A DNA stretch of 64,000 bases from Streptomyces sp. NBC_01439. GTDB taxonomy: Bacteria; Actinomycetota; Actinomycetes; Streptomycetales; Streptomycetaceae. The notes beneath the pieces are model-generated. The model made no database searches. It saw only the letters and a program-made list of their open reading frames with translations, and was not told the origin of the DNA. Below are positions 1 to 64,000 of the stretch, one piece after another (the stretch's first letter is position 1; each line of letters starts with the position of its first letter). The stretch covers positions 1,860,001-1,924,000 of the forward strand of contig NZ_CP109487.1 of assembly GCF_036227605.1 (NCBI RefSeq). The letters are read 5' to 3'. Both the position numbers and the translations under genes were made by a program.

Positions 1-136
1 CCGGGTTGGCGGAGCGGATCTTGTTGTAGTCGGGGCCCTGGATCTGGTCGACCGTCATGCGCGTCCCGTCGGCGGCGGTGGACGCGGAGAGGATCTGGTA
101 CTGCTGGCGGGCGTCCTTGGCGTACACGTCGTTGTC
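1..136 (-). other. Continuation of deiminase frame beyond in-frame TAG
   Basis: Read on the minus strand directly after the TAG at 139-137, the same frame stays open to the window edge. It encodes residues of agmatine-deiminase type (DNDVYAKDARQQYQIL, then a segment containing MTVDQIQGP). This is the expected next part of the deiminase domain of the gene upstream, so the TAG looks like a nonsense interruption or a readthrough/sequencing event, not a natural C-terminus. The catalytic Cys region (GGGG-I-H-C type) would lie outside the window. Confidence 0.7.
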
Positions 137-2434
137 CTAGGCCAGGGGCATCTGGACGGCGGCGCGGCCGGGGGCGAGGAAGCGCGAGGTCGCATCGACG
201 TGGTCGTCGGTGATGTCCTGGCCCTTGACCCCGTCGAACCAGATGACCTTGGAGGCGCCGTAGGCGGCGAGCATGGCGGCCTCGATCTGCGCCTGCGTCT
301 TGTTGGGGTTGCGGTTCTTGTTCACCAGGCTGCTGCGGGTGGCCATCAGGGTGCCGGCGCCGTCCTGTTCGATCGCGCCGCCCTCGCCCACCAGGGCGGC
401 GGCGGTGAAGGGGACCCCGACGTATGAGGCGATCCGGCCGGCGACCAGGTTGTCCCGGGAGTGGGCCTGCTTCTTGCCCCAGCCGTTGAAGTTGAGGCCG
501 ACGGCGTCCAGCCCGCCGGATCCGTTGGTGCGGAAGACGGGTCCCGTGTCGCGCATCCAGCAGTCGTCGACGGGGATGGCGCTGATGACGGTGACGGTGG
601 AGCCGCACATCGAGCGGGCCTTGGCCGCGCTGCCGGAGTTGGCGCAGACGTAGACCGGCTCGTACTTGGCGATGGTCCGTGCGATGAGCGCAATGTCCTG
701 CTGGACGCCGCCGAGCGTGTTGCCCCAGATCGAGGTGGAGTCCGGCCAGGCCATCCAGGTGCGGGTGTGCCGGACGTCCTCGATCGGTACGCGGAAGTAC
801 ATGTACGAGATGGTGGTGGGGGCGCCGGTGATCCGCTTGTTCATGAACAGTGCGGTGGGCCATTCGGCGACCGGGATCCACAGCAGCTGTTCCGAGGCGT
901 GGTGCTGCAGCTTGGCCTCGATGTCCACCCGCTGCTCGACCGGGTAGACGGCGCTCGCCTCGTCGACGAGCTTGTCGTACTCGGGGTCGCTGTAGCCGGC
1001 GAAGTTCATGTACGCGCCGGTCTTGAAGTTCTGCAGCAGGTCGAGCGGGTCGGTGATCGAGTCGTAGTAGGTGAGCGGGAACATGTCGATGCCCTCGCGC
1101 GCCTGGGGGTCGGTGAACAGCGCGGTGAAGGCGTTCGGAGCGATCGTCTTCAGCTGGATGTCCAGGCCGATCTGCGTGCCGGCCGCCTGGAGGGCGGTGG
1201 CGAGGAGGGAGACGTCCTGGCCGATGGAACTGGTGGCCACGGTCAGCGTCTTGCCGGTGGCGCCGGCCTCCTTGACCAGGGCCTTGGCCTTCTCGATGTC
1301 CTGGCCGGTGGGCGGCAGGCTGTCGAAGGCGGTCTTCAGGGTGCGCTCGGGGGCGGCGGCCCAGGCGGCGCGGGTGGTGAGGGAGTTGGTGACGGTGCCC
1401 GCCCCGCCGAGGCCGGCCTTGACGAAGCCGGAGCGGTCCAGCGCCAGGGACAGCGCACGGCGAACACGGACGTCGCCGAGGGGGCCCTGCATGTTGGTGA
1501 CGTTGACGTTGACCGTGCTCAGGCCCTCGCCGAAGTAGAGGGTGCCGGTGCCGCTGCTCTTGAGGCGGGCGTAGCTCTCGGTGGGTATCAGGTAGCCGCC
1601 GTCGGCCTCCCCGCTCAGCATGGCGTTCGTCCGGGCGGAGGGGTCGGTCAGGACCCGGAAGACGGCCTTCTTCGCCTTGGCCTTCTTGCCCCAGTAGGCG
1701 TCGAAGCGCTCCAGCTCGATCGACTGGCCCTTGTTCCACGTACCGAGCTCGAAGGGGCCGCTGCAGCCGAGGCCGCCCGTGGTGCCGTAGTCCTTGCCGG
1801 CCGCCTCGACGGCCGCCTTGGAGGCGACCACACCGGCGGCGGTGGCCATGTACTGGGGGAACTGCGAGTCGGGCTTGTTGAGCTTGACGGTGACCTGCAG
1901 CGGGCCGCTCTTGGTGATCGAGGCGACGTTCTGGAACACCTGGGCCCAGGCGGCGGCGTTGTCGGGGTCGCGCTGGCGACCGAGGCTGAAGACCACGTCG
2001 TCGGCGGTCATCTCCTTGCCGTCGTGGAAGCGGACGCCGGGTCGCAGGTCGTAGACCCAGGTGGTGGGGTCCGGGTTGGACGCCTTCTGGGCGAGACCGG
2101 GCTCCGTGGTCAGGCCCGGGGTCCAACGCATCAGGCTCTCGCACACGTTGGACAGGACGGTGTTCTGCGGGTAGTCGAAGGCCACCGTGTAGTCGAGGGT
2201 GGGCGGTTCGGCGTAGACGGCCCAGGTGAAGGAGTCGATGTCGCCGCGGGCCTCGGGCGTCGAGGCCGACAGCTTGACGTCGGTGACACCGCCGGCGTTC
2301 TCCTTCGGCGGGCCGGAGCAGGCCGCGAGCAGGGAGACGGACGCCAGGGCGGCGGTCGCGGCTGCGGAAACGGGGCTGAGCCGGCCGCGCCGGCTGCGGA
2401 AGCGTCTGCCGGTGCGGGGCGGGGTGGTGGTCAT
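137..2434 (-). CDS. ABC oligopeptide-type solute-binding lipoprotein fused to agmatine deiminase domain
   Basis: Residues 1-39 form a lipoprotein signal with twin arginines and lipobox LLAAC (Cys39). Residues about 60-545 are a family-5 solute-binding protein (SBP_bac_5), seen in PTLDYTV, LRPGVRFHDGKEMTADDVVFS and the usual domain order. From about residue 551 the chain passes without a linker into an agmatine deiminase/PAD_porph domain (TRTWMAWPDS, DDCWMRDTGPVF, NFNGWGKK, GEGGAIEQDGAGTLMAT, DITDDHVD). The frame stops at TAG 137-139 before the catalytic Cys, yet deiminase-like coding continues past it. It probably acts outside the membrane, binding and then deiminating an agmatine- or peptidyl-arginine-like ligand; that role is inference. 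It lies downstream of, and co-directional with, the cytosolic deiminase. Each domain is well known, but the fusion is unusual. Confidence 0.8.
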   Translation of the reverse strand: MTTTPPRTGRRFRSRRGRLSPVSAAATAALASVSLLAACSGPPKENAGGVTDVKLSASTPEARGDIDSFTWAVYAEPPTLDYTVAFDYPQNTVLSNVCESLMRWTPGLTTEPGLAQKASNPDPTTWVYDLRPGVRFHDGKEMTADDVVFSLGRQRDPDNAAAWAQVFQNVASITKSGPLQVTVKLNKPDSQFPQYMATAAGVVASKAAVEAAGKDYGTTGGLGCSGPFELGTWNKGQSIELERFDAYWGKKAKAKKAVFRVLTDPSARTNAMLSGEADGGYLIPTESYARLKSSGTGTLYFGEGLSTVNVNVTNMQGPLGDVRVRRALSLALDRSGFVKAGLGGAGTVTNSLTTRAAWAAAPERTLKTAFDSLPPTGQDIEKAKALVKEAGATGKTLTVATSSIGQDVSLLATALQAAGTQIGLDIQLKTIAPNAFTALFTDPQAREGIDMFPLTYYDSITDPLDLLQNFKTGAYMNFAGYSDPEYDKLVDEASAVYPVEQRVDIEAKLQHHASEQLLWIPVAEWPTALFMNKRITGAPTTISYMYFRVPIEDVRHTRTWMAWPDSTSIWGNTLGGVQQDIALIARTIAKYEPVYVCANSGSAAKARSMCGSTVTVISAIPVDDCWMRDTGPVFRTNGSGGLDAVGLNFNGWGKKQAHSRDNLVAGRIASYVGVPFTAAALVGEGGAIEQDGAGTLMATRSSLVNKNRNPNKTQAQIEAAMLAAYGASKVIWFDGVKGQDITDDHVDATSRFLAPGRAAVQMPLA

Positions 2435-2476
2435 CGTCGCGCTCTCTATTCCGTGAGGGATGCGGGGGGAGGAGCG

Positions 2477-2500
2477 GGCGGACCGCCGGAGCGGTCCGCC
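2477..2500 (-). terminator. Hairpin between deiminase and fusion gene
   Basis: A 10-bp perfect stem (GGCGGACCGC / GCGGTCCGCC) closes a CGGA tetraloop just downstream of the minus-strand deiminase gene and upstream of the fusion gene. There is no clear U tract, which is common for actinomycete terminators. It could be a terminator or an attenuator. Confidence 0.5.
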
Positions 2501-2521
2501 GGGAGCGGCCGGTTTCCCGGG

Positions 2522-3535
2522 TCAGACGGTGGTCCGCACTGCGGGGATCTGCTGGGTGATGCAGTGGACGCCGCCGCCGCCGAACGCGATGGCGAGGGCC
2601 CGTACCCCGATGACCTTGCGGCCCGGGTAGGCCGTGGCGATCACGGCGAGGGCTTCCTCGTCCTGGGGCACTCCGGCCACCGGGACGACGACGCCGCCGT
2701 TGGCGACGTAGTAGTTGAGGTACGACACCTCGATCTCGCCGTCGGCCAGGTCGGCGAAGGCGGTCTGCGGCACCTCGATGATCTCCAGGCGGCGGCCGCG
2801 GGCGTCGGTGGTGGCCTCCAGCACGGCACGGTTGGCGCGCATGCGGGCGTGGTCCGGGTGGTCCGGGTCGGAGGGCAGGGAGATGACGACCGTGCCCGGG
2901 GCGGCGAAGGCGCAGACACCGTCGACGTGACCGTCGGTCTCGGTGTCGAGCAGCCCGCCGTACGGGAGCCAGATGACCTTGGTGACGCCGAGCCGGGCCT
3001 TGAGCTCGGCCTCGATCTGGTCGCGGGTCATGCCGGGGTTGCGGTTCGGGTGCAGGAGGCACTGCTCGGTGGTGATCAGGGTGCCCTCGCCGTCGACGGT
3101 GACGGCCCCGCCCTCGAGGATCATGCCGGAGGGGATGCGGTCGACCCCGAGGTGGTCCAGCAGCAGGCCGCTGATCCGGTCGTCGGCGTCGAACGGGTGG
3201 TGCTTGCGGCCCCAGGCGTTGAAGCGGAAGTCCACTCCGGCGCGGTTGCCGTTGCCGTCGAGGACGAAGAGGGGGGCGGAGTCGCGGAACCAGGAGTCGT
3301 CGAGCGGCAGCTCGATGACGGTGACGCCGTCGCCGCACCGGGTACGGGCGTCCTCGCCGAAGCCGGGCGGGGCGACCATCGTCACGGGCTCGAACGCGGC
3401 GATGGCGCGGGCGACGTTCGCGTACTCCTCCTTCACGTCGGCGAGCACGCTGCCCCACAGGTCCTCGCGGGTGGGCCAGGCCATCAGACAGCCGTCGTGC
3501 TGGGACCACTCGGCGGGCATACGGAATTCGGTCAT
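2522..3535 (-). CDS. aguA: Agmatine deiminase (cytosolic)
   Basis: This is an agmatine deiminase of the PAD_porph/GME family, which hydrolyses agmatine to N-carbamoylputrescine and ammonia. At 337 residues it has the family's usual size and no export signal. All key motifs are visible: FRMPAEWSQHDGCLMAWP at the N-terminus, LDDSWFRDSAP, FNAWGRKHHPF, EGGAVTVDGEGTLITTEQCLLHPNRNP, the catalytic His in TDGHVDGV, and the catalytic Cys in GGGGVHCITQQIP. The ATG at 3535 (MTEFRMPAEW) fits homologue N-termini. An upstream in-frame ATG lies at 3547, and a TTG further up falls inside the operator, so it is unlikely. A TetR-type operator at 3573-3592 sits just upstream. In related Streptomyces, from memory, this gene neighbours urease genes; here those are decayed. 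Confidence 0.9.
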   Translation of the reverse strand: MTEFRMPAEWSQHDGCLMAWPTREDLWGSVLADVKEEYANVARAIAAFEPVTMVAPPGFGEDARTRCGDGVTVIELPLDDSWFRDSAPLFVLDGNGNRAGVDFRFNAWGRKHHPFDADDRISGLLLDHLGVDRIPSGMILEGGAVTVDGEGTLITTEQCLLHPNRNPGMTRDQIEAELKARLGVTKVIWLPYGGLLDTETDGHVDGVCAFAAPGTVVISLPSDPDHPDHARMRANRAVLEATTDARGRRLEIIEVPQTAFADLADGEIEVSYLNYYVANGGVVVPVAGVPQDEEALAVIATAYPGRKVIGVRALAIAFGGGGVHCITQQIPAVRTTV

Positions 3536-3572
3536 CAGACGTCTCATTTCTTGCGTGGGTGGAGTCTTCCAT

Positions 3573-3592
3573 TCGACTGAAAATTCAGTCAA
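3573..3592. promoter_or_regulatory. TetR-type operator copy 1 (upstream of aguA)
   Basis: The sequence TCGACTGAAAATTCAGTCAA has palindromic arms GACTGAA/TTCAGTC around AA. It is one mismatch from the perfect copy at 4779. It lies about 40 bp upstream of the aguA start. Confidence 0.75.
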
Positions 3593-3676
3593 GAGCGAAG
3601 AGGTGGGACAGGGGTGGGAGCACGGGAGGACTGGAGGAAGCGACTAGGGGAAGTGGAGGGGGTCGGGGGCCCTGCC

Positions 3677-4035
3677 AGGCCGGAGCGGAGCGCAGGGGCT
3701 CGCCGTCCAGCGTCACGAGCCCGGTCCGGGCGTCCACGTCGACCTCGCGGAGGCGGGCACTGACGACCGCGCCTTCGGTCGAGTGCCGCGCGGACCGCGT
3801 ACCGCGTACGGCGGCCCACGGACGGCGTACCGCGCACGACGGTCCGGCGGCGCCGGGTGGCCGGGATCCCGGAGGGGCCCGATCGGGCGGCAGCGCGACT
3901 GACGAAGGCGAGCGAGAGGTCGGGGGCGCCGGGCGGTGCGCACCGACCGGGGGGTCGGCCCCGTGAGCCGGGAAGCCGGGCTTCAGCACCATCCGGCCAG
4001 GAACGCGTACGCGTGCGGATCGATGTGCCGGCCGC
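3677..4035 (-). pseudogene. ureC: Decayed urease alpha subunit (ureC) remnant
   Basis: Two pieces of the urease alpha-subunit C-terminal region are recognisable on the minus strand. One is MVLKPGFPAHGA (4004-3969), matching the conserved stretch after the second metal-binding domain. The other is RRPWAAVRGTR followed by VDVDARTGLVTLDGEPLRSAPA (about 3850-3680), matching the terminal strand region. The pieces lie in a frame broken by stops upstream. Nearly all of the normally ~570-residue protein, including the nickel ligands and the carbamylated Lys, is missing. It follows the ureAB remnant in the usual ureAB-ureC order. It is inactive; I assign the family from remembered motifs only. Confidence 0.6.
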
Positions 4036-4071
4036 CCGGCGCGCAGTGGTCGCCGTGCGAGGTCTTCTTCC

Positions 4072-4538
4072 TCACGCTCGACCCCCGCCCTCGTGTCCGA
4101 CAGTGACGCCGAGGTGGCCGCAGGCGGCCGCCCTCGCCAGGGCGAGCGCCTTGGCTCCGGGTACGACCCGGGACCCGCCGACTGGGCCCGCCAAGCCGAT
4201 CGCGATCCGGACTCCCCCTACGGGGACCAGCCCGACCTCGGCGGTGGCACCGGATTCGAACCGGGTGGAGGAACCGGCGGCCACCGCCGGTCGCGTCCCG
4301 TGGGCCGCCGCCCGGTCGAAGTCGAACCGCGGGTTCACCTCGAAGAAGGGGAAGGGGAAGGGGAAGGAGAAGGGGAAGTGCGGGGTGGCGCTCGCCCGCG
4401 CCGCGTCCGCGATCGGGGCGGTCGCCTCGGGGTCGAGCCGCGGGCCCCGGGCGTGCCGGACGGGCGCCGGGTCGACGGCGGGGCATGACGTCCCCCGACC
4501 GTCCCGCCCGGCGGCAGGGCCGGTCGAAACCATCATGG
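4072..4538 (-). pseudogene. ureAB: Decayed fused urease gamma-beta subunit (ureAB) remnant
   Basis: The open frame contains LDPEATAPIADAARA, matching the gamma-subunit LNxPEATALI segment. This runs straight into a beta-subunit core: FFEVNPRFDFDRAAAHG, then AAGSSTRFESGATAEVGLVPVGG and a terminal ARAAACGHLGV. The join means the rest of gamma and the start of beta have been lost. At the junction a GGGGAA microsatellite has expanded into an alternating Phe-Pro tract. An intact protein would be about 220 residues. The TetR-type operator at 4779 lies where the original promoter would be. It is a pseudogene or at most a non-functional fragment. Confidence 0.65.
4343..4377. repeat. GGGGAA microsatellite
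   Basis: About five to six tandem copies of a GGGGAA/GGAGAA hexamer lie inside the ureAB remnant. On the minus strand they encode an alternating Phe-Pro/Phe-Ser tract that no urease needs. This fits slippage in a gene free of selection. Confidence 0.7.
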
Positions 4539-4778
4539 TCATTCCTTCCTCCAGAAGGCGGGCCAGGGTACGGCCGGGGCCGGGGCATCGCCGTCCGAAT
4601 GCGTGGTGCGCGGGGCGGCGGCCGATGGCCGGTGGCGCGCCGGGGACGCCTCCAGGGGTGCATCGAGGAGTACGTCGAGGAGTGCGGGCCGGGGGCGGGC
4701 CGTGAGGTTGCACGGGCCGGTCGGCGGTCCGAAGGGCGGGAGATTCGCTCCGCCCTGCTCGGAATCCTCACTCTGGCA

Positions 4779-4798
4779 TTGACTGAAAATTCAGTCAA
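4779..4798. promoter_or_regulatory. TetR-type operator copy 2 (upstream of urease remnant), perfect palindrome
   Basis: TTGACTGAAAATTCAGTCAA is a perfect 9-bp inverted repeat around AA and the best copy in the window. It sits upstream of the minus-strand urease remnant, so the site has outlived the genes it probably controlled. Confidence 0.8.
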
Positions 4799-4892
4799 GA
4801 GGCTCAACGGACCCGGATCCGCAAGGAATCCCGGGAGTCGGGCAGGAAACGCGTGGGAGTCGGGCGGGAGTCGGGCCGGAGTCGGGTGCGGG

Positions 4893-4934
4893 ACCGGCGA
4901 CCGGCGACCGGCGACCGGCGACCGGCGACCGGCG
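4893..4934. repeat. Heptanucleotide tandem repeat (ACCGGCG x6)
   Basis: Six exact tandem copies of ACCGGCG occupy 4893-4934, after a short run of degenerate GGGAGTCGGGC units. They lie in non-coding DNA between operator copy 2 and the end of the TetR gene. No function is visible. Confidence 0.9.
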
Positions 4935-5039
4935 GGGGGTACACGGGGCCCACGGCCAAGGGTGGGGCGGCATCCGGGCAGTACCCGGGCAAGGCCGGGG
5001 CGGGCCGGGGGTCGCGGAACGGCCTCCGGCCCGCGGGTG

Positions 5040-5621
5040 TCAGTTCTGCCCGAGACCCGAAAGCTCGGCGTCGATGGCGCCCCGCATCAGCTCGCGGGCG
5101 TGGCCGATCTTGATGCCGCCGCTCAGCCAGCGCATGCTCAACCCCTCCAGCAGGGCGGTGAGCCGCTCGGCGGCCCCGGCCAGCGCGGATGCCGGCACCA
5201 TCGGCTGGACCTGACCCAGCAGCGCGGCCACCTCCTGGACCCACACCAGGGTCGCCCGCGCCAGGTCCTCGCGCAGGACTTCGTCGAAGACGGCGCTCGC
5301 CCGCAGTTCGCCCCAGGCCGAGCTGTTCTCCCGTACCTCCACGGTGTCCTGGAGCTCCAGCAGGAGGGTCTCCTCCAGCTCTTCGCGCGGGGTCAGCGGC
5401 GGCTCGTCCGGATCGCGGTCGGTGGTGTACCGCTCGGCGCGGTCGTTGATGAACTCCAGCGTCTGACGCAGTACGCCCGTACGGTCCTTGAAGTGGTAGT
5501 AGATCAGGGCGGTGGAGACGCCGGCCTCCGCCGCGAGTTCCTCCACGCGCAGCCCGCGTACACCGCGGCGGGCGATCACCCGGGCGGCGGCTTCGAGGAT
5601 CTGAGTACTACGAGACGACAT
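5040..5621 (-). CDS. TetR/AcrR-family regulator (paralogue 1)
   Basis: A 193-residue TetR-family repressor. The N-terminal helix-turn-helix is clear (ILEAAARVIARRGVRGLRVEELAAEAGVSTALIYYHFKDRTGVLR, residues about 8-52). A helical ligand-binding domain follows, ending WLSGGIKIGHARELMRGAIDAEL. The ATG at 5621 (MSSRSTQILEAA) is chosen because it begins where TetR proteins normally begin; longer N-termini would be unconserved. It shares long identical stretches with the TetR at 8918, including STALIYYHFKDRTG and TALLEGLS. The two are therefore recent paralogues and probably bind the same operator. It lies between the Tat-exported deiminase and the urease remnant. The inducer is unknown; a guanidino compound or polyamine is my guess. 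Confidence 0.88.
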   Translation of the reverse strand: MSSRSTQILEAAARVIARRGVRGLRVEELAAEAGVSTALIYYHFKDRTGVLRQTLEFINDRAERYTTDRDPDEPPLTPREELEETLLLELQDTVEVRENSSAWGELRASAVFDEVLREDLARATLVWVQEVAALLGQVQPMVPASALAGAAERLTALLEGLSMRWLSGGIKIGHARELMRGAIDAELSGLGQN

Positions 5622-5743
5622 GCTCCGCACCTTACCGGGATGATCGGGTGGGTACGTACGCGGCCCGTCACCAGCAGTGCCGGACGGCGCGCGGGCCGCC
5701 CCGGCGGGCGGGTCCGTCCGCGCCGGCCGGGGCGGCCCCGCCA

Positions 5744-6913
5744 TCAGAGCGCCGGCGGCGCGGCCGGGTGGGACTGGGTGGCGCAGTGGATTCCGCCGCC
5801 ACCGGAGGCGATGCCGTCGATCGGGAGCTGCTCGACGCGGTAACCGGGGTAGGCGGCCTGGAGGATGGCGTAGGCGACGCCGTCGGCATGGCCGTCACCG
5901 AACCGCGGCGCGATCACCGCGCCGTTGGCCGTGTAGTAGTTGGTGTAGCTGGACAGGAACTCGTCGCCCCGGCCGGTGATCTCGCGCCGGTCCGGACCGG
6001 GCAGTTCGGTGATGGACAGGCGGCGGCCCCGGGCGTCGGTGGCGCTCTGCAGGGCCCGCTTGGTCTCCTCGTAGACGGCCACCCACTTCTTGTCCGCGAC
6101 GGGGCCGGGCTTGTCGAGGATGACGCGGCCGGGACCGATGAAGCGGGCCAGGCAGTCGATGTGGCAGTCGGTGATGTCCTCGCCGGCGAGGCCGGGCACC
6201 CAGATCACCTTGTCGATGCCGAGCGCCGTCTTCATGGCCTGCTCGACCTGGGCCTGGCTCATGCCCGGGTTCCGGTTGGCGTTCACCATCGAACTGACCG
6301 TGGCCAGCAGGGTTCCCTCGCCGTCGGTCTCCAGCGAGCCGCCCTCGCCGACGAAGCCGGCCCGGATCCGGTTCACCTCGTACTCGGCGAGGAGCGTGCG
6401 GGCCGCCGCCGCGTCGTTGGCGAAGGGCTGCGCGAACTTCGTACCGGCCTTGCCCCAGCCGTTGAAGTTGGTATCCACACCGGCGACGGCACCCGGGGCG
6501 ACGACGAAGGTGGGGCCGAAGTCCCTGATCCAGAGGTCGTCATTGGGGATGTCGATGACCTGGATGCCGTAGTAGGCGCCCAGTCCGCACTGGTAGCGGG
6601 CCTCGGCGACCTGGCCGGGGCGGGCCAGCACCACGACCGGCTCGTAGCGCGAGATCGTGTGGGCCACCTCGGCGATGTCCCTGCGCACCGCCGAGAGGCC
6701 GCTGCCCCACACCGAGGAGAGGGCCGGCCAGGCCATGTACGTCCGGATGTGCCGGTCGGTCTCGGCGGGCATGCGGAGCATGTCGGTGCCGTTCTGGGCG
6801 GCCGAGGCCGTCTGCACCAGCGGGGGGAGGGCGGAGCCGAGGGCCGCGAGCGGCACGGCCGCCGCGCCGAACTGGAGCACTCGGCGGCGAGAGGTGCGGG
6901 GGTTCATATCCAT
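5744..6913 (-). CDS. Tat-exported agmatine deiminase family protein
   Basis: A 389-residue agmatine deiminase/PAD_porph protein with an N-terminal twin-arginine signal (SRRRVLQF, then a hydrophobic stretch to about residue 38, TASAAQ). The enzyme therefore folds in the cytoplasm and is exported. Catalytic motifs are intact: DDLWIRDFGPTF, NFNGWGKAGTKF, VGEGGSLETDGEGTLLAT, NANRNPGMS, DITDCHIDCLARF and GGGGIHCATQ with the nucleophilic Cys. Expected chemistry is hydrolysis of a guanidinium group (agmatine or peptidyl-arginine) to a ureido group plus ammonia. The extracellular substrate is unknown. A TetR-type operator at 6959-6978 lies about 45 bp upstream, and a TetR gene follows downstream on the same strand. 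Confidence 0.9.
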   Translation of the reverse strand: MDMNPRTSRRRVLQFGAAAVPLAALGSALPPLVQTASAAQNGTDMLRMPAETDRHIRTYMAWPALSSVWGSGLSAVRRDIAEVAHTISRYEPVVVLARPGQVAEARYQCGLGAYYGIQVIDIPNDDLWIRDFGPTFVVAPGAVAGVDTNFNGWGKAGTKFAQPFANDAAAARTLLAEYEVNRIRAGFVGEGGSLETDGEGTLLATVSSMVNANRNPGMSQAQVEQAMKTALGIDKVIWVPGLAGEDITDCHIDCLARFIGPGRVILDKPGPVADKKWVAVYEETKRALQSATDARGRRLSITELPGPDRREITGRGDEFLSSYTNYYTANGAVIAPRFGDGHADGVAYAILQAAYPGYRVEQLPIDGIASGGGGIHCATQSHPAAPPAL

Positions 6914-6958
6914 GGTGACTCCCTGATGAGGAGGGGCGGGATGGACGGCATCCTTGCC

Positions 6959-6978
6959 TTAACTGAAAATTCAGTCAA
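6959..6978. promoter_or_regulatory. TetR-type operator copy 3 (upstream of Tat-exported deiminase)
   Basis: TTAACTGAAAATTCAGTCAA differs from the perfect copy at one position. It lies just upstream of the deiminase start at 6913, beyond the Shine-Dalgarno, where a repressor would block the promoter. Confidence 0.78.
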
Positions 6979-7029
6979 CCTTCCCTGCGTGTCGGACCTG
7001 CCATCTGAACCCGATTCCGCTTCCGGAGA

Positions 7030-8802
7030 TCAGCTCTTGCGGAAGTGGTCGACGGCGATCGTCACGGACCCTGCAGAGGTCGCCTCGACGAGCCGTACGA
7101 TCGCGACTTCCCGCTGGTCAGGGCTTCGTACGCAGAAGGGGCGCTCCTTCGCGAGCGCCTTGAAGGGCAGGGTCGTCACGGGCCGGGTCTCGATGCCCCG
7201 CGCACAGTCGTCCGGGGTCAGCTCTCCGCTTCCGTCGGCTACGAAGGCGTCGGACTCCTCGGGGAGCAGGAAGGCGTCGGAGTCGCGCGCGAGGTACCAG
7301 GCGGCCGTCTCGACGGGAACCACCTTCCCGGCGCGCAGGTCGAACTCGTAACCGGAATCCGGGGCGGTCAGCTCGGCCTGTGCGTATCCGGGCACGTACG
7401 CAGAGGCCGCCGGTCGGGGCGGGGCGGCGGTGGGTTCCACGGCGGGGGCGTCGCCCTCCTCCGGGGGCAGGCCGAACCAGTAGGCACCGCCTCCGCAGGC
7501 CAGGAGCGCCGCCGCGGCCAGGGCGACCGCGGGTAGCCGGCTCCGGTCGCGCCGCCGTTCACGGCGCGCCGGGGGCGCAGGGGCCACGGGGGTCACAGGG
7601 GCCACCGGGGGCACGGCGGCTACCGGGGCCGGACTCGGGACCGGGACCGGACTCGGGGCGGGGGCCGGGCTCGGGGCGGGGGCCGGACTCGGGGCCGGGG
7701 CGTACGGCATGGTTCCGCCCCGCCCGGCGGCCGGGGCGTGATGCGCGGCCGCCGCCCTGGTCGCCTGGAGGTGCTCCGGTACGCGTACGGGTACGGGCAC
7801 GGGCGGCCCAGGCCTGCCGGACCCCGCGGACGGGCCGGCCGGGGCCGCGGACTCCCCGGCCGGGGCCGCGGACTCCCCGGCCGGGCCGCCGTCCGCCCGG
7901 CCCCCGACCTCCTCCAGCACCGGCCGGGGCAGCCAGCCGTCGGTGAACTCCGGCCGCTGGCCCACGAGGGGGTGCGCGCGGACGGCCGCGATCAGTTCGG
8001 CGGTCGTGGGACGGTCCTGCGGGGACTTGGCCAGGCACCACGACAGCAGGTCGTGCAGCTCGGGCGGGATCCGGCCGAGGTCCGGGTGCTCGTGGACCAC
8101 CCGGTACAGGGCGCCGGACTCCGGCCCGTTCCCGAAGGGCGGGACCCCGGCCGCCACGAACCCGGCGAGCGCCCCGAGCGCGAACACGTCGGTCGCCGGC
8201 GTCACCGGGTGGCCCAGCGCCTGCTCCGGCGCCATGAAGGCGGCGGTGCCGATCCGAAGGCCCACGCCGGTCAGCGCGGCGGCGTCGGCGGCGCGCGCGA
8301 TACCGAAGTCGATCACCCGCGGCCCGTCCCCCGCGATGAGCACGTTCGCCGGCTTGAGGTCCCGGTGGACGACGCCCACCCGGTGGATCTCCTGGAGGGC
8401 CTCGGCGATGCCGGCGACGAGCAGCAGCACCGTGCGCACCGGCAGCGGCCCGTGCCGCTGCACGACCTGGTGCAGCGAGGGGCCGGGCACGTACGCCGTG
8501 GCCAGCCACGGGGTGTGGTCGTCCTCGCCCGAGTCGACCACCTGCGCCGTGAAGAGGCCGTGGATCCGGCGCGCGCTCGCCACCTCCTGGGCGAAGCGCT
8601 CGCGGAACTCCGGGTCCGCCGCGAACTCCCGCCGGACGGCCTTCAGGGCGATGGGGCGGCCGCCCGGCGTGTACGCCAGGTAGACCACCCCCATGCCGCC
8701 GGAGCCGAGCCGGGCGTGGAGGCGGTAGCCACCGATCTCGTGGGGGTCGTCGGCGGACAGGGCCGTGAGGGCGGACTGTACGCCGGGAAGCTGAGCGAAC
8801 AT
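7030..8802 (-). CDS. Membrane Ser/Thr protein kinase (PknB-like)
   Basis: A 590-residue Hanks-type kinase. Residues about 24-280 form the kinase domain with the glycine loop ARLGSGGMGVVYLAY, the VAIK-type Lys in IALKAVR, the catalytic loop VVHRDLKPANVL, DFG in VIDFGIARA, and APE in AFMAPEQALG. A long Pro/Ala-rich linker with tandem APSPAP units follows (about 370-405). One transmembrane helix comes next (about 420-440, LPAVALAAAALLACGGGAYWFG), then an extracellular domain of about 140 residues with three Cys. It lies divergent from the second TetR gene and shares the intergenic region holding operator copy 4. A link to the deiminase genes is only positional. Confidence 0.92.
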   Translation of the reverse strand: MFAQLPGVQSALTALSADDPHEIGGYRLHARLGSGGMGVVYLAYTPGGRPIALKAVRREFAADPEFRERFAQEVASARRIHGLFTAQVVDSGEDDHTPWLATAYVPGPSLHQVVQRHGPLPVRTVLLLVAGIAEALQEIHRVGVVHRDLKPANVLIAGDGPRVIDFGIARAADAAALTGVGLRIGTAAFMAPEQALGHPVTPATDVFALGALAGFVAAGVPPFGNGPESGALYRVVHEHPDLGRIPPELHDLLSWCLAKSPQDRPTTAELIAAVRAHPLVGQRPEFTDGWLPRPVLEEVGGRADGGPAGESAAPAGESAAPAGPSAGSGRPGPPVPVPVRVPEHLQATRAAAAHHAPAAGRGGTMPYAPAPSPAPAPSPAPAPSPVPVPSPAPVAAVPPVAPVTPVAPAPPARRERRRDRSRLPAVALAAAALLACGGGAYWFGLPPEEGDAPAVEPTAAPPRPAASAYVPGYAQAELTAPDSGYEFDLRAGKVVPVETAAWYLARDSDAFLLPEESDAFVADGSGELTPDDCARGIETRPVTTLPFKALAKERPFCVRSPDQREVAIVRLVEATSAGSVTIAVDHFRKS

Positions 8803-8851
8803 GCGGTGGCTCTTTCAACGATGCGGCAATGACCTGGGGCGCATCGTGCTG

Positions 8852-8871
8852 CTAACTAAAGTTTCAGTCAA
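8852..8871. promoter_or_regulatory. TetR-type operator copy 4 (between kinase and TetR paralogue 2)
   Basis: CTAACTAAAGTTTCAGTCAA keeps the right arm TTTCAGTCAA exactly and a degenerate left arm. It sits in the divergent region upstream of the TetR at 8918, so autoregulation is likely. It is the weakest of the five copies. Confidence 0.55.
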
Positions 8872-8917
8872 TGTGTGACAATGCGAGACGCACGCCGCCA
8901 GAAGGGAGGATCACCCG

Positions 8918-9523
8918 GTGTCGGATCGAAGAAGGGCCATCCTGGAGGGCGCCGCCCGGGTCATCGCCAGGCGCGGGGTCCGCGGACTGCGAGTGGGCGA
9001 CCTGGCGGCCAAGGCCGGCGTGTCGACCGCCTTGATCTACTACCACTTCAAGGACCGGACCGGCATCCTGCGGCACGCCCTGGCCTTCATCAGCGACCGG
9101 GCCGACCGCTACACGGGTGCCGCCGACGAGGTGGGCGCCGCACTCCCCGCGACGGACCCGCGCCGGCTCCTGGAGCGGATCCTGCTGCTCGAATTCCAGG
9201 ACCTGCCCGAAGTGCGCGAGAACAGCACGGCCTGGGGGGAGCTGCGGGCCCACACGATCTTCGACCCGGAACTGCGCGAGGAACTCACCGCAGCCGGTAC
9301 GGCCTGGGTGGAGGAGGTCGCCGGCCTGCTGGCCGCCGCGTGCCCGGCCGCGCCGGGCGCCGCCGTCAGCGCCGCCGCCGAGCGACTGACCGCCCTCCTG
9401 GAGGGACTGAGCGGCCGCTGGCTGAGCGGCCTGCTGCCCGTGGCGCACGCCCGCGACCTGATGCGCGCGGCGATCGGAGTCGAGGTCGACCGGCTCGGTT
9501 CCCTCGCCACGCAAATTGACTGA
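8918..9523 (+). CDS. TetR/AcrR-family regulator (paralogue 2)
   Basis: A 201-residue TetR-family repressor starting at GTG 8918, with GGAGGATCACCC upstream as the ribosome site. The helix-turn-helix lies in RAILEGAARVIARRGVRGLRVGDLAAKAGVSTALIYYHFKDRTGILR (about 5-50). The ligand-binding domain ends TALLEGLSGRWLSGLLPVAHARDLMRAAIGVEVDRL. It is closely similar over its whole length to the TetR at 5040-5621. Operator copy 5 overlaps its 3' end, and the exported lipoprotein deiminase follows. It is probably autoregulatory and may cross-regulate all five operator copies. Confidence 0.9.
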   Translation: MSDRRRAILEGAARVIARRGVRGLRVGDLAAKAGVSTALIYYHFKDRTGILRHALAFISDRADRYTGAADEVGAALPATDPRRLLERILLLEFQDLPEVRENSTAWGELRAHTIFDPELREELTAAGTAWVEEVAGLLAAACPAAPGAAVSAAAERLTALLEGLSGRWLSGLLPVAHARDLMRAAIGVEVDRLGSLATQID

Positions 9524-9535
9524 AATTCCAGTCAG
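9516..9535. promoter_or_regulatory. TetR-type operator copy 5 (upstream of lipoprotein deiminase)
   Basis: TTGACTGAAATTCCAGTCAG has an intact left arm and a right arm with a one-base shift. It overlaps the last codons of the TetR gene and lies about 170 bp upstream of the deiminase start. Confidence 0.6.
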
Positions 9536-9706
9536 TGCAACAGTGGGCGACATCCGGCCCGCACCACTTTCCCGTGCGTACCGGATGTTATCGGTGCAAA
9601 GCGTGCGCCCTTTGGATAGGGCCCGGCCCGCCGGCCTGTGCCACGCCTCCCGTGCCCGCCCTGGCCGGACGCCCCTCGCTCCGCCAGCACACGATCGGAG
9701 TCCCCC

Positions 9707-10864
9707 GTGTCGTTCACTCCCCCCACCCGCCGGTCCGTCCTCCGTACCTTCGCCGGGATCGGCGCCGCCGTCTTCGGTGCCGCGGCCTGCGGGCCCGCCG
9801 AATCCGGTACGCGGCCCGGCGCCGCCGGCTCCTCCCAGCCCGCCGCGGACGGAAAGCGCCGGTTCGGCGCCGAGTGGGAGATCCACACCCGCACCTTCAT
9901 GTCCTGGCCGGCCCTCGCCTCGGTCTGGGAGCAGGACCTGCCCTACGTGCGCGAGGACATCGCGCGGATCGCCCGGGCCGTCGGCGACTACGAAGAAGTG
10001 ATCATGATGGCCCGGCCCGACCAGGTGGCCGCGGCCCAGAAGGCCGTCGGCTCCCAGGTCGAGGTGATCCCCCTGGCCGTCGACGACCTGTGGGCCCGCG
10101 ACACCGTCCCCGTGTTCGTCGAGGAGGGCGCCAAGGTCGTCGGCGTCGACTTCAACTTCAACGGCTGGGGCAACAAGCAGGAGCACACCAACGACGCCCA
10201 GGTCGGGCGCCTGCTGCTGCAGAAGTACCAGATCCCCAGGGTGCAGGCCCCGCTCGTCGCCGAGGGCGGTTCCTTCGAGACCGACGGCGAGGGCACCCTG
10301 ATGGTCACCGAGAGCTCGATCGTCAACGACAACCGCAACAAGGGGAAGTCCCGGGACACCATCGAGGCCGAGCTCAAGCAGACCCTGGGCGTCCAGAAGG
10401 TCATCTGGCTGGCCGGCGTGCGCGGCGAGGACATCACCGACGCGCACGTGGACAGCCTCGTACGCTTCACCGCCCCCGGTGTGGTGCTGCTGGACCGCGC
10501 CCACCCCAGCACCCCGCCGGACTCCTGGTCCCGCTCCGCCGACCAGGCGAAGTCCGTCCTGTCGAAGGCGACGGACGCCCGCGGCCGCCGTTTCGAGGTC
10601 ATCGACCTCCCGCAGCCCGACCTGAACCGGATCACGGGCGAGGGGGACGACTTCGTCTCCACCTACGCCAACTTCTACGTCGCCAACGACTCGGTGTTCG
10701 TGCCCCAGTTCGGCGACCGCAAGGCGGACGACCGCGCCCGCGGCATCCTGCGGGAGCACTTCCCCAAGCGGGACGTCGTCATGGTGAAGATCGACACCAT
10801 CGCCTCGGGCGGCGGCGGCATCCACTGCTCGACCCACGACCAGCCCGGCAAGCCCGCCGCCTGA
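9707..10864 (+). CDS. Tat lipoprotein agmatine deiminase family protein
   Basis: A 385-residue agmatine deiminase/PAD_porph protein starting at GTG 9707 (VSFTPPTRRSVLRTF). The N-terminus combines a twin-arginine motif (RRSVLR) with a lipobox ending in Cys (GAAACGPAES). It should be exported folded by Tat and lipid-anchored outside. Catalytic motifs are present: DDLWARDTVPVFV, NFNGWGNKQEH, AEGGSFETDGEGTLMVTES, NDNRNKGKS, DITDAHVDSLVRF, and the nucleophile in GGGGIHCSTHDQP. It mirrors the Tat-exported paralogue at 5744 and is paired with the second TetR gene, which suggests a duplicated TetR-deiminase module. The physiological substrate is not evident. Confidence 0.9.
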   Translation: MSFTPPTRRSVLRTFAGIGAAVFGAAACGPAESGTRPGAAGSSQPAADGKRRFGAEWEIHTRTFMSWPALASVWEQDLPYVREDIARIARAVGDYEEVIMMARPDQVAAAQKAVGSQVEVIPLAVDDLWARDTVPVFVEEGAKVVGVDFNFNGWGNKQEHTNDAQVGRLLLQKYQIPRVQAPLVAEGGSFETDGEGTLMVTESSIVNDNRNKGKSRDTIEAELKQTLGVQKVIWLAGVRGEDITDAHVDSLVRFTAPGVVLLDRAHPSTPPDSWSRSADQAKSVLSKATDARGRRFEVIDLPQPDLNRITGEGDDFVSTYANFYVANDSVFVPQFGDRKADDRARGILREHFPKRDVVMVKIDTIASGGGGIHCSTHDQPGKPAA

Positions 10865-10904
10865 TCCGTCCCGCACGCGCCCCGCGCCCGTGCCCGTGCC
10901 CCCG

Positions 10905-10947
10905 CCCGCACCCCGCACCCCGCACCCCACACCCCGCACCCCGCACC
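10905..10947. repeat. GCACCCC tandem repeats
   Basis: Five to six near-perfect GCACCCC heptamers fill the gap between the lipoprotein deiminase and the DUF4436 gene. They leave little room for a separate promoter and may be slippage-derived spacer. Confidence 0.85.
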
Positions 10948-10959
10948 ACCGGAGCCACC

Positions 10960-11850
10960 GTGTCGAACTCCCACCGCCCCGCACGCCCCGCGCGCCCCGC
11001 GCGCCGCGTCCCGCTGGTGCCGGGCCTGATCCTGATCGCCATCGTCGCGGCGGTCATCGTGGGGGCGTGGCTCCAGTTCGGGGAACGCCAGGCCCTGGAC
11101 ACGGTGTACACGGCGGGGCGCGCCGACCGGGACCGCATCGACGTCAACGCCACGATCCAGCGCGTCGACGCCGCGGGCCGCGAGATGACGCTGCGCGTCC
11201 GGGTCACCCCCAGGGGCGCCCTGGCCGAGGCCGACGGTGTCTCCCCCGCCGATGACCTCACCGTCCAGACCTCGACGGCCACCCGGGGCGACCTCACCTT
11301 CAAGGCGCACCAGCGCATCTCCACGATGGACGTGCCCGTGGCCCTGACGGGCGGCTCGATCACGGACTACCCGTTCGACTCCTACGGGGCGGACGTCGGG
11401 TTCAGCGCGGTGCTCGGCGGCGAAAGGGTCCCGGTCCGGGTCACGCTCTCCAACAACGACGTCCTGTTCTCGGCGACGGTCGACGCCTCCACCGAGCAGG
11501 GCATCGCGGTCCTCGACATCGGGCTGGACCGGTCCAACAGCGTGTTCGTCTTCGCGATCTTCATGATGCTCGCCATGTGGGCGCTCGCCGTCTCGGTCCT
11601 GATCGGCGGCTGGTACCTGGTCACCCGCCGCAAGGGCCTCACCTGGCCCGCCCTCGGCTGGATGGCCGCGACCCTCTTCGCGCTGGCCGCCTTCCGGAAC
11701 ACGGCCCCGGGCTCCCCGCCCATCGGCTGCCTGCTCGACTACATCGCCTTCCTCTGGGCGGAGACCGTCATCGCGTTCTGCCTCATCACGGTGGTCATCA
11801 CGGGCATCCGTGCCGAACCCCCGGCGACGCCCCCCACGAACGCACCCTGA
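10960..11850 (+). CDS. DUF4436 family membrane protein
   Basis: A 296-residue integral membrane protein starting at GTG 10960 (VSNSHRPARP) with GGAG upstream. There is one N-terminal transmembrane helix (about 19-39, LVPGLILIAIVAAVIVGAWL). An extracytoplasmic beta-rich domain of about 150 residues follows. Three C-terminal helices end near residue 285 (VFVFAIFMMLAMWALAVSVLIGGWY, WPALGWMAATLFALAAF, FLWAETVIAFCLITVVITG). This layout fits DUF4436, a family of unknown function. It directly follows the lipoprotein deiminase and could be co-transcribed with it. Confidence 0.75.
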   Translation: MSNSHRPARPARPARRVPLVPGLILIAIVAAVIVGAWLQFGERQALDTVYTAGRADRDRIDVNATIQRVDAAGREMTLRVRVTPRGALAEADGVSPADDLTVQTSTATRGDLTFKAHQRISTMDVPVALTGGSITDYPFDSYGADVGFSAVLGGERVPVRVTLSNNDVLFSATVDASTEQGIAVLDIGLDRSNSVFVFAIFMMLAMWALAVSVLIGGWYLVTRRKGLTWPALGWMAATLFALAAFRNTAPGSPPIGCLLDYIAFLWAETVIAFCLITVVITGIRAEPPATPPTNAP

Positions 11851-11949
11851 GGGCCGGCCCGGGACGGACGCCGCGGCGCTCGCTCCCGCCGTTCACTTCC
11901 CGGCGTTCACTTCCCGGCCGGTCGCTCCCCGGCGGTCACTCGGGGGCGG

Positions 11950-12609
11950 TCACTCTGCGGCGCGTGCTGCGGGGCGGCCCGCACCGCGCGCTTCCAGTAC
12001 GAGCTTCGCTGCCGGCCATTCCGGCCGGGTGAGGCTGTACACCGCGGTGTCGCGGATCCAGCCGTCCCGCATGACCATGTGGTGCCGCAGTACGCCCTCG
12101 TGCGTCGCACCCAGCCCGGCGATCGCCGCCCGTGACTTCGCGTTCCGTACGTCTGTCAGCAGCTCGACCCGGTTCATCCCCAACGCCTCGAAGGCATGCG
12201 TCAGCATCAGCAACTTCGCCTCGGTGTTCACGCCGGTCCGCTGACGGGACTCCGCGAGGAAGGTCCAGCCGATCTCCAGCCGCCGCTGCGCGGTGTTGAT
12301 CATCATCAGTCGGGTGGAGCCGAGGACCTGCCCCGTCGCCGCGTCCACCGTCGCGTACGGGATCTGCGTGCCCTCGGCACGCGCCGCCATTGCCTCTTCG
12401 ATGAAGCCGCGGACGTCGTCCGGGTGCGGGACGGACGTCACGGCGAGCTCCCACAGGCTGCCGTCGCGCACCGCCGCGCACAGCCCGTCGTGGTGCCTCA
12501 GCTCGAGCGGCTCCAGCCGGACCCGCCCGCCCACGAGTTCCACCAGCTCCACCGGCGCCAGCCCGTTCGACGTCGCCTTCGCCTTGGCCTTTGCCTTCGC
12601 CTGCTCCAT
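11950..12609 (-). CDS. GNAT-family N-acetyltransferase (RimJ-like)
   Basis: A 219-residue GNAT acetyltransferase. RimJ/RimL-type features are VRLEPLELRHHDGL near the N-terminus, GSTRLMMINTAQRRLEIGWTFL in the core, and the acetyl-CoA segment RQRTGVNTEAKLLMLTHAFE. Then comes NRVELLTDVRNAKSRAAIAGLGATHEGVLR. It would transfer an acetyl group to an amine, perhaps a protein N-terminus or a small molecule. The first 12 residues are a low-complexity Lys-Ala run encoded by a short repeat, so the true start could be slightly downstream. It appears to be a single-gene unit. Confidence 0.85.
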   Translation of the reverse strand: MEQAKAKAKAKATSNGLAPVELVELVGGRVRLEPLELRHHDGLCAAVRDGSLWELAVTSVPHPDDVRGFIEEAMAARAEGTQIPYATVDAATGQVLGSTRLMMINTAQRRLEIGWTFLAESRQRTGVNTEAKLLMLTHAFEALGMNRVELLTDVRNAKSRAAIAGLGATHEGVLRHHMVMRDGWIRDTAVYSLTRPEWPAAKLVLEARGAGRPAARAAE

Positions 12610-12732
12610 GTCTGACCTGCCCGTCCCCCGCGTCCAACACGACGGACCGACCTTACTCGGCGCCGATCACCGGCCCCAGCGGAATTCGCCCGGGGCGGCG
12701 GCCGAGCCAGCCGGCCGCCGCGCCCCGCGCGC

Positions 12733-14103
12733 TCAGACCAGTTCGGGCTGCGGTTCGCGTCGCGGTTCCGGCAGGCGCACCGCCGTCTCCGCGGCGGCCT
12801 CCCGTTCCCACTTCTTGGTGATCCGTACGTAGCCGTAGATCACCGAGGCCATGGCGAGGAGGAGCAGCGGCCCGAACACCCACGGATACGCGGCCAGCTG
12901 CACCGACAGATAGCGGTACGAGATCAGGTACGCGACGAACACCGCGGTGCCGTAGGTGGTCAGCAGGATGCCGGACCGGTCCCAGCCGCGCGCGAGCGAG
13001 CGCAGCGCCGTCTCGATGGTGACCGTGAACACCACGCCGGCGATGATGTCCGCGCCGTAGTGGTAGCCGAAGCCCAGGGTGGCGCCGAGCGTGGCGATCA
13101 GCCAGAACGTGCCCGCGTAGCGCAGCGCCCGAGGGGCCCTGCGGGAATGGATGAAGATCGCGGTGGCCCACGCCGTGTGCAGGCTGGGCATGCAGTTGCG
13201 CGGGGTGAACTCGTCGAAGGGCATCGGTCCGGGAGTACCGAGCGGCGGTGGCGTGTTCGGCCACAGGTCGGCCACCGCCCACTGCGCGCCGTCGGCGCCG
13301 TAGGCGAAGATCGGTCCGACCACGGGGAAGATCATGTAGATGCCCGGCCCGAGCAGCCCGATGACCAGGAAGGTGCGCACCAGGTGGTGGCTCGGGAAGC
13401 GGCGCAGGGCCGCCACGTGGCGCAGCTGGTACAGGGCGACGGCGACCGCGGCGACCGCGAGCTGGATGTAGACGAATTCGAGGACCCGGAAGCCGACCGT
13501 GCCGGTGGCCTCGACGATCTTGCCGGCCACCCACGACGGATTGCCCAGGGCGTGGTCGGCGGTCGCCACGTACTGGTCGAGCACCATCGGGCGGGACTTC
13601 GAGGTGATCAGCAGCCAGGTGTAGCCGGTCTTGCGGCCGGTCACCAGCAGCAGGGCCAGCCCCACGCCCTTGAGCAGGAGGAGACGCTCCCGTCCGGTGC
13701 GACGCGTGACGGCGATGACGGCCCAGGCCAAGGTCACCAGCAACGCGCCGTTGCCGAACATCATCTGGGCGCCGACCACCCACCGCACGAGCCAGAAGAC
13801 GAGGTCGATGCCGATCGCGGCGGCGAGCCCGATGAAGCGCTGCCGCCAGGTGAGCACGACCATCATCAGCGCCATGCTGGCGTACAACACCGTGCCCGAT
13901 TGGGGGGCGAAGATCACTTCTCGGGTCTGGACGGTGATCGGACCCGGCACGCCGTACTGGCGCGCGGCCAGCTCCAGTGCAACGAGGAATCCTAGGCCGA
14001 TCACACCCACCGCGGTCCACAGCACGACCCGGGGTCGGGGACGCGCGGCGGACCTGGTGCCGTCGCCTATTCGAGAAAGAACCCGCGATATCGAAGATGT
14101 CAA
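12733..14103 (-). CDS. PAP2-superfamily membrane phosphatase/transferase
   Basis: A 456-residue multi-spanning membrane protein of the PAP2 (type 2 phosphatidic acid phosphatase) superfamily, resembling the inositol phosphotransferase-like PAP2_3 group. The catalytic motifs are NCMPSLHTAWATAIF, with the active-site His, and FGYHYGADIIAGVVF, with the second His and the Asp. About ten hydrophobic helices are visible, including WTAVGVIGLGFLVALELAA near the N-terminus. The likely role is removing or transferring phosphate on a lipid or polyprenyl substrate at the membrane. The substrate cannot be read from sequence. Confidence 0.88.
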   Translation of the reverse strand: MTSSISRVLSRIGDGTRSAARPRPRVVLWTAVGVIGLGFLVALELAARQYGVPGPITVQTREVIFAPQSGTVLYASMALMMVVLTWRQRFIGLAAAIGIDLVFWLVRWVVGAQMMFGNGALLVTLAWAVIAVTRRTGRERLLLLKGVGLALLLVTGRKTGYTWLLITSKSRPMVLDQYVATADHALGNPSWVAGKIVEATGTVGFRVLEFVYIQLAVAAVAVALYQLRHVAALRRFPSHHLVRTFLVIGLLGPGIYMIFPVVGPIFAYGADGAQWAVADLWPNTPPPLGTPGPMPFDEFTPRNCMPSLHTAWATAIFIHSRRAPRALRYAGTFWLIATLGATLGFGYHYGADIIAGVVFTVTIETALRSLARGWDRSGILLTTYGTAVFVAYLISYRYLSVQLAAYPWVFGPLLLLAMASVIYGYVRITKKWEREAAAETAVRLPEPRREPQPELV

Positions 14104-14211
14104 TTTCCGGCCGCTTATCGTGGTCCAACGTGAACATTGTCAGACCGGACATGTTAACGGAGTGGGTAGGTTTGATTGATCGAGGGTGCCTTATCTGACC
14201 GGAAAATGTGA

Positions 14212-14244
14212 CCGGTTGCCGCCCCCGGCGGGGACGGCAACCGG
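14212..14244 (-). terminator. Hairpin downstream of flotillin gene
   Basis: Arms CCGGTTGCCG (14212-14221) and CGGCAACCGG (14235-14244) form a 10-bp perfect stem with a 13-nt loop just past the minus-strand flotillin stop codon. It is likely the transcription terminator. Confidence 0.65.
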
Positions 14245-14247
14245 ACG

Positions 14248-15786
14248 TCAGTCGGTGATCGCGATCTTGCCGTTGGCCGGGACGGGCCCCGCCGGTTCGG
14301 TCGCGGTCGAGGTCGAGGTCGTGGTCGTGGTGAGCCCCTTGAGGAGCCGGGCGAGGTCGACGCCTGTGGTGGAGGAGAGAAGTTCCATGCCCTGGGCGAC
14401 GTTGTCGGTGACGGTGCGGGAGAGTTTGCTCGCGCCGTCGGTGGAGATGACGGTCATCTTGTCGATGGCGGACAGCGGTTCGGCGGCCTTGGCCACGACC
14501 TGGGGCAGTGCCTCGACCATCATCTGGATCATTGCGGCGTCGCCGTAGCTCTCGAAGGCGTCGGCCTTCTTCTGCATCGCCTCGGCCTCGGCCGCGCCCT
14601 TGGCCGCGATCGCCGCCGCTTCCGCGTCGCCCTCAAGGCGGACCGCGTCGGCGATGGCCGCGCGACGGGCGCGTTCGGCCTCACCGCGCTTGGCGCCCTC
14701 GATGGCTTCGGCCTCGGCGAGGGCGGAGCGGCGCTGCTTCTCGCCCTCACCCGTCAGGCGGGCCCGCTCGGCCTCCGCCTGGGCGGCGGCGATGGCGGCG
14801 AGGCGCTCGGCCTCGGCCTGCTTCACACGGGCCACCCGCAACGCTTCGGCCTCCTGCTCCGCCTGGTAGCGGCGGGCATCGGCGGGCTTGCGGACCTCGG
14901 TGTCGAGCTGTCGGTCGGTCAGCGCTGCCTGCCGCTCGGCGACCTTCTCCTGTTCGGCCAGGATCTGCTGCTGCCGGTCGGCGTCGGCCAGCGGGCCGGC
15001 TGCGTTCGCCTGGGCGGTGGCGGCGTCGGTCTCGGCCTTGATCTCGGCCTGGCGCAGGTACAGGGTGCGCTGTGCGACCGCGATCTCCTCCTCGGCCTTC
15101 AGCCGGGCCTGCTCGGCGGCCCGACGGGCGTTGGCCTCGGCGATGTCGGCCTCCTGCTTGGCGCGGGCGGCCTCGGGACGGCCGAGGTCCTCCAGGTAGG
15201 AGCCCTCGGTGGTGATGTCCTGGATCTGGAAGGCGTCCAGGACGAGGCCCTGGCCGGAGAGGCTGGCCTCGGCCTCCTCCGCGACCTGTCCCGCGAAAGC
15301 GGCCCGGTCGCGGATGATGTCCTCCACGGACATCCGTCCGACGATGGCCCGCAGCGCGCCGGACAGCACTTCCTGGGTGAAGCCGACGATGCCGTCCTGC
15401 TGCTGGAGGAAGCGCTGGGCGGCGGCGCGGATGGCGTCCTCGTTGCCGCCGACCTTGACGATCGCCACGCCTTCGAGGTGCGCCTTGATGCCGCGCAGCG
15501 TGACCGCTCCGCGGACGGCTATCGGAATGTGCCGGCTGGACAGGTCGAGGGTGTGGCGCTGCTGGACGAAGGGCACGACGAACACCCCGCCGCCGACCAC
15601 GACCTTCTGGCCACTGGTGTCGGTGAAGACCTGTCCAGTGGTCGGATCGGTGGACTTCTTGCCGCGCCGGCCGGTGATCAGGAAGGCCTCGCTGGGACCG
15701 GCGACCTTGTAACGGGTGACGACGACCAGTGCGAGCAGCACGAGGAGTACGACCACTCCCACGACCGGAACGACGACTGAACTCAT
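14248..15786 (-). CDS. Flotillin / SPFH-domain membrane scaffold protein
   Basis: A 512-residue flotillin-like protein starting at ATG 15786 with a GGGGGATC ribosome site. One N-terminal membrane helix (VVVPVVGVVVLLVLLALVVVT) is followed by an SPFH domain (about 30-240) with YKVAGPSEAFLITGRRGKK, VVPFVQQRHTLDLSS and a GALRAIVGRMSVEDIIRDR segment. A long Ala/Glu-rich coiled coil follows (about 250-430). It probably organises membrane microdomains. An NfeD-like gene lies 193 bp upstream on the same strand, the usual flotillin-NfeD partnership (compare Bacillus FloT-YuaF). Confidence 0.92.
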   Translation of the reverse strand: MSSVVVPVVGVVVLLVLLALVVVTRYKVAGPSEAFLITGRRGKKSTDPTTGQVFTDTSGQKVVVGGGVFVVPFVQQRHTLDLSSRHIPIAVRGAVTLRGIKAHLEGVAIVKVGGNEDAIRAAAQRFLQQQDGIVGFTQEVLSGALRAIVGRMSVEDIIRDRAAFAGQVAEEAEASLSGQGLVLDAFQIQDITTEGSYLEDLGRPEAARAKQEADIAEANARRAAEQARLKAEEEIAVAQRTLYLRQAEIKAETDAATAQANAAGPLADADRQQQILAEQEKVAERQAALTDRQLDTEVRKPADARRYQAEQEAEALRVARVKQAEAERLAAIAAAQAEAERARLTGEGEKQRRSALAEAEAIEGAKRGEAERARRAAIADAVRLEGDAEAAAIAAKGAAEAEAMQKKADAFESYGDAAMIQMMVEALPQVVAKAAEPLSAIDKMTVISTDGASKLSRTVTDNVAQGMELLSSTTGVDLARLLKGLTTTTTSTSTATEPAGPVPANGKIAITD

Positions 15787-15875
15787 GGTGGATCCCCCCT
15801 GCCCGCTCTCACGAGGCAGATCGGTGGTGGATGAGAAGGTGAAAGCACCCGGGTCGACGTCCCGGACCGGGCGCT

Positions 15876-15961
15876 CGGGCCGGCGCAAGGGCCAGCCGCT
15901 CGGATCGGCGCAAGGGCCAGCCGCTCGGATCGGCGCAAGGGCCAGCCGCTCGGATCGGCGC
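15876..15961. repeat. 25-bp tandem repeat between NfeD and flotillin genes
   Basis: About 3.4 copies of a 25-bp unit (core GGCGCAAGGGCCAGCCGCT) lie between the NfeD-like and flotillin genes. Copies at 15901-15925 and 15926-15950 are identical, the copy at 15876-15900 differs slightly, and the partial copy at 15951-15961 is short. There are no spacers, so it is not CRISPR. Confidence 0.95.
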
Positions 15962-15979
15962 GCGGGGCAGCGGCTGGGG

Positions 15980-16489
15980 TCAGCGCTCGACGGCGCGCAC
16001 GCCGACCGAGGTGGACGACGGCGTCGCCGTCACCCACACCTCGGCGCCGAGGGCCACCGGCCCGTCGGCGGTCGCGGCGTACTTGACCGGCTGGCCGCCC
16101 AGCCTCAGCAGGACCTCGCCGTACCCGCCCGCCGGAATGGCGGTGACCACGGTGCCGGCCGACCCGACGAGCTCTCCGTGGCGCGGGGCGGCCCCGCTGC
16201 CGTTCCGGGCGAGGGCAAGGCTCAGCCGGTACGTCGACCAGCCGGCCCCCGCACCGGCCGCAGCCCCGGCGGCGGCTGCCGCTCCCGGCCCGAGACCCGT
16301 GGTCCCGAGCACGATCGCCCCCGTGAAACCGAGCATCGAAACGAAGCCCGCGACCACCGGGAGCGACAGCCATCCGTCGAACAGTCCGTCGAGGGCACCG
16401 TCGAAGACGCCTTCGAGGACCCCGTCGAACACCAGCGAGCCGGCCAGCAGGACGACTCCCCCGATGCCGAGACCCAGAAACAAGTCCAT
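15980..16489 (-). CDS. NfeD-like membrane protein
   Basis: A 169-residue protein starting at ATG 16489 behind a strong GGAGGTGCTC ribosome site. Residues 1-100 are hydrophobic with membrane helices. They include a repetitive FDGVLEGVFDGALDGLFDG stretch and an Ala/Gly run. The C-terminal part (about 105-169) is an OB-fold-like domain, with GSAGTVVTAIPAGGYGEVLL and VWVTATPSSTSVGVRAVE, typical of soluble NfeD domains. It is adjacent to and co-directional with the flotillin gene. It probably partners the scaffold at the membrane. Confidence 0.8.
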   Translation of the reverse strand: MDLFLGLGIGGVVLLAGSLVFDGVLEGVFDGALDGLFDGWLSLPVVAGFVSMLGFTGAIVLGTTGLGPGAAAAAGAAAGAGAGWSTYRLSLALARNGSGAAPRHGELVGSAGTVVTAIPAGGYGEVLLRLGGQPVKYAATADGPVALGAEVWVTATPSSTSVGVRAVER

Positions 16490-16622
16490 GAGCACCTCCC
16501 CCGCTCGGCCGGCATTTCCGCCGGACAACCGCATCGTGCCAGCGCGCGGAGGTGCCGCACATTGCCTGCCTTCGGCAATCTTTACGACTCTTTGACGCCG
16601 CGGTCCGGCAGGGTGCCCCCGG

Positions 16623-17663
16623 TCACGCCGTGGCGTCGGGCCAGCCCAGCAGCCGCGATCCGATCACCGCGGTCTGGAGCGTGTACCGGTCCGCAGGGTC
16701 CGCACCGGTGAGGGCGTGGAGGCGCCCCAGCCGGTACGTCAGGGCGCGCACGCTCAGCGAGAGGCGGCGGGCGGTCTCCGTGGCCACGCAGCCGCTGTCG
16801 AAGTAGGCGGTGAGGGTGTCCAGCAGGGGCTGGGGGCCGCCGCGCGCCTGGCGGAGCGGACCCAGGACGCTCTCCACGAGGTCGACCATGACTTGCCGGT
16901 CGCGGCTGAGCACCGGGTAGACCAACAGGTCGGACGCGTGCAGCAGCGGCCCCTCCAGCCCCATCCGCTCAGCGATGTCAAGGGCGTTGAGGGCCTCTTC
17001 GTAGGAGTGGACGACCCCGCCCGGGCCCGGGTGGGAGCGGCCGACGGCGACCCGCCCGCCGTCCGTCGCCGCGTGCGCCTGCTTGGCGAAGTAGGCCAGG
17101 ACATCGGGCTGATCGCCGGGGGCCACACAGATGAGGCTGCCGTCCTTGGTGGCCAGCAGGATCTGCCGGTTCCCGAACCGGCCGAGGACCGCCTCCTCGA
17201 TGCGGCGCGCCACGGGGTAGCCGTCGCCGTACGGCTCGGGTCCGGCGGCCACGGCCACCGCGTGGGCCTGCGACAGGCGCAGCCCGAACCGTTCGGCCCG
17301 CTCGGCCAACATGCCCAGTCCGCTGCGCCCGTACAGCAGGTCGTCGATGAACTCGCGGCGGGCCGCCTCCTCCTGACGGACCGCCTGGCGTTGGGAGCGC
17401 TCGTACCCCTCGACGAACGCGTCCACCGCCTGCTCGACCGCGGCGAGCAGGAGCGCCGGTGACCGGGTCGGGACGTTCTGGGCGGCGGCCAGATGGTCCC
17501 GTATGAGCCCGCGCAGCGGCAGACCGTCCTCCGCCGCCCGCTGTCCTTCGCCGCGGCGGGAGTCGAGCTCGGCGCGGGTGAGGCGACGCCCCGTGGCACT
17601 TGCGTCCCGCAGCATGTCGGCATAGCCGCCGAGGCGGTCCTGCGGTGCTTCCCGATCCGCCAC
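16623..17663 (-). CDS. PucR/CdaR-family transcriptional regulator
   Basis: A 346-residue regulator with start GTG 17663, preceded by GGGGGAG at good spacing. The C-terminus carries the PucR-type helix-turn-helix: LLDTLTAYFDSGCVATETARRLSLSVRALTYRLGRLHALTG, with dispersed Leu and Arg positions typical of the family. A central GGDEF-like sensory region precedes it (about 120-250). Such proteins often activate purine, sugar-acid or amino-acid metabolism genes. No effector or target is evident here; the neighbours on both sides are unrelated. Confidence 0.85.
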   Translation of the reverse strand: MADREAPQDRLGGYADMLRDASATGRRLTRAELDSRRGEGQRAAEDGLPLRGLIRDHLAAAQNVPTRSPALLLAAVEQAVDAFVEGYERSQRQAVRQEEAARREFIDDLLYGRSGLGMLAERAERFGLRLSQAHAVAVAAGPEPYGDGYPVARRIEEAVLGRFGNRQILLATKDGSLICVAPGDQPDVLAYFAKQAHAATDGGRVAVGRSHPGPGGVVHSYEEALNALDIAERMGLEGPLLHASDLLVYPVLSRDRQVMVDLVESVLGPLRQARGGPQPLLDTLTAYFDSGCVATETARRLSLSVRALTYRLGRLHALTGADPADRYTLQTAVIGSRLLGWPDATA

Positions 17664-17786
17664 CCTGCTCCCCCGATCCCGGCACGCGCCTTCGCCCGCC
17701 CTCGACTCGGAACCAGGGTGACACGCGTACGGGGGCGCGCCCGCACCAGGACCTGGAGACATGTCGGTGCGGCAGCCGGTCCGCGC

Positions 17787-18467
17787 TCAGTCGGCGGCAC
17801 GGGGGACGGCTCGTGCGAGCAACCCGTCGACGAACGTGCGCAGCACCTCGGGGTAGATGTCCCGCGCGGCCAGCTCGGCCCACCGGACGCCGATGGCGGC
17901 CAGGTGGGGCAGCCGGGTCGGGTCCAGGTCGTCGCGGTAGGCGAAGGGTTGCCCTTCGTCCCGTCGACGGCCGGAGTGCGCGCGGACGAGGACCTCGCCG
18001 ACGGTGTAGTACCAGATGCCGCGGAAGACGTCGACGCTCTGCTCGGGCGTGCATCCGTGGTCGGCGGCGCCGGCCACGATGGCTTCGACCATCCACATCG
18101 CGGATTCGTCGAGGAGGCCGACGAAGCCGTCGGCCGAGAGGACCTCCGCGGCCCACGGCCAGGCCGCGAGGGCGTCGTGCATCGCTGTGGTGGCCGTGAC
18201 GATGCGCTCCCTCGGGTCATCGGGCAGCGGGGGGCGTCCCATCTGCTCGATGTGTTGGTTGAGCAGGAGGAGCAGCAGGTCTTCCTTGTTCCGGATGTGG
18301 TGGTACAAGGTCGTCGGCCCGATGCCGAGCTCGGCGGCGAGACGGCGGACCGTCAGCTTCTCCCAGCCGCCCTGGTCGATGAGCCGTCGGGCGGCCACCA
18401 GGATCTGCGCACGGGAGGTCAGGGGCGGCCGGCCGGTGCGGCCGTGCGGCGCGGGCGCTCGGGACAT
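17787..18467 (-). CDS. TetR-family repressor, divergent from MFS-ABC operon
   Basis: A 226-residue TetR regulator, starting at ATG 18467 (MSRAPAPHGRTGRPPLT). The DNA-binding domain spans about 18-62: ILVAARRLIDQGGWEKLTVRRLAAELGIGPTTLYHHIRNKEDLLLLL. The C-terminal domain has the TetR_C character of drug-responsive members, with WPWAAEVLSADGFVGLLDESAMWMVEAI. It is divergent from the transporter operon at 18620, and a perfect 20-nt palindrome lies between them. It is therefore the probable repressor of the transporter. Confidence 0.9.
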   Translation of the reverse strand: MSRAPAPHGRTGRPPLTSRAQILVAARRLIDQGGWEKLTVRRLAAELGIGPTTLYHHIRNKEDLLLLLLNQHIEQMGRPPLPDDPRERIVTATTAMHDALAAWPWAAEVLSADGFVGLLDESAMWMVEAIVAGAADHGCTPEQSVDVFRGIWYYTVGEVLVRAHSGRRRDEGQPFAYRDDLDPTRLPHLAAIGVRWAELAARDIYPEVLRTFVDGLLARAVPRAAD

Positions 18468-18555
18468 CTTCCCATCATGCCGCCCCGCCGTCCTCCGCGG
18501 TGAAACGGGTGCAGGTGCAGCCCTTCGCGTTTCACCACGGCCTGCCCGATGATAC

Positions 18556-18575
18556 TTTCGGAACATGTTCCGAAA
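18556..18575. promoter_or_regulatory. Perfect 20-nt palindromic operator
   Basis: TTTCGGAACATGTTCCGAAA is a perfect inverted repeat in the divergent region between the TetR gene and the MFS-ABC gene, about 45 bp upstream of the transporter start. It is the expected binding site of that TetR. Confidence 0.8.
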
Positions 18576-18619
18576 CTCATTAGGCAGCGCAACAGACGGC
18601 GTCGGGATGGGAGTTCGTG

Positions 18620-21600
18620 ATGACGAATAGTTCGGGTGTCCGGCCGGGGCTCGCGCTCGCCGCGGTAGCGCTCGTGCAGTTCATGGTGTCGCTGGACCTG
18701 TCGGTGGTGAACGTCGGACTCCCCCAGATCGCTGCCGGCCTCGGCTTCAGTGCGGTGGGCCTGACCTGGGTGATCCATGCCTACGCCCTCGCCTTCGGCG
18801 GGTTGCTGCTGCTGGGCGGCAAGGCCGCCGACCGGTACGGCCGCAAGCGGATCCTGCTGCTCGGGCTCGGACTGTTCGGGCTCTCCTCCCTCCTCGGCGG
18901 CCTCGCCCAGGAGCCCGGCCACCTCGTCGCCGCCCGAGCGGCACAGGGCGTGGGGGCCGCCGCGCTCGCTCCGGCCGCACTGGCACTGCTGACCGCGACG
19001 TTCCCCACGGGCAGGGCCCGTATCAAGGCCTTCGGGGTGTGGAGTGCGGCGAACGCGGCCGGCGGCGCCCTCGGCGTCATGATCGGCGGCGTGCTCGTCG
19101 AGTACGCCACCTGGCGATGGGTCATGTTCGTGAACGTGCCGATGGCGGTGTGCGCGCTGGCCCTGGCCTGGCGCGGCGTCGCCGGGGGGCCGCCGACCGC
19201 TCGTGGTGGCCGCCCGGACGTGCTCGGTGCCGCCCTGGTCACGGCGGGCATGACCCTGCTCGTGTTCGGCGTCGTCCGCACCGATCGGTACGCCTGGACC
19301 TCGCCGGTCACCCTGACGACCCTGGCGGTGGCCGCCGCACTGCTGGCCGCGTTCATCCGTGTCGAGCTGACCACCACCCGTGAACCGCTGATCCGACTCG
19401 GGCTGTTCGCCAACCGCTCGGTCGCGGGCGCGAACGCCTACACGCTCCTGATCGGCGCGGCCATGACATCCGGCTTCTACTTCGTGTCCCTCTACCTCCA
19501 ACAAGTCCTCGGAACCGGGCCGGCGCGGACCGGGATGATGTTCCTTCCGTTCGCCCTCTCACTGGTCGCCGGCTCCGTGCTCGCGGTCAAGCTCGGCTAC
19601 CGCCTCGCACCCCGCACGCTCCTGGTCACCGGCGGTCTCCTGGCAGCCGCCGGGCTCGCCCGGTTCGGCCTGATCAGCCCCGACGGCGGCTTCACCACCG
19701 ACGTCCTCGGGCCCTCGCTCCTCGCCGGCGCCGGCTTCGGGCTCTGCCTCGGTCCGGTCGTCTCCCTCGCCACCGCCGGCGTCGCGCCCCACGAGAGCGG
19801 CGCCGCCGCTGGCCTGCTCAACAGCTCGCGCCAGATCGGCGCCTCGCTCGGCCTCGCCGCCCTCGGCGCCGCGGCGCATCACCGCACCGGCGGGACGGCC
19901 ACGCCCGGGACGCTCAACGACGGATACGCCCTCGGGCTGACCCTCGGCGCCGCGCTCGTGATCGCCGCGGTCCTCGTGGCCCTCGCCGTCCTGCGCAGAA
20001 CCGGTCCACCGTCACGGGCCCGGCGGACCGGGGTGGACGGCGCGGCGGGAGCGGACGTGGCAGGACTGCTGCGCCCCTTCTACACGAGCTTCGCCGCCGT
20101 GGTGGCCCTGCAGGTCGTCGGAGCATTGGCGGGTCTGATGCCGCTGCTGGCGGTCGCCGAACTGGGGCGCACCCTGCTGGCGCCCGGCCCGATCGATCAC
20201 GGTCATGTCCGGATCGTCGTGATCGCGGGTGCGGTCGGCCTGTTCCTCCGACTGCTGTTCACGGCCGCCTCCTCGGGAATCGGGCACGTCGTCGACGGCC
20301 GGGTGCAACTGGCGTTCCGTCGGCAACTGGCCGCGCAGCTGGGGCGCGTACCGATCGGATGGTTCTCCCGGCGCCGGACCGGCGAGTTGGCGAAGGTGGT
20401 GGGGGAGGACGTCAGCGCCGTGCACCCTTTCATCGCGCACACCCCCGGCGAACTCGTCGCCGCCTTCGTGGTGCCGCTGGCGTCGCTGGTCTACTTGTTC
20501 ACCGTCGACTGGCGGCTGACCCTCATCACGCTGATCCCGGTCGCGCTGGCAGTGGTGCTGGTCCCCCTGATGATGACGCCGACCCGGCTGCGCGAACAGG
20601 AGGACTTCGACGCGGCCATGGGACGGATTTCGAGTTCCGTCGTCGAGTTCGTCCAGGGCATCTCGGTGGTCAAGGCGTTCGGCGGATCCGGGCGCGCCCA
20701 CCGCAGGTTCCGCACGGCGGTGGACGATTTCTTCGGCAGCTTCCTGCGGATGGTGCGCTCTCTCGCCGGGATCGCCGCCGGGATGCAAGTGGCCCTGTCG
20801 CCGCCGTTCGTGCTGTTGGCCGTCCTGATCGGCGGTACGGCCCTGATCACCACCAGTGGCATGGCTCCGGCCGACCTGCTGCCCTTCCTGCTGCTCGGAC
20901 TGGGCCTGACCGCTCCCGTGGCGGCCCTCGGCCACGGGTTCGACGACGTGCAGGCCGCCCGGCGCGCGGTCGGCCGGATCCGGGAGGTGCTCACGGTGCG
21001 GTCGCTGCCGGAGCCCGCGCACCCGGTCGCACCGCAGGGTCACCGGCTGGAACTGCGTGGCGTCCGATTCGGCTACGAAGCCGATCACGAGGTCCTGCGC
21101 GGGGTCGACCTGGTGCTCGAACCGGGGACGACCACCGCACTGGTCGGGCCGTCGGGCAGCGGGAAGTCGACGCTGGTCCAGCTGTTGCCGCGGTTCTTCG
21201 ACCCGACCCACGGTTCGATCACCCTGGGCGGTGTCGACCTGCGTCAGCTCGACAGCGGGGAGCTCTACCGGAAGGTCTCCTTCGTCTTCCAGGACGTCCG
21301 GCTGCTGCGCTCGTCGGTCGCGGACAACATCGCACTGGCGGTACCGCACGCCGACCTCGACGACGTGGTGCGCGCCGCCCGGCTGGCGAACGTGCACGAT
21401 CGGATCCTGGAACTGCCCCGCGGATACGCATCGGTGATCGGCGAAGACGCAGGGCTGTCGGGTGGTGAGGCACAGCGGATCGCGCTCGCGCGCGCCCTGC
21501 TCGCCGACACGCCGGTTCTCGTGCTCGACGAGGCGACCGCCTTCGCGGACCCGCAGACCGAACGGGCGGTGCGCCGGGCCCTCGCAGCGCGGGATGGCGA

Positions 21601-21817
21601 CCGGACGATCCTGGTCGTCGCCCATCGCCCGGAGACGATCGCCGACGCCGACGCCGTCGTGATGCTGGACGACGGGGCAGTCGTCGAACGCGGTGCGCCG
21701 GCCGAACTGCTGTCACTTGACGGCAGGTTCGCCGCGTTCTGGCAAGCCCGACGGTCGGCGATCGCCGACCGGACCGAAGCCCACAGTGGCGTACCGCAAG
21801 GAGGCGATCCCCGATGA
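18620..21817 (+). CDS. MFS permease fused to ABC exporter half-transporter
   Basis: One frame of 1065 residues joins two transporters. Residues 1-465 are a DHA2-like major facilitator with about 14 helices (QFMVSLDLSVVNVGLPQI, GGKAADRYGRKRILLLG). After a short Arg/Pro-rich linker, residues about 485-800 form an ABC membrane domain and about 815-1045 a nucleotide-binding domain. That domain has Walker A GPSGSGKST, Q-loop FVFQDVRLL, signature LSGGEAQRIALARALL, Walker B VLVLDEATAF and the His switch VVAHR. It has the look of YbtP/IrtA-type exporters, with YbtX-like MFS as neighbour. An internal GTG near 20055, preceded by GGGAG, could start a free ABC protein. The ATG at 18620 follows a GTG at 18617. 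The 3' end overlaps the next ABC gene by 4 bp. Substrate unknown; siderophore or lipophilic drug likely. Confidence 0.88.
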   Translation: MTNSSGVRPGLALAAVALVQFMVSLDLSVVNVGLPQIAAGLGFSAVGLTWVIHAYALAFGGLLLLGGKAADRYGRKRILLLGLGLFGLSSLLGGLAQEPGHLVAARAAQGVGAAALAPAALALLTATFPTGRARIKAFGVWSAANAAGGALGVMIGGVLVEYATWRWVMFVNVPMAVCALALAWRGVAGGPPTARGGRPDVLGAALVTAGMTLLVFGVVRTDRYAWTSPVTLTTLAVAAALLAAFIRVELTTTREPLIRLGLFANRSVAGANAYTLLIGAAMTSGFYFVSLYLQQVLGTGPARTGMMFLPFALSLVAGSVLAVKLGYRLAPRTLLVTGGLLAAAGLARFGLISPDGGFTTDVLGPSLLAGAGFGLCLGPVVSLATAGVAPHESGAAAGLLNSSRQIGASLGLAALGAAAHHRTGGTATPGTLNDGYALGLTLGAALVIAAVLVALAVLRRTGPPSRARRTGVDGAAGADVAGLLRPFYTSFAAVVALQVVGALAGLMPLLAVAELGRTLLAPGPIDHGHVRIVVIAGAVGLFLRLLFTAASSGIGHVVDGRVQLAFRRQLAAQLGRVPIGWFSRRRTGELAKVVGEDVSAVHPFIAHTPGELVAAFVVPLASLVYLFTVDWRLTLITLIPVALAVVLVPLMMTPTRLREQEDFDAAMGRISSSVVEFVQGISVVKAFGGSGRAHRRFRTAVDDFFGSFLRMVRSLAGIAAGMQVALSPPFVLLAVLIGGTALITTSGMAPADLLPFLLLGLGLTAPVAALGHGFDDVQAARRAVGRIREVLTVRSLPEPAHPVAPQGHRLELRGVRFGYEADHEVLRGVDLVLEPGTTTALVGPSGSGKSTLVQLLPRFFDPTHGSITLGGVDLRQLDSGELYRKVSFVFQDVRLLRSSVADNIALAVPHADLDDVVRAARLANVHDRILELPRGYASVIGEDAGLSGGEAQRIALARALLADTPVLVLDEATAFADPQTERAVRRALAARDGDRTILVVAHRPETIADADAVVMLDDGAVVERGAPAELLSLDGRFAAFWQARRSAIADRTEAHSGVPQGGDPR

Positions 21818-23529
21818 TCCGCACGCTGCTGCGCGTGCTGGGGCAGGAGTACGCCCGGCCGGTGCGTCGCACCGTGGCCCTGATGACGGTGACCGCCGTG
21901 GTCGAGGGTGTGTCCTACGCACTGCTGGTTCCCGTGCTGCGGGCGCTGTTCGGGGGCACGCCCGAAGACGCCTGGCCCTGGCTGATCGCGTTCGGGGCCG
22001 CGGTCGCGGTCTACGCGGGCTTGCGCTACGTCAGCGACCGGTCCGGCTTCCTTGCCGGGAGCACGCTGTTGCGCGGCACGTACCACCGTCTCGGCGACCA
22101 TCTGGCCCGGCTGCCGATCGGCTGGTACGACGCGGGCCGCATCGGGGAGGTGTCCGTCCTGGCCGGCCGCGGCGTCCTGCAGGCGATGAGCGTGATCGCG
22201 CATCTACTGGCACCGTTCATCTCCGCCTGTGTGACCCCGCTGGTCATTCTGGTGGTGATGCTGGCCTTCAACTGGCAGCTGGGACTCGCGGCGTTGGCCG
22301 CCGTACCGATCGTAGCGGCGATCCAGGTCCGGACCGGACGCTCGATGGCCGCCACGGACGCCGAGCGCCACGCGCGCGACCACGAAGCCACCGGGCGGGT
22401 CGTCGAGTACCTCCAGGCCCAGCCGGTGTTGCGCGCGGGCGGCCGGACCGCGGAACGCTTCCGGTTGCTCGACGACTCGTTGCGGGAGGTCCAACGCGCC
22501 TCCCGACGAACGGTGCTGGCGGCGCTGCCCGGCGTGGTCGGTCTGGCACTCGCGGTGCAGACGGTTTTCACCGTCGTGCTGGCGCTGGGCGCCCACCTCG
22601 CGCTCGGTGGGAGCACCGGTGCGGCGGAGGTCTTGGCGATCCTGTTCCTGGCCGCCCGCTGCGCTGACCCGCTGCTGTCACTGTCGGACATCGGCGGTCG
22701 GCTCCGCGGCGCACGGTACGAACTGGCGCGGCTCGAGGAGGTATTGCACACCGAGCCGCTACCGGAACCGGCCGAACCGCTCCAGCCGGAGCGCCACGAC
22801 CTGGAGTTCGAATCCGTCACCTTCCGGCACGGCGACCGCACCGTGATCGCCGACACCTCGTTGTCCGTGCCGGAGGGACAGCGGCTCGCCGTCGTCGGAC
22901 CGTCGGGCGCGGGCAAGAGCACGTTGCTGCACCTGCTCGCGCGGTTCTACGACGTGGACGCCGGCGCAGTGCGCGTGGGAGGTGTGGACGTGCGCGCGAT
23001 CGACACGGAGGTGCTGATGGCGCAGTTCGCCATCGTCTTCCAGGACGTCCACCTCTTCGACGGCACGATCGAGGAGAACGTACGCCTCGGCCGCCCGGAC
23101 GCCGACGAAGCCGAGGTGCGGGCGGCAGCCGGCGCGGCACGGCTGGACGAGGTGATCGAGCGGCTGCCCGGCGGCTGGGCGACGCATGTCGGCGAGGGCG
23201 GCACAAGGCTGTCGGGCGGCGAACGCCAGCGCGTCTCGATCGCGCGGGCGCTGCTGAAGGACGCGCCCGTCGTGCTGCTGGACGAGGTGACCTCGGCGCT
23301 CGACCCGGTGAACGAGGCAGCCGTCCACGAGGGCATCGAACGCCTCATGGCCGGCCGAACGGTGGTGATGGTCGCGCACCGGATGCGGACCGTCCGACGC
23401 GCCGACCGCGTCATCTTCGTGGCCGGCGGCCGGATCGTGGAGGAGGGCAGCCATGACGCGCTGCTGCGCCGTGGCGGCCGCTACGCCGCCTTCTGGAAAG
23501 CCTCCCTCGCACCGGCGGCGAGCGAATGA
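21814..23529 (+). CDS. ABC exporter half-transporter (YbtQ/IrtB-like)
   Basis: A 571-residue fused membrane-plus-ATPase half-transporter. Six membrane helices occupy about 1-310. The nucleotide-binding domain (about 325-560) has Walker A GPSGAGKSTLL, Q-loop FVFQDVHLFDG (read as IVFQDVHLFDG), signature LSGGERQRVSIARALL, Walker B VVLLDEVTSALD and MVAHR. Its ATG overlaps the stop of the upstream fusion gene (ATGA), so the two are translationally coupled. They should form a heterodimeric transporter. The pairing resembles the YbtP/YbtQ and IrtA/IrtB systems, which have exporter folds but import ferric siderophores. The direction here cannot be decided. Confidence 0.92.
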   Translation: MIRTLLRVLGQEYARPVRRTVALMTVTAVVEGVSYALLVPVLRALFGGTPEDAWPWLIAFGAAVAVYAGLRYVSDRSGFLAGSTLLRGTYHRLGDHLARLPIGWYDAGRIGEVSVLAGRGVLQAMSVIAHLLAPFISACVTPLVILVVMLAFNWQLGLAALAAVPIVAAIQVRTGRSMAATDAERHARDHEATGRVVEYLQAQPVLRAGGRTAERFRLLDDSLREVQRASRRTVLAALPGVVGLALAVQTVFTVVLALGAHLALGGSTGAAEVLAILFLAARCADPLLSLSDIGGRLRGARYELARLEEVLHTEPLPEPAEPLQPERHDLEFESVTFRHGDRTVIADTSLSVPEGQRLAVVGPSGAGKSTLLHLLARFYDVDAGAVRVGGVDVRAIDTEVLMAQFAIVFQDVHLFDGTIEENVRLGRPDADEAEVRAAAGAARLDEVIERLPGGWATHVGEGGTRLSGGERQRVSIARALLKDAPVVLLDEVTSALDPVNEAAVHEGIERLMAGRTVVMVAHRMRTVRRADRVIFVAGGRIVEEGSHDALLRRGGRYAAFWKASLAPAASE

Positions 23530-23793
23530 CCCGTCATGAGGTCCGGCCCGTCGGCCTGTAGCGACATCTCCCGGCCCCGAGCTGCGCCTGCGCTTGCCCC
23601 CCGCCGAAGGGCTGAACCTCTCGCCGAACTCCCCTGGTACTCCTTCACCGGCGGGGGTGATCCCGGACCGTGCCCGGACGGACCGTGCCCGGACCCCTCC
23701 TGGCGCCAGGAGCTCAACGCCTGCGGGTGGCGCGGCGCCCCGCTCACGGGGTGAGGGCCCGTTCGGGTTCGGGAGGTGGCAGTATGCCCGTTC

Positions 23794-24570
23794 ATGGCAA
23801 CGAGGGATGACAGCGATGAGGCGTACGTCGTTGGGTTGTGCGAGCGGATCCTCGGGGAGAACGCCCTGACGCAGCACAGGTTCGACTGGCTGCTCGGAGA
23901 TCCCGGATCGGGCGGCCGACGCGTCCAACTACCAGTCGACGCCTACTGGCCGGGGCATCGGCTGGTGGTCGAGTACCGCGAACTGCAGCACGACCGGCCG
24001 ATGCCCCACTTCGACAAACCGGACCGCCTCACCGTCAGCGGTGTCCACCGCGGCGAACAGCGCGCCCTGTACGACGCCCGGCGCGAGGAGCAGATCCCCG
24101 CGCACGGGCTGCGCCTGGTCCTCGTCCGCCCCGCCGACCTGGATGCGGACGGCCGCGGACGACTGCGCCGCAACGAAGCGGCCGACCTGGCGGCGCTGAA
24201 GGAGATCCTGGCCCGTGCCAGTGACGAGGACCGGGTCACCGGTACCTTCCGCACCTGGCTACTGGCCGAGGGCTGGACACCCGTCGATCCCACCGACCGG
24301 TGGACCGACTTGGAAGCCGTACGCGGCCGGGATCGGCTGATCTGCGAAGCGAAGGGCCGCACCAGCGAGAAGGGCACCGACGCCGACACCGCCTACGGCC
24401 AACTGCTGCGCCGCATGACGAGCCCGGACCCGCACACGCGCTACGCCCTCGTCGTGCCGTCCTCCTCCCTCAAAGCCGCCGCACGCGTCCCGACCCACGT
24501 CCGACAGCTCCTGCGCATCGACGTGTACGAGGTGACGGACGACGACCGGGTGCTCCGGCTGACCGACTGA
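23794..24570 (+). CDS. Putative protein with two nuclease-like (PD-(D/E)XK) domains
   Basis: A 258-residue protein from ATG 23794. The first half contains RVQLPVDAYWPGHRLVVEYRELQHDRP and a following GEQRALYDARREEQIPAHGLRLVLV. That is the strand order of Vsr/DUF559-like restriction-endonuclease folds, with an acidic pair D...E but without a clear Lys. The second half contains WTDLEAVRGRDRLICEAKGR, a textbook D...ExK core, then YGQLLRR and YALVVPSS. I infer two nuclease-fold domains, the second with the better active site. It may act in defence or repair. It stands at the left side of the accessory island. Confidence 0.6.
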   Translation: MATRDDSDEAYVVGLCERILGENALTQHRFDWLLGDPGSGGRRVQLPVDAYWPGHRLVVEYRELQHDRPMPHFDKPDRLTVSGVHRGEQRALYDARREEQIPAHGLRLVLVRPADLDADGRGRLRRNEAADLAALKEILARASDEDRVTGTFRTWLLAEGWTPVDPTDRWTDLEAVRGRDRLICEAKGRTSEKGTDADTAYGQLLRRMTSPDPHTRYALVVPSSSLKAAARVPTHVRQLLRIDVYEVTDDDRVLRLTD

Positions 24571-24764
24571 TCGATGCCGGGCATCGCGTCGACTTCGGAT
24601 TCACTGCTTGCGGCGGGGAGTTGCCGTCCGCGCCGCGGAAGTCGAGATCCGCCGGGGTACTTGCGATCGCACCCCGCCCGCCCTGCCCCGATGCGAGAAT
24701 GCGGCTCTTGGCCGGAGAGTGCGTCGGCTCACAGCGGGGCACGAGCACCGACGGAGGGATTGCC

Positions 24765-25601
24765 ATGGCGTTGCCCATGTGTCCACTGTGCAGCGACGAC
24801 GAAGACGTCGTAGTGATCGGCACGTTCGGCGGCGGACGTCGACTCGTGAAGCACCGGTGCGGTTATGAATGGGAGCACAGGGAGCCCACCGTCCCGCGCA
24901 GGGACCCGCCCCGCTCCTTCCACGACCTCAAGGCCCGTTTTCCGAACGCAGAGGACGTCGATCGCGAGCAGTTGGAGCGCGCGGCCCTGCTGAAGGAGCA
25001 GTACCTCGCCGTCAAACCGGACCTCGACCCCGACGTGGCGGCCTACTGGTCGAAGTACCAGCAGGTCTTCTCCCCCGACGGGCTGTGGACCTGCGACCCC
25101 AGGACCCTCAAGGACTTCGCCAACTCCGAGGTAGGAGCCCACCCCGGCAACCAGGCCACCTTCAACTCCGCGTGGAACGACATGGGCGACACCGCGGCCG
25201 GGGACGCGACCCGCCAGACGATCGAGTACCTCCTACGCGGACCTTCCGACGTACCGCTCGAAGACCGGCTCGAGCACCTGCTGTCCGGCTCGAAGCCGTT
25301 CGCCATGACCGGCTTCAAGGAAGCCCTCCTCACGAGGGTCCTCTGCGTGACGAACCCCGACCGCTTCCTGACGATCCTGAAGTACACGACCCGGGCCGGC
25401 GGCAAGCGCGAGATCGCGCGGATGGTCTACGGCCTGGAACTGCCGTCCCCCGAATCGGTGAACCGGACCCGCGGCCGGCTCATCCTGTGGAGCAACGACC
25501 TGCTGCTCGACCTGGCCGGCGAGGGCTTCGCGAACCGACAGCACGCCGCCGCGTTCCTGTGGTGGGCGAAAGACCAGCCCGGAGGGCGACGGGCAGCCTG
25601 A
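24765..25601 (+). CDS. Zinc-ribbon hypothetical protein
   Basis: A 278-residue protein starting at ATG 24765 behind a strong GGAGGG site. The N-terminus has CPLCSDDEDVVVIGTFGGGRRLVKHRCGYEWEH. That is a half zinc ribbon with CxxC and HxC spacing (third and fourth ligands His/Cys). The remaining 230 residues are soluble, charged and mostly helical, with a WSKYQQVFSPDGLWTCDPRTLKDFANSEVG segment. I do not recognise the family. It lies directly after the nuclease-like gene on the same strand and could be a partner in DNA-related functions. Confidence 0.6.
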   Translation: MALPMCPLCSDDEDVVVIGTFGGGRRLVKHRCGYEWEHREPTVPRRDPPRSFHDLKARFPNAEDVDREQLERAALLKEQYLAVKPDLDPDVAAYWSKYQQVFSPDGLWTCDPRTLKDFANSEVGAHPGNQATFNSAWNDMGDTAAGDATRQTIEYLLRGPSDVPLEDRLEHLLSGSKPFAMTGFKEALLTRVLCVTNPDRFLTILKYTTRAGGKREIARMVYGLELPSPESVNRTRGRLILWSNDLLLDLAGEGFANRQHAAAFLWWAKDQPGGRRAA

Positions 25602-25974
25602 CCCGGGCCCCGCAGGTTCGCGGTTCCCGGTTCGCGGCCCGGCGGATCCGGCCTGCCGGAGGCCAGGTCCGCCGAGCGTCCGACGGATTGGCCGACCACT
25701 CGGCCGGGAGCCGGCACTCGGCCGGTTCCGGGTCGGCATACCCACACCCGTACCGACCGGACCAAATCCCACTGGAGCCTATCGCGCACGGCCCGATAGC
25801 AGACTTGGTGCCTCTTCAAACAATTCAAGGCGTACTTACCACTCATGATCGACCCGCCCTGCGCCGAGATGTGAGCAGTCTTCTTTCGTGTCAGCCTGGA
25901 AGTGACACGTTGCACCTTCACGGGGGTCTCTAAGCCGAGCAGATAAGCACTAGTTGCGACGCTGGAGGATCACG
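25602..25974. other. Intergenic region
   Basis: A 373-bp gap with no convincing coding frame. The left part holds short degenerate GGTTCGCGG and CGGCCGG repeats that may form a terminator for the zinc-ribbon gene. The right part (25780-25920) is distinctly AT-richer than its surroundings and may hold the promoter of the small membrane protein. Confidence 0.5.
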
Positions 25975-26274
25975 ATGATGGACAGCAGGGATCAGAAAGA
26001 GCTTCAAACCACGCGGGCCTGGGCCGGCGTCCTAGTAGTTCTTATCGGCGATCTCGGTATAGCCCTATCCGCAATTCTGATTGCATTGCATCTCAAGATG
26101 GGCACCGAGTCGGTCGCCATCCTCACCAGCGCATTTACCGCAATAGCTTCGATAACCACTGCGTATTTTGGCATTCGGGCCGCCGCCAACACCGCGCAGA
26201 GCGCCGTGGCCGTAGCCTCCCGCGACGGCCAGGGCAGCAACAAGACACCAGGCAATCCGCCACTCACGAAGTGA
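25975..26274 (+). CDS. Small two-helix membrane protein, unknown
   Basis: A 99-residue protein with GGAGGATCACG before ATG 25975. It has an N-terminal cytosolic segment and two hydrophobic helices (AGVLVVLIGDLGIALSAILIAL and VAILTSAFTAIASITTAYFGI). A short polar tail ends SRDGQGSNKTPGNPPLTK. Codon use is less GC-biased than the neighbours, which fits horizontally acquired DNA. Function is unknown; small helix-pair proteins of this kind occur near defence genes and on mobile islands. Confidence 0.55.
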   Translation: MMDSRDQKELQTTRAWAGVLVVLIGDLGIALSAILIALHLKMGTESVAILTSAFTAIASITTAYFGIRAAANTAQSAVAVASRDGQGSNKTPGNPPLTK

Positions 26275-27470
26275 ATACATAGCCTTGCACCTGCGAGCCG
26301 CCAGAAAGGTAAGACCGGGGCACGACGCGGGTTCCAGGCGGACACACGTCTGCACGCCCTGGGGGCGAGGTTGAATGGCAGCCTCGTCGGCGTCACATAC
26401 TTTCTCGTCCATCCCAACACGACGGGCCCAGACGTCTGCTTCCTGCAAGACGTTCACCGCACCAGAACTGCCCGGCCAAGGCGTTGCTCGTGCGCTGATC
26501 GTTGCGGTGTCTGAGTGGCCCCAGGCGCGCGCCTGCTGTCGTGCGTACGGGAAAACCCGGGAATCCAACAGTACGGCCCGGCATCCACACGACCAGCCAG
26601 CCGAGAATCCTCAACGTCGAGCACCTCCACGGGCCGGTAGCTGTCACGCCCGCAGGTACGAGTGCACCGCCTTCACCCCGTACAGGCCGATGGTGCGAGT
26701 CAGCCGCAGGGCGAGCGCGGTGAAGTACTTCTGGAACGCGTCGCATTTCCTGTACTAGGAGGTAGTGGTACCTCCCCCACGGCCCGTCGCCGACATGCTG
26801 CGAGGCGCAGGGTAACGCCACGCCCCTTGAGCACGTGGCCTTTCGCCTGCTCCCGCGTTTCGAACCGCCAGACCAGGCCGGCTTGCGTACCGTCTGCCCT
26901 CAGTACGCCCCACCTGCCGCGGGAGCGGGCGACAGTGGCTCCGCAGGAGTGGAAGTCGTCCGCCCAGTCAAAAGGGCCGGCAATCGCGGCAGCGCCGTCC
27001 CGGCCCGGGAAGGACAGACTGTGGCCGCTGCTGCGGACGGGTCCGCCCACGCCTCACGGCGCGATCCACCGGTGGCACGACTCCAGGATCCACGCGCGCA
27101 CGCGTCGATCAGGCACCGGCCGTGAACGGGCCGAGGACCCCGCACCGATGCGGTGTGCTCCGCAGCGGCGGCGACGGACTGGCGCCGTTCCGCACGGCCG
27201 ACGGGGAACCGTCCACCTCGACACCAACGGCGGGGAAGTCTGCCAGGCGCAGGTCGCGGCCGAGGACGGGGGGCATCAGCTCTGCTCCATAGCCGATTGC
27301 GTGAGCTCGCCGTCACTGGCTGGACCACGGCGCAACTGGCCGATTGCACCGTCCCTCCTCAGCTCCCGCGAAGTGCGACACGTCATCGGGATGTTGGCCG
27401 AATCCCGGCCGTTCGCAATGGATCGCCAGGATAATGAGCGAACCGACAGCTGAGCTCTGGGAGACCTTCA
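26275..27470. other. Gene-poor stretch
   Basis: About 1.2 kb on the left edge of the defence operon. All open frames here are short, lack ribosome sites or look like shadows, and none gives a recognisable domain. It reads as decayed coding DNA plus the promoter region of the operon that starts at 27471. I find no tRNA, insertion-sequence ends or repeats. Confidence 0.5.
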
Positions 27471-28901
27471 GTGGCAGTGGCAGGACAGAAGCGGCTGTTG
27501 CACGACGCGGTGGTGGTCGTCCCTGGCATCATGGGCAGTGAGCTGGTCGACACGGTGACCGGCAAGGTGCTCTGGGGTGCGCCCCACCTCTTCCGGTACA
27601 CGGCTCGGATGCAGCTCGACCGGTTCAGGTCGTTGGCCCTGACCGACGACGAACGGGCTGGGCGTATCGGGCGGATCAGGCCGGGGGGACTACTCTCCGC
27701 CCATGAGTGGTTCCCCAACCTTGGCGGGATCGAGCCGTACAGCAAGATCGTCCGTGACCTCCGAGCCCATGCTGTCCATCCCCATGCGGTGGCGACCTTC
27801 GCCTACGACTGGCGACTTTCGGTTCGTCACAATGGCCTCAAACTCGCCGAGTTCGCCAACCGTCACCTCACGGCATGGCGTGCTCATCCCAAGCACGACC
27901 AGCACATGATGAGTTCAGGAGAAGAGCGGCCCGGTCAACTCCTCTTCGTCGCACACTCGATGGGCGGGCTGCTGGTCCGCGAGGTGTTCGCGACGCCGGG
28001 GGCGGCAGACGAGGTGGCCGGTGTACTCACTGCGGGCACTCCCTTCGCGGGCTCCGTGAAGGCGGCCGTCGTCCTCAGCACCGGCCGGAACGGCGCTCCG
28101 TGGCTTCCCCGCGAGGAACTGCGCGGGATCGGGCGGACCATGCCGGGGCTGTACGACCTCTTGCCCGGCTACCGGTGCCTGTGGGAGGGCGGCGATACCA
28201 GGCGTCTGACGGCCGCAGACATAGTGGCGATCGGCGGCGACCCGGACTTGGCGGCCGACACGCTGTCCTGGCAGCAGCAACTGGCAGGCGTTCAGCTTCG
28301 TGAACACAGTCTGGTGGTCGGCGTCCGACAGCCCACGCCCGCCAGCATGCACATCGATTCCGGAGAAGCGGTCGCTTCCGAGGAACTGCCGAGACGGAAG
28401 GAAGGAATGCCCTTGCAGCATCCGGACGGCAGCCCAATGCACCAGGTCCTGGGCGGCGACGGCACCGTTTGCACCGCCGCCGCACAGCACGGCGGGGCCC
28501 GCGAGATCCCCGTTGCACGCAAGCACGGAACGCTGATGTCCGGCAATCTGGTGCGCACCATGGCCGTGTCCGCGCTCAGTCGCATCCGCGGGATGGAGGA
28601 GCTCGGCGACATCCTCGGCGACGGCAAGTTCGGCCTCGATGCGCCCGAGGCCATCGGGGTCGGCGAGGAGTTCGCCATCCGGCTCGCAGGCACTTCGAAC
28701 CCCGCCGCCGTGAACTGCACGGTGGAAGAGGTGACGGGATCGCGCGCCACTGTCCCCGCCGAGCTCCGCCGCGACCGCGAGAACGCGGACACCCTCTCCG
28801 CCACATGCATCCTGACCCAGCCCGGCCTCTACCGTATCGAAGTCTCTGGAGGCACCGAACCCGTCTCGCACTTCGTCATGGCCGCGGTGGCGGACGCCTG
28901 A
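27471..28901 (+). CDS. LCAT/PGAP1-like alpha/beta-hydrolase (lipase)
   Basis: A 476-residue serine hydrolase starting at GTG 27471 after GGGAGACC. The lecithin:cholesterol acyltransferase-like core shows the oxyanion segment VVVVPGIMGSEL and the nucleophile elbow FVAHSMGGLLVREVF. The Asp is probably in GGDGTV and the His in RKHGTLMSGN. The last ~110 residues form a separate beta-sandwich-like domain (GEEFAIRLAGTSNPAAVNCTVEEV to the C-terminus). No signal peptide is visible, so it acts in the cytosol, perhaps on the inner membrane. It is the first gene of a co-directional operon, 3 bp before the caspase gene. It is a candidate membrane-damaging effector; that role is inference. Confidence 0.8.
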   Translation: MAVAGQKRLLHDAVVVVPGIMGSELVDTVTGKVLWGAPHLFRYTARMQLDRFRSLALTDDERAGRIGRIRPGGLLSAHEWFPNLGGIEPYSKIVRDLRAHAVHPHAVATFAYDWRLSVRHNGLKLAEFANRHLTAWRAHPKHDQHMMSSGEERPGQLLFVAHSMGGLLVREVFATPGAADEVAGVLTAGTPFAGSVKAAVVLSTGRNGAPWLPREELRGIGRTMPGLYDLLPGYRCLWEGGDTRRLTAADIVAIGGDPDLAADTLSWQQQLAGVQLREHSLVVGVRQPTPASMHIDSGEAVASEELPRRKEGMPLQHPDGSPMHQVLGGDGTVCTAAAQHGGAREIPVARKHGTLMSGNLVRTMAVSALSRIRGMEELGDILGDGKFGLDAPEAIGVGEEFAIRLAGTSNPAAVNCTVEEVTGSRATVPAELRRDRENADTLSATCILTQPGLYRIEVSGGTEPVSHFVMAAVADA

Positions 28902-28904
28902 CCG

Positions 28905-31900
28905 ATGCCCGGTACACAACCTGGCGTCGACAGCGGCGACGCGTACACCGCCGCAGTCGGCACGACGCTCAGCAGCGGCTACGGTGAGGATCACGTGGCG
29001 GAGATGCCGATCTTCGCCATCCCCGTCGACACCTTCAACGGCGAACTAGTCAAGGATGTCGCCGCCACCGCAGAGGCCGCCCGCATCACAGATCTGCTGG
29101 GTCAACTGGGCGCGGTCGCCCGCCCGTGGGATCGGGCGGCGCCGACCGACCTGACCGCCGTCGACGACCGGCTGGCGGACTGGGCCGCAGGGGGCGGCGC
29201 CAGGACCTCGGCCTTGCTCTGGATCGGCCACGGCAGATCACTCGGGCAGCGGGCCGAACTACTCGTTCCGGCAAGGGCGGACAGCGAGCGGGACGCCGCG
29301 TTCGTCCCGCAGAGCCTGGCCCGGCACCTCGACGACGAGTATCTGTCCCGAGAGGAACGGCACTGGGCGCTGGTCATGGTGGAAGCCTGCGGCGCCGCCG
29401 GCTTCATGGATCAGGTGGAGGGCGAGCTCCGCTGGCTACAGCGGACCACGGGCAGGGATTTCGGCGCGCTGCTGATCGGGTCCGGGGAGAACCACGGCCC
29501 GGGGCACCTTGGGACCCTGTACACCGAACTCAATCGCGTCCTGGCCGGCTACACCGACCATGACGTCGATATCCGCCCGGCGGACCTTGCCGCCCGGCTC
29601 GACGGCAGCCAGGGGCTGATCGTCAAGCCGGTGGGTATCGGCCGCTGTCTGCCGCTGCGCCGACGCCCCGTACAGCCGCTGCCTGTCACAGCCACGGTCG
29701 AGGACTACCAGCGCCTCCACCGTCTGCTCGACGCATCGAACGACAGCGCGCTCGCTCACTTCCTGCGCAAGGGGGTGTGCAGCAGGTCAGCTGAGCTGTC
29801 CTGGGGATTCACCGGCCGCACCGCCGACCGGGAAGCCGTCGCCGCGTGGCTCGCCGACACCACCGCACCGGACATCCTCGCCGTCACCGGCGACCCCGGC
29901 GTCGGCAAGTCCGCGTTCCTCGGCAACCTGCTGATGCACGCGCACCCGGAGATCGGCAGCGAACTGGAAGCAGCGGGTTTCAGCGAAAGGCTCCAGCCAG
30001 GACTCAGCCTGCCGCCGTTCGACGCGGTCGTACACCTCACCGGAGCCGATCCCGACGAGGTGATCGACCGACTCGCCCATACGTTCGATATCCCGAACAT
30101 CCTCTCGCCCGAACTCTCCGCCGAGGGCCGCGTCGTCGCACTCGAAACCGCACTGCACGGCCGTGGAGCGGTGCACATCCTCGCCGACGCCCTCGACGAG
30201 GCGGACGAGCCGCTACTCGTCGCCGACCTGCTGCGCGAGCTGGCCCAACTGCCAGGCGTCCGGCTGATCGTCGGCACCCGCCCCGACGCAGTACCGTCGG
30301 CTCCGGGAGCGGCACCGGGGCGGACGCTGCTCGACGCGCTCGGCGAGGGGACCGGGCAGGCACGGGCGCATTGGTTGGCAGGAGACCCGGAAGCGGCACG
30401 TAGCTACGTCGATACGAGCCTGCGGGAGCTCGGGAGTCCGGAGACCGTAGCGTCCGTCGCAAACACCGTGGCAGAACGTGTTGCTGATGAATCCTGGCAG
30501 TTCCTTCAGACGGCACTTGTCGTCAGGGAGATCGAGCAACGGCCCGAGCTGCTCACCCCCAGCCTTCGCCCGGACCTCGACCGACTGCTGACCCAAAACG
30601 GGCGCGGCCTCCTGGATGGTGCGCTCGCGCGCATCACCGACGAGTTCCCCGCCGCAGAACACCTGCTCACTGCCCTCGCCCACGGCCGCGGCCGCGGCGT
30701 GCCGCGCGCGGACCAGGTGTGGGCCACCATCGCCCGGGCGTTCGCCCCGGACGGCACAGCCCCCGCCGACACCGACATTACCTATCTGCTCGACCGCGCC
30801 GCCGCCTATGTCCTGCTCGACGGTGATGAACGGCAGACAGTTCACAGGCTCGCCCACCGCACGTTCTCCGACGCGCTCAGGGCACAGTCCGGGGCCGACC
30901 ACAGGGTCGCCGTCGTTCGCGCCCTAGTCGAACTCATTGAGCACGGAGCCGAGTTGTCCGACAGGCCGGCCAACGACTACCTCGTGCGCCATCTCTCCGG
31001 CCACGCCGCAGCCGCAGGACCCGCAGGCTGGCGCGAGCTTGCGGCGTCCACGCGCGCCCTGGACGAGACGGCTCTACCCGATCTCGGCCGGGACGTCCTC
31101 GCGGCCCGCCTGACGCTTCCCGCGGGAGGATCCGCCGAGGGCCTCCCCCCAGAAGTGCTGGGCAGCCTGACCGCAGCACCGCTGATCCGTGCAGCCCGGC
31201 CCTCCGACCGACCGGGATTGCGTCAGCTGGGCGCTCTGCGTACCACCGGCCGGCTGCCCCAGGCAGGCCCCGGGGCGTCGTGGTGGGTGAGCTGGGGGCT
31301 GTTGCGTCGCCACGCCCCGCACCTGACGCTCGGCGGGCACACTCGGCCGGTCCGCGCCCTGGCTTCCTGGAACGAGGGCAGCGCCAGGTTTGTCAGCGGG
31401 GCGGAGGACGGCTCGGTCATGGTCTGGGATCCGTGGTTCAGCCACGCCCCGATCGCGGTGGTGCCAGGTCCGCCCCGCGCGGGGCTGACGGCACTGGCCG
31501 CCTTTCCCCCGACGGCCAGCGGCCACGGGCCGCGGGTGGCCGTCGCCCACGGCAATCGGACGGTTCGTGTGTGGGACGTATCCAGCGCGCCGAAGAAGGT
31601 CGCCGAGTTCGACACACCAACCTTCGTGACAGGCATGGCCGTCGCGCCGAGTGGGAGTGGGCGGCTGACGCTGGTCGGGCCGCAGCACTACGTCGCCGTG
31701 GTGGACCTCGACAAGCAGGTGCCGCGCCCACAGGTTGCCCCCACGACTTACGGGAAACCGCGCACCGTCATCGCGATCGACGCCCGGCGCGTTGTCACCA
31801 GCACCGACACCCGCCTCGTCCTCTGGGACGTCACAGGGGAGAAGCCGAAGCGGGTGGCCAAGGTAGCCACGACCAACCCACAGGCTGCGCTCACGCTGCT

Positions 31901-32657
31901 TCCCGGTGCCGGGCGGGCGACACGTCTGGCCAGCGCCGCCACAGAGAACGGCGCACGCCAAGTGACCTTCTGGACCGTCGACGCGGACGACCGCCTGGTT
32001 CACGACGATGCTCCCATGGACACCGGATCCGCCGACCTGGTCACCCTCGCCGGTATCGCAGGCCCTGGCGACACCGCGCGGCTGCTGACCGCGACCAGGG
32101 ACGGCGTCTTCCGGCTGTGGGACCTCTCCACCCGCAGCAGCATCACCGAGATCCGCGCCGACGGTCCTGTCGGCGCGGCTCGGCTCACCACCGTCGCCGG
32201 ACCACCCGGCCTCGCAGAGGCCACCGCGCTCCCGGTCACGGCCAGCTCGCTGGATACCCGAATCCGGATCTGGGACCCGACGCCCCAGGAGGCGGCCGGC
32301 CTTCAGGTCGCAACTTCGGGCGCGCAACGCGTCACGCGCATGCTCGCCACCGACGGCGAAGAACTGATCACGGTCCACTGGGACGACGGCACGGAACGAA
32401 CCTTCGCCGCCGTTGACGGGACCGAGCGCCGGGCCGAGGGGGCCAGGTCCGCACCGCTGCCCCCGTGGGACATCGGCCTGCCCGACAACCTGGGAGCACC
32501 CGTACGAGACCGGGCGACGCTCGAGCGCGGGCGGACCGCCGTAGCGGTCGAGGACGGAGTCGTGGTGCTGGAGACGGCACCGACCGAGTTGCAGGCGTGG
32601 AAGGAGTCAGTTCCGGATGATGGCATTCGACGGCGCGAGCCCCCAGGAGATCATTGA
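28905..32657 (+). CDS. Caspase-like / NACHT-type ATPase / WD40 protein
   Basis: A 1250-residue multidomain protein. Residues about 30-235 are a caspase-family peptidase (C14/CHAT-like) with His109 in LLWIGHGRS and Cys162 in VMVEACGAAGF, normal dyad spacing. Residues about 300-560 are a STAND/NACHT P-loop ATPase, with Walker A GDPGVGKS (329-336) and Walker B HILADALDEAD (about 425-433). A helical region follows. From about 803 to 1170 WD40-type repeats appear (SGAEDGSVMVWDP, TVRVWDV, TRDGVFRLWDL, TRIRIWDP). This sensor-switch-protease layout is that of bacterial conflict-system proteins: WD40 senses, the ATPase oligomerises, and the protease kills or activates. The 3' end overlaps the kinase-helicase gene by 41 bp. 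Confidence 0.85.
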   Translation: MPGTQPGVDSGDAYTAAVGTTLSSGYGEDHVAEMPIFAIPVDTFNGELVKDVAATAEAARITDLLGQLGAVARPWDRAAPTDLTAVDDRLADWAAGGGARTSALLWIGHGRSLGQRAELLVPARADSERDAAFVPQSLARHLDDEYLSREERHWALVMVEACGAAGFMDQVEGELRWLQRTTGRDFGALLIGSGENHGPGHLGTLYTELNRVLAGYTDHDVDIRPADLAARLDGSQGLIVKPVGIGRCLPLRRRPVQPLPVTATVEDYQRLHRLLDASNDSALAHFLRKGVCSRSAELSWGFTGRTADREAVAAWLADTTAPDILAVTGDPGVGKSAFLGNLLMHAHPEIGSELEAAGFSERLQPGLSLPPFDAVVHLTGADPDEVIDRLAHTFDIPNILSPELSAEGRVVALETALHGRGAVHILADALDEADEPLLVADLLRELAQLPGVRLIVGTRPDAVPSAPGAAPGRTLLDALGEGTGQARAHWLAGDPEAARSYVDTSLRELGSPETVASVANTVAERVADESWQFLQTALVVREIEQRPELLTPSLRPDLDRLLTQNGRGLLDGALARITDEFPAAEHLLTALAHGRGRGVPRADQVWATIARAFAPDGTAPADTDITYLLDRAAAYVLLDGDERQTVHRLAHRTFSDALRAQSGADHRVAVVRALVELIEHGAELSDRPANDYLVRHLSGHAAAAGPAGWRELAASTRALDETALPDLGRDVLAARLTLPAGGSAEGLPPEVLGSLTAAPLIRAARPSDRPGLRQLGALRTTGRLPQAGPGASWWVSWGLLRRHAPHLTLGGHTRPVRALASWNEGSARFVSGAEDGSVMVWDPWFSHAPIAVVPGPPRAGLTALAAFPPTASGHGPRVAVAHGNRTVRVWDVSSAPKKVAEFDTPTFVTGMAVAPSGSGRLTLVGPQHYVAVVDLDKQVPRPQVAPTTYGKPRTVIAIDARRVVTSTDTRLVLWDVTGEKPKRVAKVATTNPQAALTLLPGAGRATRLASAATENGARQVTFWTVDADDRLVHDDAPMDTGSADLVTLAGIAGPGDTARLLTATRDGVFRLWDLSTRSSITEIRADGPVGAARLTTVAGPPGLAEATALPVTASSLDTRIRIWDPTPQEAAGLQVATSGAQRVTRMLATDGEELITVHWDDGTERTFAAVDGTERRAEGARSAPLPPWDIGLPDNLGAPVRDRATLERGRTAVAVEDGVVVLETAPTELQAWKESVPDDGIRRREPPGDH

Positions 32658-35600
32658 CAAGCTGTTCGTGGGGAGCGACGCGCCCTACGGCCCCTACGAG
32701 TGCGTCAAGAGGCCCGAACCGCTCGGCGACCGCATGCTATGGGCCACGCTCCAGCGCCCCGGGGACGAGTCCGACCTCTTCGACGCCTTCCTGTTCGGCA
32801 AGATCTTCGGCGTGGCGGGCGAGCTCTGGGAGCACGAGGTCCGCAACCTGCTGCGCCTCCAAGCAATCGGGCATCCCGCGCTGCCGGAGATCGTCGACGG
32901 AGGACTCGACGCCGGACTCGGAGTCGCCTTCACCATGACGAGGCAGATCGGCACCCGGCTGAGCGAAGCCTGGGACCGCGATGACTTCCCGCAATGGGTC
33001 AGGGACAACCGCAGCCTCGCCTTCGAGCAGTACAGTCTCCTCGTCGACGCACTCAGTCAGTTGCACGGAGCGCGGATCCTGCACCGGAACCTGACTCCTG
33101 GCGCGATCACCATCCGCCAGAACGGCGATGGCCGGTACGCTTTCGCCCTCGGGCGGTTCGAGATGAGCGCGCTGCTCGGCAACCTGGTCAGGACCCTCTA
33201 CGCGCCGTCCAGGAACGACGAGTATCGCACTCTGATGAACACGCTCTACCTGGAGCCGCCCGCTGGCATCGAACGTGCCCATCACCTTGCCTACCTCGCG
33301 CCCGAGACCTGGCCTTCGCTTTTCGACGAGGCGCCCGAGCCCCGGCGCGACTGGAGCAGCACGGACGTCTTCGGCCTCGGCGTTTTCGGCTGGGAACTGT
33401 TCTGTGGGCCGCTCGCCGAGACGCTTCCGGAGCCGTACACGGCGATCTCCACCGCCGGTCCGGGTGAGTTGCCCGGTGCCCTGAAGACCCTGCACACGAA
33501 GATGCGCCAGCATCTGCAGGCCCAGGCCGGCCGGGGCATCCCCCGTGAACTGGTTCGAGTTCTGGACGGGATGCTCGACCCGGAGCCCGGCGCGAGGCGC
33601 TCCTCGTTCGAGGCAGCCCGCTCATTGGAAGAACACTGGGGGGCGATCTGTGATCTATGGGAGGACATCGACCCCGAACGGCAGCCCCACCTGGTCGCGT
33701 TCATGCCGGCCGAGTCAGTCGACACCGTGTACCGACAGCGCCAGTGGATCGCCCACAGCCCCGAGGAACCCACCGGACGCGACGAACTCCGGGACTTTCT
33801 GAAGTGGGAGTTGAGACAAGCCGAATTGGTGTGGTCTCCGGGCGGCGCGAAGGGCTTCGTCTCCGGGCGTGAGGAGCGCCTGCAGCAGGCCGAGTGGGCG
33901 CTGATCGGTGAACAGGCCGTCTGGTTCTGCGCGTTCCTCTACGACGAGACGTTCTCCGGGCAGATCCGGACCAGGCACACCCGCACGCTGGTCATCAAGT
34001 ACCTGGTCGACCGGCGCTTCGCCCAGGAGATCCTCGCGGCCCGGCCGCGGCGCCGGATCGGCAGGATAGACCTCGTCGCGTACCGTGCCCGCCAGGATCT
34101 CAGCGCTCACTTCAAGGACCGCCCTGACTGGACGCCGCTCACCGATGCCGTGAAGGCCGGCCGAGCTGCCCACGACCCCGGGAACCAGCAGTTGCTGAGG
34201 TCCATGGAGTTCATGCTCGACTATCAGGGCGTCATTCAACGGGCCCGGCAGTACCCGTACACCAGGGTCGAGGAGGGCAACAGCGGCAGCACTCACATCC
34301 TGCAGATCGATCGTGACCGCGACCCCGAGTACCGGCACAGCAGCCCTCTGCTGACCGCCTTTGCAGCCGATCCCCGGCGCCGTCCGGAACTCGGCGACTT
34401 CGCGGCCTCCCTCCTTGCCGAACAGGCGGAGAAGGACGGCGAAGTCGCGCTCGACGTGGTGGCCGGGGAGGGCACCCCGTACTTCGGCCGCGACCGGATG
34501 CAGGTCACGCTGGTCGGCCGCAAAGACGCGGACACCGTGGAGGTGCGTACCTCTGACGCAAAGCAGCTTCCGCCCGTCGGCTGGCTGCGGCCCGCCCAGG
34601 ACCGGGGCACAGCCATCCAGCTCAGCAGGATGGCGCGCGGCGTGGAGGCCCTGCGGCAGAAGCAGGGGCTGATGCGTGCCCTGCACTCGCCCTCTTCGAT
34701 CACCATCAACCGGGGTCAGTGGCACCCGAACGATTCCGACGAGAGCCCGCGATTGACCGGCAACGCCATGAAGATCATCGGAAGGATGCTGGAGACCCAC
34801 CCCTTCTTTGCCCTTCAGGGCCCGCCCGGCACCGGCAAGACCACCATCGCGACCCGCGCCGTCCAGCGCTACCTGTGGGCCGAACCCGGGGCACGGGTCC
34901 TGGTGAGCGCGCAGTCGAACGGCGCGCTCGACCACCTCGGGCTGCGGCTTGTCGAACAGTTGCAGTCCGAACTCGAGGAACGGCGAGTACTACTGCTGCG
35001 GGAAATCCCGGACTCGCGGGGATTGGACAGCCTGCCGCCGGTCCTTCGCCCATACACGCTGACGCAACTCTCCGAGAACCTCAGGGACGACATCCACCGG
35101 GCAGCCCAGCGGATGTCGGCCCCCGGCCCGGACGGGGCAAGCATCGCCGGGGCCGAACTCAGGCTCGCGCGGGAGTGGGCAGACCTCGTCGAGAACAACC
35201 TCCTGGAGGTCTCCGACAGAATCAAGGCCGGTGCCAACATCGTCCTTGCGACCTGCTCGATCGCCGGCACGCTCAGCGAAGAGATCCGGGACGCCTCCGA
35301 CATCTTCGACTGGGTGCTCATCGAAGAGGCGGCCAAGGCCTGGCCCACCGAGATCATCATGCCACTGGTACTCGGCGTGCGGTGGACACTCATCGGCGAC
35401 CACCGCCAGCTCGGCCCGCACCGGGCCACCGACGTGCGCAACTTCCTCGAGACGCTACGGGAGAGCGGCAACGTGCAGGTCGCCCGCCACGTCGAGATGG
35501 CCGAGAGCTACCTTGCCCACCTCGAGCTGTTCGGGACGCTCTTCAAGAAGGACGAGCAGCAGCACCGACCCGGCTCGCCCCTGGACAAGCTCGAGCAACA

Positions 35601-36261
35601 GTTCCGTATGCACCCCGACATCGCCGAACCAGTGGCGCGGGCCTTCTACCAGCAACGCGGCGAGGACGGCGAGGTGAGGTACGACCCGACGGGCCTGCCC
35701 GAGAGTTTCCTCATCACCCCGCCCACAGGACTCGCCAAGCGCCACGAGCTGACCACACCGCCCTACCTCGCGGGCAGCCCCCTGGTCTGGCTCGACACCT
35801 CGCACCGCCGCGACTGTGCCGACAAGCCGTACTGGCGCAACGACGGCGAGGCGAAGCTGGTCACCGAGCTCGTGGACCAGCTCGCCGGCACTGCCCACAG
35901 CGACTCCCTGGACCTCGCCGTGCTCACCCCGTACAGCCAACAGGTACGCGCTCTGAAGCAGTTCGGAAACTTGCGGAATCACGTGCACACGGTTCACTCG
36001 TTCCAGGGGCAGGAGGCGGACCTGGTGATCGTCTCGCTCGTCCGCTCGACCGTGCAGGGCCCGGACACCCGCCACAACGTCGGGCACGTGGCGCAGGCCG
36101 AACTCGTCAACGTCCTGTTGTCCCGGGCTCGCAAGCTACTCGTCGTGGTCGGTGACCTGCCCCACTTCGAGGAGCACGGCGGCGAGGCCTGGAAACACGT
36201 CACCACGGTGTTCCGCCGCATCGGAAAGATCAAGGACGCCGTGCAGGAGCCGCTCGTATGA
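32617..36261 (+). CDS. mkoA: Pseudokinase fused to SF1 helicase (Mokosh MkoA-like)
   Basis: A 1214-residue protein. Residues about 20-345 are a Ser/Thr-kinase fold, but the catalytic loop reads HRNLTPGAI (H156-R157-N158) instead of HRDLKPxN and DFG is replaced by LGRF. APE (LAPETWP) and DVFGLGVFGWEL remain. It is probably a pseudokinase. Residues about 700-1190 are an Upf1/Dna2-like SF1 helicase (COG1112 type), with Walker A GPPGTGKT (735-742), a DE-box degenerate to IEEAAKAWP, IGDHRQLGP, QFRMHPDIAEP and HSFQGQEADLVIVS. Kinase-helicase plus an adjacent PLD protein is the architecture reported for type I Mokosh anti-phage systems. Its start overlaps the caspase gene and its stop overlaps the PLD gene. 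Confidence 0.82.
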   Translation: MMAFDGASPQEIIDKLFVGSDAPYGPYECVKRPEPLGDRMLWATLQRPGDESDLFDAFLFGKIFGVAGELWEHEVRNLLRLQAIGHPALPEIVDGGLDAGLGVAFTMTRQIGTRLSEAWDRDDFPQWVRDNRSLAFEQYSLLVDALSQLHGARILHRNLTPGAITIRQNGDGRYAFALGRFEMSALLGNLVRTLYAPSRNDEYRTLMNTLYLEPPAGIERAHHLAYLAPETWPSLFDEAPEPRRDWSSTDVFGLGVFGWELFCGPLAETLPEPYTAISTAGPGELPGALKTLHTKMRQHLQAQAGRGIPRELVRVLDGMLDPEPGARRSSFEAARSLEEHWGAICDLWEDIDPERQPHLVAFMPAESVDTVYRQRQWIAHSPEEPTGRDELRDFLKWELRQAELVWSPGGAKGFVSGREERLQQAEWALIGEQAVWFCAFLYDETFSGQIRTRHTRTLVIKYLVDRRFAQEILAARPRRRIGRIDLVAYRARQDLSAHFKDRPDWTPLTDAVKAGRAAHDPGNQQLLRSMEFMLDYQGVIQRARQYPYTRVEEGNSGSTHILQIDRDRDPEYRHSSPLLTAFAADPRRRPELGDFAASLLAEQAEKDGEVALDVVAGEGTPYFGRDRMQVTLVGRKDADTVEVRTSDAKQLPPVGWLRPAQDRGTAIQLSRMARGVEALRQKQGLMRALHSPSSITINRGQWHPNDSDESPRLTGNAMKIIGRMLETHPFFALQGPPGTGKTTIATRAVQRYLWAEPGARVLVSAQSNGALDHLGLRLVEQLQSELEERRVLLLREIPDSRGLDSLPPVLRPYTLTQLSENLRDDIHRAAQRMSAPGPDGASIAGAELRLAREWADLVENNLLEVSDRIKAGANIVLATCSIAGTLSEEIRDASDIFDWVLIEEAAKAWPTEIIMPLVLGVRWTLIGDHRQLGPHRATDVRNFLETLRESGNVQVARHVEMAESYLAHLELFGTLFKKDEQQHRPGSPLDKLEQQFRMHPDIAEPVARAFYQQRGEDGEVRYDPTGLPESFLITPPTGLAKRHELTTPPYLAGSPLVWLDTSHRRDCADKPYWRNDGEAKLVTELVDQLAGTAHSDSLDLAVLTPYSQQVRALKQFGNLRNHVHTVHSFQGQEADLVIVSLVRSTVQGPDTRHNVGHVAQAELVNVLLSRARKLLVVVGDLPHFEEHGGEAWKHVTTVFRRIGKIKDAVQEPLV

Positions 36262-39200
36262 ACGTCACCATCGCCGTTCCCGTCCGCGCCGTCACCCTCA
36301 CCCTGGTGCTCGGTCCCGAGCAGGGCGCGACCACCCTGGAGGGACTGGCCGCCCGGGCTGTCGCCGCCGGCCGTCGGACGGTCGCCGACCTTGCGGACCT
36401 CTTCACCCTGCCCCGCCGGGTGATGCTCGACGTCGTGCACGGCCTGTGGACCAAGGGCTACGTCTCGGTGGACTTCTCCGAAGGCCGACTCGAACTCACC
36501 GACACCGCCAGGGACCTGATCGCCCAGGGCTCCGCCCTCGCGAGCGCGGGGGTCCAGCAGGAGCAGCGGAAATTCGTCTACGAGCCGATCACCGGCAGCG
36601 TGTTCACCTACGCCTCGTCCCTGTCGTCCCCGCCCGCCGGAGCCATCGAGGCCCCGGTCCGCCAGGGCATCGGCACCGACGACCTGCCGCGCGGCGAACT
36701 GCTGCGCGCCGTGAGCTCGGCGATCCGGTATGACCGGCGCAACCGTGGCCTCCGCCAAAACGTCCTCGACGTCTCCTTCGGCAACCCGCTACTCAGCGCC
36801 GACGGCTCGATGCGCTGGCTGTCCGTGCGTGGTGCCGTGCACAGCGACTTCGACACAGGACGTCTCTCCGTCGAGATCTCCGACGACTCCGAATGGAACC
36901 AGCAGGCCAGGGACCGGTTCCGGAACGAGATCGCGTTCCTCTCCGAACAGGATCCGCCCCACCCCTTCGTCGCCAGGCTCCGGGACGTGGCTGAGCCGAG
37001 TCGTCCCGCGCGCACCGACCTCGGCTACCTCGGTAGCCGACTCACCCGGCTCGCCGACGCCGCAGCGGCCACGCCTGCGACCAAGCTGAAGCTGGCTCAC
37101 GAGGAACTCCAGACCGCCGCGCGCAGACTTGGCGAACGCATCGACTACCTGGCCGGCTTCCGGGCTGCAGCCGAACCGGTCGCGGTCGGCGAGGGAGTCC
37201 GTTGGACCAGGTCCGACCTCATCCGATCAGCCCGCCGCCAGATCGTCATCGCCGCCCCCACCATCGAGTACGGGCCGCTCAAGGAGATCCTGCCAGACCT
37301 CGAGGACGCGTTTGAACGGGACGTCACCGTCGTGCTCCTGTGGGGCACCTTGGTGAACACCTCCCTCCCCAACAAGGTGGCGAACGCGCTTCACGACCTC
37401 AAGGCTCGGTACGGCGACCGGATGATCTTCGCCGACCGCGGGGCCCGCATCCGTGCCAGCCTGGTGATCCAGGACGACGAACAAGCCTGCATCGGCTCCC
37501 GCAGCCTGCTGACCGGCGACCCCGGCGGCTGCGTGCTCGTCCGACGCGCCGAGGGCGCCGCCGAACCTGCACGGTGCGTGGTGGACCTGCTCATCTGGGC
37601 ACGTCGGTACTTCCCGCACTGGCATGCCGGCCGTCGGATCGCGTTCCGACCGGAGGACCTCGGCCGGAACACCGGCATCGAGCCGGCCCCCGTGCCAGCG
37701 CCGGTAGCCCGCAACCTGCCCGAGCTCCCAGAGGAAGCCACTCGGGACAGTGCAGTCGCCCGGATCCGTTGGGCTGCGGACTGGCGGGACACCGCCATGC
37801 GGCTGACCGGTGCGGTCGAGGGCCTCCACACCGGAGTTCCGGTGGTCCTGATGGCCGAGGACGCCGAGTACCAGTCTCTGCTCCACCACGCGCTCCACTC
37901 CGAGGTCCGCCGAATTGCCATCACGGACGACGACGCGGATCACGACGCCTGCGGCGATGCCCTCGGACGCCACCTGCAGGAACAGCTTGAGGACGGCGCA
38001 ACCGTTCACCTCTTCCACCCGGTGCCGGCCGGCCCCACCGCCTCCGAGGCCTTCGAACAACTCACTGCCACCGTCCGCCGCGCAAGGACACTGCGCCACG
38101 CAAGGGCGACCACACGGTCGGTGGTCTGCGACCAGGTGGTCCTCGTCGGCAGTTGCTCACCGCTCGTCCGCCGATCCCACCGAACAGACGCCGACATGCT
38201 CAGCGGACACGTCGGCCTGCAGATCCTCAGCGCGGACTTCGCCGCCCGCCACACCCATGAACTCGGCATCGCCAACTGGCACAGCGCACCGGCGCAGGAT
38301 GCGCCAACAGCACCGGCCGAAGCGGCGGAGGACCGCGCCTGGACCGACCTGGAGGAACTCCTTCGAGCCCCGGAGTCATGGGGCGAGTTGCGCAGCCAGG
38401 CTGTCAGTACGCTCCTCTCCCGATCCCAGGAGGAACCGCAATGGCAGCGCTGGGCGAACTGGCTGATCGAGGATGCCTGGCGCCGCCACGCCTTCGTAGA
38501 AGCCCACTTGCTCGCGCCGCTGACAGCAGGCACGGGCCCGGTGTCACCGGAACTAAGCACCGTCGCCGTGCCGGTCGAATACGGCCCGACCGGCGATTCG
38601 CTCTACTACGCGGCGCTCGGCCTCCCCGCTCGACGCGAGGAGCGGGCCGTGGGCCTGACCGGAGCCATCGCCGAACTCCTGCTGTGGGGCGGCCCGGCAG
38701 GCGCGGATGTCTTCGCGGAGCTGTCAGCGGATGTCACTGAGGTTCCCCTGCCCACCGTCTGGCGCGAACTCGGCCAAAGAGCCGTCGCCTACCACGAGGC
38801 CACCGGACGGGCACTGCCGCTGCGACAGCTGGCCTCGGAAGCCGGACGCACCCGGCGCGCCGAGCAGCTCGCCCAGGCTCGGCAGGTACTGACGCAGCGC
38901 GTCGAGGATTTCCGCCCCGCCCGGCAGGCCTTCGCCTTCCGTGGCGGCTACTACTTGCACGATCACCTGTTCGCCGCAGGCGGGCTGATGTCCCGCATCC
39001 AGGAAGTTGCCAGCGCCCCGGACCCAGGCACCGCCGACACGTACGCGGAACTCAAGTCGGACCTACCGGCTGGCCCGGACATCCTCCTGTACCTCGACAA
39101 GATCGTCGCCGATGGCCACCATCCCTCGATCCAGTGGACCAACTACAACCTGATGCGCTACGCGGCTCGTGCCGCCGACATCGTCGCCAACGCCCGCGAG

Positions 39201-39407
39201 GTCATCGCACTCATGGAGGAACTCGCCACAACCTCGAACGGCAGCACCGGCGCCGACGGCCACTATCACGAGGTCACCCGGCTCATCCGCGATCGCTGGG
39301 ACGAGCTGTTCCAAGAGGCGGAGGCCTTGGGTCCGTTGCACGCACAGCCCTCCCTCGCACTGTTGCACCGCCTTCGCCCCCTGAACCACGCCGGTGGAGC
39401 CCAATGA
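36258..39407 (+). CDS. mkoB: Winged-helix / phospholipase D-like protein (Mokosh MkoB-like)
   Basis: A 1049-residue protein coupled to the helicase gene by an ATGA overlap. Residues about 20-90 are a winged helix (RRTVADLADLFTLPRRVMLDVVHGLWTKGYVSV). Two PLD-like units follow, near 310-430 and 560-650. The expected HxK(x)4D motifs are degenerate. The first reads RASLVIQDDEQACIGSRSLL (R399 in place of His, Ser in place of Lys). The second reads TRSVVCDQVVLVGSCSP. The GS strand signatures are kept but the catalytic His and Lys are not seen. The rest is helical. It may therefore be a non-catalytic or altered PLD scaffold that works with the helicase. Confidence 0.75.
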   Translation: MNVTIAVPVRAVTLTLVLGPEQGATTLEGLAARAVAAGRRTVADLADLFTLPRRVMLDVVHGLWTKGYVSVDFSEGRLELTDTARDLIAQGSALASAGVQQEQRKFVYEPITGSVFTYASSLSSPPAGAIEAPVRQGIGTDDLPRGELLRAVSSAIRYDRRNRGLRQNVLDVSFGNPLLSADGSMRWLSVRGAVHSDFDTGRLSVEISDDSEWNQQARDRFRNEIAFLSEQDPPHPFVARLRDVAEPSRPARTDLGYLGSRLTRLADAAAATPATKLKLAHEELQTAARRLGERIDYLAGFRAAAEPVAVGEGVRWTRSDLIRSARRQIVIAAPTIEYGPLKEILPDLEDAFERDVTVVLLWGTLVNTSLPNKVANALHDLKARYGDRMIFADRGARIRASLVIQDDEQACIGSRSLLTGDPGGCVLVRRAEGAAEPARCVVDLLIWARRYFPHWHAGRRIAFRPEDLGRNTGIEPAPVPAPVARNLPELPEEATRDSAVARIRWAADWRDTAMRLTGAVEGLHTGVPVVLMAEDAEYQSLLHHALHSEVRRIAITDDDADHDACGDALGRHLQEQLEDGATVHLFHPVPAGPTASEAFEQLTATVRRARTLRHARATTRSVVCDQVVLVGSCSPLVRRSHRTDADMLSGHVGLQILSADFAARHTHELGIANWHSAPAQDAPTAPAEAAEDRAWTDLEELLRAPESWGELRSQAVSTLLSRSQEEPQWQRWANWLIEDAWRRHAFVEAHLLAPLTAGTGPVSPELSTVAVPVEYGPTGDSLYYAALGLPARREERAVGLTGAIAELLLWGGPAGADVFAELSADVTEVPLPTVWRELGQRAVAYHEATGRALPLRQLASEAGRTRRAEQLAQARQVLTQRVEDFRPARQAFAFRGGYYLHDHLFAAGGLMSRIQEVASAPDPGTADTYAELKSDLPAGPDILLYLDKIVADGHHPSIQWTNYNLMRYAARAADIVANAREVIALMEELATTSNGSTGADGHYHEVTRLIRDRWDELFQEAEALGPLHAQPSLALLHRLRPLNHAGGAQ

Positions 39408-39485
39408 GAGAGCGGAGCCGGCCCATCGGATTCATCAAGCGGAACGCATCGCACGAAGCGGCACCAGATCGACACAGGAGACAAC

Positions 39486-41912
39486 ATGAGCATGCCGCTG
39501 CGTGATCTGCTCGCCGACTGGCCCGACCGATTCCGTCACCAGGCCGTCCTCGTCGCACTCGCGGCAGACAAGGATCCCGACCCCCGGCAGTTGGCCATGG
39601 CTCTGCTCGACACCTACCACGGCCCGACCACCCCGACCGAGGTGTACCACCGCCTACTCGAGGCCGGCGAGTTCGAGCTCGCCGACGGTATGCTGACGGA
39701 CTGCCGTGAGCTCCGCGACGGCGCCGCCAACTTCCGACAGGCACTCGGCAGCGCCCGCGCGGCGGCCGACGAGGCGGTGCGGTTGAAGGTCGCCGAACTG
39801 CGGCGACGGGCCGAGAACGCGGACATCGCGCCGCCCGCCGGACTGGACACAGACGATCTCAGGAAACGCACACGACTCCGCACCGCTCCCGTCGCGACTC
39901 TGCTGGCGCAGCACGAGAAGATCCTGACCCAGGACATCGCGACCGCCGTCGACGCACTGCGTGCGAGCACCGTTGCCGACGAGCGGGGCCCGGCACGGAC
40001 CGCCTACCTGAACGACCTCCTCGCTGCCGGCCAGCTGCGGGTTGCCCGCGCCGTACTCGAACGGGAACCACCTGGTGCGCTGCTGCCGGAGGCCGTTCCG
40101 CAACTCCAGCCCTGGCGTGCAGCCTTCGACCCCGACGTGGTCTGTCAGGTCCTGGTGGATCCGAGCGCTCCGCGGGTGGCGGAGTACCAGCGGTGGGAGC
40201 CCGCCGACCCAGTTGCCCGGGCGCTGCTCGACGCCTACGACGACCTGATGTCCGAGGAGAGCTGCACCCGACAGGCAGTGGTCGCGTTCACTTCTGCGCT
40301 GGGCCGCTTCCTCGGAACGGGCGACCAGCTCGCGCCGGTCACCGCCCGCCCGGACGGCGCCGGATTCCTGACCTCCCTCGACGGACTCTTCGCCGAGGAC
40401 CCACTGCGCCACCTCCACGACACCGACCGTGTCGACTTGTTTGTCTCAACGCCCAACAGCCCGGGCCTGCCGAGCGACCTCGCCGGGCTGCAGCAGTGCA
40501 TCGCAGTTGGGCGCGGCCTCACACCCTCGGGTTACCTTGGCGGAGAACCATGCGCCGTGCTGTCCACCCGCGACCTTCTGCGGCTGCTTCCCCTCACCAC
40601 ACACCGGCCCACCGCGATGCTCCGCCTGCTGGCCAGGCAGTGGCCGCTATCCGTCCTCGCCGGGCGGAGCCCCAAGGATCTCAACCGGCTACTGGGCGAC
40701 GGCGAGACCCGGTGGCAGCGCCTCCGCTGGATCGTTGACCTCGCGGGTCTCGGCGACGCCGTGGTCGTCGACGAAATGGAGTCGGCAACCGGCTTCGACA
40801 TCGGCCTGCTGCACACCATGCTTCACCGGGCCGCGCCCGATCAGCCCCGGACCACCCTGCTTCCGGGCGGCCGCTTCGCCTCGTGGCAGGGCGACACCGA
40901 CCTGGTGCGCGCCATGGAGGAGCACCTGGAGGGCCGATGCCAGGATGAGGCGACCCTGGTCACCCTGTGGGCGACACTGTACGTGGCGGAACCGGACGGC
41001 CGCGTTCGCATGGACGACGTCCGAGCGGTGGCCGCCATGGTGGCCACCGGGAAGGACACCGCAGCCGCAGTCGCCGCCGGAGCAGCCGCACTTGCCGCCG
41101 ATGGGTTCCTCCGCCCCGACGACGAGGCCGACCACTGGCTGCTGCCCCGGGCGAAGGTACTCGGTATGCTCGCCCAGGACGCCGAGGAACGACTGACCCG
41201 CGCCGTCGCACGCCTTCCGGCCGCGACGGCCACCGAACCCACGGACGCTCAGTCGGCCCTGCTCGCGCAGCTCACCGGCTGGCGCAGCAACCGGCACCGC
41301 CTCGCCCCCGACTTCGCCGCCTACCAGTCCCTGACTGGACTAGTCTCCACAGACCGCGACAAACTACTCTCCACCGCCAGCCGGGTGCTAGCCCAGACCG
41401 AGGCCGGAGCCCGGCTCGCGCCTGACGGAAGCTCACGACTGGACCACGTGCTCAGAGAACTGGCGGCCGAACTGGGCGCGGTCCACCCGCAGGTGGAGGT
41501 CGACATCCGCTGCCCGGCCAACGCCTACTCCGCCCTCTCGGCGGACGCCCTGCGAGTGGTCTTCTACGAAATCCTGGAGAACGCGGCCGAATCCGTGTCC
41601 GCCATCGGCGGCGGCACCGTACAGGTCATCGTCCAGATCGACGATCCCGACCTCGTCGTCGACGTCCTCGACAGCGGGGAGGGACTCGTAGGACAGTTCC
41701 AGGACCGCCCCACCCTGGTGTTCCGGAAGGGGCGCACGACGAAGGGCCCCCACCGGGGAGACGGGTTGCACCAGGTGCGCAGCATCCTGGCCGACGTGGC
41801 CGAGGGCCCCGCCGAAATCACCCTCGGACCCGCGGGAGACGCACACCCGACCCTGCGGGGAGTGCACGTACGCCTCGACCTTCCCCAACCCGCCCGCAGG
41901 GTCGACCGGTGA
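39486..41912 (+). CDS. GHKL (histidine-kinase-like) ATPase domain protein
   Basis: An 808-residue cytosolic protein with CAGGAGAC before ATG 39486. The C-terminal 140 residues are a GHKL/HATPase_c domain: N-box EILENAAESV (about 695-704), G1 DVLDSGEGL, and G2 HRGDGLHQVRSI. No receiver or histidine phosphotransfer domain is clear, though SRLDHVLRELAAEL precedes the N-box. The first ~650 residues are mostly helical without a family I recognise. It is the last gene of the island operon, 78 bp after the PLD gene. GHKL ATPases of this kind occur as MORC/Hsp90-like or regulatory ATPases in defence systems. A role in signalling or DNA compaction is a guess. Confidence 0.72.
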   Translation: MSMPLRDLLADWPDRFRHQAVLVALAADKDPDPRQLAMALLDTYHGPTTPTEVYHRLLEAGEFELADGMLTDCRELRDGAANFRQALGSARAAADEAVRLKVAELRRRAENADIAPPAGLDTDDLRKRTRLRTAPVATLLAQHEKILTQDIATAVDALRASTVADERGPARTAYLNDLLAAGQLRVARAVLEREPPGALLPEAVPQLQPWRAAFDPDVVCQVLVDPSAPRVAEYQRWEPADPVARALLDAYDDLMSEESCTRQAVVAFTSALGRFLGTGDQLAPVTARPDGAGFLTSLDGLFAEDPLRHLHDTDRVDLFVSTPNSPGLPSDLAGLQQCIAVGRGLTPSGYLGGEPCAVLSTRDLLRLLPLTTHRPTAMLRLLARQWPLSVLAGRSPKDLNRLLGDGETRWQRLRWIVDLAGLGDAVVVDEMESATGFDIGLLHTMLHRAAPDQPRTTLLPGGRFASWQGDTDLVRAMEEHLEGRCQDEATLVTLWATLYVAEPDGRVRMDDVRAVAAMVATGKDTAAAVAAGAAALAADGFLRPDDEADHWLLPRAKVLGMLAQDAEERLTRAVARLPAATATEPTDAQSALLAQLTGWRSNRHRLAPDFAAYQSLTGLVSTDRDKLLSTASRVLAQTEAGARLAPDGSSRLDHVLRELAAELGAVHPQVEVDIRCPANAYSALSADALRVVFYEILENAAESVSAIGGGTVQVIVQIDDPDLVVDVLDSGEGLVGQFQDRPTLVFRKGRTTKGPHRGDGLHQVRSILADVAEGPAEITLGPAGDAHPTLRGVHVRLDLPQPARRVDR

Positions 41913-42708
41913 CGCCTCCCGCCCGCACGCATCCCGGCCCGCACGGCCGACGGGGAGGCCCAAGCCCCCAGATCCCCCTGCCACACCACGGCCTGCCCAG
42001 CGCCTGCGCCCGCAACACGGGCGCCCTCACCTAAGAGAGGGCGACATGGCACACCGGAAAGACCGTCACTCCTGGCGATGTGAGCAGGACGTCTCCCCTG
42101 GAGCTGCGTGCCTTCGCCATCTCGCTTGGGCATGCGCTGCGAACAGGAAGGTGAGCTACCGCGACGTCGGGCGATCTCGCTCCCCAGCCGGGCCCTCATC
42201 GGCGTACGTATGGCCATTGAGGTCGTGCAGGACCTGGCCGACGGCCGCGTCATGGAGCAGGCCGTTCGTGACGGGCTCATCAAGGTCACCGCTACCCGGC
42301 GCAACGACTGGCAGCGCCACTACCAGCAGGTCGAGGACGAGTTGAACGACCCGCGTACGCTCGCCCTGCCCGACCGGGAGGCCCCCAGGTCCTCGCCAAG
42401 GCCCCATGGAGACCGCACCACTCAACCGTGCCGATCTCCGCGCCACCACAGCCCCCTGCAGCTCGGCGTAGGAGAGGCCTACATCCGGCTGCCTGACGAC
42501 CAGATCCGCAAGCTCCGTACTCCCCGACCCCCCGACCCCCCGACCTTCGAGGTCTCCCCCGCGGCCTGGCCGAGGTCGAGCGGTACTGCCTCAATCGGTA
42601 CTTCGACCCGCCCGGGCCAGAGGTACGTCTCTCATCTCCCCTTGCCCATTTCCCTCGGATGCGACGGAGGGCATGATTTGACCTCAGAGGGGGGAGGAAA
42701 GCCGCACT
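41913..42708. other. Decayed or non-coding stretch after the operon
   Basis: About 800 bp between the GHKL gene and the broken membrane-protein gene. Codon-like structure appears only in 42203-42360 (MAIEVVQDLADGRVMEQAV followed by DWQRHYQQVEDEL). That piece has no start of its own and its upstream homology seems to lie in other frames. It is best read as a degraded regulator or small gene. No other signal is visible. Confidence 0.4.
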
Positions 42709-43470
42709 TCAAGTCTTCGGAAAGGTGGGCAGAGAGCGACTGTCTGATCCAAAGCTTACGCCCGGTGCTTCCAAAGGCAGGCTTCCCGCCACCCTCCACG
42801 GGCTTCCCGTATTCGGAATCTCAAGAAACTCATGTTTACCCCCTTTAAGGATCTCCAGTTCTGGGGTTACTTCATATACACCGCCAGGAGACTCAACTCC
42901 AAGCGTGAGGTTGACCTCCAGAGCATCCCCTTTGGCTAGGTTCACTTTGAAGCTCTTAAGCTGCTTGTCCTTCTCGTCAGTGATTACACTTACGGAAGGT
43001 TGACGGTCAACGCTTTGGTAGATGTTTCTGACGTATACCAAACTTCCCCCACCCCGCTCGCAAGGAATCACGCCCGTGGCCATCCTTGGCTTATCATCAA
43101 TTCTTCGCGCATTGTTGCGGATACCCAGCACGACAACGGACTCATCGCGTTCTGTCGTAAGTACGAAGCGAATGACAATGGCCCCTGGAACGCTTTCTTT
43201 TGACTTCAGCCAGGACTCCAGTTCTGGGGTGCACGCCCCCTTCACATTCGCCGGCGTTTTGGTGATCGCTGCTACTGAAGCCGGGGTGACCCATGCAAAT
43301 CCGTTTTCTTGCGATACAACGGAAATTTTGGGCTCTGGTAGATGTCTGGGGGGGTAGCCACTGGGGCCACGCAGCCGCTGCGCCGATAGCCGTTCCGACG
43401 AGCGTGACGACCGCCCCGAGTGCAGCCCACACCAGTTTCCCTCCACCGAGCAGCTTATTGAGCCTGCTAA
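42709..43470 (-). pseudogene. Membrane-anchored protein, 5'-truncated by IS and frameshifted
   Basis: A reading frame runs on the minus strand from the IS5-family end into a membrane helix (VWAALGAVVTLVGTAIGAAAAW). It continues as a soluble domain of about 220 residues (PKISVVSQENGFAWVTP to the stop at 42709). The two parts lie in different frames that meet at a run of seven C (minus strand; seven G near 43349-43355 on the plus strand). Removing one C would restore one frame. The 5' end is cut by the insertion at 43470. AT content is higher than average. Family unknown. Confidence 0.6.
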
Positions 43471-43998
43471 GGGCTGTCCCGTAACTGATCTTTGAGTCGA
43501 CGCTGGTGTGGTTGGTCGTGGTGGTGCGGGTCGCCGCCTATCCGGCGAGGGCGAGGTTGTGCAGGCGGGCGATGCCGAGCATGGCGTGGTGAACGCCGTC
43601 GCCTTTGAGACGGCAGTCACGGAGGATCTTCCAGGTCTTCATGCGGGCGAAGACGTGCTCGACGCGGGCACGGACCTGCTTGTGGGACTTGTTGTGCGCC
43701 TGCTTCCAGTCGGGCAGGTCTTCGCCCTTCCGGCGGCGGTGGGGCATGACGAGTCCGGTGCCGGGATAGCCGCCGTCGGCGATCGTGAGTGTTTCGCCGA
43801 CGGCGGCTTTGACGCCGGACTCTTCCCAGGCCTTGCAGTCGTTGCGGTTTCCCGCGAGCGGCCGGCCGACCACGACGACCAGGCGCGTGTCGGCGTCGAT
43901 GACGATCTGGTGGTTCGTGGAGTACCGGTAGTTCTTCGACTGCGCCGAGATGGCGTGGTCGCGGGTGGGCACCAGGGTGCCGTCTACGATCAGCACAG
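43471..43998 (-). mobile_element. Truncated IS5-family element
   Basis: The left end begins GGGCTGTCCCGTAA, a typical terminal repeat of actinomycete IS5/IS427-type elements. The other end is absent: the element is interrupted at 43998 by the IS3 element, and no IS5 sequence follows on its far side. It also marks the break in the membrane-protein gene to its left. Confidence 0.75.
43538..43996 (-). pseudogene. IS5-family transposase, C-terminal part
   Basis: The surviving 150 residues carry DDE transposase features. VDGTLVPTRD holds the first Asp, IADGGYPGTGLVMPHRRRKG lies in the second catalytic strand, and the end reads NKSHKQVRARVEHVFARMKTWKIL, with the catalytic Glu in RVEHVFARMK. The N-terminal ~120 residues are missing because the IS3 element sits directly upstream. 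Not functional. Confidence 0.8.
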
Positions 43999-44025
43999 TG
44001 AACCGTTCCGGGTTCGGTAGAGAGC

Positions 44026-44991
44026 TCAGATGTTGGTTGTGACCTGGGGTTTCGTGGTGCTCAGGTAGTGGTTGGTTTCGTATTCGGCGGGCGGGATGTG
44101 CCCTATCTCACCGTGGAGCCGGGTGTGGTTGTACCAGTCGGTCCATTCGGCGGTGGCGAGCTCGACCTGGGCGAGGGATCGCCAGGGCCGCTGCGGCTTG
44201 ATCACCTCGGTTTTGAAGAGGCCGATCGTGGACTCCATCAGCGCGTTGTCGTATGCGTTGCCGACCGATCCGATCGAGGCGGCGATGCCGGCCTTCTCCA
44301 AGTGTTCGGCCAGCGTGAAGGACGTATATTGCGAGCCCGCGTCCGAGTGATGAACCAACTCGCCTGGCAAGGGCGGGTGTTGGTCGCGGTCGCGTTGCCA
44401 CAGTCCCATGTCCAGTGCGTCCAGGACGAGCCGGGTCTGCTTCGTGGTCGAGGCGGACCAGCCGACGATGCGGCGGGAGAAGGTGTCCACGACGAAGGCG
44501 ACGTAGACGACGCCGGAGAACGTGGCGACGTGGGTAAAGTCGGCGACCCAGCAGCGGTTCGGCGCGGACGCGACGAAGTCGCGGTCGACCAGGTCCGGCG
44601 CCCTGGGCGCGGAGGGGTCCGGGATCGTGGTGATCACTCTCTTGCCGCGGACGGCGCCGGTGATGCCGAGCTCGCGCATCAGCCGTTCGACGGTGCAGCG
44701 GGCCACGGTCTGGCCCTGGCGGTTCAGGTGCCGCCAGATCTTCCTCGCGCCGTAGACACGGTAGTTGGCGTCGTATGCCTCCTTGATCAAGGTCTTCAGC
44801 TCGGTGTCGCGAACGGTGCGGGCCGAGGGTGCCTGCCGGCGTTTGTGGTGGGCGTAGTAGGTGGACGGGGCGATCTTGCAGTCGTGCTCGGTCAGAACAC
44901 GGCAGATCGGCTCGACTCCGCCGAAGCGGTCCCGGTGCTCGTCGATGAACGCTACGAGCGTGTGTGTGGCCGGTCGAGCTCGGCCGCGAAG
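44026..44991 (-). CDS. IS3-family transposase OrfB
   Basis: About 320 residues of the rve-type integrase core. HTH_21 lies in CKIAPSTYYAHHKRR. The DDE residues are in VADFTHVATFSG (first Asp), VHHSDAGSQYTS (second Asp) and NALMESTIGLFKTEVI (Glu). The usual terminal RLHGEIGHIPPAEYE is present. It has no own start, so expression should require -1 frameshifting from orfA. The slippery sequence is probably the TTTCTTC at 44994-44988. The element appears intact. Confidence 0.9.
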   Translation of the reverse strand, partial: LRGRARPATHTLVAFIDEHRDRFGGVEPICRVLTEHDCKIAPSTYYAHHKRRQAPSARTVRDTELKTLIKEAYDANYRVYGARKIWRHLNRQGQTVARCTVERLMRELGITGAVRGKRVITTIPDPSAPRAPDLVDRDFVASAPNRCWVADFTHVATFSGVVYVAFVVDTFSRRIVGWSASTTKQTRLVLDALDMGLWQRDRDQHPPLPGELVHHSDAGSQYTSFTLAEHLEKAGIAASIGSVGNAYDNALMESTIGLFKTEVIKPQRPWRSLAQVELATAEWTDWYNHTRLHGEIGHIPPAEYETNHYLSTTKPQVTTNI

Positions 44992-45278
44992 AAACTCGCC
45001 GCGGCCTTGAGGATCTCGTTCGCCCGCTTCAGCTCGGCGTTCTCCTTCTTCAGCCGCTTCAGCTCGGCCGACTCCTCCGTCGTCGTCCCGGGCCGGGTCC
45101 CGGCGTCGATCTCGTCCTGACGGACCCACTTGCGCAGCGTCTCGGTCGTGCCGATGCCGAGCTTCGCGGCGACCGCTTTCATCGCGGCCCACTCGGTGTC
45201 GTAGTCGGGCCGCACCTCGGCGACCATCCGCACCGCACGACGGCGCAGCTCAAGCGGGTACTGGGAAGGACGTGCCAT
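44952..45278 (-). CDS. IS3-family transposase OrfA
   Basis: A 108-residue protein with an N-terminal helix-turn-helix (HTH_Tnp_1: YPLELRRRAVRMVAEVRPDYDTEWAAMKAVAAKLGIGTTETLRKWVRQ). A leucine-zipper-like segment follows (ESAELKRLKKENAELKRANEILKAAASFF). It overlaps orfB, and the TTTCTTC codons near its end are the likely frameshift point that makes the OrfAB fusion transposase. Confidence 0.92.
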   Translation of the reverse strand: MARPSQYPLELRRRAVRMVAEVRPDYDTEWAAMKAVAAKLGIGTTETLRKWVRQDEIDAGTRPGTTTEESAELKRLKKENAELKRANEILKAAASFFAAELDRPHTRS

Positions 45279-45414
45279 GACTCGATCCTCTCAAACGATC
45301 GAGTCCCTACCGAACCCGGAACGGTTCAGCCCTTAGTAACGCGCCGCAAGAAGATGGTTCGGGGTGGTTGCGCTGACTGAAAGATCACAGTCAGCCCGTA
45401 GCGCCCCCGACTGA

Positions 45415-45540
45415 GAGGTTGCCAAGTCGCACCTGCACGAGCTGATCAAGCGGGGTCGGGTCCCGTTTCGTGTCGTCTCGTTAGGCAACCGGTATCGAGT
45501 AATCATCGCATCGCTCATCGGCTATCTGGAGGCAACCTGA
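45415..45540 (+). pseudogene. xis: Excisionase-type HTH fragment
   Basis: A 5'-truncated frame encodes EVAKSHLHELIKRGRVPFRV and then VSLGNRYRVIIASLIGYLEAT. This matches the recognition helix and wing of MerR-like HTH excisionases found before integrases on actinomycete integrative elements. The N-terminal half is lost on the side of the IS3 element, with a stop directly upstream. The integrase remnant follows 52 bp later, the normal xis-int order. Confidence 0.65.
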
Positions 45541-45592
45541 GGAGTGCGGGGTATCGCTGATGGTATGAGTGTTTGCATGAGGTGGGTACGCG

Positions 45593-45970
45593 ATGAGCAA
45601 GCCGATCAGCAAGACATCACTCAAGGGCGGCACGACCCGGTACCGCTTTGTGACCGATGGTCCGCGGCGGCCTGATGGCCGCAGACGCCAGATGAGAAGA
45701 ACGCCTCAAATTACGACAATGCCATCCGGCCCGCGCGATTGTTTCGTTCGTAATGCCGCTGAGCACGTGCGCGTTTCGCGCGACGCGCCACGAAAGGCGG
45801 CCTTTATCGAAGCAATCAAACAGGATCGGCTCTTCGGGGTGATGCTCCTGACCCTCACTGCTGAGCGTCCCGCCGAGGCGTGCGGCACTCTCTGGGAGCA
45901 GGATTTTACGACCGCAGCCTTCCCAAGCGGTCGCGGAACAAGGTGGTGCAGCGTCCGTGACGTCTTGTGA
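45593..45970 (+). pseudogene. int: Tyrosine integrase remnant
   Basis: The N-terminus reads SKTSLKGGTTRYRFVTDGPRRPDGRRRQMRRT, as in the Arm-binding domain of Streptomyces tyrosine integrases. Later AFIEAIKQDRLFGVMLLTLTAERPAEACGTLWEQDF matches the start of the catalytic domain, where the first catalytic Arg sits in an LRPAEACGL-like motif. The core-binding domain between them and the whole C-terminus with the active Tyr are missing. Non-functional. It adjoins the tRNA-Pro fragment. Confidence 0.7.
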
Positions 45971-45994
45971 CACGACAGCCCACACAAACGATCA

Positions 45995-46028
45995 AGGGCC
46001 TTGCCTCACCGAAGTGAAACAAGGCCCT
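45995..46028 (+). terminator. Terminator-like hairpin downstream of integrase remnant
   Basis: Arms AGGGCCTTG (45995-46003) and CAAGGCCCT (46020-46028) form a 9-bp perfect stem with a 16-nt loop. It lies between the integrase remnant and the tRNA fragment, where integrase genes of such elements usually end. Confidence 0.65.
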
Positions 46029-46055
46029 CATCTGCGACTACGGGAAGATTCCCTA

Positions 46056-46098
46056 GTCGGGACGACAGGATTTGAACCTGCGACCCCTTGACCCCCAG
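46056..46098 (-). other. tRNA-Pro 3' fragment, probable attachment site
   Basis: On the minus strand this is the anticodon-loop-to-3'-end half of a tRNA: CTGGGGGTCAAG, then GGGTCGCAGGTTCAAATCCTG and GTCGTCCCGAC. It includes the T-arm GGTTCAAATCC. The GGG in the loop suggests tRNA-Pro(GGG). The 5' half is absent, so it is not a functional tRNA. Next to an integrase remnant, it looks like the att site of an integrative element that duplicated the tRNA end. From memory, pSAM2-type elements also use tRNA-Pro. Confidence 0.7.
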
Positions 46099-46318
46099 AT
46101 GTGCGGGCCACCGGGATTGTCTGCACATAACAGATTTAATCCGGGCGCAAGTTGTGCGTGGGGAGGGCTATCGTGCGCCATCGCGCACACCGTATGGTCC
46201 CCAACTGGTCCCCAGGGCCCCTCGGAGGAGCACTCGCGGCAGACACCTCCGAGGCAGCCACCGCTGCCCAGCATCCGCCGGCAAAGCGCAGAGCCGGGTT
46301 GCGGCGCGCGGCGTTTGT

Positions 46319-46519
46319 CACGGGCTGCTGGCCATGCTCCTCGGGTGTGCCTGGGCCGACCCGATCGCCGCCCTGGTGATCGCCTCCGTAGCCGTCAAGG
46401 AAGGCCGTGACGCCTGGCGCGGCGAGTCCTGCTGCGGCCCCATGCCTGTCGGCGACGCGATCAAACCTGGCGAGACCGAGGCCAACTGCACGTGCCCGCC
46501 CGGCTGCGACTGCTGCTGA
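46319..46519 (+). pseudogene. Cation-efflux family protein, C-terminal remnant
   Basis: The frame encodes HGLLAMLLGCAWADPIAALV then IASVAVKEGRDAWRGESCCG, ending in a Cys-rich tail (NCTCPPGCDCC). WADPIAALVI and KEGxDAWRG are typical of the last membrane segments of cation-diffusion-like transporters in Streptomyces. The preceding ~180 residues are missing; upstream sequence is out of frame. Integration and deletion at the att site next to it probably removed them. Confidence 0.6.
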
Positions 46520-46618
46520 CAGTGCACGCGGTCAGCTGAGCACGTCGATCGCATGCCGAAAGACCCCGTTACCCCGTCGACACGGGCTCGCCTCCTCACG
46601 GTGATGGCGTCACCCGGC

Positions 46619-47158
46619 TCACGGAGTCAGCTCCCGCAGGTCCAGCGGCATTCTCCAGAAGTTGCGTCGGCGTGCGGCATCGAGCTCGCTCTGGAGTGGA
46701 GACGGAGGCACAACGAGAACAGGGCAGGCGGCGTGCGCGAGGCAGTAGCGAGCCACCGAAGGGCGGACGAGGCGGCGCAACGCGGCGCGTGATCCCGTGC
46801 CGACGACGAGGAGGTCGTCCACGTCGCGGGCAGCGTCCACGAGGGCCGCGCCCGGGGTCCCCCGTACCGTGAGGCCGGCGACAGTGACACCGGGCTTTAC
46901 GGCACCGAACGCCGTATCGAGGACCTCGCGGAGTCTTTCGACAACCGCGGCGCGGCATTCCGCCAGGGCGGAGGGCCCGAGGCTGTTGCGGCTTCCGAGC
47001 TCACCGCCCGGTAACTGCCAGGCCAGGACGACCCGCAGCTCCGCGTCGCGCACGCGGGCCTCTGCGGCCGCCCGGTGCAGCGCGGACAGACTCCCCGGCG
47101 TTCCCGTCACACCGACCACGACTCTTCGCACGGCCTCTTCCCTCTCTGCTTCGTCCAC
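46619..47158 (-). CDS. Universal stress protein (UspA family)
   Basis: A 179-residue single USP domain. VVVGVTGTPGSLSALHRAAAEARVRDAELRVVLAW forms the first strand and helix, and the C-terminal nucleotide loop is DDLLVVGTGSRAALRRLVRPSVARYCLAHAACPVLVVPP. The G-2x-G-9x-G-S/T ATP motif is only partly kept (GTGSRAALRRL...PSVA). It probably acts in stress or dormancy responses. It stands alone on the minus strand with its back to the island boundary. Confidence 0.9.
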   Translation of the reverse strand: MDEAEREEAVRRVVVGVTGTPGSLSALHRAAAEARVRDAELRVVLAWQLPGGELGSRNSLGPSALAECRAAVVERLREVLDTAFGAVKPGVTVAGLTVRGTPGAALVDAARDVDDLLVVGTGSRAALRRLVRPSVARYCLAHAACPVLVVPPSPLQSELDAARRRNFWRMPLDLRELTP

Positions 47159-47423
47159 CAGTTCCCATAGAAGAGCCGGAATGGAGGATGACGTGATGTT
47201 GCTGATGGCCTTCTAACGCGGAGATCCGTAACCATGACGGGATTCTGATGCCCGTGGCTCCGGCCGTCAGTGATCCGTAAGAACATGGCCGGTCGCCGTA
47301 TGGGTCCCGTTACGAGGTGGCCACAGGTGCAGGGGTGCGGGGATAGCTTCGATGACGCGCCCCGGCCCGCCTCCCCGCAGCCGGGGCGCCAATCGCCACT
47401 CGTGGTTCCTCAGGGAGGGCCCC

Positions 47424-47786
47424 ATGTGTTTGTTCCTGTACGACGACGACCCCGAGCCTGAAGAACAGGCCCCGGCCGGGCCTTTGTACGTGCCCGCCCG
47501 GCCGGGAGGAGCACACCAGGTGGTGCGGCTGTTCCGCACCCCGTTGGGAACCCGTACCGCCGTCGGCTTCACCAGCCCGGACCGGCTCGCCGCCGCGCTC
47601 GGCACGGCCCAGCCCTGGATCCGGCTCTCCGAAGCCGCTCTCCGGGCAATGTCCGAACCGCTCGGGGTGAACCTGCTGACCGTCGACCCGACCCTCACCG
47701 CTCCCCCGGTCACCGCGGCCGCGAGCACCGCCCTGCTCGCGGCACCGGTCACGCAGGCACCCGGAACCACGGCCCGGACGGCCTGA
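47424..47786 (+). CDS. SAV_915 family protein
   Basis: A 120-residue protein starting at ATG 47424 (MCLFLYDDDPEPEEQ) behind AGGGAGGG. The core VPARPGGAHQVVRLFRTPLGTRTAVGFTSPDRLAAALG fits the SAV_915 family, small streptomycete proteins of unknown function. The tail is Ala/Thr-rich. It ends 11 bp before the lysA start, so the two are co-transcribed. Confidence 0.75.
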   Translation: MCLFLYDDDPEPEEQAPAGPLYVPARPGGAHQVVRLFRTPLGTRTAVGFTSPDRLAAALGTAQPWIRLSEAALRAMSEPLGVNLLTVDPTLTAPPVTAAASTALLAAPVTQAPGTTARTA

Positions 47787-47797
47787 AGGGATCACAC

Positions 47798-49132
47798 ATG
47801 ACTATCACCGCGCTCTCCGCCATACCGACCGACGCGCGTGAACTCTCCATATGGCCCGCGTCCATGACGCCACTCCCGCACGGCGGCCTGGCCGTCGGCG
47901 GGGTACCCCTCACCGAGATCGCCGACCGGTTCGACACACCGGCCTACGTGCTGGACGAGGGCGAGGTGCGCGGGCGCTGCCGCACCTACCGGAACGCGTT
48001 CCCCGACGCCGATGTGCTGTACGCCGCCAAGGCGTTCCTGTCCCGCGCCATGGTGCGCTGGGTCCAGGACGAGGGACTGGGCCTCGACGTGTGCTCCGCC
48101 GGGGAGCTGGAGCTCGCCGTCACCGCCGGCTTCCCGCCCGAGCGCATCGTGCTGCACGGCAACGCCAAGTCGCCCCGCGACCTGGCGGCGGCGCTACGCC
48201 TCGGTGTGGGGCGGATCGTCATCGACAGTCCGTCCGAGATCGCGAGGATCGCGGCCGCCGTCGGCCCCGACGGGCGCCAGAAGGTCATGGTGCGGGTGGT
48301 GCCGGGCGTCTCGGCCGGCGGCCACGACAAGATCCGCACCGGTACGGACGACCAGAAGTTCGGTCTGTCCCTCACCGACGGGGGCGCGCAGCACGCCGTC
48401 ACACGGATCCTCGGCCAGCCGCAGCTCGAACTGACCGGCCTGCACTGCCACATCGGCTCCCAGATCTCCGACGTGAAGCCCTATCTGGTCGCGCTGCGCC
48501 GGATGGTGGGGCTGATGGCCCGCATCCGCGACGCGCACGGCGTCGTCCTGCCCGAGCTGGACATGGGCGGCGGCCACGGCATTGCCTACCGGCCCGGTGA
48601 ACCCGCCTTGGACCTGACCGCGCTGGCCCGACGGCTGCGGGCGGAGCTCATTGAGGGCTGCGCCGCTGCCCGGCTGACCGTCCCCCGGCTTCTCATCGAG
48701 CCCGGGCGGGCCGTCGTCGGGCCGGCCGGAGTCGCGCTGTACCGGGTGCTCGCCGTCAAGCACACCGGCGAAAAGGTGTTCGTCGCCGTCGACGGCGGCA
48801 TGAGCGACAACCCCCGGCCCGCCCTGTACGGGGTGCGCTACGCACCCCGCCTGATCGGCCGCCGCTCGACGGCCGGACCCCGTACGACCACGGTCGTCGG
48901 CCGCCACTGCGAGGCCGGCGACGTCCTCGCCGCCGACGTGCACCTGCCCGGCGACATCCGCCCCGGCGACCTGCTCGCCGTTCCGGTTGCCGGTGCCTAC
49001 CAGCTGTGCATGGCATCCGGCTACAACCTGGTCGGCCGCCCCGCCGTCGTCGCCGTCCACGAGGGCACTGCCCGGCTCCTTGTCCGGTGCGAAACCCTGC
49101 AGGACTACCGGAACCGGGACATCGGCATCTAA
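47798..49132 (+). CDS. lysA: Diaminopimelate decarboxylase
   Basis: A 444-residue PLP-dependent fold-III decarboxylase that converts meso-diaminopimelate to lysine. The PLP lysine is in VLYAAKAFLSRAM. The glycine-rich phosphate site is LDMGGGHGIAYR. HCHIGSQ holds the conserved His/Gly region. EPGRAVVGPAGVALYRV and GRHCEAGDVLAADVHLPGDI (Cys of the substrate site) follow, and VPVAGAYQLCMASGYNLVGRPA ends the barrel. A duplicated piece of such a gene's 3' end is found at 54251-54375. As a SAV_915-linked copy it may belong to a secondary or secreted-metabolite locus in place of the main lysine operon. Confidence 0.92.
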   Translation: MTITALSAIPTDARELSIWPASMTPLPHGGLAVGGVPLTEIADRFDTPAYVLDEGEVRGRCRTYRNAFPDADVLYAAKAFLSRAMVRWVQDEGLGLDVCSAGELELAVTAGFPPERIVLHGNAKSPRDLAAALRLGVGRIVIDSPSEIARIAAAVGPDGRQKVMVRVVPGVSAGGHDKIRTGTDDQKFGLSLTDGGAQHAVTRILGQPQLELTGLHCHIGSQISDVKPYLVALRRMVGLMARIRDAHGVVLPELDMGGGHGIAYRPGEPALDLTALARRLRAELIEGCAAARLTVPRLLIEPGRAVVGPAGVALYRVLAVKHTGEKVFVAVDGGMSDNPRPALYGVRYAPRLIGRRSTAGPRTTTVVGRHCEAGDVLAADVHLPGDIRPGDLLAVPVAGAYQLCMASGYNLVGRPAVVAVHEGTARLLVRCETLQDYRNRDIGI

Positions 49133-49268
49133 GACCACGCCAAGGCACGTCCGCCGCCTACGCTTCTTCATGTCTTCATGGTGAGATGCGGGAAGAAGTG
49201 GTCATGGACGATCGCGACGCGTAGCCATCCGAGCTGAGATCGCGTAGGTGCGGCGGCCGGGCGGATCG

Positions 49269-49553
49269 TCAGCCCTGATGACCGCCCGGTGCCTGCAGCA
49301 GCCGGTCCAACTCCTTCCCGGCCTCTTCGTATCCGGCATCGAAGATCCGTTGCAGCTCACGCAGGTCACCGGCTGCCACCGCGCGTCGGGTGAGTAGGAA
49401 CCCGGCGTGCCGGGATCCCTCGTCCAACAGGTCGCTCAGCTCCGCGAGGTCGTCAGCCATGTCCGCGAGGTCGGCCAGCCGGTCCAGCGCGGTCTCGTTG
49501 CCCTCGTCGGCCAGCTCGCGGAGGGTCTCCCGATCGGGATTCGTGTTCTCCAT
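49269..49553 (-). CDS. Small helical protein, unknown, divergent from MerR gene
   Basis: A 94-residue acidic protein starting at ATG 49553 (MENTNPDRETLRELADEGNETALDRLADLADMADDLAELSDLLDEGSRHAGFLLTRRA). It consists of Leu/Asp/Glu-rich helices reminiscent of Sel1/TPR-like helical hairpins. It lies divergent from the MerR gene, with the MerR-type palindrome between them. It is therefore probably controlled by that regulator. Function unknown. Confidence 0.7.
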   Translation of the reverse strand: MENTNPDRETLRELADEGNETALDRLADLADMADDLAELSDLLDEGSRHAGFLLTRRAVAAGDLRELQRIFDAGYEEAGKELDRLLQAPGGHQG

Positions 49554-49567
49554 GACGCCATGCTGCA

Positions 49568-49588
49568 ACCTTGCCCCTGGGGCAAGGT
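49568..49588. promoter_or_regulatory. MerR-type operator
   Basis: A 21-bp dyad, ACCTTGCCCC / (T)GGGGCAAGGT, overlaps both divergent promoters. The strong symmetric arms fit the binding sites of drug-responsive MerR regulators. Confidence 0.75.
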
Positions 49589-49607
49589 CAAGTGGGACGA
49601 TGAGCGC

Positions 49608-50339
49608 GTGATCACCATCGGACAGCTGGCCGGCTACATCGGAGTGTCGATCAAGACCGTCCGCGTTTACCACGACAAGGGACTGCTCCCCGAACCCGAC
49701 CGCGACGCGTCCGGCTACCGGCGGTACGGTGCGAACGACGCCGTCGAACTGATCAAGATCCGGACACTGGCAGAAGCCGGCGTCCCTCTGGCTCGTATCC
49801 GGGATCTGAGAGCGGCGAGCGACGAGGAATTCCGGCAGGCGCTGGGCGAGATCGACGACGAACTCGGCGCCCGCATCCGCAGCCTGCAGGAAACACAGGG
49901 GCGCCTACACCGGCTCGCCGCCGGGCGGCTGGTACCGCTACCCGGCGAAGTCGTCGCCCATCTGGAGGACCTGGCCCGTTGGGGATTCACGCCTCGATGG
50001 GTGGACCTGCAACGCGACCTGTGGATCCTCGTGTTCGCCACCCACCCGGACCGTGCCATCACCCTGTTTCACGACCAGGCCCAGATCTTGGCCGACCCGA
50101 CGCTACGGCAGCTCTTCCTCGGCTACGACCACGCGCACGACCTCGACGCCGACGACCCGCGCCTCGACGACCTCGCCCACCGCATCGCCGAGGCGAACCG
50201 GGAGCGCTACGGGTCCGACGAACGGCCCGGCCTGGATAAGGACTCCGAGATCCCCGCCCTCATCCAGGGCACGGTCAACGCTTCGTCCCCGGCATGGGAA
50301 CGACTCGACTCGCTCATTCGCGCCCAACTGAACGCATGA
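49608..50339 (+). CDS. MerR-family transcriptional regulator
   Basis: A 243-residue MerR protein starting at GTG 49608. The N-terminal HTH is ITIGQLAGYIGVSIKTVRVYHDKGLLPEPDRDASGYRRYGANDAVELIKI (1-55), followed by the dimerisation helix LARIRDLRAASDEEFRQALGEIDDELGARIRSLQETQGRLHRLAAG. The C-terminal 120 residues form an effector-binding helical domain without a Cys pair, so metals are unlikely. The palindrome at 49568 is its expected site. Confidence 0.9.
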   Translation: MITIGQLAGYIGVSIKTVRVYHDKGLLPEPDRDASGYRRYGANDAVELIKIRTLAEAGVPLARIRDLRAASDEEFRQALGEIDDELGARIRSLQETQGRLHRLAAGRLVPLPGEVVAHLEDLARWGFTPRWVDLQRDLWILVFATHPDRAITLFHDQAQILADPTLRQLFLGYDHAHDLDADDPRLDDLAHRIAEANRERYGSDERPGLDKDSEIPALIQGTVNASSPAWERLDSLIRAQLNA

Positions 50340-50573
50340 CATGAGCACCCTGAAGCGATCTGCGAGGCGCGCCTCATCTCGGACCATCACAATACCCTTG
50401 GCTGCGGCGTGGAGCGGGGTGGGCGAGGGCGCCATCTTTCCAGGTCGACCCGCATGGCACGGCGAGGGGTCTGTTCACCGTCCCAGTACGGCGCCGCAGA
50501 CGCGATCGACGCAGGCGGGCACCCCAGCGGTGGCGGACGACCGTAGACGGCGTCACCTGCAACTGGCTCGCGG

Positions 50574-50939
50574 TCACGCGTCCCAAGCGACCGGGAGATA
50601 CCTCACCCCGCAGATGTCCCGCGTCTCGGGACGCAGGACAACCTCCGCGGCCGGTACGGCCATGCGCAGCGTGGGAACGCACTCGAGAAGCGCGGAGAAC
50701 GCGACCCGCATCTCGACACGGGCCAGCTGCGCACCCAAGCACCCGGTCTCGCCGTGGCCGGAGGACCAGGTGCCCGCCCCGCCGGACTCCCTCCGGAGGT
50801 CGAGCACGTGGGGAACGGCGTAGTGCTCGGGGTCCCGGCACCCCCACGTGTAGGCGAAGCGTCGGGGTTCGTCCCGTGCGGACGCGATCCGCAGCGGCGA
50901 CGGGACGTGTACGTGGTCGACGACGACGCTTTGCACCAC
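50574..50939 (-). pseudogene. Cytochrome P450 C-terminal remnant
   Basis: The frame reads IASARDEPRRFAYTWGCRDPEHYAVPHVLDLRRE, then SSGHGETGCLGAQLARVEMRVAFSALLECVPTLRMAVP. It ends RYLPVAW, the usual end of a P450. The haem loop keeps the Cys (GCLGAQLAR) but the preceding His is replaced. The N-terminal ~280 residues, including the I-helix, are missing. Not a functional gene. Confidence 0.8.
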
Positions 50940-51060
50940 TCGATCGCGATCAGCTCGAGGGCAGACGCTCGAGGCCGGCAGTGGCGCGGATCGCAGGGTC
51001 CGGTACCTGTTCGCCGATTGCTGGCACCCTCCACTACTCGGTGGTACCGTATAGCCGTAC

Positions 51061-51080
51061 TCGGTACTACGCAGTACCGA
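51061..51080. promoter_or_regulatory. PadR-type operator
   Basis: TCGGTACTACGCAGTACCGA is a perfect 8-bp inverted repeat with a 4-nt centre. It lies 25 bp upstream of the padR start, and a further TACC half-site precedes it (51043). It is the expected autoregulatory site. Confidence 0.8.
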
Positions 51081-51104
51081 TGGCGCCGAGGAGGAAGACT
51101 TGAG

Positions 51105-51431
51105 ATGGACGACCTGACGGAGATGCTGAAGGGCACGCTCGAAGGGTGCGTGCTCGAGATCATCGACCGCGAGGAGACCTACGGGTACGCCATCACCCGT
51201 CAGCTGAACGAGCTGGGCTTCACCGACGTCATCGAGGGGACGGTGTACACCATCTTGCTGCGACTGGAGAGGAACGGACTCGTCCAGGTGACGAAGCGAC
51301 CATCCGGGGTCGGTCCCCCGCGCAAGTTCTTCGCGCTCAACGACGCGGGCCGCGAGGAGCTCGCGAAGTTCTGGGCGAAATGGCAGTACGTCTCATCACG
51401 CATCGACAAGCTCAAGGAGGGCGGGAGATGA
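51105..51431 (+). CDS. PadR-family transcriptional regulator
   Basis: A 108-residue PadR repressor with GAGGAGGAAGAC before ATG 51105. The winged helix is LKGTLEGCVLEIIDREETYGYAITRQLNELGFTDVIEGTVYTILLRLERNGLVQVTKRPSGVGPPRKFFALNDAGREEL. It opens a five-gene unit. The stop overlaps the ATG of the next gene. It probably represses the operon until a ligand binds. Confidence 0.92.
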   Translation: MDDLTEMLKGTLEGCVLEIIDREETYGYAITRQLNELGFTDVIEGTVYTILLRLERNGLVQVTKRPSGVGPPRKFFALNDAGREELAKFWAKWQYVSSRIDKLKEGGR

Positions 51432-51784
51432 ACTTCTGGGAGACCATCACAGGCAGCGATCTCACCAGGGAATGGAAGGCGTTCGAAGCCCGGGCCGCCG
51501 CCCTGCCGGGTGACTACCGGGCGGCATGGGAACAGATCAAGGTCGGCCTGCTCCCCCACGGGGACTTCACCGGCCGCAACCTGATGCCGATCCTCGACGC
51601 CGCCCTGGGACTGCTCGAAGAAACGGCGGCGGACGGGCAGAGCGTCCAGGAGGTGCTCGGCGACGACATCCGGGGCTTCTGCACGGCACTGGCCGGCGGC
51701 GAAGGGGCCCGAACCTATCGCGACCGCTGGCGCGAGCAGTTGAACAGGAACGTCGCCAGGAAATTGAGCAGGCTGGGAGGCTGA
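51428..51784 (+). CDS. DUF1048 protein (first)
   Basis: A 118-residue DUF1048 family protein (compare the Bacillus/Lactococcus small helical proteins of PadR operons). Visible features are FWETITGSDLTREWKAFEARAAALPGDYRAAWEQIKVGLL, then ETAADGQSVQEVLGDDIRGFCTAL. It is overlapped by the PadR gene through ATGA coupling and followed by a paralogue 1 bp later. DUF1048 proteins are thought to modulate PadR; no enzymatic role is visible. Confidence 0.85.
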   Translation: MNFWETITGSDLTREWKAFEARAAALPGDYRAAWEQIKVGLLPHGDFTGRNLMPILDAALGLLEETAADGQSVQEVLGDDIRGFCTALAGGEGARTYRDRWREQLNRNVARKLSRLGG

Positions 51785-51785
51785 C

Positions 51786-52112
51786 ATGGGCATCCAGGAC
51801 ATCATCGAGGGCAAGAAGCAGTGGCGGGCGCACACGGCTCGGGTCAAGGCGCTCCCGCCGGACTACCAGATCGTCTACAAGGAGATGCAGAAGTACCTGT
51901 TCAAGGTCGGACCGATCGACCTGCCTGACGGGCCCCTGCTCCCCGGGATCGTCGACTTCTTCGAGGAGGGCGTCGCAGCGGGCAAGGGCGTCTTGCAACT
52001 CATCGGCAGCGACGTCGCGGCGTTCTGTGACGACCTGATCAAGGACTCTCCGACCTATGCGGACGCCTACCAGGAATCCCTCAACAGGGAACCCGGCACG
52101 GCCGGGAAGTAG
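51786..52112 (+). CDS. DUF1048 protein (second)
   Basis: A 108-residue paralogue of the preceding gene with the same DUF1048 signature: HTARVKALPPDYQIVYKEMQKYLF, then GVAAGKGVLQLIGSDVAAFCDDLI. It is the third gene of the PadR operon. The ABC transporter genes start 314 bp downstream. Confidence 0.85.
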   Translation: MGIQDIIEGKKQWRAHTARVKALPPDYQIVYKEMQKYLFKVGPIDLPDGPLLPGIVDFFEEGVAAGKGVLQLIGSDVAAFCDDLIKDSPTYADAYQESLNREPGTAGK

Positions 52113-52426
52113 CCTCCACCGCTCACCTCAGCGGGCGTAGCACGCACGGCTCATCGCTTCGGCGCGGCGCGAACAAATGCGGTCCGACCGACTACCAGAG
52201 GCCGCCGCAGATCCTGCCCGCCGAGGTGGGCCGAGCAGCCCCGGCGAGGCCCGACTCAGCCCTGCCGACGCAGGCAACACCGTCGACGGTCAAGTCCCCG
52301 CGGCAGGGCGATCGACACCCTCCCCAAGTCGATGCGCATGACTGACGTGCCGTCACAGACGTTCGCTTGAGCCGAATTCCGAAACAGCATCCCCCTGCGT
52401 CTCCTGCCTTCGAAAGGGAAGTCGCC
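52113..52426. other. Gap inside PadR-ABC cluster
   Basis: A 314-bp non-coding gap between the second DUF1048 gene and the ABC ATPase gene. No coding frame convinces me. It may hold a second promoter, which would make the transporter independent of the padR promoter. Confidence 0.4.
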
Positions 52427-53428
52427 ATGCCTTCATTTGTCATGCCCACACCCAATTGGGTGGACGGTCGCCCGTCTCCGACCGCTGTCTCCGCCGTCGG
52501 ACTACGCAAGTCCTATGGCGAGAAGCTCGTCCTCGACGGTATCGATCTGCACATCCCGGCCGGGTCCGTGTTCGCGCTGCTCGGCCCGAACGGCGCCGGC
52601 AAGACCAGCGCCGTGAAGATCCTGTCCACGCTCATCACCGCCGACGCCGGCGAGCTGCACGTCGGTGGGCACGACCTGGCCGCCGACCCGCAGGCGGTCC
52701 GTGCCGCGATCGGTGTCACAGGGCAGTTCTCCGCCGTCGACGGACTGATCACCGGCGAGGAGAACATGCTCCTCATGGCGGACCTGCACCACCTGACCAA
52801 GCGTGAGGGGCGGCGGGTCGCCACCGAACTGCTGGAGCGATTCGGCCTGACCGAAGCCGCCAAGAAGCCCGCCTCCACCTACTCCGGCGGGATGAAGCGC
52901 CGCCTCGACCTCGCTATGACACTGGTCGGCAGCCCGCGGATCATCTTCCTCGACGAGCCGACGACAGGGCTCGACCCACGCTCCCGCCACAACATGTGGG
53001 GCATCATCCGCGGCCTCGTCTCCGACGGCGTCACCGTCTTCCTCACCACCCAGTACCTGGATGAGGCCGACGAACTGGCCGACCGCATTGCTGTGTTGAA
53101 CGACGGAAAGATCGTCGCCGAGGGCACCGCCGAGGAGCTCAAGCGGCTCGTCCCGGGCGGGCACGTCCGGCTCCGCTTCACCGACCCGGTCGCGTACCAG
53201 TCCGCCGCTGACGCCCTTCGCGAGGTCACCCGGGACGACGAGGCACTGTCGCTGTCCATCCCCAGCGACGGCAGTCAGCGCGAACTGCGCTCCGTTCTCG
53301 ACCGGCTCGACTCCGCCGGCATCGAGGCGAACGAACTGACCGTACATACCCCGGACCTCGACGACGTGTTCTTCGCCCTGACCAGCCCGGCCAACGTCCC
53401 CAACCAGCCCAAGGAGACAGCCCGATGA
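52427..53428 (+). CDS. ABC transporter ATPase (DrrA-like)
   Basis: A 333-residue ATPase of the drug-resistance (DrrA/CcmA) type, starting at ATG 52427 after GAAAGGGAAG. Walker A is LLGPNGAGKTSAVKIL, signature YSGGMKRRLDLAM, Walker B IIFLDEPTTGLD, and TTQYLDEADELADR the His-loop region. The C-terminal regulatory part is typical of DrrA (HTPDLDDVFFALT). It drives export by the permease encoded next, with which it shares an ATGA overlap. Confidence 0.92.
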   Translation: MPSFVMPTPNWVDGRPSPTAVSAVGLRKSYGEKLVLDGIDLHIPAGSVFALLGPNGAGKTSAVKILSTLITADAGELHVGGHDLAADPQAVRAAIGVTGQFSAVDGLITGEENMLLMADLHHLTKREGRRVATELLERFGLTEAAKKPASTYSGGMKRRLDLAMTLVGSPRIIFLDEPTTGLDPRSRHNMWGIIRGLVSDGVTVFLTTQYLDEADELADRIAVLNDGKIVAEGTAEELKRLVPGGHVRLRFTDPVAYQSAADALREVTRDDEALSLSIPSDGSQRELRSVLDRLDSAGIEANELTVHTPDLDDVFFALTSPANVPNQPKETAR

Positions 53429-54216
53429 GCGCCCTCTCTCTCGCTGTACGCGACTCCAACACGATGCTGCGCCGCAACCTGCTGCACGCGCGGCGCTACC
53501 CGTCAGGGACCCTGAACCTGCTGCTCACGCCGATCATGATGCTGCTGCTCTTCGTCTACATCTTCGGCGACGTGATGAGCGCGGGCATCGGTGGCGGCGG
53601 CTCCGACCGCTCCGACTACATCGCCTACATCGTCCCGGGCTTGCTGCTGATGACCATCGGCAGCACCGTGATCGGGGCCGCGGTGTACGTCTCCATGGAT
53701 ATGACCGAGGGCCTCATCGCCCGCTTCCGCACGATGGCGGTCTACCGCCCTTCGGTACTCATCGGACACGTCGTCGGCAGCGTGCTGCAATCCGTCATGA
53801 GCGTGGTCCTCGTCGGCGCCGTCGGCGTGGCCATCGGCTTCCGCTCCACGGACGCGACCGTCCTGGAGTGGCTGGCAGCATTCGGGCTCATCGTGCTCTT
53901 CGCCCTGGCGCTGACCTGGATCGCGGTCGGCATGGGTCTGGCCAGCCCGAACCCCGAGGCGGCCAGCAACATGGCCATGCCACTGATCCTCCTCCCCCTG
54001 ATCTCCAGTGCGTTCATCCCGGCCGACACCATGCCCGGCTGGTTCCAGCCGATCGCCGAGTACCAGCCCTTCACCCCCGCCATCGAGACCCTGCGCGGCC
54101 TCCTCCTCGGCACCGAGATCGGCGATAACGGCTGGATCGCGATCGCCTGGTGCGTCGGCCTGACCGCGCTCGGCTTCCGCTGGTCGACGGCGCAGTTCAA
54201 CCGCGACCCGAAGTAA
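53425..54216 (+). CDS. ABC-2 type permease (DrrB-like)
   Basis: A 263-residue ABC-2 membrane protein with six helices, including LNLLLTPIMMLLLFVYIFGDVM, IVPGLLLMTIGSTVIGAA and LGLIVLFALALTWIAVGMGL-type segments. The family motif ISSAFIPADTMPGWFQPIAEYQPFTPAIETLRGLLLG is clear. It is the partner of the ATPase and probably exports a lipophilic compound. Confidence 0.9.
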   Translation: MSALSLAVRDSNTMLRRNLLHARRYPSGTLNLLLTPIMMLLLFVYIFGDVMSAGIGGGGSDRSDYIAYIVPGLLLMTIGSTVIGAAVYVSMDMTEGLIARFRTMAVYRPSVLIGHVVGSVLQSVMSVVLVGAVGVAIGFRSTDATVLEWLAAFGLIVLFALALTWIAVGMGLASPNPEAASNMAMPLILLPLISSAFIPADTMPGWFQPIAEYQPFTPAIETLRGLLLGTEIGDNGWIAIAWCVGLTALGFRWSTAQFNRDPK

Positions 54217-54250
54217 CCGGGACGACCGCGCCGGCCGGCGTCCATCCAGT

Positions 54251-54375
54251 TGCATGGCCTCTGGCTACAGCGGCGTGGGCCGCCCCACGGTCGTCGCGAT
54301 CCAGGACGGCACGGCCCGGGTCCTCGTACGGCGCGGACGCCGGAGGACTACCGCAACCGGGGCATCGGCAGTTAG
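54251..54375 (+). pseudogene. lysA: 3' fragment of a lysA paralogue
   Basis: This 125-bp stretch encodes CMASGYSGVGRPTVVAIQDG then TARVLVRR. After a one-base deletion it continues DYRNRGIGS and stops at TAG 54373. It is clearly the last ~40 codons of a diaminopimelate decarboxylase like the one at 47798 (CMASGYNLVGRPAVVAVHEG..., DYRNRDIGI). The sequence diverges enough to be an old copy. It suggests recombination or insertion between two lysA paralogues brought the PadR and MerR block here. Confidence 0.88.
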
Positions 54376-54545
54376 GGGCGGTAGACGAGCTCGATCATCA
54401 TCGCGGCGATCACCGCCCAGACGCCGAGGCCGAGCAGCCAGAGAGCCTCGAGGAGGGCGCCGGTGGCGATGACGGTCAGGCCGGCCGCGCCGAGGGCGAG
54501 GATCGCCCGGCGGATGCCGCAATCGGGGAGCCAGTCGATGGTCAC
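54372..54545 (-). CDS. Small membrane protein, unknown
   Basis: A 57-residue protein starting at GTG 54545 (VTIDWLPDCGIRR), with two hydrophobic helices (AILALGAAGLTVIATGALL and LWLLGLGVWAVIAAMMIEL). It ends LVYRP and its stop overlaps the lysA fragment on the opposite strand. No family recognised. Confidence 0.55.
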   Translation of the reverse strand: MTIDWLPDCGIRRAILALGAAGLTVIATGALLEALWLLGLGVWAVIAAMMIELVYRP

Positions 54546-54553
54546 GTCATGAG

Positions 54554-54595
54554 AATCGCGCCGGCCCCTCGCCTTGGCGAGGGGCCGGCGCGATT
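54554..54595. terminator. 42-nt near-perfect palindromic hairpin
   Basis: Arms AATCGCGCCGGCCCCTCGCC (54554-54573) and GGCGAGGGGCCGGCGCGATT (54576-54595) form a 20-bp perfect stem with TT between. It lies downstream of the minus-strand APC permease gene and is a strong, probably bidirectional, terminator. Confidence 0.85.
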
Positions 54596-54625
54596 CCTGT
54601 CGGCAAATTGACGCCGGATCCAGGG

Positions 54626-56563
54626 TCAGCCGGCGTGAACGTGGGGGCGGCGGGTGCGGTCGGGTTCGGCCTCGCGGATGACCTCGCGGGTGACTGGCGC
54701 GACCTCGCCCTGGCCGAACAGGAAGAAGCGGAAGAAGTTGGCGAACGGGTTGCCCTCGGTCCACTCGAAGTAGATGTGGGGGCGCTGGCCGGTCTCGTCG
54801 CGGACGTGCAGGAGTAGCGCCGCCAGCGCGTTGGGGATGCTCGAGCTCTCCAGGGTCAGGACGCGGTAGCGGTCGTGGAGCACCTCGCCGCGCACCCGCA
54901 TGCTGGATTCGAACTCGGACGCGTCCAGGACGGTGACCTCGACGAACATGACGTCGTCCTCGGCCGGGATGTCGTTGTCCGCGCGGATCTGCTGCTTCTT
55001 CTGCCGGTACTCGTCGAGGTCCCGACTGTCCGGCTCGTTGGCGATGAAGCGGATCGTGCGGTTCGAGGTGTCGCGGATGAACCGCTGGGCCATGTCGTCG
55101 AATTCCATGTGGGTGACGCGCAGCTCGAAGACGCGGGCGAGGCGGGAGAGGAGGGAGAGGGCCATGATGCCGGCGATGAAGCAGGCGCCGATCTTCACGC
55201 CGTCGGGGCGCTCTGCGACGTTGACGGCGGTGGTGTAGACGAAGACCGCGGAGATCACGCCGAAGCCGATCGTCCAGCCGCGCTGACCGGCCTTCCGGGC
55301 TGCGATGGTCACGGCGACGGCGGCCGAGGTGATCAGGACGAGGACACCGGTGGCGTACGCGCCGCCCTGGGCGTCCACGTCGGCGTCGAAGATCCAGGTC
55401 ACCAGGAACGCGATCAGGGTGAACACGATGACCATCGGGCGCAGGGCGCGCGCCCAGGAGGGGGCCATGCCGTACCGGGGCAGGTAGCGCGGCATCAGGT
55501 TGAGCAGGCCCGCCATCGCCGAGGCACCCGCGAACCACAGGATCAGGATCGTGGAGACGTCGTAGATCGTGCCGAAGGCGGAGCCGAGGTACTCGTGCGC
55601 GAGGTAGGCCAGGGCGCGGCCGTTGGCCTCGCCGCCCGGCTGGAACTGGGCGGGCGGGATCAGCAGCGTGGTGATGAAACTGCTGGTGATGAGGAAGACG
55701 CTCATGATGAGGGCCGCGGTCGTCAGCAGCTTCTTGGCGCCACGGATCCGGCCGGCGGGCTTCTCCTCGGTGTCACCGGAGTCGCCCTCGACATGCGGCA
55801 TGACCGCCACACCGGTCTCGAACCCGGACAGGCCGAGCGCCAGCTTCGGGAACACGACGAGGGCGATGGCGACCATCATGAACGGGTTGCCGTGCTCGGC
55901 GGTCAGAGCCTCCGTCCAGTCGGTGATGACGTGTGGTTCGCTGAGCACCTCCCACAGGCCGACGGCCACGACGACGACGTTCAGCGCGAGGTAGGTGGCC
56001 ACCAGGACCACGGCCACGCCGATGGCCTCGCTGAAGCCCTTGAGGAACACGGCACCGAGGAGCGCGATCATGATCAGGGTGATGAGCACCTGGTGGCCGT
56101 TGAGGATGCTGGTGAGGTGCGGGTTCTCCACCAGGTGCGCGGTGGCGTCCGCAGCCGACAGGGTGATGGTGATGAGGAAGTCGGTCGCCGCGAACCCGAG
56201 CAGGGTCAGGACGAACAGCTTGCCCTTCCAGAACGTCAGCAACCGCTCCAGCATGGCGATCGAGCCCTCGCCGTGCGGGCTCTCCTCGGCCACCCGCCGG
56301 TACACCGGCAGCGCACCGAAGAGGGTCAGCAGCACGAGCACGATGGTCGCCAGCGGCGACAGCAGCCCGGCCGCGAGGAACGCGATGCCGGGCTGGTAGC
56401 CGAGGGTGGAGAAGTAGTCGAGACCCGTCAGGCACATGACCCGCCACCACGGCCGCCCGTGCGGCTGGGCCGCTGCCTCCTTGGCTGCGGGTGAACTGTT
56501 CTCGGCGGTCAAGCCTTCCAGCAGCCACGCGCGCAGGCGCGAGGAGCGGGCAGGGGTGGCCAT
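54626..56563 (-). CDS. APC-superfamily transporter with cytosolic C-terminal domain
   Basis: A 645-residue membrane protein with about 12 helices in residues 40-440. Visible are [27 protein letters not shown] near helix 1, [40 protein letters not shown], and later [26 protein letters not shown]. About 190 soluble residues follow ([20 protein letters not shown] onward). The fold is APC, resembling KUP/KimA-type potassium transporters more than classical amino-acid permeases. Neighbouring kdpB, kimA and kdpFA genes support a potassium role, which is inference. Confidence 0.75.
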
Positions 56564-56953
56564 CGTGGGGTGCTCCTGTCGTACGGCAAAGAATCAGCCA
56601 TCGACATCGACGGCTGAGCTAGCGTACGCAGACTGATCGCTTATGCCCGCGGCTGAGCCAATCCTGACGCGTCCTTAACGCATACAGAGCCACCTGTGGA
56701 GTAGTGAACGTCTTCGCTCGCCAGTGACAGCAACCTGCCTGCGGCGAGCGGGCAGCCGAGTGGTCATGAACTAGGAGCGGGGGCGGCCCGGCGGAGGCCG
56801 CCCCCGCAGGGGAACCAGCGGAGTGTGGATCAACGCTGGCTGGCCTTGGCGGCCGTGGTCTGAGGAGAGGAAGGAGCCTGCGGTAAGCAGGTGGACGGCA
56901 GTGTCTGGGGGCTCAGGCGCCCCGACGTTCCTCTGATGAGCCGTTGCCGAACG
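56564..56953. other. Intergenic region with terminator and promoter
   Basis: A 390-bp gap between kdpB (upstream on this strand) and the APC gene. It contains a 12-bp-stem hairpin at 56777-56807 (GCGGGGGCGGCC / GGCCGCCCCCGC) that should end kdpB transcription. A lower-GC stretch at 56600-56720 with a CCTTAACGC element resembling the arms at 62400-62453 may hold the APC promoter. Confidence 0.6.
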
Positions 56954-59104
56954 TCAGCCGAGGCCGGGGATGGTGGATACCAGCAGGTCGATGAGCTTGA
57001 TGCCCACGAACGGCAGGATCAGGCCGCCGAGGCCGTAGACACCGAGGTTGCGCCGCAGCAGGTCGTGTGCGGAGGCAGGCCGGTAGCGGACGCCGCGCAG
57101 GGCCAGCGGGATCAGAGCCACGATGATCAGGGCGTTGAAGATGATCGCCGAGGTGATCGCGGAGGTGGGGCTGCTCAGGCCCATGATGTTGAGCGCGCCG
57201 AGGCCCGGGTAGGCCGAGGCGAACATGGCGGGGATGATCGCGAAGTACTTGGCGACGTCGTTGGTGATGGAGAAGGTGGTGAGCGCGCCTCGGGTGATGA
57301 GGAGCTGCTTGCCGATCTCCACGATGTCGATGAGTTTGGTGGGGTTGGAGTCCAGGTCCACCATGTTCCCGGCCTCCTTGGCGGCCGAGGTGCCCGTGTT
57401 CATGGCCACGCCGACATCCGCCTGGGCGAGGGCCGGGGCGTCGTTCGTGCCGTCGCCGGTCATCGCGACGAGCTTGCCGCCCGCCTGCTCCCGCTTGATG
57501 AGGGCCAGCTTGTCCTCCGGCGTCGCCTCCGCGAGGTATTCGTCGACGCCGGCCTCGGCGGCGATGGCGCGGGCCGTCAGCTCGTTGTCTCCGGTGACCA
57601 TGACCGTACGGATCCCCATGCTCCGCAGCTCCGCGAACCGCTCCCGGATTCCCTCCTTGACGACGTCCTTGAGGTGGATGATGCCGAGCACGCGCGGCCC
57701 GTCCCAATCGTGGACCGCCACCAGCAGCGGGGTTCCGCCGGACTGCGAGACCTGAGCGGACCAGGCAGCGGCCTCCGCCTGTACGGTTCCGCCGCGCATC
57801 GCCACCCAGTCCATGACCTGTGCGGCCGCGCCCTTTCGGATGGCGCAGCCCGCGCCGTTGTCCCAGCTCAGGTTGATGCCGCTCATGCGGGTGCGGGCGC
57901 TGAACTCGGTGAAGCGGGGGTTGCTGAGGTCGTCGGCGGCGGCCGGCTGGAGCCCGTACTGCTGGGCCAGGGCCACGACGGACCGGCCTTCGGGGGTCTC
58001 GTCGTCGAGGGAGGACAGCTGGGCGGCGTCCGCGAGCTTGATGTGGTCGATCCCGGGGAGCGGGATGAAGGCGGCTGCCTCGCGGTTGCCGTGGGTGATG
58101 GTGCCGGTCTTGTCGAGGAGCAGGGTGTTCACGTCTCCCGCCGCCTCGACGGCGCGGCCGCTCATCGCGATGACGTTGCGCTGGACGAGGCGGTCCATGC
58201 CGGCGATGCCGATCGCGGAGAGCAGGGCGCCGATCGTGGTGGGGATGAGGGTGACGAGGAGGGCGACCAGGACGGTCGTGGACTGGGCGGCGCCCGCGTA
58301 CGCGGCCATCGGCTGGATGCTGACCACGATCAGGATGAAGATGAAGGTCAGGGCTGCCAGCAGGATGTTCAGCGCTATCTCGTTCGGGGTCTTCTGCCGC
58401 GACGCACCCTCGACCAGCGCGATCATCCGGTCGATGAAGCTGTTCCCGGAACGGGAGGTGACCCGCACGACGATCGAGTCCGACAGGACGGTCGTTCCCC
58501 CGGTGACACCGGACCGGTCGCCGCCCGACTCCCGGAGCACGGGGGCCGATTCACCGGTGACGGCCGACTCGTCCACCATCGCCGCACCGTCGACCACGTC
58601 CCCGTCGGCCGGAACCAGCTCCCCCGCTTCGACGAGCACGAAGTCGAAGGGCTGGAGTTCGGCCGGGGTCACCACCTCGGTCTCGGCGTGGCGCAGGTTC
58701 GTCCCGTACGTCCAGTGCTTCAGCCGCAGCGCGACCGTGTCCGTGCGCGCCTTGCGCAGCGATTCGGCCTGGGCGCGGCCGCGGCCCTCGGCGACGGCCT
58801 CGGCGAGGTTGGCGAACAGGACCGTCAGCCACAGCCAGACGCTGATCACCCAGGTGAAGACCGACGGGTGGATGAGCGCCGACAGCGTCGTCAGGACCGA
58901 TCCGACCGCGACGACGAACAGCACCGGCTTCTTCACCAGCTCACGCGGATGGAGCTTGGCGACGGCCTCCCTGGCCGAGGTGGCGAGGAGTTCGGGCTCC
59001 AGCACGTTCACCTGGCCGGACCGTTTCCTGGACGGTCGGTTGACCGGGGTCCGCGGAGGGGTGCCGAGATCCGGGGGAACGTGCTGCGCGGCGGCGGGAG
59101 GCAT
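56954..59104 (-). CDS. kdpB: Potassium-transporting P-type ATPase B subunit (stand-alone)
   Basis: A 716-residue KdpB-type P-type ATPase. Motifs are [14 protein letters not shown] (actuator TGES), [16 protein letters not shown] (phosphorylated Asp), [14 protein letters not shown] and [51 protein letters not shown] is the KdpB membrane segment. It drives K+ uptake with KdpA, KdpC and KdpF. Here it lies on the minus strand with no kdpA or kdpC beside it, while kdpF and kdpA begin on the plus strand 5.6 kb away. It is probably an additional copy, or the only one, rearranged out of its operon. ATG 59104 has AGAAGG upstream. Confidence 0.9.
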
Positions 59105-59185
59105 GAAGCGACCTTCTGGTGAGTTCGGCTGGGCACCCCCCTGCCGGCAGGGTCGGGCAAGGACTGGGTGCGGGTGAGGGGTGTC

Positions 59186-59251
59186 GCCGCCGGGGACTGT
59201 CTCGCATGGACCCCCTCGGCCGTCATGTGAGTAGTCGAGGTCCCCGGCGGC
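59186..59251 (-). promoter_or_regulatory. Structured leader upstream of kdpB
   Basis: Arms GCCGCCGGGGAC (59186-59197) and GTCCCCGGCGGC (59240-59251) form a 12-bp perfect stem. It encloses a smaller CCTCG/CGAGG hairpin, about 80 nt upstream of the kdpB start. It could be a riboswitch or attenuator for a potassium gene. I considered a c-di-AMP (ydaO) riboswitch but cannot confirm its conserved core. Confidence 0.4.
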
Positions 59252-59340
59252 GCAACAGGCAGGAAACTACTGCCCGTTCCAGAGGAAAACCCCATGTGCG
59301 CGGGGGAATTGGCACCTTCTTGACGGCGGCGCACGAGACG

Positions 59341-59373
59341 TGTCAAGCCGCCGTCAAGGGCACGTCAACGCGC
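59341..59373. promoter_or_regulatory. Three 11-nt direct repeats (OmpR/PhoB-type operator candidate)
   Basis: TGTCAAGCCGC, CGTCAAGGGCA and CGTCAACGCGC follow each other at exact 11-nt spacing, the layout of PhoP or KdpE binding sites. They cover the end of the kimA gene and face kdpB. Part of this DNA also forms an inverted repeat (59319-59329 with 59348-59358) that may terminate kimA. Confidence 0.45.
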
Positions 59374-61251
59374 GTCGGAGGTGATGCGGAAGCGCAGTCG
59401 GCAGATGACGGCGTCGGTGTCGCGGCGCACCGCGTGGGCGACGACGGAGCCGCGCTGGTTCTGCAGCATCCGCTGCCACAGGTGGGCGGGTTCCGTCTCC
59501 GGGATGAGGACGGTGACCTGGGCGTCCGGGTGTGCCTGTGTCAGCTCGCGCACGTACGCCGACACCGGGCGGCCGAGCGAACGGGTGTCCGAGGAGACTT
59601 CGATCAGCTCGACCCCCGGCTTCCACAGCTCCCAGTCCCGGCGCAGTGCTTCGGCTTCCTGCCGGTCCTCCGGCCCGGAGTGGGTGACGGTCACGGCGAG
59701 GACCTCGTCGCCGAGCGAGCGGGCAGCGGTGAGGGCCTGGCAGGTCAGGCGGGACAACCCCGAGACGGGCACGACGACCAGGGAGCGGGAGCGCTGGGGC
59801 GGCTGAGGGATGCGGCCGAGCTGCAGGCGTTCGCCGATCTGTGCGTAGGCGCGGTGGATCTTCTCGAACGCGAGGACGATCAGCGGCAGGGCGAGCACGA
59901 TCAGCCAGGCGCCCTCGACGAATTTGGTGGCGGTCACGACGATCGCCGAGACTCCGGTGAGCACTGCGCCGAAGCCGTTGAGGACGGCCTTCGCCTGCCA
60001 GCCCTGGGGCCGCTCCCCGTACCAGTGCCGGACCATGCCGACCTGACAAATGGTGAAGCCGACGAAGACCCCGATTGCGAACAGCGGGACGAGTGTGTTG
60101 GTGTCGCCGCCGGAGAACACCAGCAGCGCGGCCGACACGAGCGCCAGCCACACCACGCCGTGGCGGTGCACCTGGCGGTCCGCCTTGAGGGCGAACACGT
60201 GCGGCAGGTAGTTGTCGCGTGCCAGCAGGCTCATCAGGACGGGCAGCCCGCCGAAGGAGGTGTTCGCGGCGAGTGCCAGCAGCACCATGGTGGCGAACTG
60301 GACAACATAGAAGGCAGCGTTGTGGCCGAAGGAGGCGTCCGCGAGCTGGGCCAGGACGGTGACGCCCTCCACGGGCTGGAGGTGGAAGCGGCCGATCAGG
60401 ACCGACAGGCCGATCAGCATCACGCCGAGCAGTGCGCCGAGGGCCACTTCGGTGCGCTGGGCCCGGCGGGCCGCCGGGGCGCGAAAGGACGGGACGGCAT
60501 TGGCCACGGCTTCAACGCCGGTCAGGGCGGAGCAGCCGGCCGCGAAGGCCTTCAGCAGCAACAGGGCGCCAACGGTGGTGGCGCCTTCCCCGAGCGCGGA
60601 AGCGTGTCCGGCGGCCGAGGCGGTGCTCACCGGGCCGTCACGCAGCAGGCCGACCACGACCATGGCCAGAATCGACCCCACGAAGACGGCGGTCGGTACG
60701 AGGAACGCCTTGGCGGAGTCCACGACCCCGCGCAGGTTCACCGCCGTGACCAGGACCAGCACCCCGAGGCAGATCCACACCCGTTCCCCGTACAGCTCGG
60801 GGAAGGCCGAGGTGAGGGCGGCGACGCCGGCGGTGACGGAGACGGCCACGTTCAGTACGTAGTCGAGGATCAGCGAGGCTGCGGCGACCAGGCTGGTGCG
60901 TCGGCCGAGGTGTTTCTTGGCGACGGCGTACGACCCGCCGCCGTCCGGGAACGCGGCGATCACCTGCCGGTACGAAGCCACCAGCACGGCGAGCAGTGCG
61001 GTGATCGCCAGGGTGACGGGGAGGGTGAATCCGAGGCCGTAGGCACCGGCTGCCGCCAGGACCAGCACGATCGACTCCGGCCCGTATGCGACGGAGGCCA
61101 TCGCGTCGAGCGACAGCGCGGCCAGGCCTTGGAGGGCGGTCAGCCGGTGCCGGTCCGGTGCCTCGGGAGGCGTCCGTACGCCGGTATCAGGAGGTTCCTC
61201 CGTGCCCGGCGCCTGTCCTGCCACGGTCGTCTTTCCCCTGTGCATGGCCAT
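59365..61251 (-). CDS. kimA: KimA-type potassium importer
   Basis: A 628-residue APC-superfamily K+ transporter. Similarity to B. subtilis KimA (YdaO) is clear throughout: LSLDAMASVAYGPESIVLVL, ALLAVLVASYRQVIAAFPDGGGSYAVAKKHLG, ASLILDYVLNVAVSVTAGVAALTSAFP, LLLKAFAAGCSALTGVEAVANAVP, VFVGFTICQVGMVRHWY. A soluble C-terminal domain of about 180 residues has a Rossmann-like VVVPVSGLSRLTCQALTAARSLG. In Firmicutes KimA is high-affinity and inhibited by c-di-AMP. The ATG at 61251 is chosen for its GGAGGAACAGCGAAG ribosome site. It diverges from the kdpF unit. Confidence 0.88.
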   Translation of the reverse strand: MAMHRGKTTVAGQAPGTEEPPDTGVRTPPEAPDRHRLTALQGLAALSLDAMASVAYGPESIVLVLAAAGAYGLGFTLPVTLAITALLAVLVASYRQVIAAFPDGGGSYAVAKKHLGRRTSLVAAASLILDYVLNVAVSVTAGVAALTSAFPELYGERVWICLGVLVLVTAVNLRGVVDSAKAFLVPTAVFVGSILAMVVVGLLRDGPVSTASAAGHASALGEGATTVGALLLLKAFAAGCSALTGVEAVANAVPSFRAPAARRAQRTEVALGALLGVMLIGLSVLIGRFHLQPVEGVTVLAQLADASFGHNAAFYVVQFATMVLLALAANTSFGGLPVLMSLLARDNYLPHVFALKADRQVHRHGVVWLALVSAALLVFSGGDTNTLVPLFAIGVFVGFTICQVGMVRHWYGERPQGWQAKAVLNGFGAVLTGVSAIVVTATKFVEGAWLIVLALPLIVLAFEKIHRAYAQIGERLQLGRIPQPPQRSRSLVVVPVSGLSRLTCQALTAARSLGDEVLAVTVTHSGPEDRQEAEALRRDWELWKPGVELIEVSSDTRSLGRPVSAYVRELTQAHPDAQVTVLIPETEPAHLWQRMLQNQRGSVVAHAVRRDTDAVICRLRFRITSDAR

Positions 61252-61492
61252 CTTCGCTGTTCCTCCGATTGGACAAAGTGAGGACAGCGTCGGGACGGCA
61301 TGGCCGAATGACCAGTGCTCTTGGCGGAATCCATACGACCGCCGCCCCACTCTTCACGCACTCCTGACGCCGGCGCCGCAAAGTCGTATGAGGTGCGTCA
61401 AGACCTCGCCAGGGTGCGCGGCTCCTTCATCGACCGGGGGCACGCTTGATATGGGCGACACATGTCCCACGGAACCAAGGGAGTACACGCTG

Positions 61493-61582
61493 ATGGACGC
61501 GGAAAACGTGGTCGGGCTCATCGTCGCCGTCGCTTTGCTTGCCTATCTCGTGACCGCCCTCATCAGGCCCGAGAGGTTCTGA
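61493..61582 (+). CDS. kdpF: KdpF (first copy)
   Basis: A 29-residue single-helix peptide, MDAENVVGLIVAVALLAYLV then TALIRPERF, typical of KdpF, which stabilises the Kdp complex. A second KdpF is found at 62609. It is followed by the DUF4118 gene and not by kdpA. Confidence 0.85.
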   Translation: MDAENVVGLIVAVALLAYLVTALIRPERF

Positions 61583-61616
61583 ACCAAGACCGTCATGTCC
61601 GGACGGGAGGCATCAC

Positions 61617-62369
61617 ATGTCCGGGTACCGACTCCACGACCGTGCCGTCCTGCTCGCGGCCCTCGTGATCCCCTTCTTCGTTGCGCTCGCGCTCGTACCG
61701 TTCCGAACCGACCTTTCAGCGACGAACGAGGCTCTGATCATGGTCGTCGCGGTGGTCGTGGTCGCCGCGCTCGGCACCCGGGCGGCCGGGGCGCTGGCCG
61801 CACTGTCCGCGGCTGCCTGGTTCGATTTCTTCCTCACCAGGCCCTACCAGCAGTTCGCCATCGCCGACGGTGACGAGATCCAGACAGCTTTCCTCCTGCT
61901 CGTCGTCGGACTGATCGTTTCGCAGCTGGCCGTACGCGTACGGAGGCTCCGGACGGTCGTGGTCACCGACGCCGCGCACCTGTCCAGCCTCCAGGGAACC
62001 GCTCGGCTGGCCGAGGACGGCAGCTCACCGGAAGCAGTGGTCGAGTACGTGCGCCGCGAGCTCGTCGGCCTGCTGGGCCTGCGCAGCTGCCGCTTCGAGT
62101 ACGGCAGGCTGCTCGGGCACCGGCCGCGCCTGCAGCACGACGGCAGCCTGTGGCTGCGCAGCGGCAGCCGCATCACCGAGTACGCCGACTGGCCGGACGG
62201 GGAGACCGAACTGCGCGTCGTCGGCGGAGGCCACTACTACGGCCGCTTCCTCCTCGATCCACTCCCGGGCCGCCCCCTGCCCCCCGAAGAGGCCCGCCTG
62301 GTGGCCGTCGCGCTGGCCGCGCAGGCCGGCGCCGCCCTGGACACAGCCGGCCTGTCCCACCAGGGCTGA
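61617..62369 (+). CDS. DUF4118 (KdpD-like membrane) sensor without kinase
   Basis: A 250-residue protein starting at ATG 61617 after GGGAGG. Four closely spaced membrane helices occupy about 8-100: AVLLAALVIPFFVALALVPF, EALIMVVAVVVVAALGTRAAGALAALSAAAWFDFFLTRPYQQFAI (KdpD TM signature) and TAFLLLVVGLIVSQLAV. The C-terminal ~140 residues are a GAF-like domain. KdpD's USP-like N-terminus and histidine kinase are absent. It may sense membrane potassium state or modulate Kdp expression. It lies between two kdpF genes. Confidence 0.8.
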   Translation: MSGYRLHDRAVLLAALVIPFFVALALVPFRTDLSATNEALIMVVAVVVVAALGTRAAGALAALSAAAWFDFFLTRPYQQFAIADGDEIQTAFLLLVVGLIVSQLAVRVRRLRTVVVTDAAHLSSLQGTARLAEDGSSPEAVVEYVRRELVGLLGLRSCRFEYGRLLGHRPRLQHDGSLWLRSGSRITEYADWPDGETELRVVGGGHYYGRFLLDPLPGRPLPPEEARLVAVALAAQAGAALDTAGLSHQG

Positions 62370-62399
62370 CTGGCGATTCACGGCTTCACGCGTAAGCGT

Positions 62400-62453
62400 G
62401 GCGTTAAGAGTTCCCCTGCGCCCGTATGGACCCCGTCAAGGTGTCTTAACGCC
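62400..62453. promoter_or_regulatory. Inverted repeat upstream of kdpFA
   Basis: GGCGTTAAGA (62400-62409) and TCTTAACGCC (62444-62453) are 10-bp perfect inverted arms 34 nt apart, ahead of the small-peptide/kdpF/kdpA unit. A half-like CCTTAACGC lies near 56670 in front of the APC gene. A candidate KdpE or other K+-responsive site; a hairpin is also possible. Confidence 0.45.
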
Positions 62454-62528
62454 GGGCTGAAGACACGGTTATCTCGTCATCGGCCATCTGGCCGATTCAT
62501 TTCCTCCCTCTTCATCCAGGAGCTCACG

Positions 62529-62612
62529 GTGGCCGATCTGGCCTTCGTCGTCACCACGGTCGCGGTGTTCGCGCTGGTGGCTCTCATCGCCCGGGGGGTG
62601 ACCAAGCTGTGA
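62529..62612 (+). CDS. 27-residue membrane peptide upstream of kdpF
   Basis: VADLAFVVTTVAVFALVALI then ARGVTKL, one hydrophobic helix with a basic end. Start GTG 62529; its TGA overlaps the GTG of kdpF (GTGA), so the two are coupled. Too short for a family call but conserved-looking in shape. It may be an extra Kdp accessory peptide. Confidence 0.65.
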   Translation: MADLAFVVTTVAVFALVALIARGVTKL

Positions 62613-62698
62613 ACGCCGAAAACATCGTCGGCCTCGTGGTGGCCGTCTCCCTGCTCGGATACCTCGTCCTCGCCCTTGTGTACCCGGAGAGGTTCTAG
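62609..62698 (+). CDS. kdpF: KdpF (second copy)
   Basis: A 29-residue peptide, VNAENIVGLVVAVSLLGYLV then LALVYPERF, starting at GTG 62609. It is closely related to the copy at 61493 and lies 6 bp before kdpA, the normal kdpFA arrangement. Confidence 0.88.
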   Translation: MNAENIVGLVVAVSLLGYLVLALVYPERF

Positions 62699-62704
62699 CC
62701 ACCG

Positions 62705-64000
62705 ATGAGTCCCGTTCTCGCTGGTGTGCTCCAGCTCCTCGCACTGATCGCCGCGCTCGCGCTGGCCTACCGCCCCCTGGGCGACTACATGGCCCGCGTC
62801 TACTCCTCCGAGAAGCACTACAAGCCGGAGAAGTGGATCTACAAGGCCATCGGCGCCAACCCGTCGGCCGAGATGCGCTGGCCCGCCTACCTGCGCGCCG
62901 TCCTCGCCTTCTCCGCGGTCAGCGTCCTCTTCCTCTACGCCCTCCAGCGCGCCCAGGGCATCCTGCCCGGCTCGCTCGGCTTCGTGGCGATCGACCCGGA
63001 CCAGGCCTTCAACACCGCCGCGTCCTTCGTGTCGAACACGAACTGGCAGTCGTACTACGGCGAGCAGGCCATGGGCCACGTCGTACAGACCGGCGGCCTC
63101 GCGGTCCAGAACTTCGTCTCCGCCGCCGTCGGCATGGCCGTCGCCGTCGCCCTCGTACGGGGCTTCGCGCGCTCCCGCACCGGAGAGCTCGGCAACTTCT
63201 GGGCCGACCTGGTCCGCGGTGTCTTCCGCATCCTGCTGCCCATCTCCGTGATCGGCGCGGTCATCCTCGTCGCGTGCGGCGCCATCCAGAACTTCGCCGG
63301 AATCCACGAGGTCGGCCAGTTCCTCGGCGGCACCCAGCAGTGGAACGGCGGCGCCGTCGCCTCCCAGGAGGTCATCAAGGAGCTGGGCACCAACGGCGGC
63401 GGCTACTTCAACGCCAACTCCGCCCACCCCTTCGAGAACCCCAACCCGTTCTCGAACCTCTTCGAGATCTTCCTGATCCTGCTCATCCCGTTCTCCCTGA
63501 CCCGCACCTTCGGCCGCATGGTCGGAAACCTGCGCCAGGGCTACGCGATCCTCGCGACCATGGCCACCATCTGGCTCGGGTTCGTCGCACTGATGATGTG
63601 GACCGAGTTCGCCGGTAACGGCCCTGCCTTCGACATCGCCGGCGGGGCGATGGAGGGCAAGGAGACCCGCTTCGGTATCGCCGCGTCCTCGATCTTCTCC
63701 GTGTCCACGACCCTGACGTCCACGGGTGCCGTCAACTCCTTCCACTCCTCCTTCACCGGTCTCGGCGGCGGCATCCAGCTGCTGGGCATGCAGCTCGGTG
63801 AGATCGCGCCCGGCGGTGTCGGCTCCGGCCTCTACGGCATGCTGATCATGGCGATCATCGCGGTGTTCATCGCCGGCCTGATGGTCGGCCGCACCCCCGA
63901 GTACCTGGGCAAGAAGATCGGCACCCGCGAGATCAAGTTCGCGGCCTGCTACATCCTCATCACCCCGGCCCTGGTGCTGGGCTTCACCGCCGCCGCGATG
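62705..64000 (+). CDS. kdpA: Potassium-transporting ATPase subunit A (partial at window end)
   Basis: The first 432 residues of KdpA, the K+-translocating channel-like subunit, are in the window; the full protein is about 555 residues. Start ATG 62705 ([26 protein letters not shown]). Selectivity-filter-like loops are visible, including [37 protein letters not shown] and [30 protein letters not shown]. The rest of the operon (kdpB, kdpC) presumably lies beyond the window. Confidence 0.95.

Follow-up and report, generated by a model that had tools for sequence, protein, structure and literature searches.

A Mokosh-derived five-gene locus of actinobacteria that joins a helicase core to caspase-like and lipase genes

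Five adjacent genes in a window of Streptomyces sp. NBC_01439 (the whole stretch of DNA analysed, 64 kb) place a Mokosh-like gene pair next to a lipase, a caspase-like STAND protein and a GHKL protein, and this arrangement recurs in a single order in the genomes of other soil bacteria. The reading we put first, tentatively, is a Mokosh-derived, co-inherited five-gene system in which the nuclease and phosphorelay outputs have been replaced by a caspase-STAND-lipase death module. The joining of a known antiviral-type gene pair, which seems to have lost its cutting and phosphate-relay sites, to an apoptosis-like protease and a lipase suggests, from sequence comparison, a defence system that changed its weapon.

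The operon, its recurrence and the lipase-caspase pair

All five genes lie on the + strand at the coordinates given in an earlier note on this DNA, and the operon is conserved. They encode an LCAT/PGAP1-like lipase (27471..28901, 476 aa), one protein with a caspase-like domain, a STAND NTPase and WD40 repeats (28905..32657, 1250 aa), an MkoA-like pseudokinase and UPF1-like SF1 helicase (32617..36261), an MkoB-like protein with two degenerate PLD lobes and a C-terminal extension (36258..39407), and a GHKL, or histidine-kinase-type, protein (39486..41912, 808 aa). The genes for MkoA and MkoB overlap by 4 bp, and across 20 loci 64 of the 79 junctions between different genes overlap or are at most 5 bp apart, gene starts in relatives being chosen by script. 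No RNA features were found at the Rfam gathering score. In five pairs of loci, dN/dS was 0.12–0.49 for all five genes.

Of 80 loci found in a scan with MkoA, 20 have the complete set of five, with order and strand unchanged; one further five-gene locus runs off a contig end, and order and strand are also kept in G079 and G388. Genes were scored as present from 28 bits up with custom HMMs trained on 4–9 streptomycete proteins, and motif counts exclude rows broken up by frameshifts or by the end of a contig. Hosts are Streptomyces, Kitasatospora, Nocardia, Actinomadura and Mycolicibacterium. Near full-length MkoA was present in 9 of 150 genomes of the family, own genome included, and in 1 of 296 genomes across the phylum, namely its own, at E <= 1e-60, a threshold that would miss diverged cores. 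The gene-order search proposed in the earlier note thus shows the five genes co-occurring in many genomes; the outer genes, whose absence wherever MkoA/MkoB occurs would have spoken against one system, are found in a well-defined sub-clade of the MkoA/MkoB loci. The combination had been put forward as undescribed, and it was not found in the open-access literature searched, a scope with most subscription papers outside it; the term 'PLuB' likewise had no match in open-access literature.

The first gene product matches PF02450 (1.5e-14, 54.5 bits against a cut-off of 21), and has a Ser-Asp-His triad of Ser163 in AHSMGG (27951-27968, +), Asp330 in GDGTV (28455-28469, +) and His352 (28521-28538, +). 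All 21 aligned five-gene rows (L088 left out) share this triad, which bears out the LCAT-like lipase seen earlier. The C-terminal stretch after His352 is more variable. No signal peptide was evident by eye, so the lipase is probably cytosolic.

In the second protein, the caspase-like domain spans about residues 33-255 (29001..29669, +), with a dyad of His109 in WIGHG (29220-29234, +) and Cys162 in EACGAAG (29382-29402, +). The NACHT-like STAND NTPase follows at about residues 300-640 (29802..30824, +), with Walker A GDPGVGKSA (29889-29915, +) and an acidic motif LADALDEAD (30180-30206, +), and the WD40 beta-propeller region at about residues 801-1175 (31305..32429, +). Pfam matches were WD40 PF00400 (1.2e-13), AAA_16 (1.3e-4) and weak AAA/NPHP3_N/NACHT matches in the STAND part. 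Both the dyad (rows L067, L076, L088 and L102 left out) and Walker A are found in 18 of 18 aligned rows, and the predicted model has a caspase fold. Since the protein has no match to PF00656 (Pfam C14), and none was seen among the domains listed for 36 relatives, some of which bear the name 'NACHT and WD repeat domain-containing protein', the caspase assignment is based on the fold of the predicted model and not on PF00656. The proposal of a caspase-family STAND sensor stands on these features. Its WD40 region is the most divergent of 14 segments measured across the five proteins, with a mean pairwise identity of 0.28 compared to 0.35–0.50 for the other segments (17 loci).

The lipase and caspase genes also travel together elsewhere. 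A lipase-then-caspase tandem without MkoA occurs in 8 of the 34 lipase regions read, all eight with the caspase His and Cys motifs, and a divergent STAND/WD40 relative stands beside the lipase in 15 of the 34. These 15 led us to reject a general pairing of every stand-alone lipase with a caspase; in seven of them the match reaches the caspase part, and a simple pattern finds the His motif in just two of these, L198 and L200.

Catalytic residues lost and kept in the Mokosh-like core

Both core proteins match the defence profiles that the earlier note proposed to run. MkoA scored 898 bits (3.1e-270) against PADLOC PDLC03920, over residues 64-1210 and positions 48-1098 of the 1112 in the model, and MkoB 447 bits against PDLC03922, over residues 2-689 and positions 5-594 of 610. 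The SF1 helicase of MkoA (about residues 700-1200, UPF1-like), whose profile matches IGHMBP2 and UPF1 structures, retains its motifs, including Walker A (34819-34845, +) and EEAAK (35311-35337, +), and is the most conserved segment of those measured. The N-terminal "kinase" of MkoA, in contrast to the earlier description, is a pseudokinase (about residues 60-345): HRN stands where HRD is expected (33079-33099, +) and GRFEMS where DFG is expected (33148-33168, +), and both motifs are missing in 77 of 77 readable rows out of 81 (L069, L088, L102 and L128 left out).

The PLD part of MkoB, which the earlier note counted within its Mokosh-like core, needs correcting as well. RASLVIQD (lobe 1, 37452-37475, +) and TTRSVVCD (lobe 2, 38109-38132, +) stand where HxKx4D is expected, and both HKD motifs are missing in 22 of 22 five-gene loci, window included, which makes a killing nuclease unlikely in these loci. 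Where MkoA and a readable MkoB occur but no GHKL was found, some of these loci being on short contigs, 19 of 20 loci keep the motifs intact; the exception, L069, is a contig fragment. Loss of PLD motifs is associated with the lipase-caspase pair (Fisher p 7e-5, common descent ignored; MkoB rows left out were L087 and nine loci without an aligned MkoB). Among 29 three-gene loci without such a pair, 15 also have both lobes degenerate, so the pair alone does not explain the loss, and the idea that the motifs died solely upon its arrival was rejected. A C-terminal extension (about residues 690-1049) lies beyond the 610-position PADLOC model, and a PDB sequence search with MkoB gave no match up to E 1.

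The GHKL protein consists of a mostly helical part (first 560 residues) and a catalytic ATP-binding domain (about residues 645-803) that is recognised as HATPase_c with N and G1 boxes (N box 41571-41594, DSGEGL 41670-41687, both +). It is a relative of histidine kinases, its predicted model has a histidine-kinase fold, and the matches listed from a structure search all fall to the kinase domain, not to residues 1-560. The earlier note was right about its presence and position and wrong in treating it as an outer addition: Mokosh-like loci of actinobacteria in general have it as their third gene, and in four loci it is read with MkoB as one ORF. Three GHKL proteins scanned were not scored by PADLOC models.

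The window protein lacks a His at the H-box column (about residue 597). Overall, 0 of 21 five-gene rows have it compared to 25 of 25 complete three-gene rows, in an alignment that is gapped there for the five-gene rows and may be off by some positions. Rows not counted were L100 and L110 (H box gapped), L106 and L108 (incomplete), L093 (duplicated) and L076; L106, L108 and L093 do read His. The H-box His of the sister three-gene loci is a candidate phospho-histidine. A simple exchange of His for Trp was rejected, as the column varies and the conserved Trp (Trp599 in GWRSNRHR, 41277-41300, +) is found two positions further along in all 21 rows.

A convergent gene with a receiver domain, here called X, accompanies 26 of 29 three-gene loci; in the loci and window searched, its profile was absent from all 20 complete five-gene loci and from the 64 kb (L076 not counted for X). 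Of the 26 X loci, 23 have an aligned row, and every one of these carries the canonical receiver residues; residues of Y were counted in 9 of 12 loci. Weak HTH_20 and BTAD matches were seen in L101, and the N-terminal stretch of X looks like a SARP/OmpR-type DNA-binding domain. X was considered as an exchangeable killing effector and judged unlikely to be one, given its canonical receiver domain and DNA-binding-like N-terminus. The histidine-receiver relay of the relatives is in part found with a TIR-S1 gene.

Descent, competing readings and proposed mechanism

In the MkoA tree, the window and 17 five-gene rows form one clade (SH-aLRT 100); the split or cut rows L062, L069, L076, L088 and L102 are not in the tree, nor is any locus numbered above L124. 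All 21 five-gene lipases likewise form one group (94). The five proteins agree closely in their pairwise distances (r 0.92–0.98 in 17 loci), and 0 of 999 permutations reached the observed r for each of the ten gene pairs. On these sequence data, the lipase-caspase pair seems to have joined the Mokosh-like core once and to have been inherited together with it. The losses (PLD motifs, H-box His, receiver gene) and the gain of the pair map to one branch, so their coincidence counts as one event and not as many.

The five genes might instead be two independent systems carried on one transcript, with nothing but regulation in common: a lipase-caspase-STAND pair that senses through its own WD40 part, and a Mokosh-like system. 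We regard this as rather unlikely, but the Mokosh-free tandems and divergent STAND/WD40 neighbours described above favour it, as does the variability of the WD40 part, which is expected of a sensor. The joining of the five genes claimed earlier holds for their conserved order; the pair also exists without Mokosh genes, and direct coupling to the core is not forced. Against stacking speak the one order and orientation in every five-gene locus found, the single clade with its co-inheritance, and a core that has lost PLD motifs, H-box His and receiver gene and thus has no evident effector of its own. In another reading, the helicase itself is the effector, unwinding or blocking phage transcripts, with lipase and caspase as back-up death when a phage inhibits the core. 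The retained motifs and high conservation of the helicase would fit, and the 15 three-gene loci with dead PLD must work by something else; we nevertheless consider this improbable, as no sign of a separate trigger is seen and the tight gene overlaps suggest a fixed stoichiometry. Least probable, and in our judgement quite unlikely, is a role outside immunity as a developmental or kin-recognition switch for programmed death in filamentous actinobacteria. The five-gene hosts are mainly Streptomyces, with other filamentous genera, there are few defence neighbours, and caspase-type conflict systems are reported to be enriched in multicellular bacteria (PMC7159879). The sporadic distribution of MkoA and the core shared with PADLOC Mokosh models argue against it. 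A defence island around the loci is itself only weakly indicated: 12 PADLOC models each had their match in a single one of 93 flanking proteins, counted without a control set. Among them, JetD, mad1, mad3 and IetA are plausible defence names.

Under the co-inherited death-module reading, MkoA helicase with MkoB as scaffold would recognise abnormal (phage) nucleic acid. The GHKL protein, a phosphotransfer kinase no longer, would act as an ATP-driven conformational switch that licenses the WD40/STAND protein to oligomerise in an apoptosome-like manner, bringing caspase domains together. These may then switch on the cytosolic lipase, either by cutting it or through contact, after which it would attack the membrane and kill the infected compartment before phage release. 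What triggers the system, in which direction and order signals pass, that the caspase acts on the lipase and that the purpose is defence are all inferred. The complete chain, a Mokosh lineage that swapped outputs, a nucleic-acid-sensing helicase, an apoptosome-like caspase targeting a lipase and a former histidine kinase serving as an Hsp90/MORC-like ATP clamp that links both halves, is possible yet doubtful. Were it true, bacteria would have a helicase sensor linked to membrane killing by way of a caspase, a logic near that of metazoan inflammasomes and apoptosomes. A kinase, a PLD and a histidine kinase without catalytic activity would then count as signalling parts maintained by purifying selection.

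The overall interpretation in the earlier note is thus upheld as to a Mokosh-like core joined in one gene order to caspase-STAND, lipase and GHKL genes, and revised as to the roles of kinase, PLD and GHKL. The actinobacterial core has a third subunit outside the PADLOC scoring noted above. The locus offers a natural test of modular immunity, with one sensor core, matching loss of catalytic residues, and outputs that differ among relatives: PLD nuclease, histidine-receiver relay or caspase plus lipase.

Comparison with known systems

A PLD nuclease output is part of the described Mokosh type I system. The five-gene loci share its two core proteins, MkoA and MkoB, in the same order, and a kinase-like domain without catalytic residues is common to all readable MkoA rows. 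They differ in a long MkoB C-terminal extension, a GHKL third gene and the lipase and caspase genes upstream; because the PLD HKD motifs are lost, the locus is, on its sequence, filed as Mokosh-derived and not as a Mokosh system.

Detocs is a defensive two-component system of three genes with a PNP effector (PMC11249213). The sister three-gene loci resemble it in that a histidine kinase and a receiver-domain protein occur together at what is presumed to be a defence locus. The five-gene loci have neither phospho-His nor receiver gene and are built on a helicase/PLD core. NCBIfam and PADLOC scans gave no match to a Detocs-named model, and either library may hold none.

EACC1-caspase (PMC7159879) is a two-gene system with a caspase component in multicellular bacteria; a single-TM EACC1 gene lies 5' of the caspase there, whereas the 5' neighbour here is a lipase. 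Bacterial metacaspase-NACHT-WD40 proteins (PMC3501461) have the same domain order as the caspase-STAND protein. The protein described here differs in its links to a lipase gene and, within one clade, to a Mokosh-like core, and Pfam C14 misses its caspase. In the APAF-1 apoptosome, an NTPase with WD40 controls a caspase. The likeness to that complex, as described in PMC13174449, is an analogy only: here the caspase is fused, not recruited.

The operon, its surroundings and its spread

The interval at window 27471-41912 is filled by five ORFs on the + strand, encoding in order a lipase (476 aa; LCAT in Pfam), a caspase/STAND/WD40 protein (1250 aa; WD40/AAA in Pfam), an MkoA-like protein (1214 aa; SF1 helicase in Pfam and MkoA in PADLOC, 898 bits), an MkoB-like protein (1049 aa; MkoB in PADLOC, 447 bits), and a GHKL protein (808 aa; HATPase_c in Pfam). 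Successive genes are spaced by +3, -41, -4, and +78 bp, and the same five ORFs were chosen by a custom codon-usage gene caller. For the lipase, caspase/STAND/WD40, and GHKL proteins, the best PADLOC match was no better than E 0.013. The host genome consists of a single contig of 9.58 Mb, and close relatives of the caspase and GHKL proteins come from Streptomyces and Kitasatospora.

Upstream, two genes with MFS plus ABC and ABC transporter domains occupy 18620-23529, and the 1.9 kb preceding the lipase gene (25602-27470), part of a somewhat lower-GC stretch, was gene-free by the custom caller. To the right, IS-type transposase genes are found at 43538-45192, namely DDE transposase and IS3-type integrase genes (43538-43996 and 44026-45192, - strand), the second flanked by a 25-bp inverted repeat of 96% identity (43999-44023 and 45304-45328). 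A 34-base repeat of a tRNA-Pro 3' end lies at 46064-46097 (genome position G000:C1:1906064). Since the same bases recur in full tRNA-Pro (ggg) genes at genome positions 1959141 and 1988360, making three copies in total, an integrated element probably starts 4 kb right of the operon, and the arrangement looks like two tandem elements, of which this would be the first. Of the 21 collection loci that have both lipase and caspase, 18 (all but L064, L074, and L088) were surveyed for defence neighbours, and the 93 flanking genes taken from them gave matches to 12 PADLOC models, one protein each, as an uncontrolled count; JetD, mad1, mad3, and IetA are plausible defence names among them. As evidence, defence neighbours are weak at best.

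Near full-length MkoA relatives occur in 9 of 150 family genomes, the host included; all nine carry a GHKL-type gene immediately 3' of MkoB, and four (the host, G101, G061, and G079) carry all five genes in order. Among the 293 genomes searched for the lipase across the order, at least 4 (the host, G101, G388, and G197) carry the five-gene locus. MkoA is sporadic across the phylum, since only the host genome reached E <= 1e-60 in a phylum-wide sample of 296. The GTDB genome collection was also scanned with an MkoA alignment, and the best 80 of 97 loci were retained. By custom profiles, 20 of these 80 have the five genes in identical order and strand, in Streptomyces, Kitasatospora, Nocardia, Actinomadura, and Mycolicibacterium, and of the 79 junctions joining two different genes in these 20 loci, 64 overlap or span <= 5 bp. 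A further locus, L076, shows four of the five genes, the contig end falling within MkoB. Among the same best 80, MkoA-MkoB-GHKL without lipase and caspase accounts for 29 (28 actinobacterial, going by record title), MkoA and MkoB alone for 23, and MkoA alone for 7; hosts of the last two classes are Planctomycetota, myxobacteria, mainly Alphaproteobacteria, and some cut actinobacterial contigs.

Descent of the five genes and their modules

In a quick MkoA tree of 61 rows, the window and 17 further five-gene rows form one clade (SH-aLRT 100), with a sister group of 29 rows comprising 28 three-gene loci and L087, which is cut within MkoB; flagged long branches fall mostly in outgroup rows and in L095, L100, and L108. 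Likewise, the 21 five-gene lipases all fall in one group (support 94), separate from the 31 lipases found in other contexts. In the 17 loci whose five proteins could all be aligned, pairwise distances are correlated between any two proteins (r 0.92-0.98), and none of 999 permutations reached the observed value for any of the ten protein pairs, although part of this correlation could be explained by host phylogeny alone. In five pairs of loci, dN/dS was 0.12-0.49 across all five genes, and therefore none looks to be decaying. The five-gene loci form one joint lineage, a conserved operon with catalytic gains and losses.

Of 293 genomes from the order, 53 have a lipase relative, and 34 lipase regions were read. 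The five-gene locus makes up two. Eight are tandems of lipase then caspase, all with the caspase His and Cys motifs; 15 are arranged divergently with a STAND/WD40 relative, the caspase part of the profile being reached in seven and the His motif seen in two of those; one has the STAND/WD40 gene ahead of the lipase; and eight have no STAND/WD40 or caspase neighbour by the profile used. MkoA was not found among the 34 outside the two five-gene regions. Because tandem and divergent layouts occur without MkoA, the lipase and its STAND/WD40 partner, in some cases with caspase, are a module of their own, joined here to a Mokosh-like core. In regions L172-L202, which lack MkoA, a Streptomyces lipase has caspase-STAND-WD40 or STAND-WD40 genes next to it, arranged in tandem, divergently, or otherwise; in L189, L190, L194, and L195 the lipase forms the end of an ORF of 1400-1500 aa.

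MkoB and GHKL are linked by fusion in relatives, as single ORFs at L091:13498-19296, L105:13510-19416, L100:13312-18783, and L106:13516-18369. Near the three-gene loci, gene X (L097:19404-20588, - strand, convergent; relatives in 26 such loci) encodes a probable DNA-binding N-terminal part and a receiver domain, and its product probably partners the GHKL histidine kinase there. Gene Y, encoding a TIR-like domain with a conserved Glu plus an S1 RNA-binding region, adjoins 12 three-gene loci, L097 (20726-22126, +), L101 (20101-21378, +), and ten more; the PLD motifs are intact or half-intact in 10 of the 12, the exceptions being L078 and L083.

Possible working and relation to known systems

In the mechanism we propose, nucleic acid would be sensed by the helicase core, GHKL would act as an ATP-dependent switch that does not transfer phosphate, the STAND/WD40 protein would assemble and switch on its own caspase, and the lipase, as last effector, would attack the membrane. 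The most divergent segment is WD40 (mean identity 0.28), which also fits a second, independent sensor, so that a two-signal design is possible. Alternatively, the lipase-caspase pair and the Mokosh-like core could be separate systems, stacked but independent; the pair does occur without MkoA, all five proteins show correlated distances, and we regard this reading as unlikely. That the helicase is itself the effector, with lipase and caspase as a back-up death module, seems more doubtful, and a death switch of non-antiviral function is the least probable of the three.

Mokosh was reportedly named by Millman et al. 2022. That study is cited in PMC10952713, and Mokosh is tied to degradation of viral transcripts in PMC11291487; PMC7159879, PMC8195603, PMC3501461, PMC11249213, and PMC13174449 provided further comparison. 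'Mokosh', 'caspase', and 'lipase' together gave no match in an open-access library of 5.39 million papers, and text term counts were all zero in PMC10853773 and PMC10482375. The five-gene locus is classed as Mokosh-derived rather than Mokosh, because the HKD catalytic (PLD) motifs of MkoB are lost.
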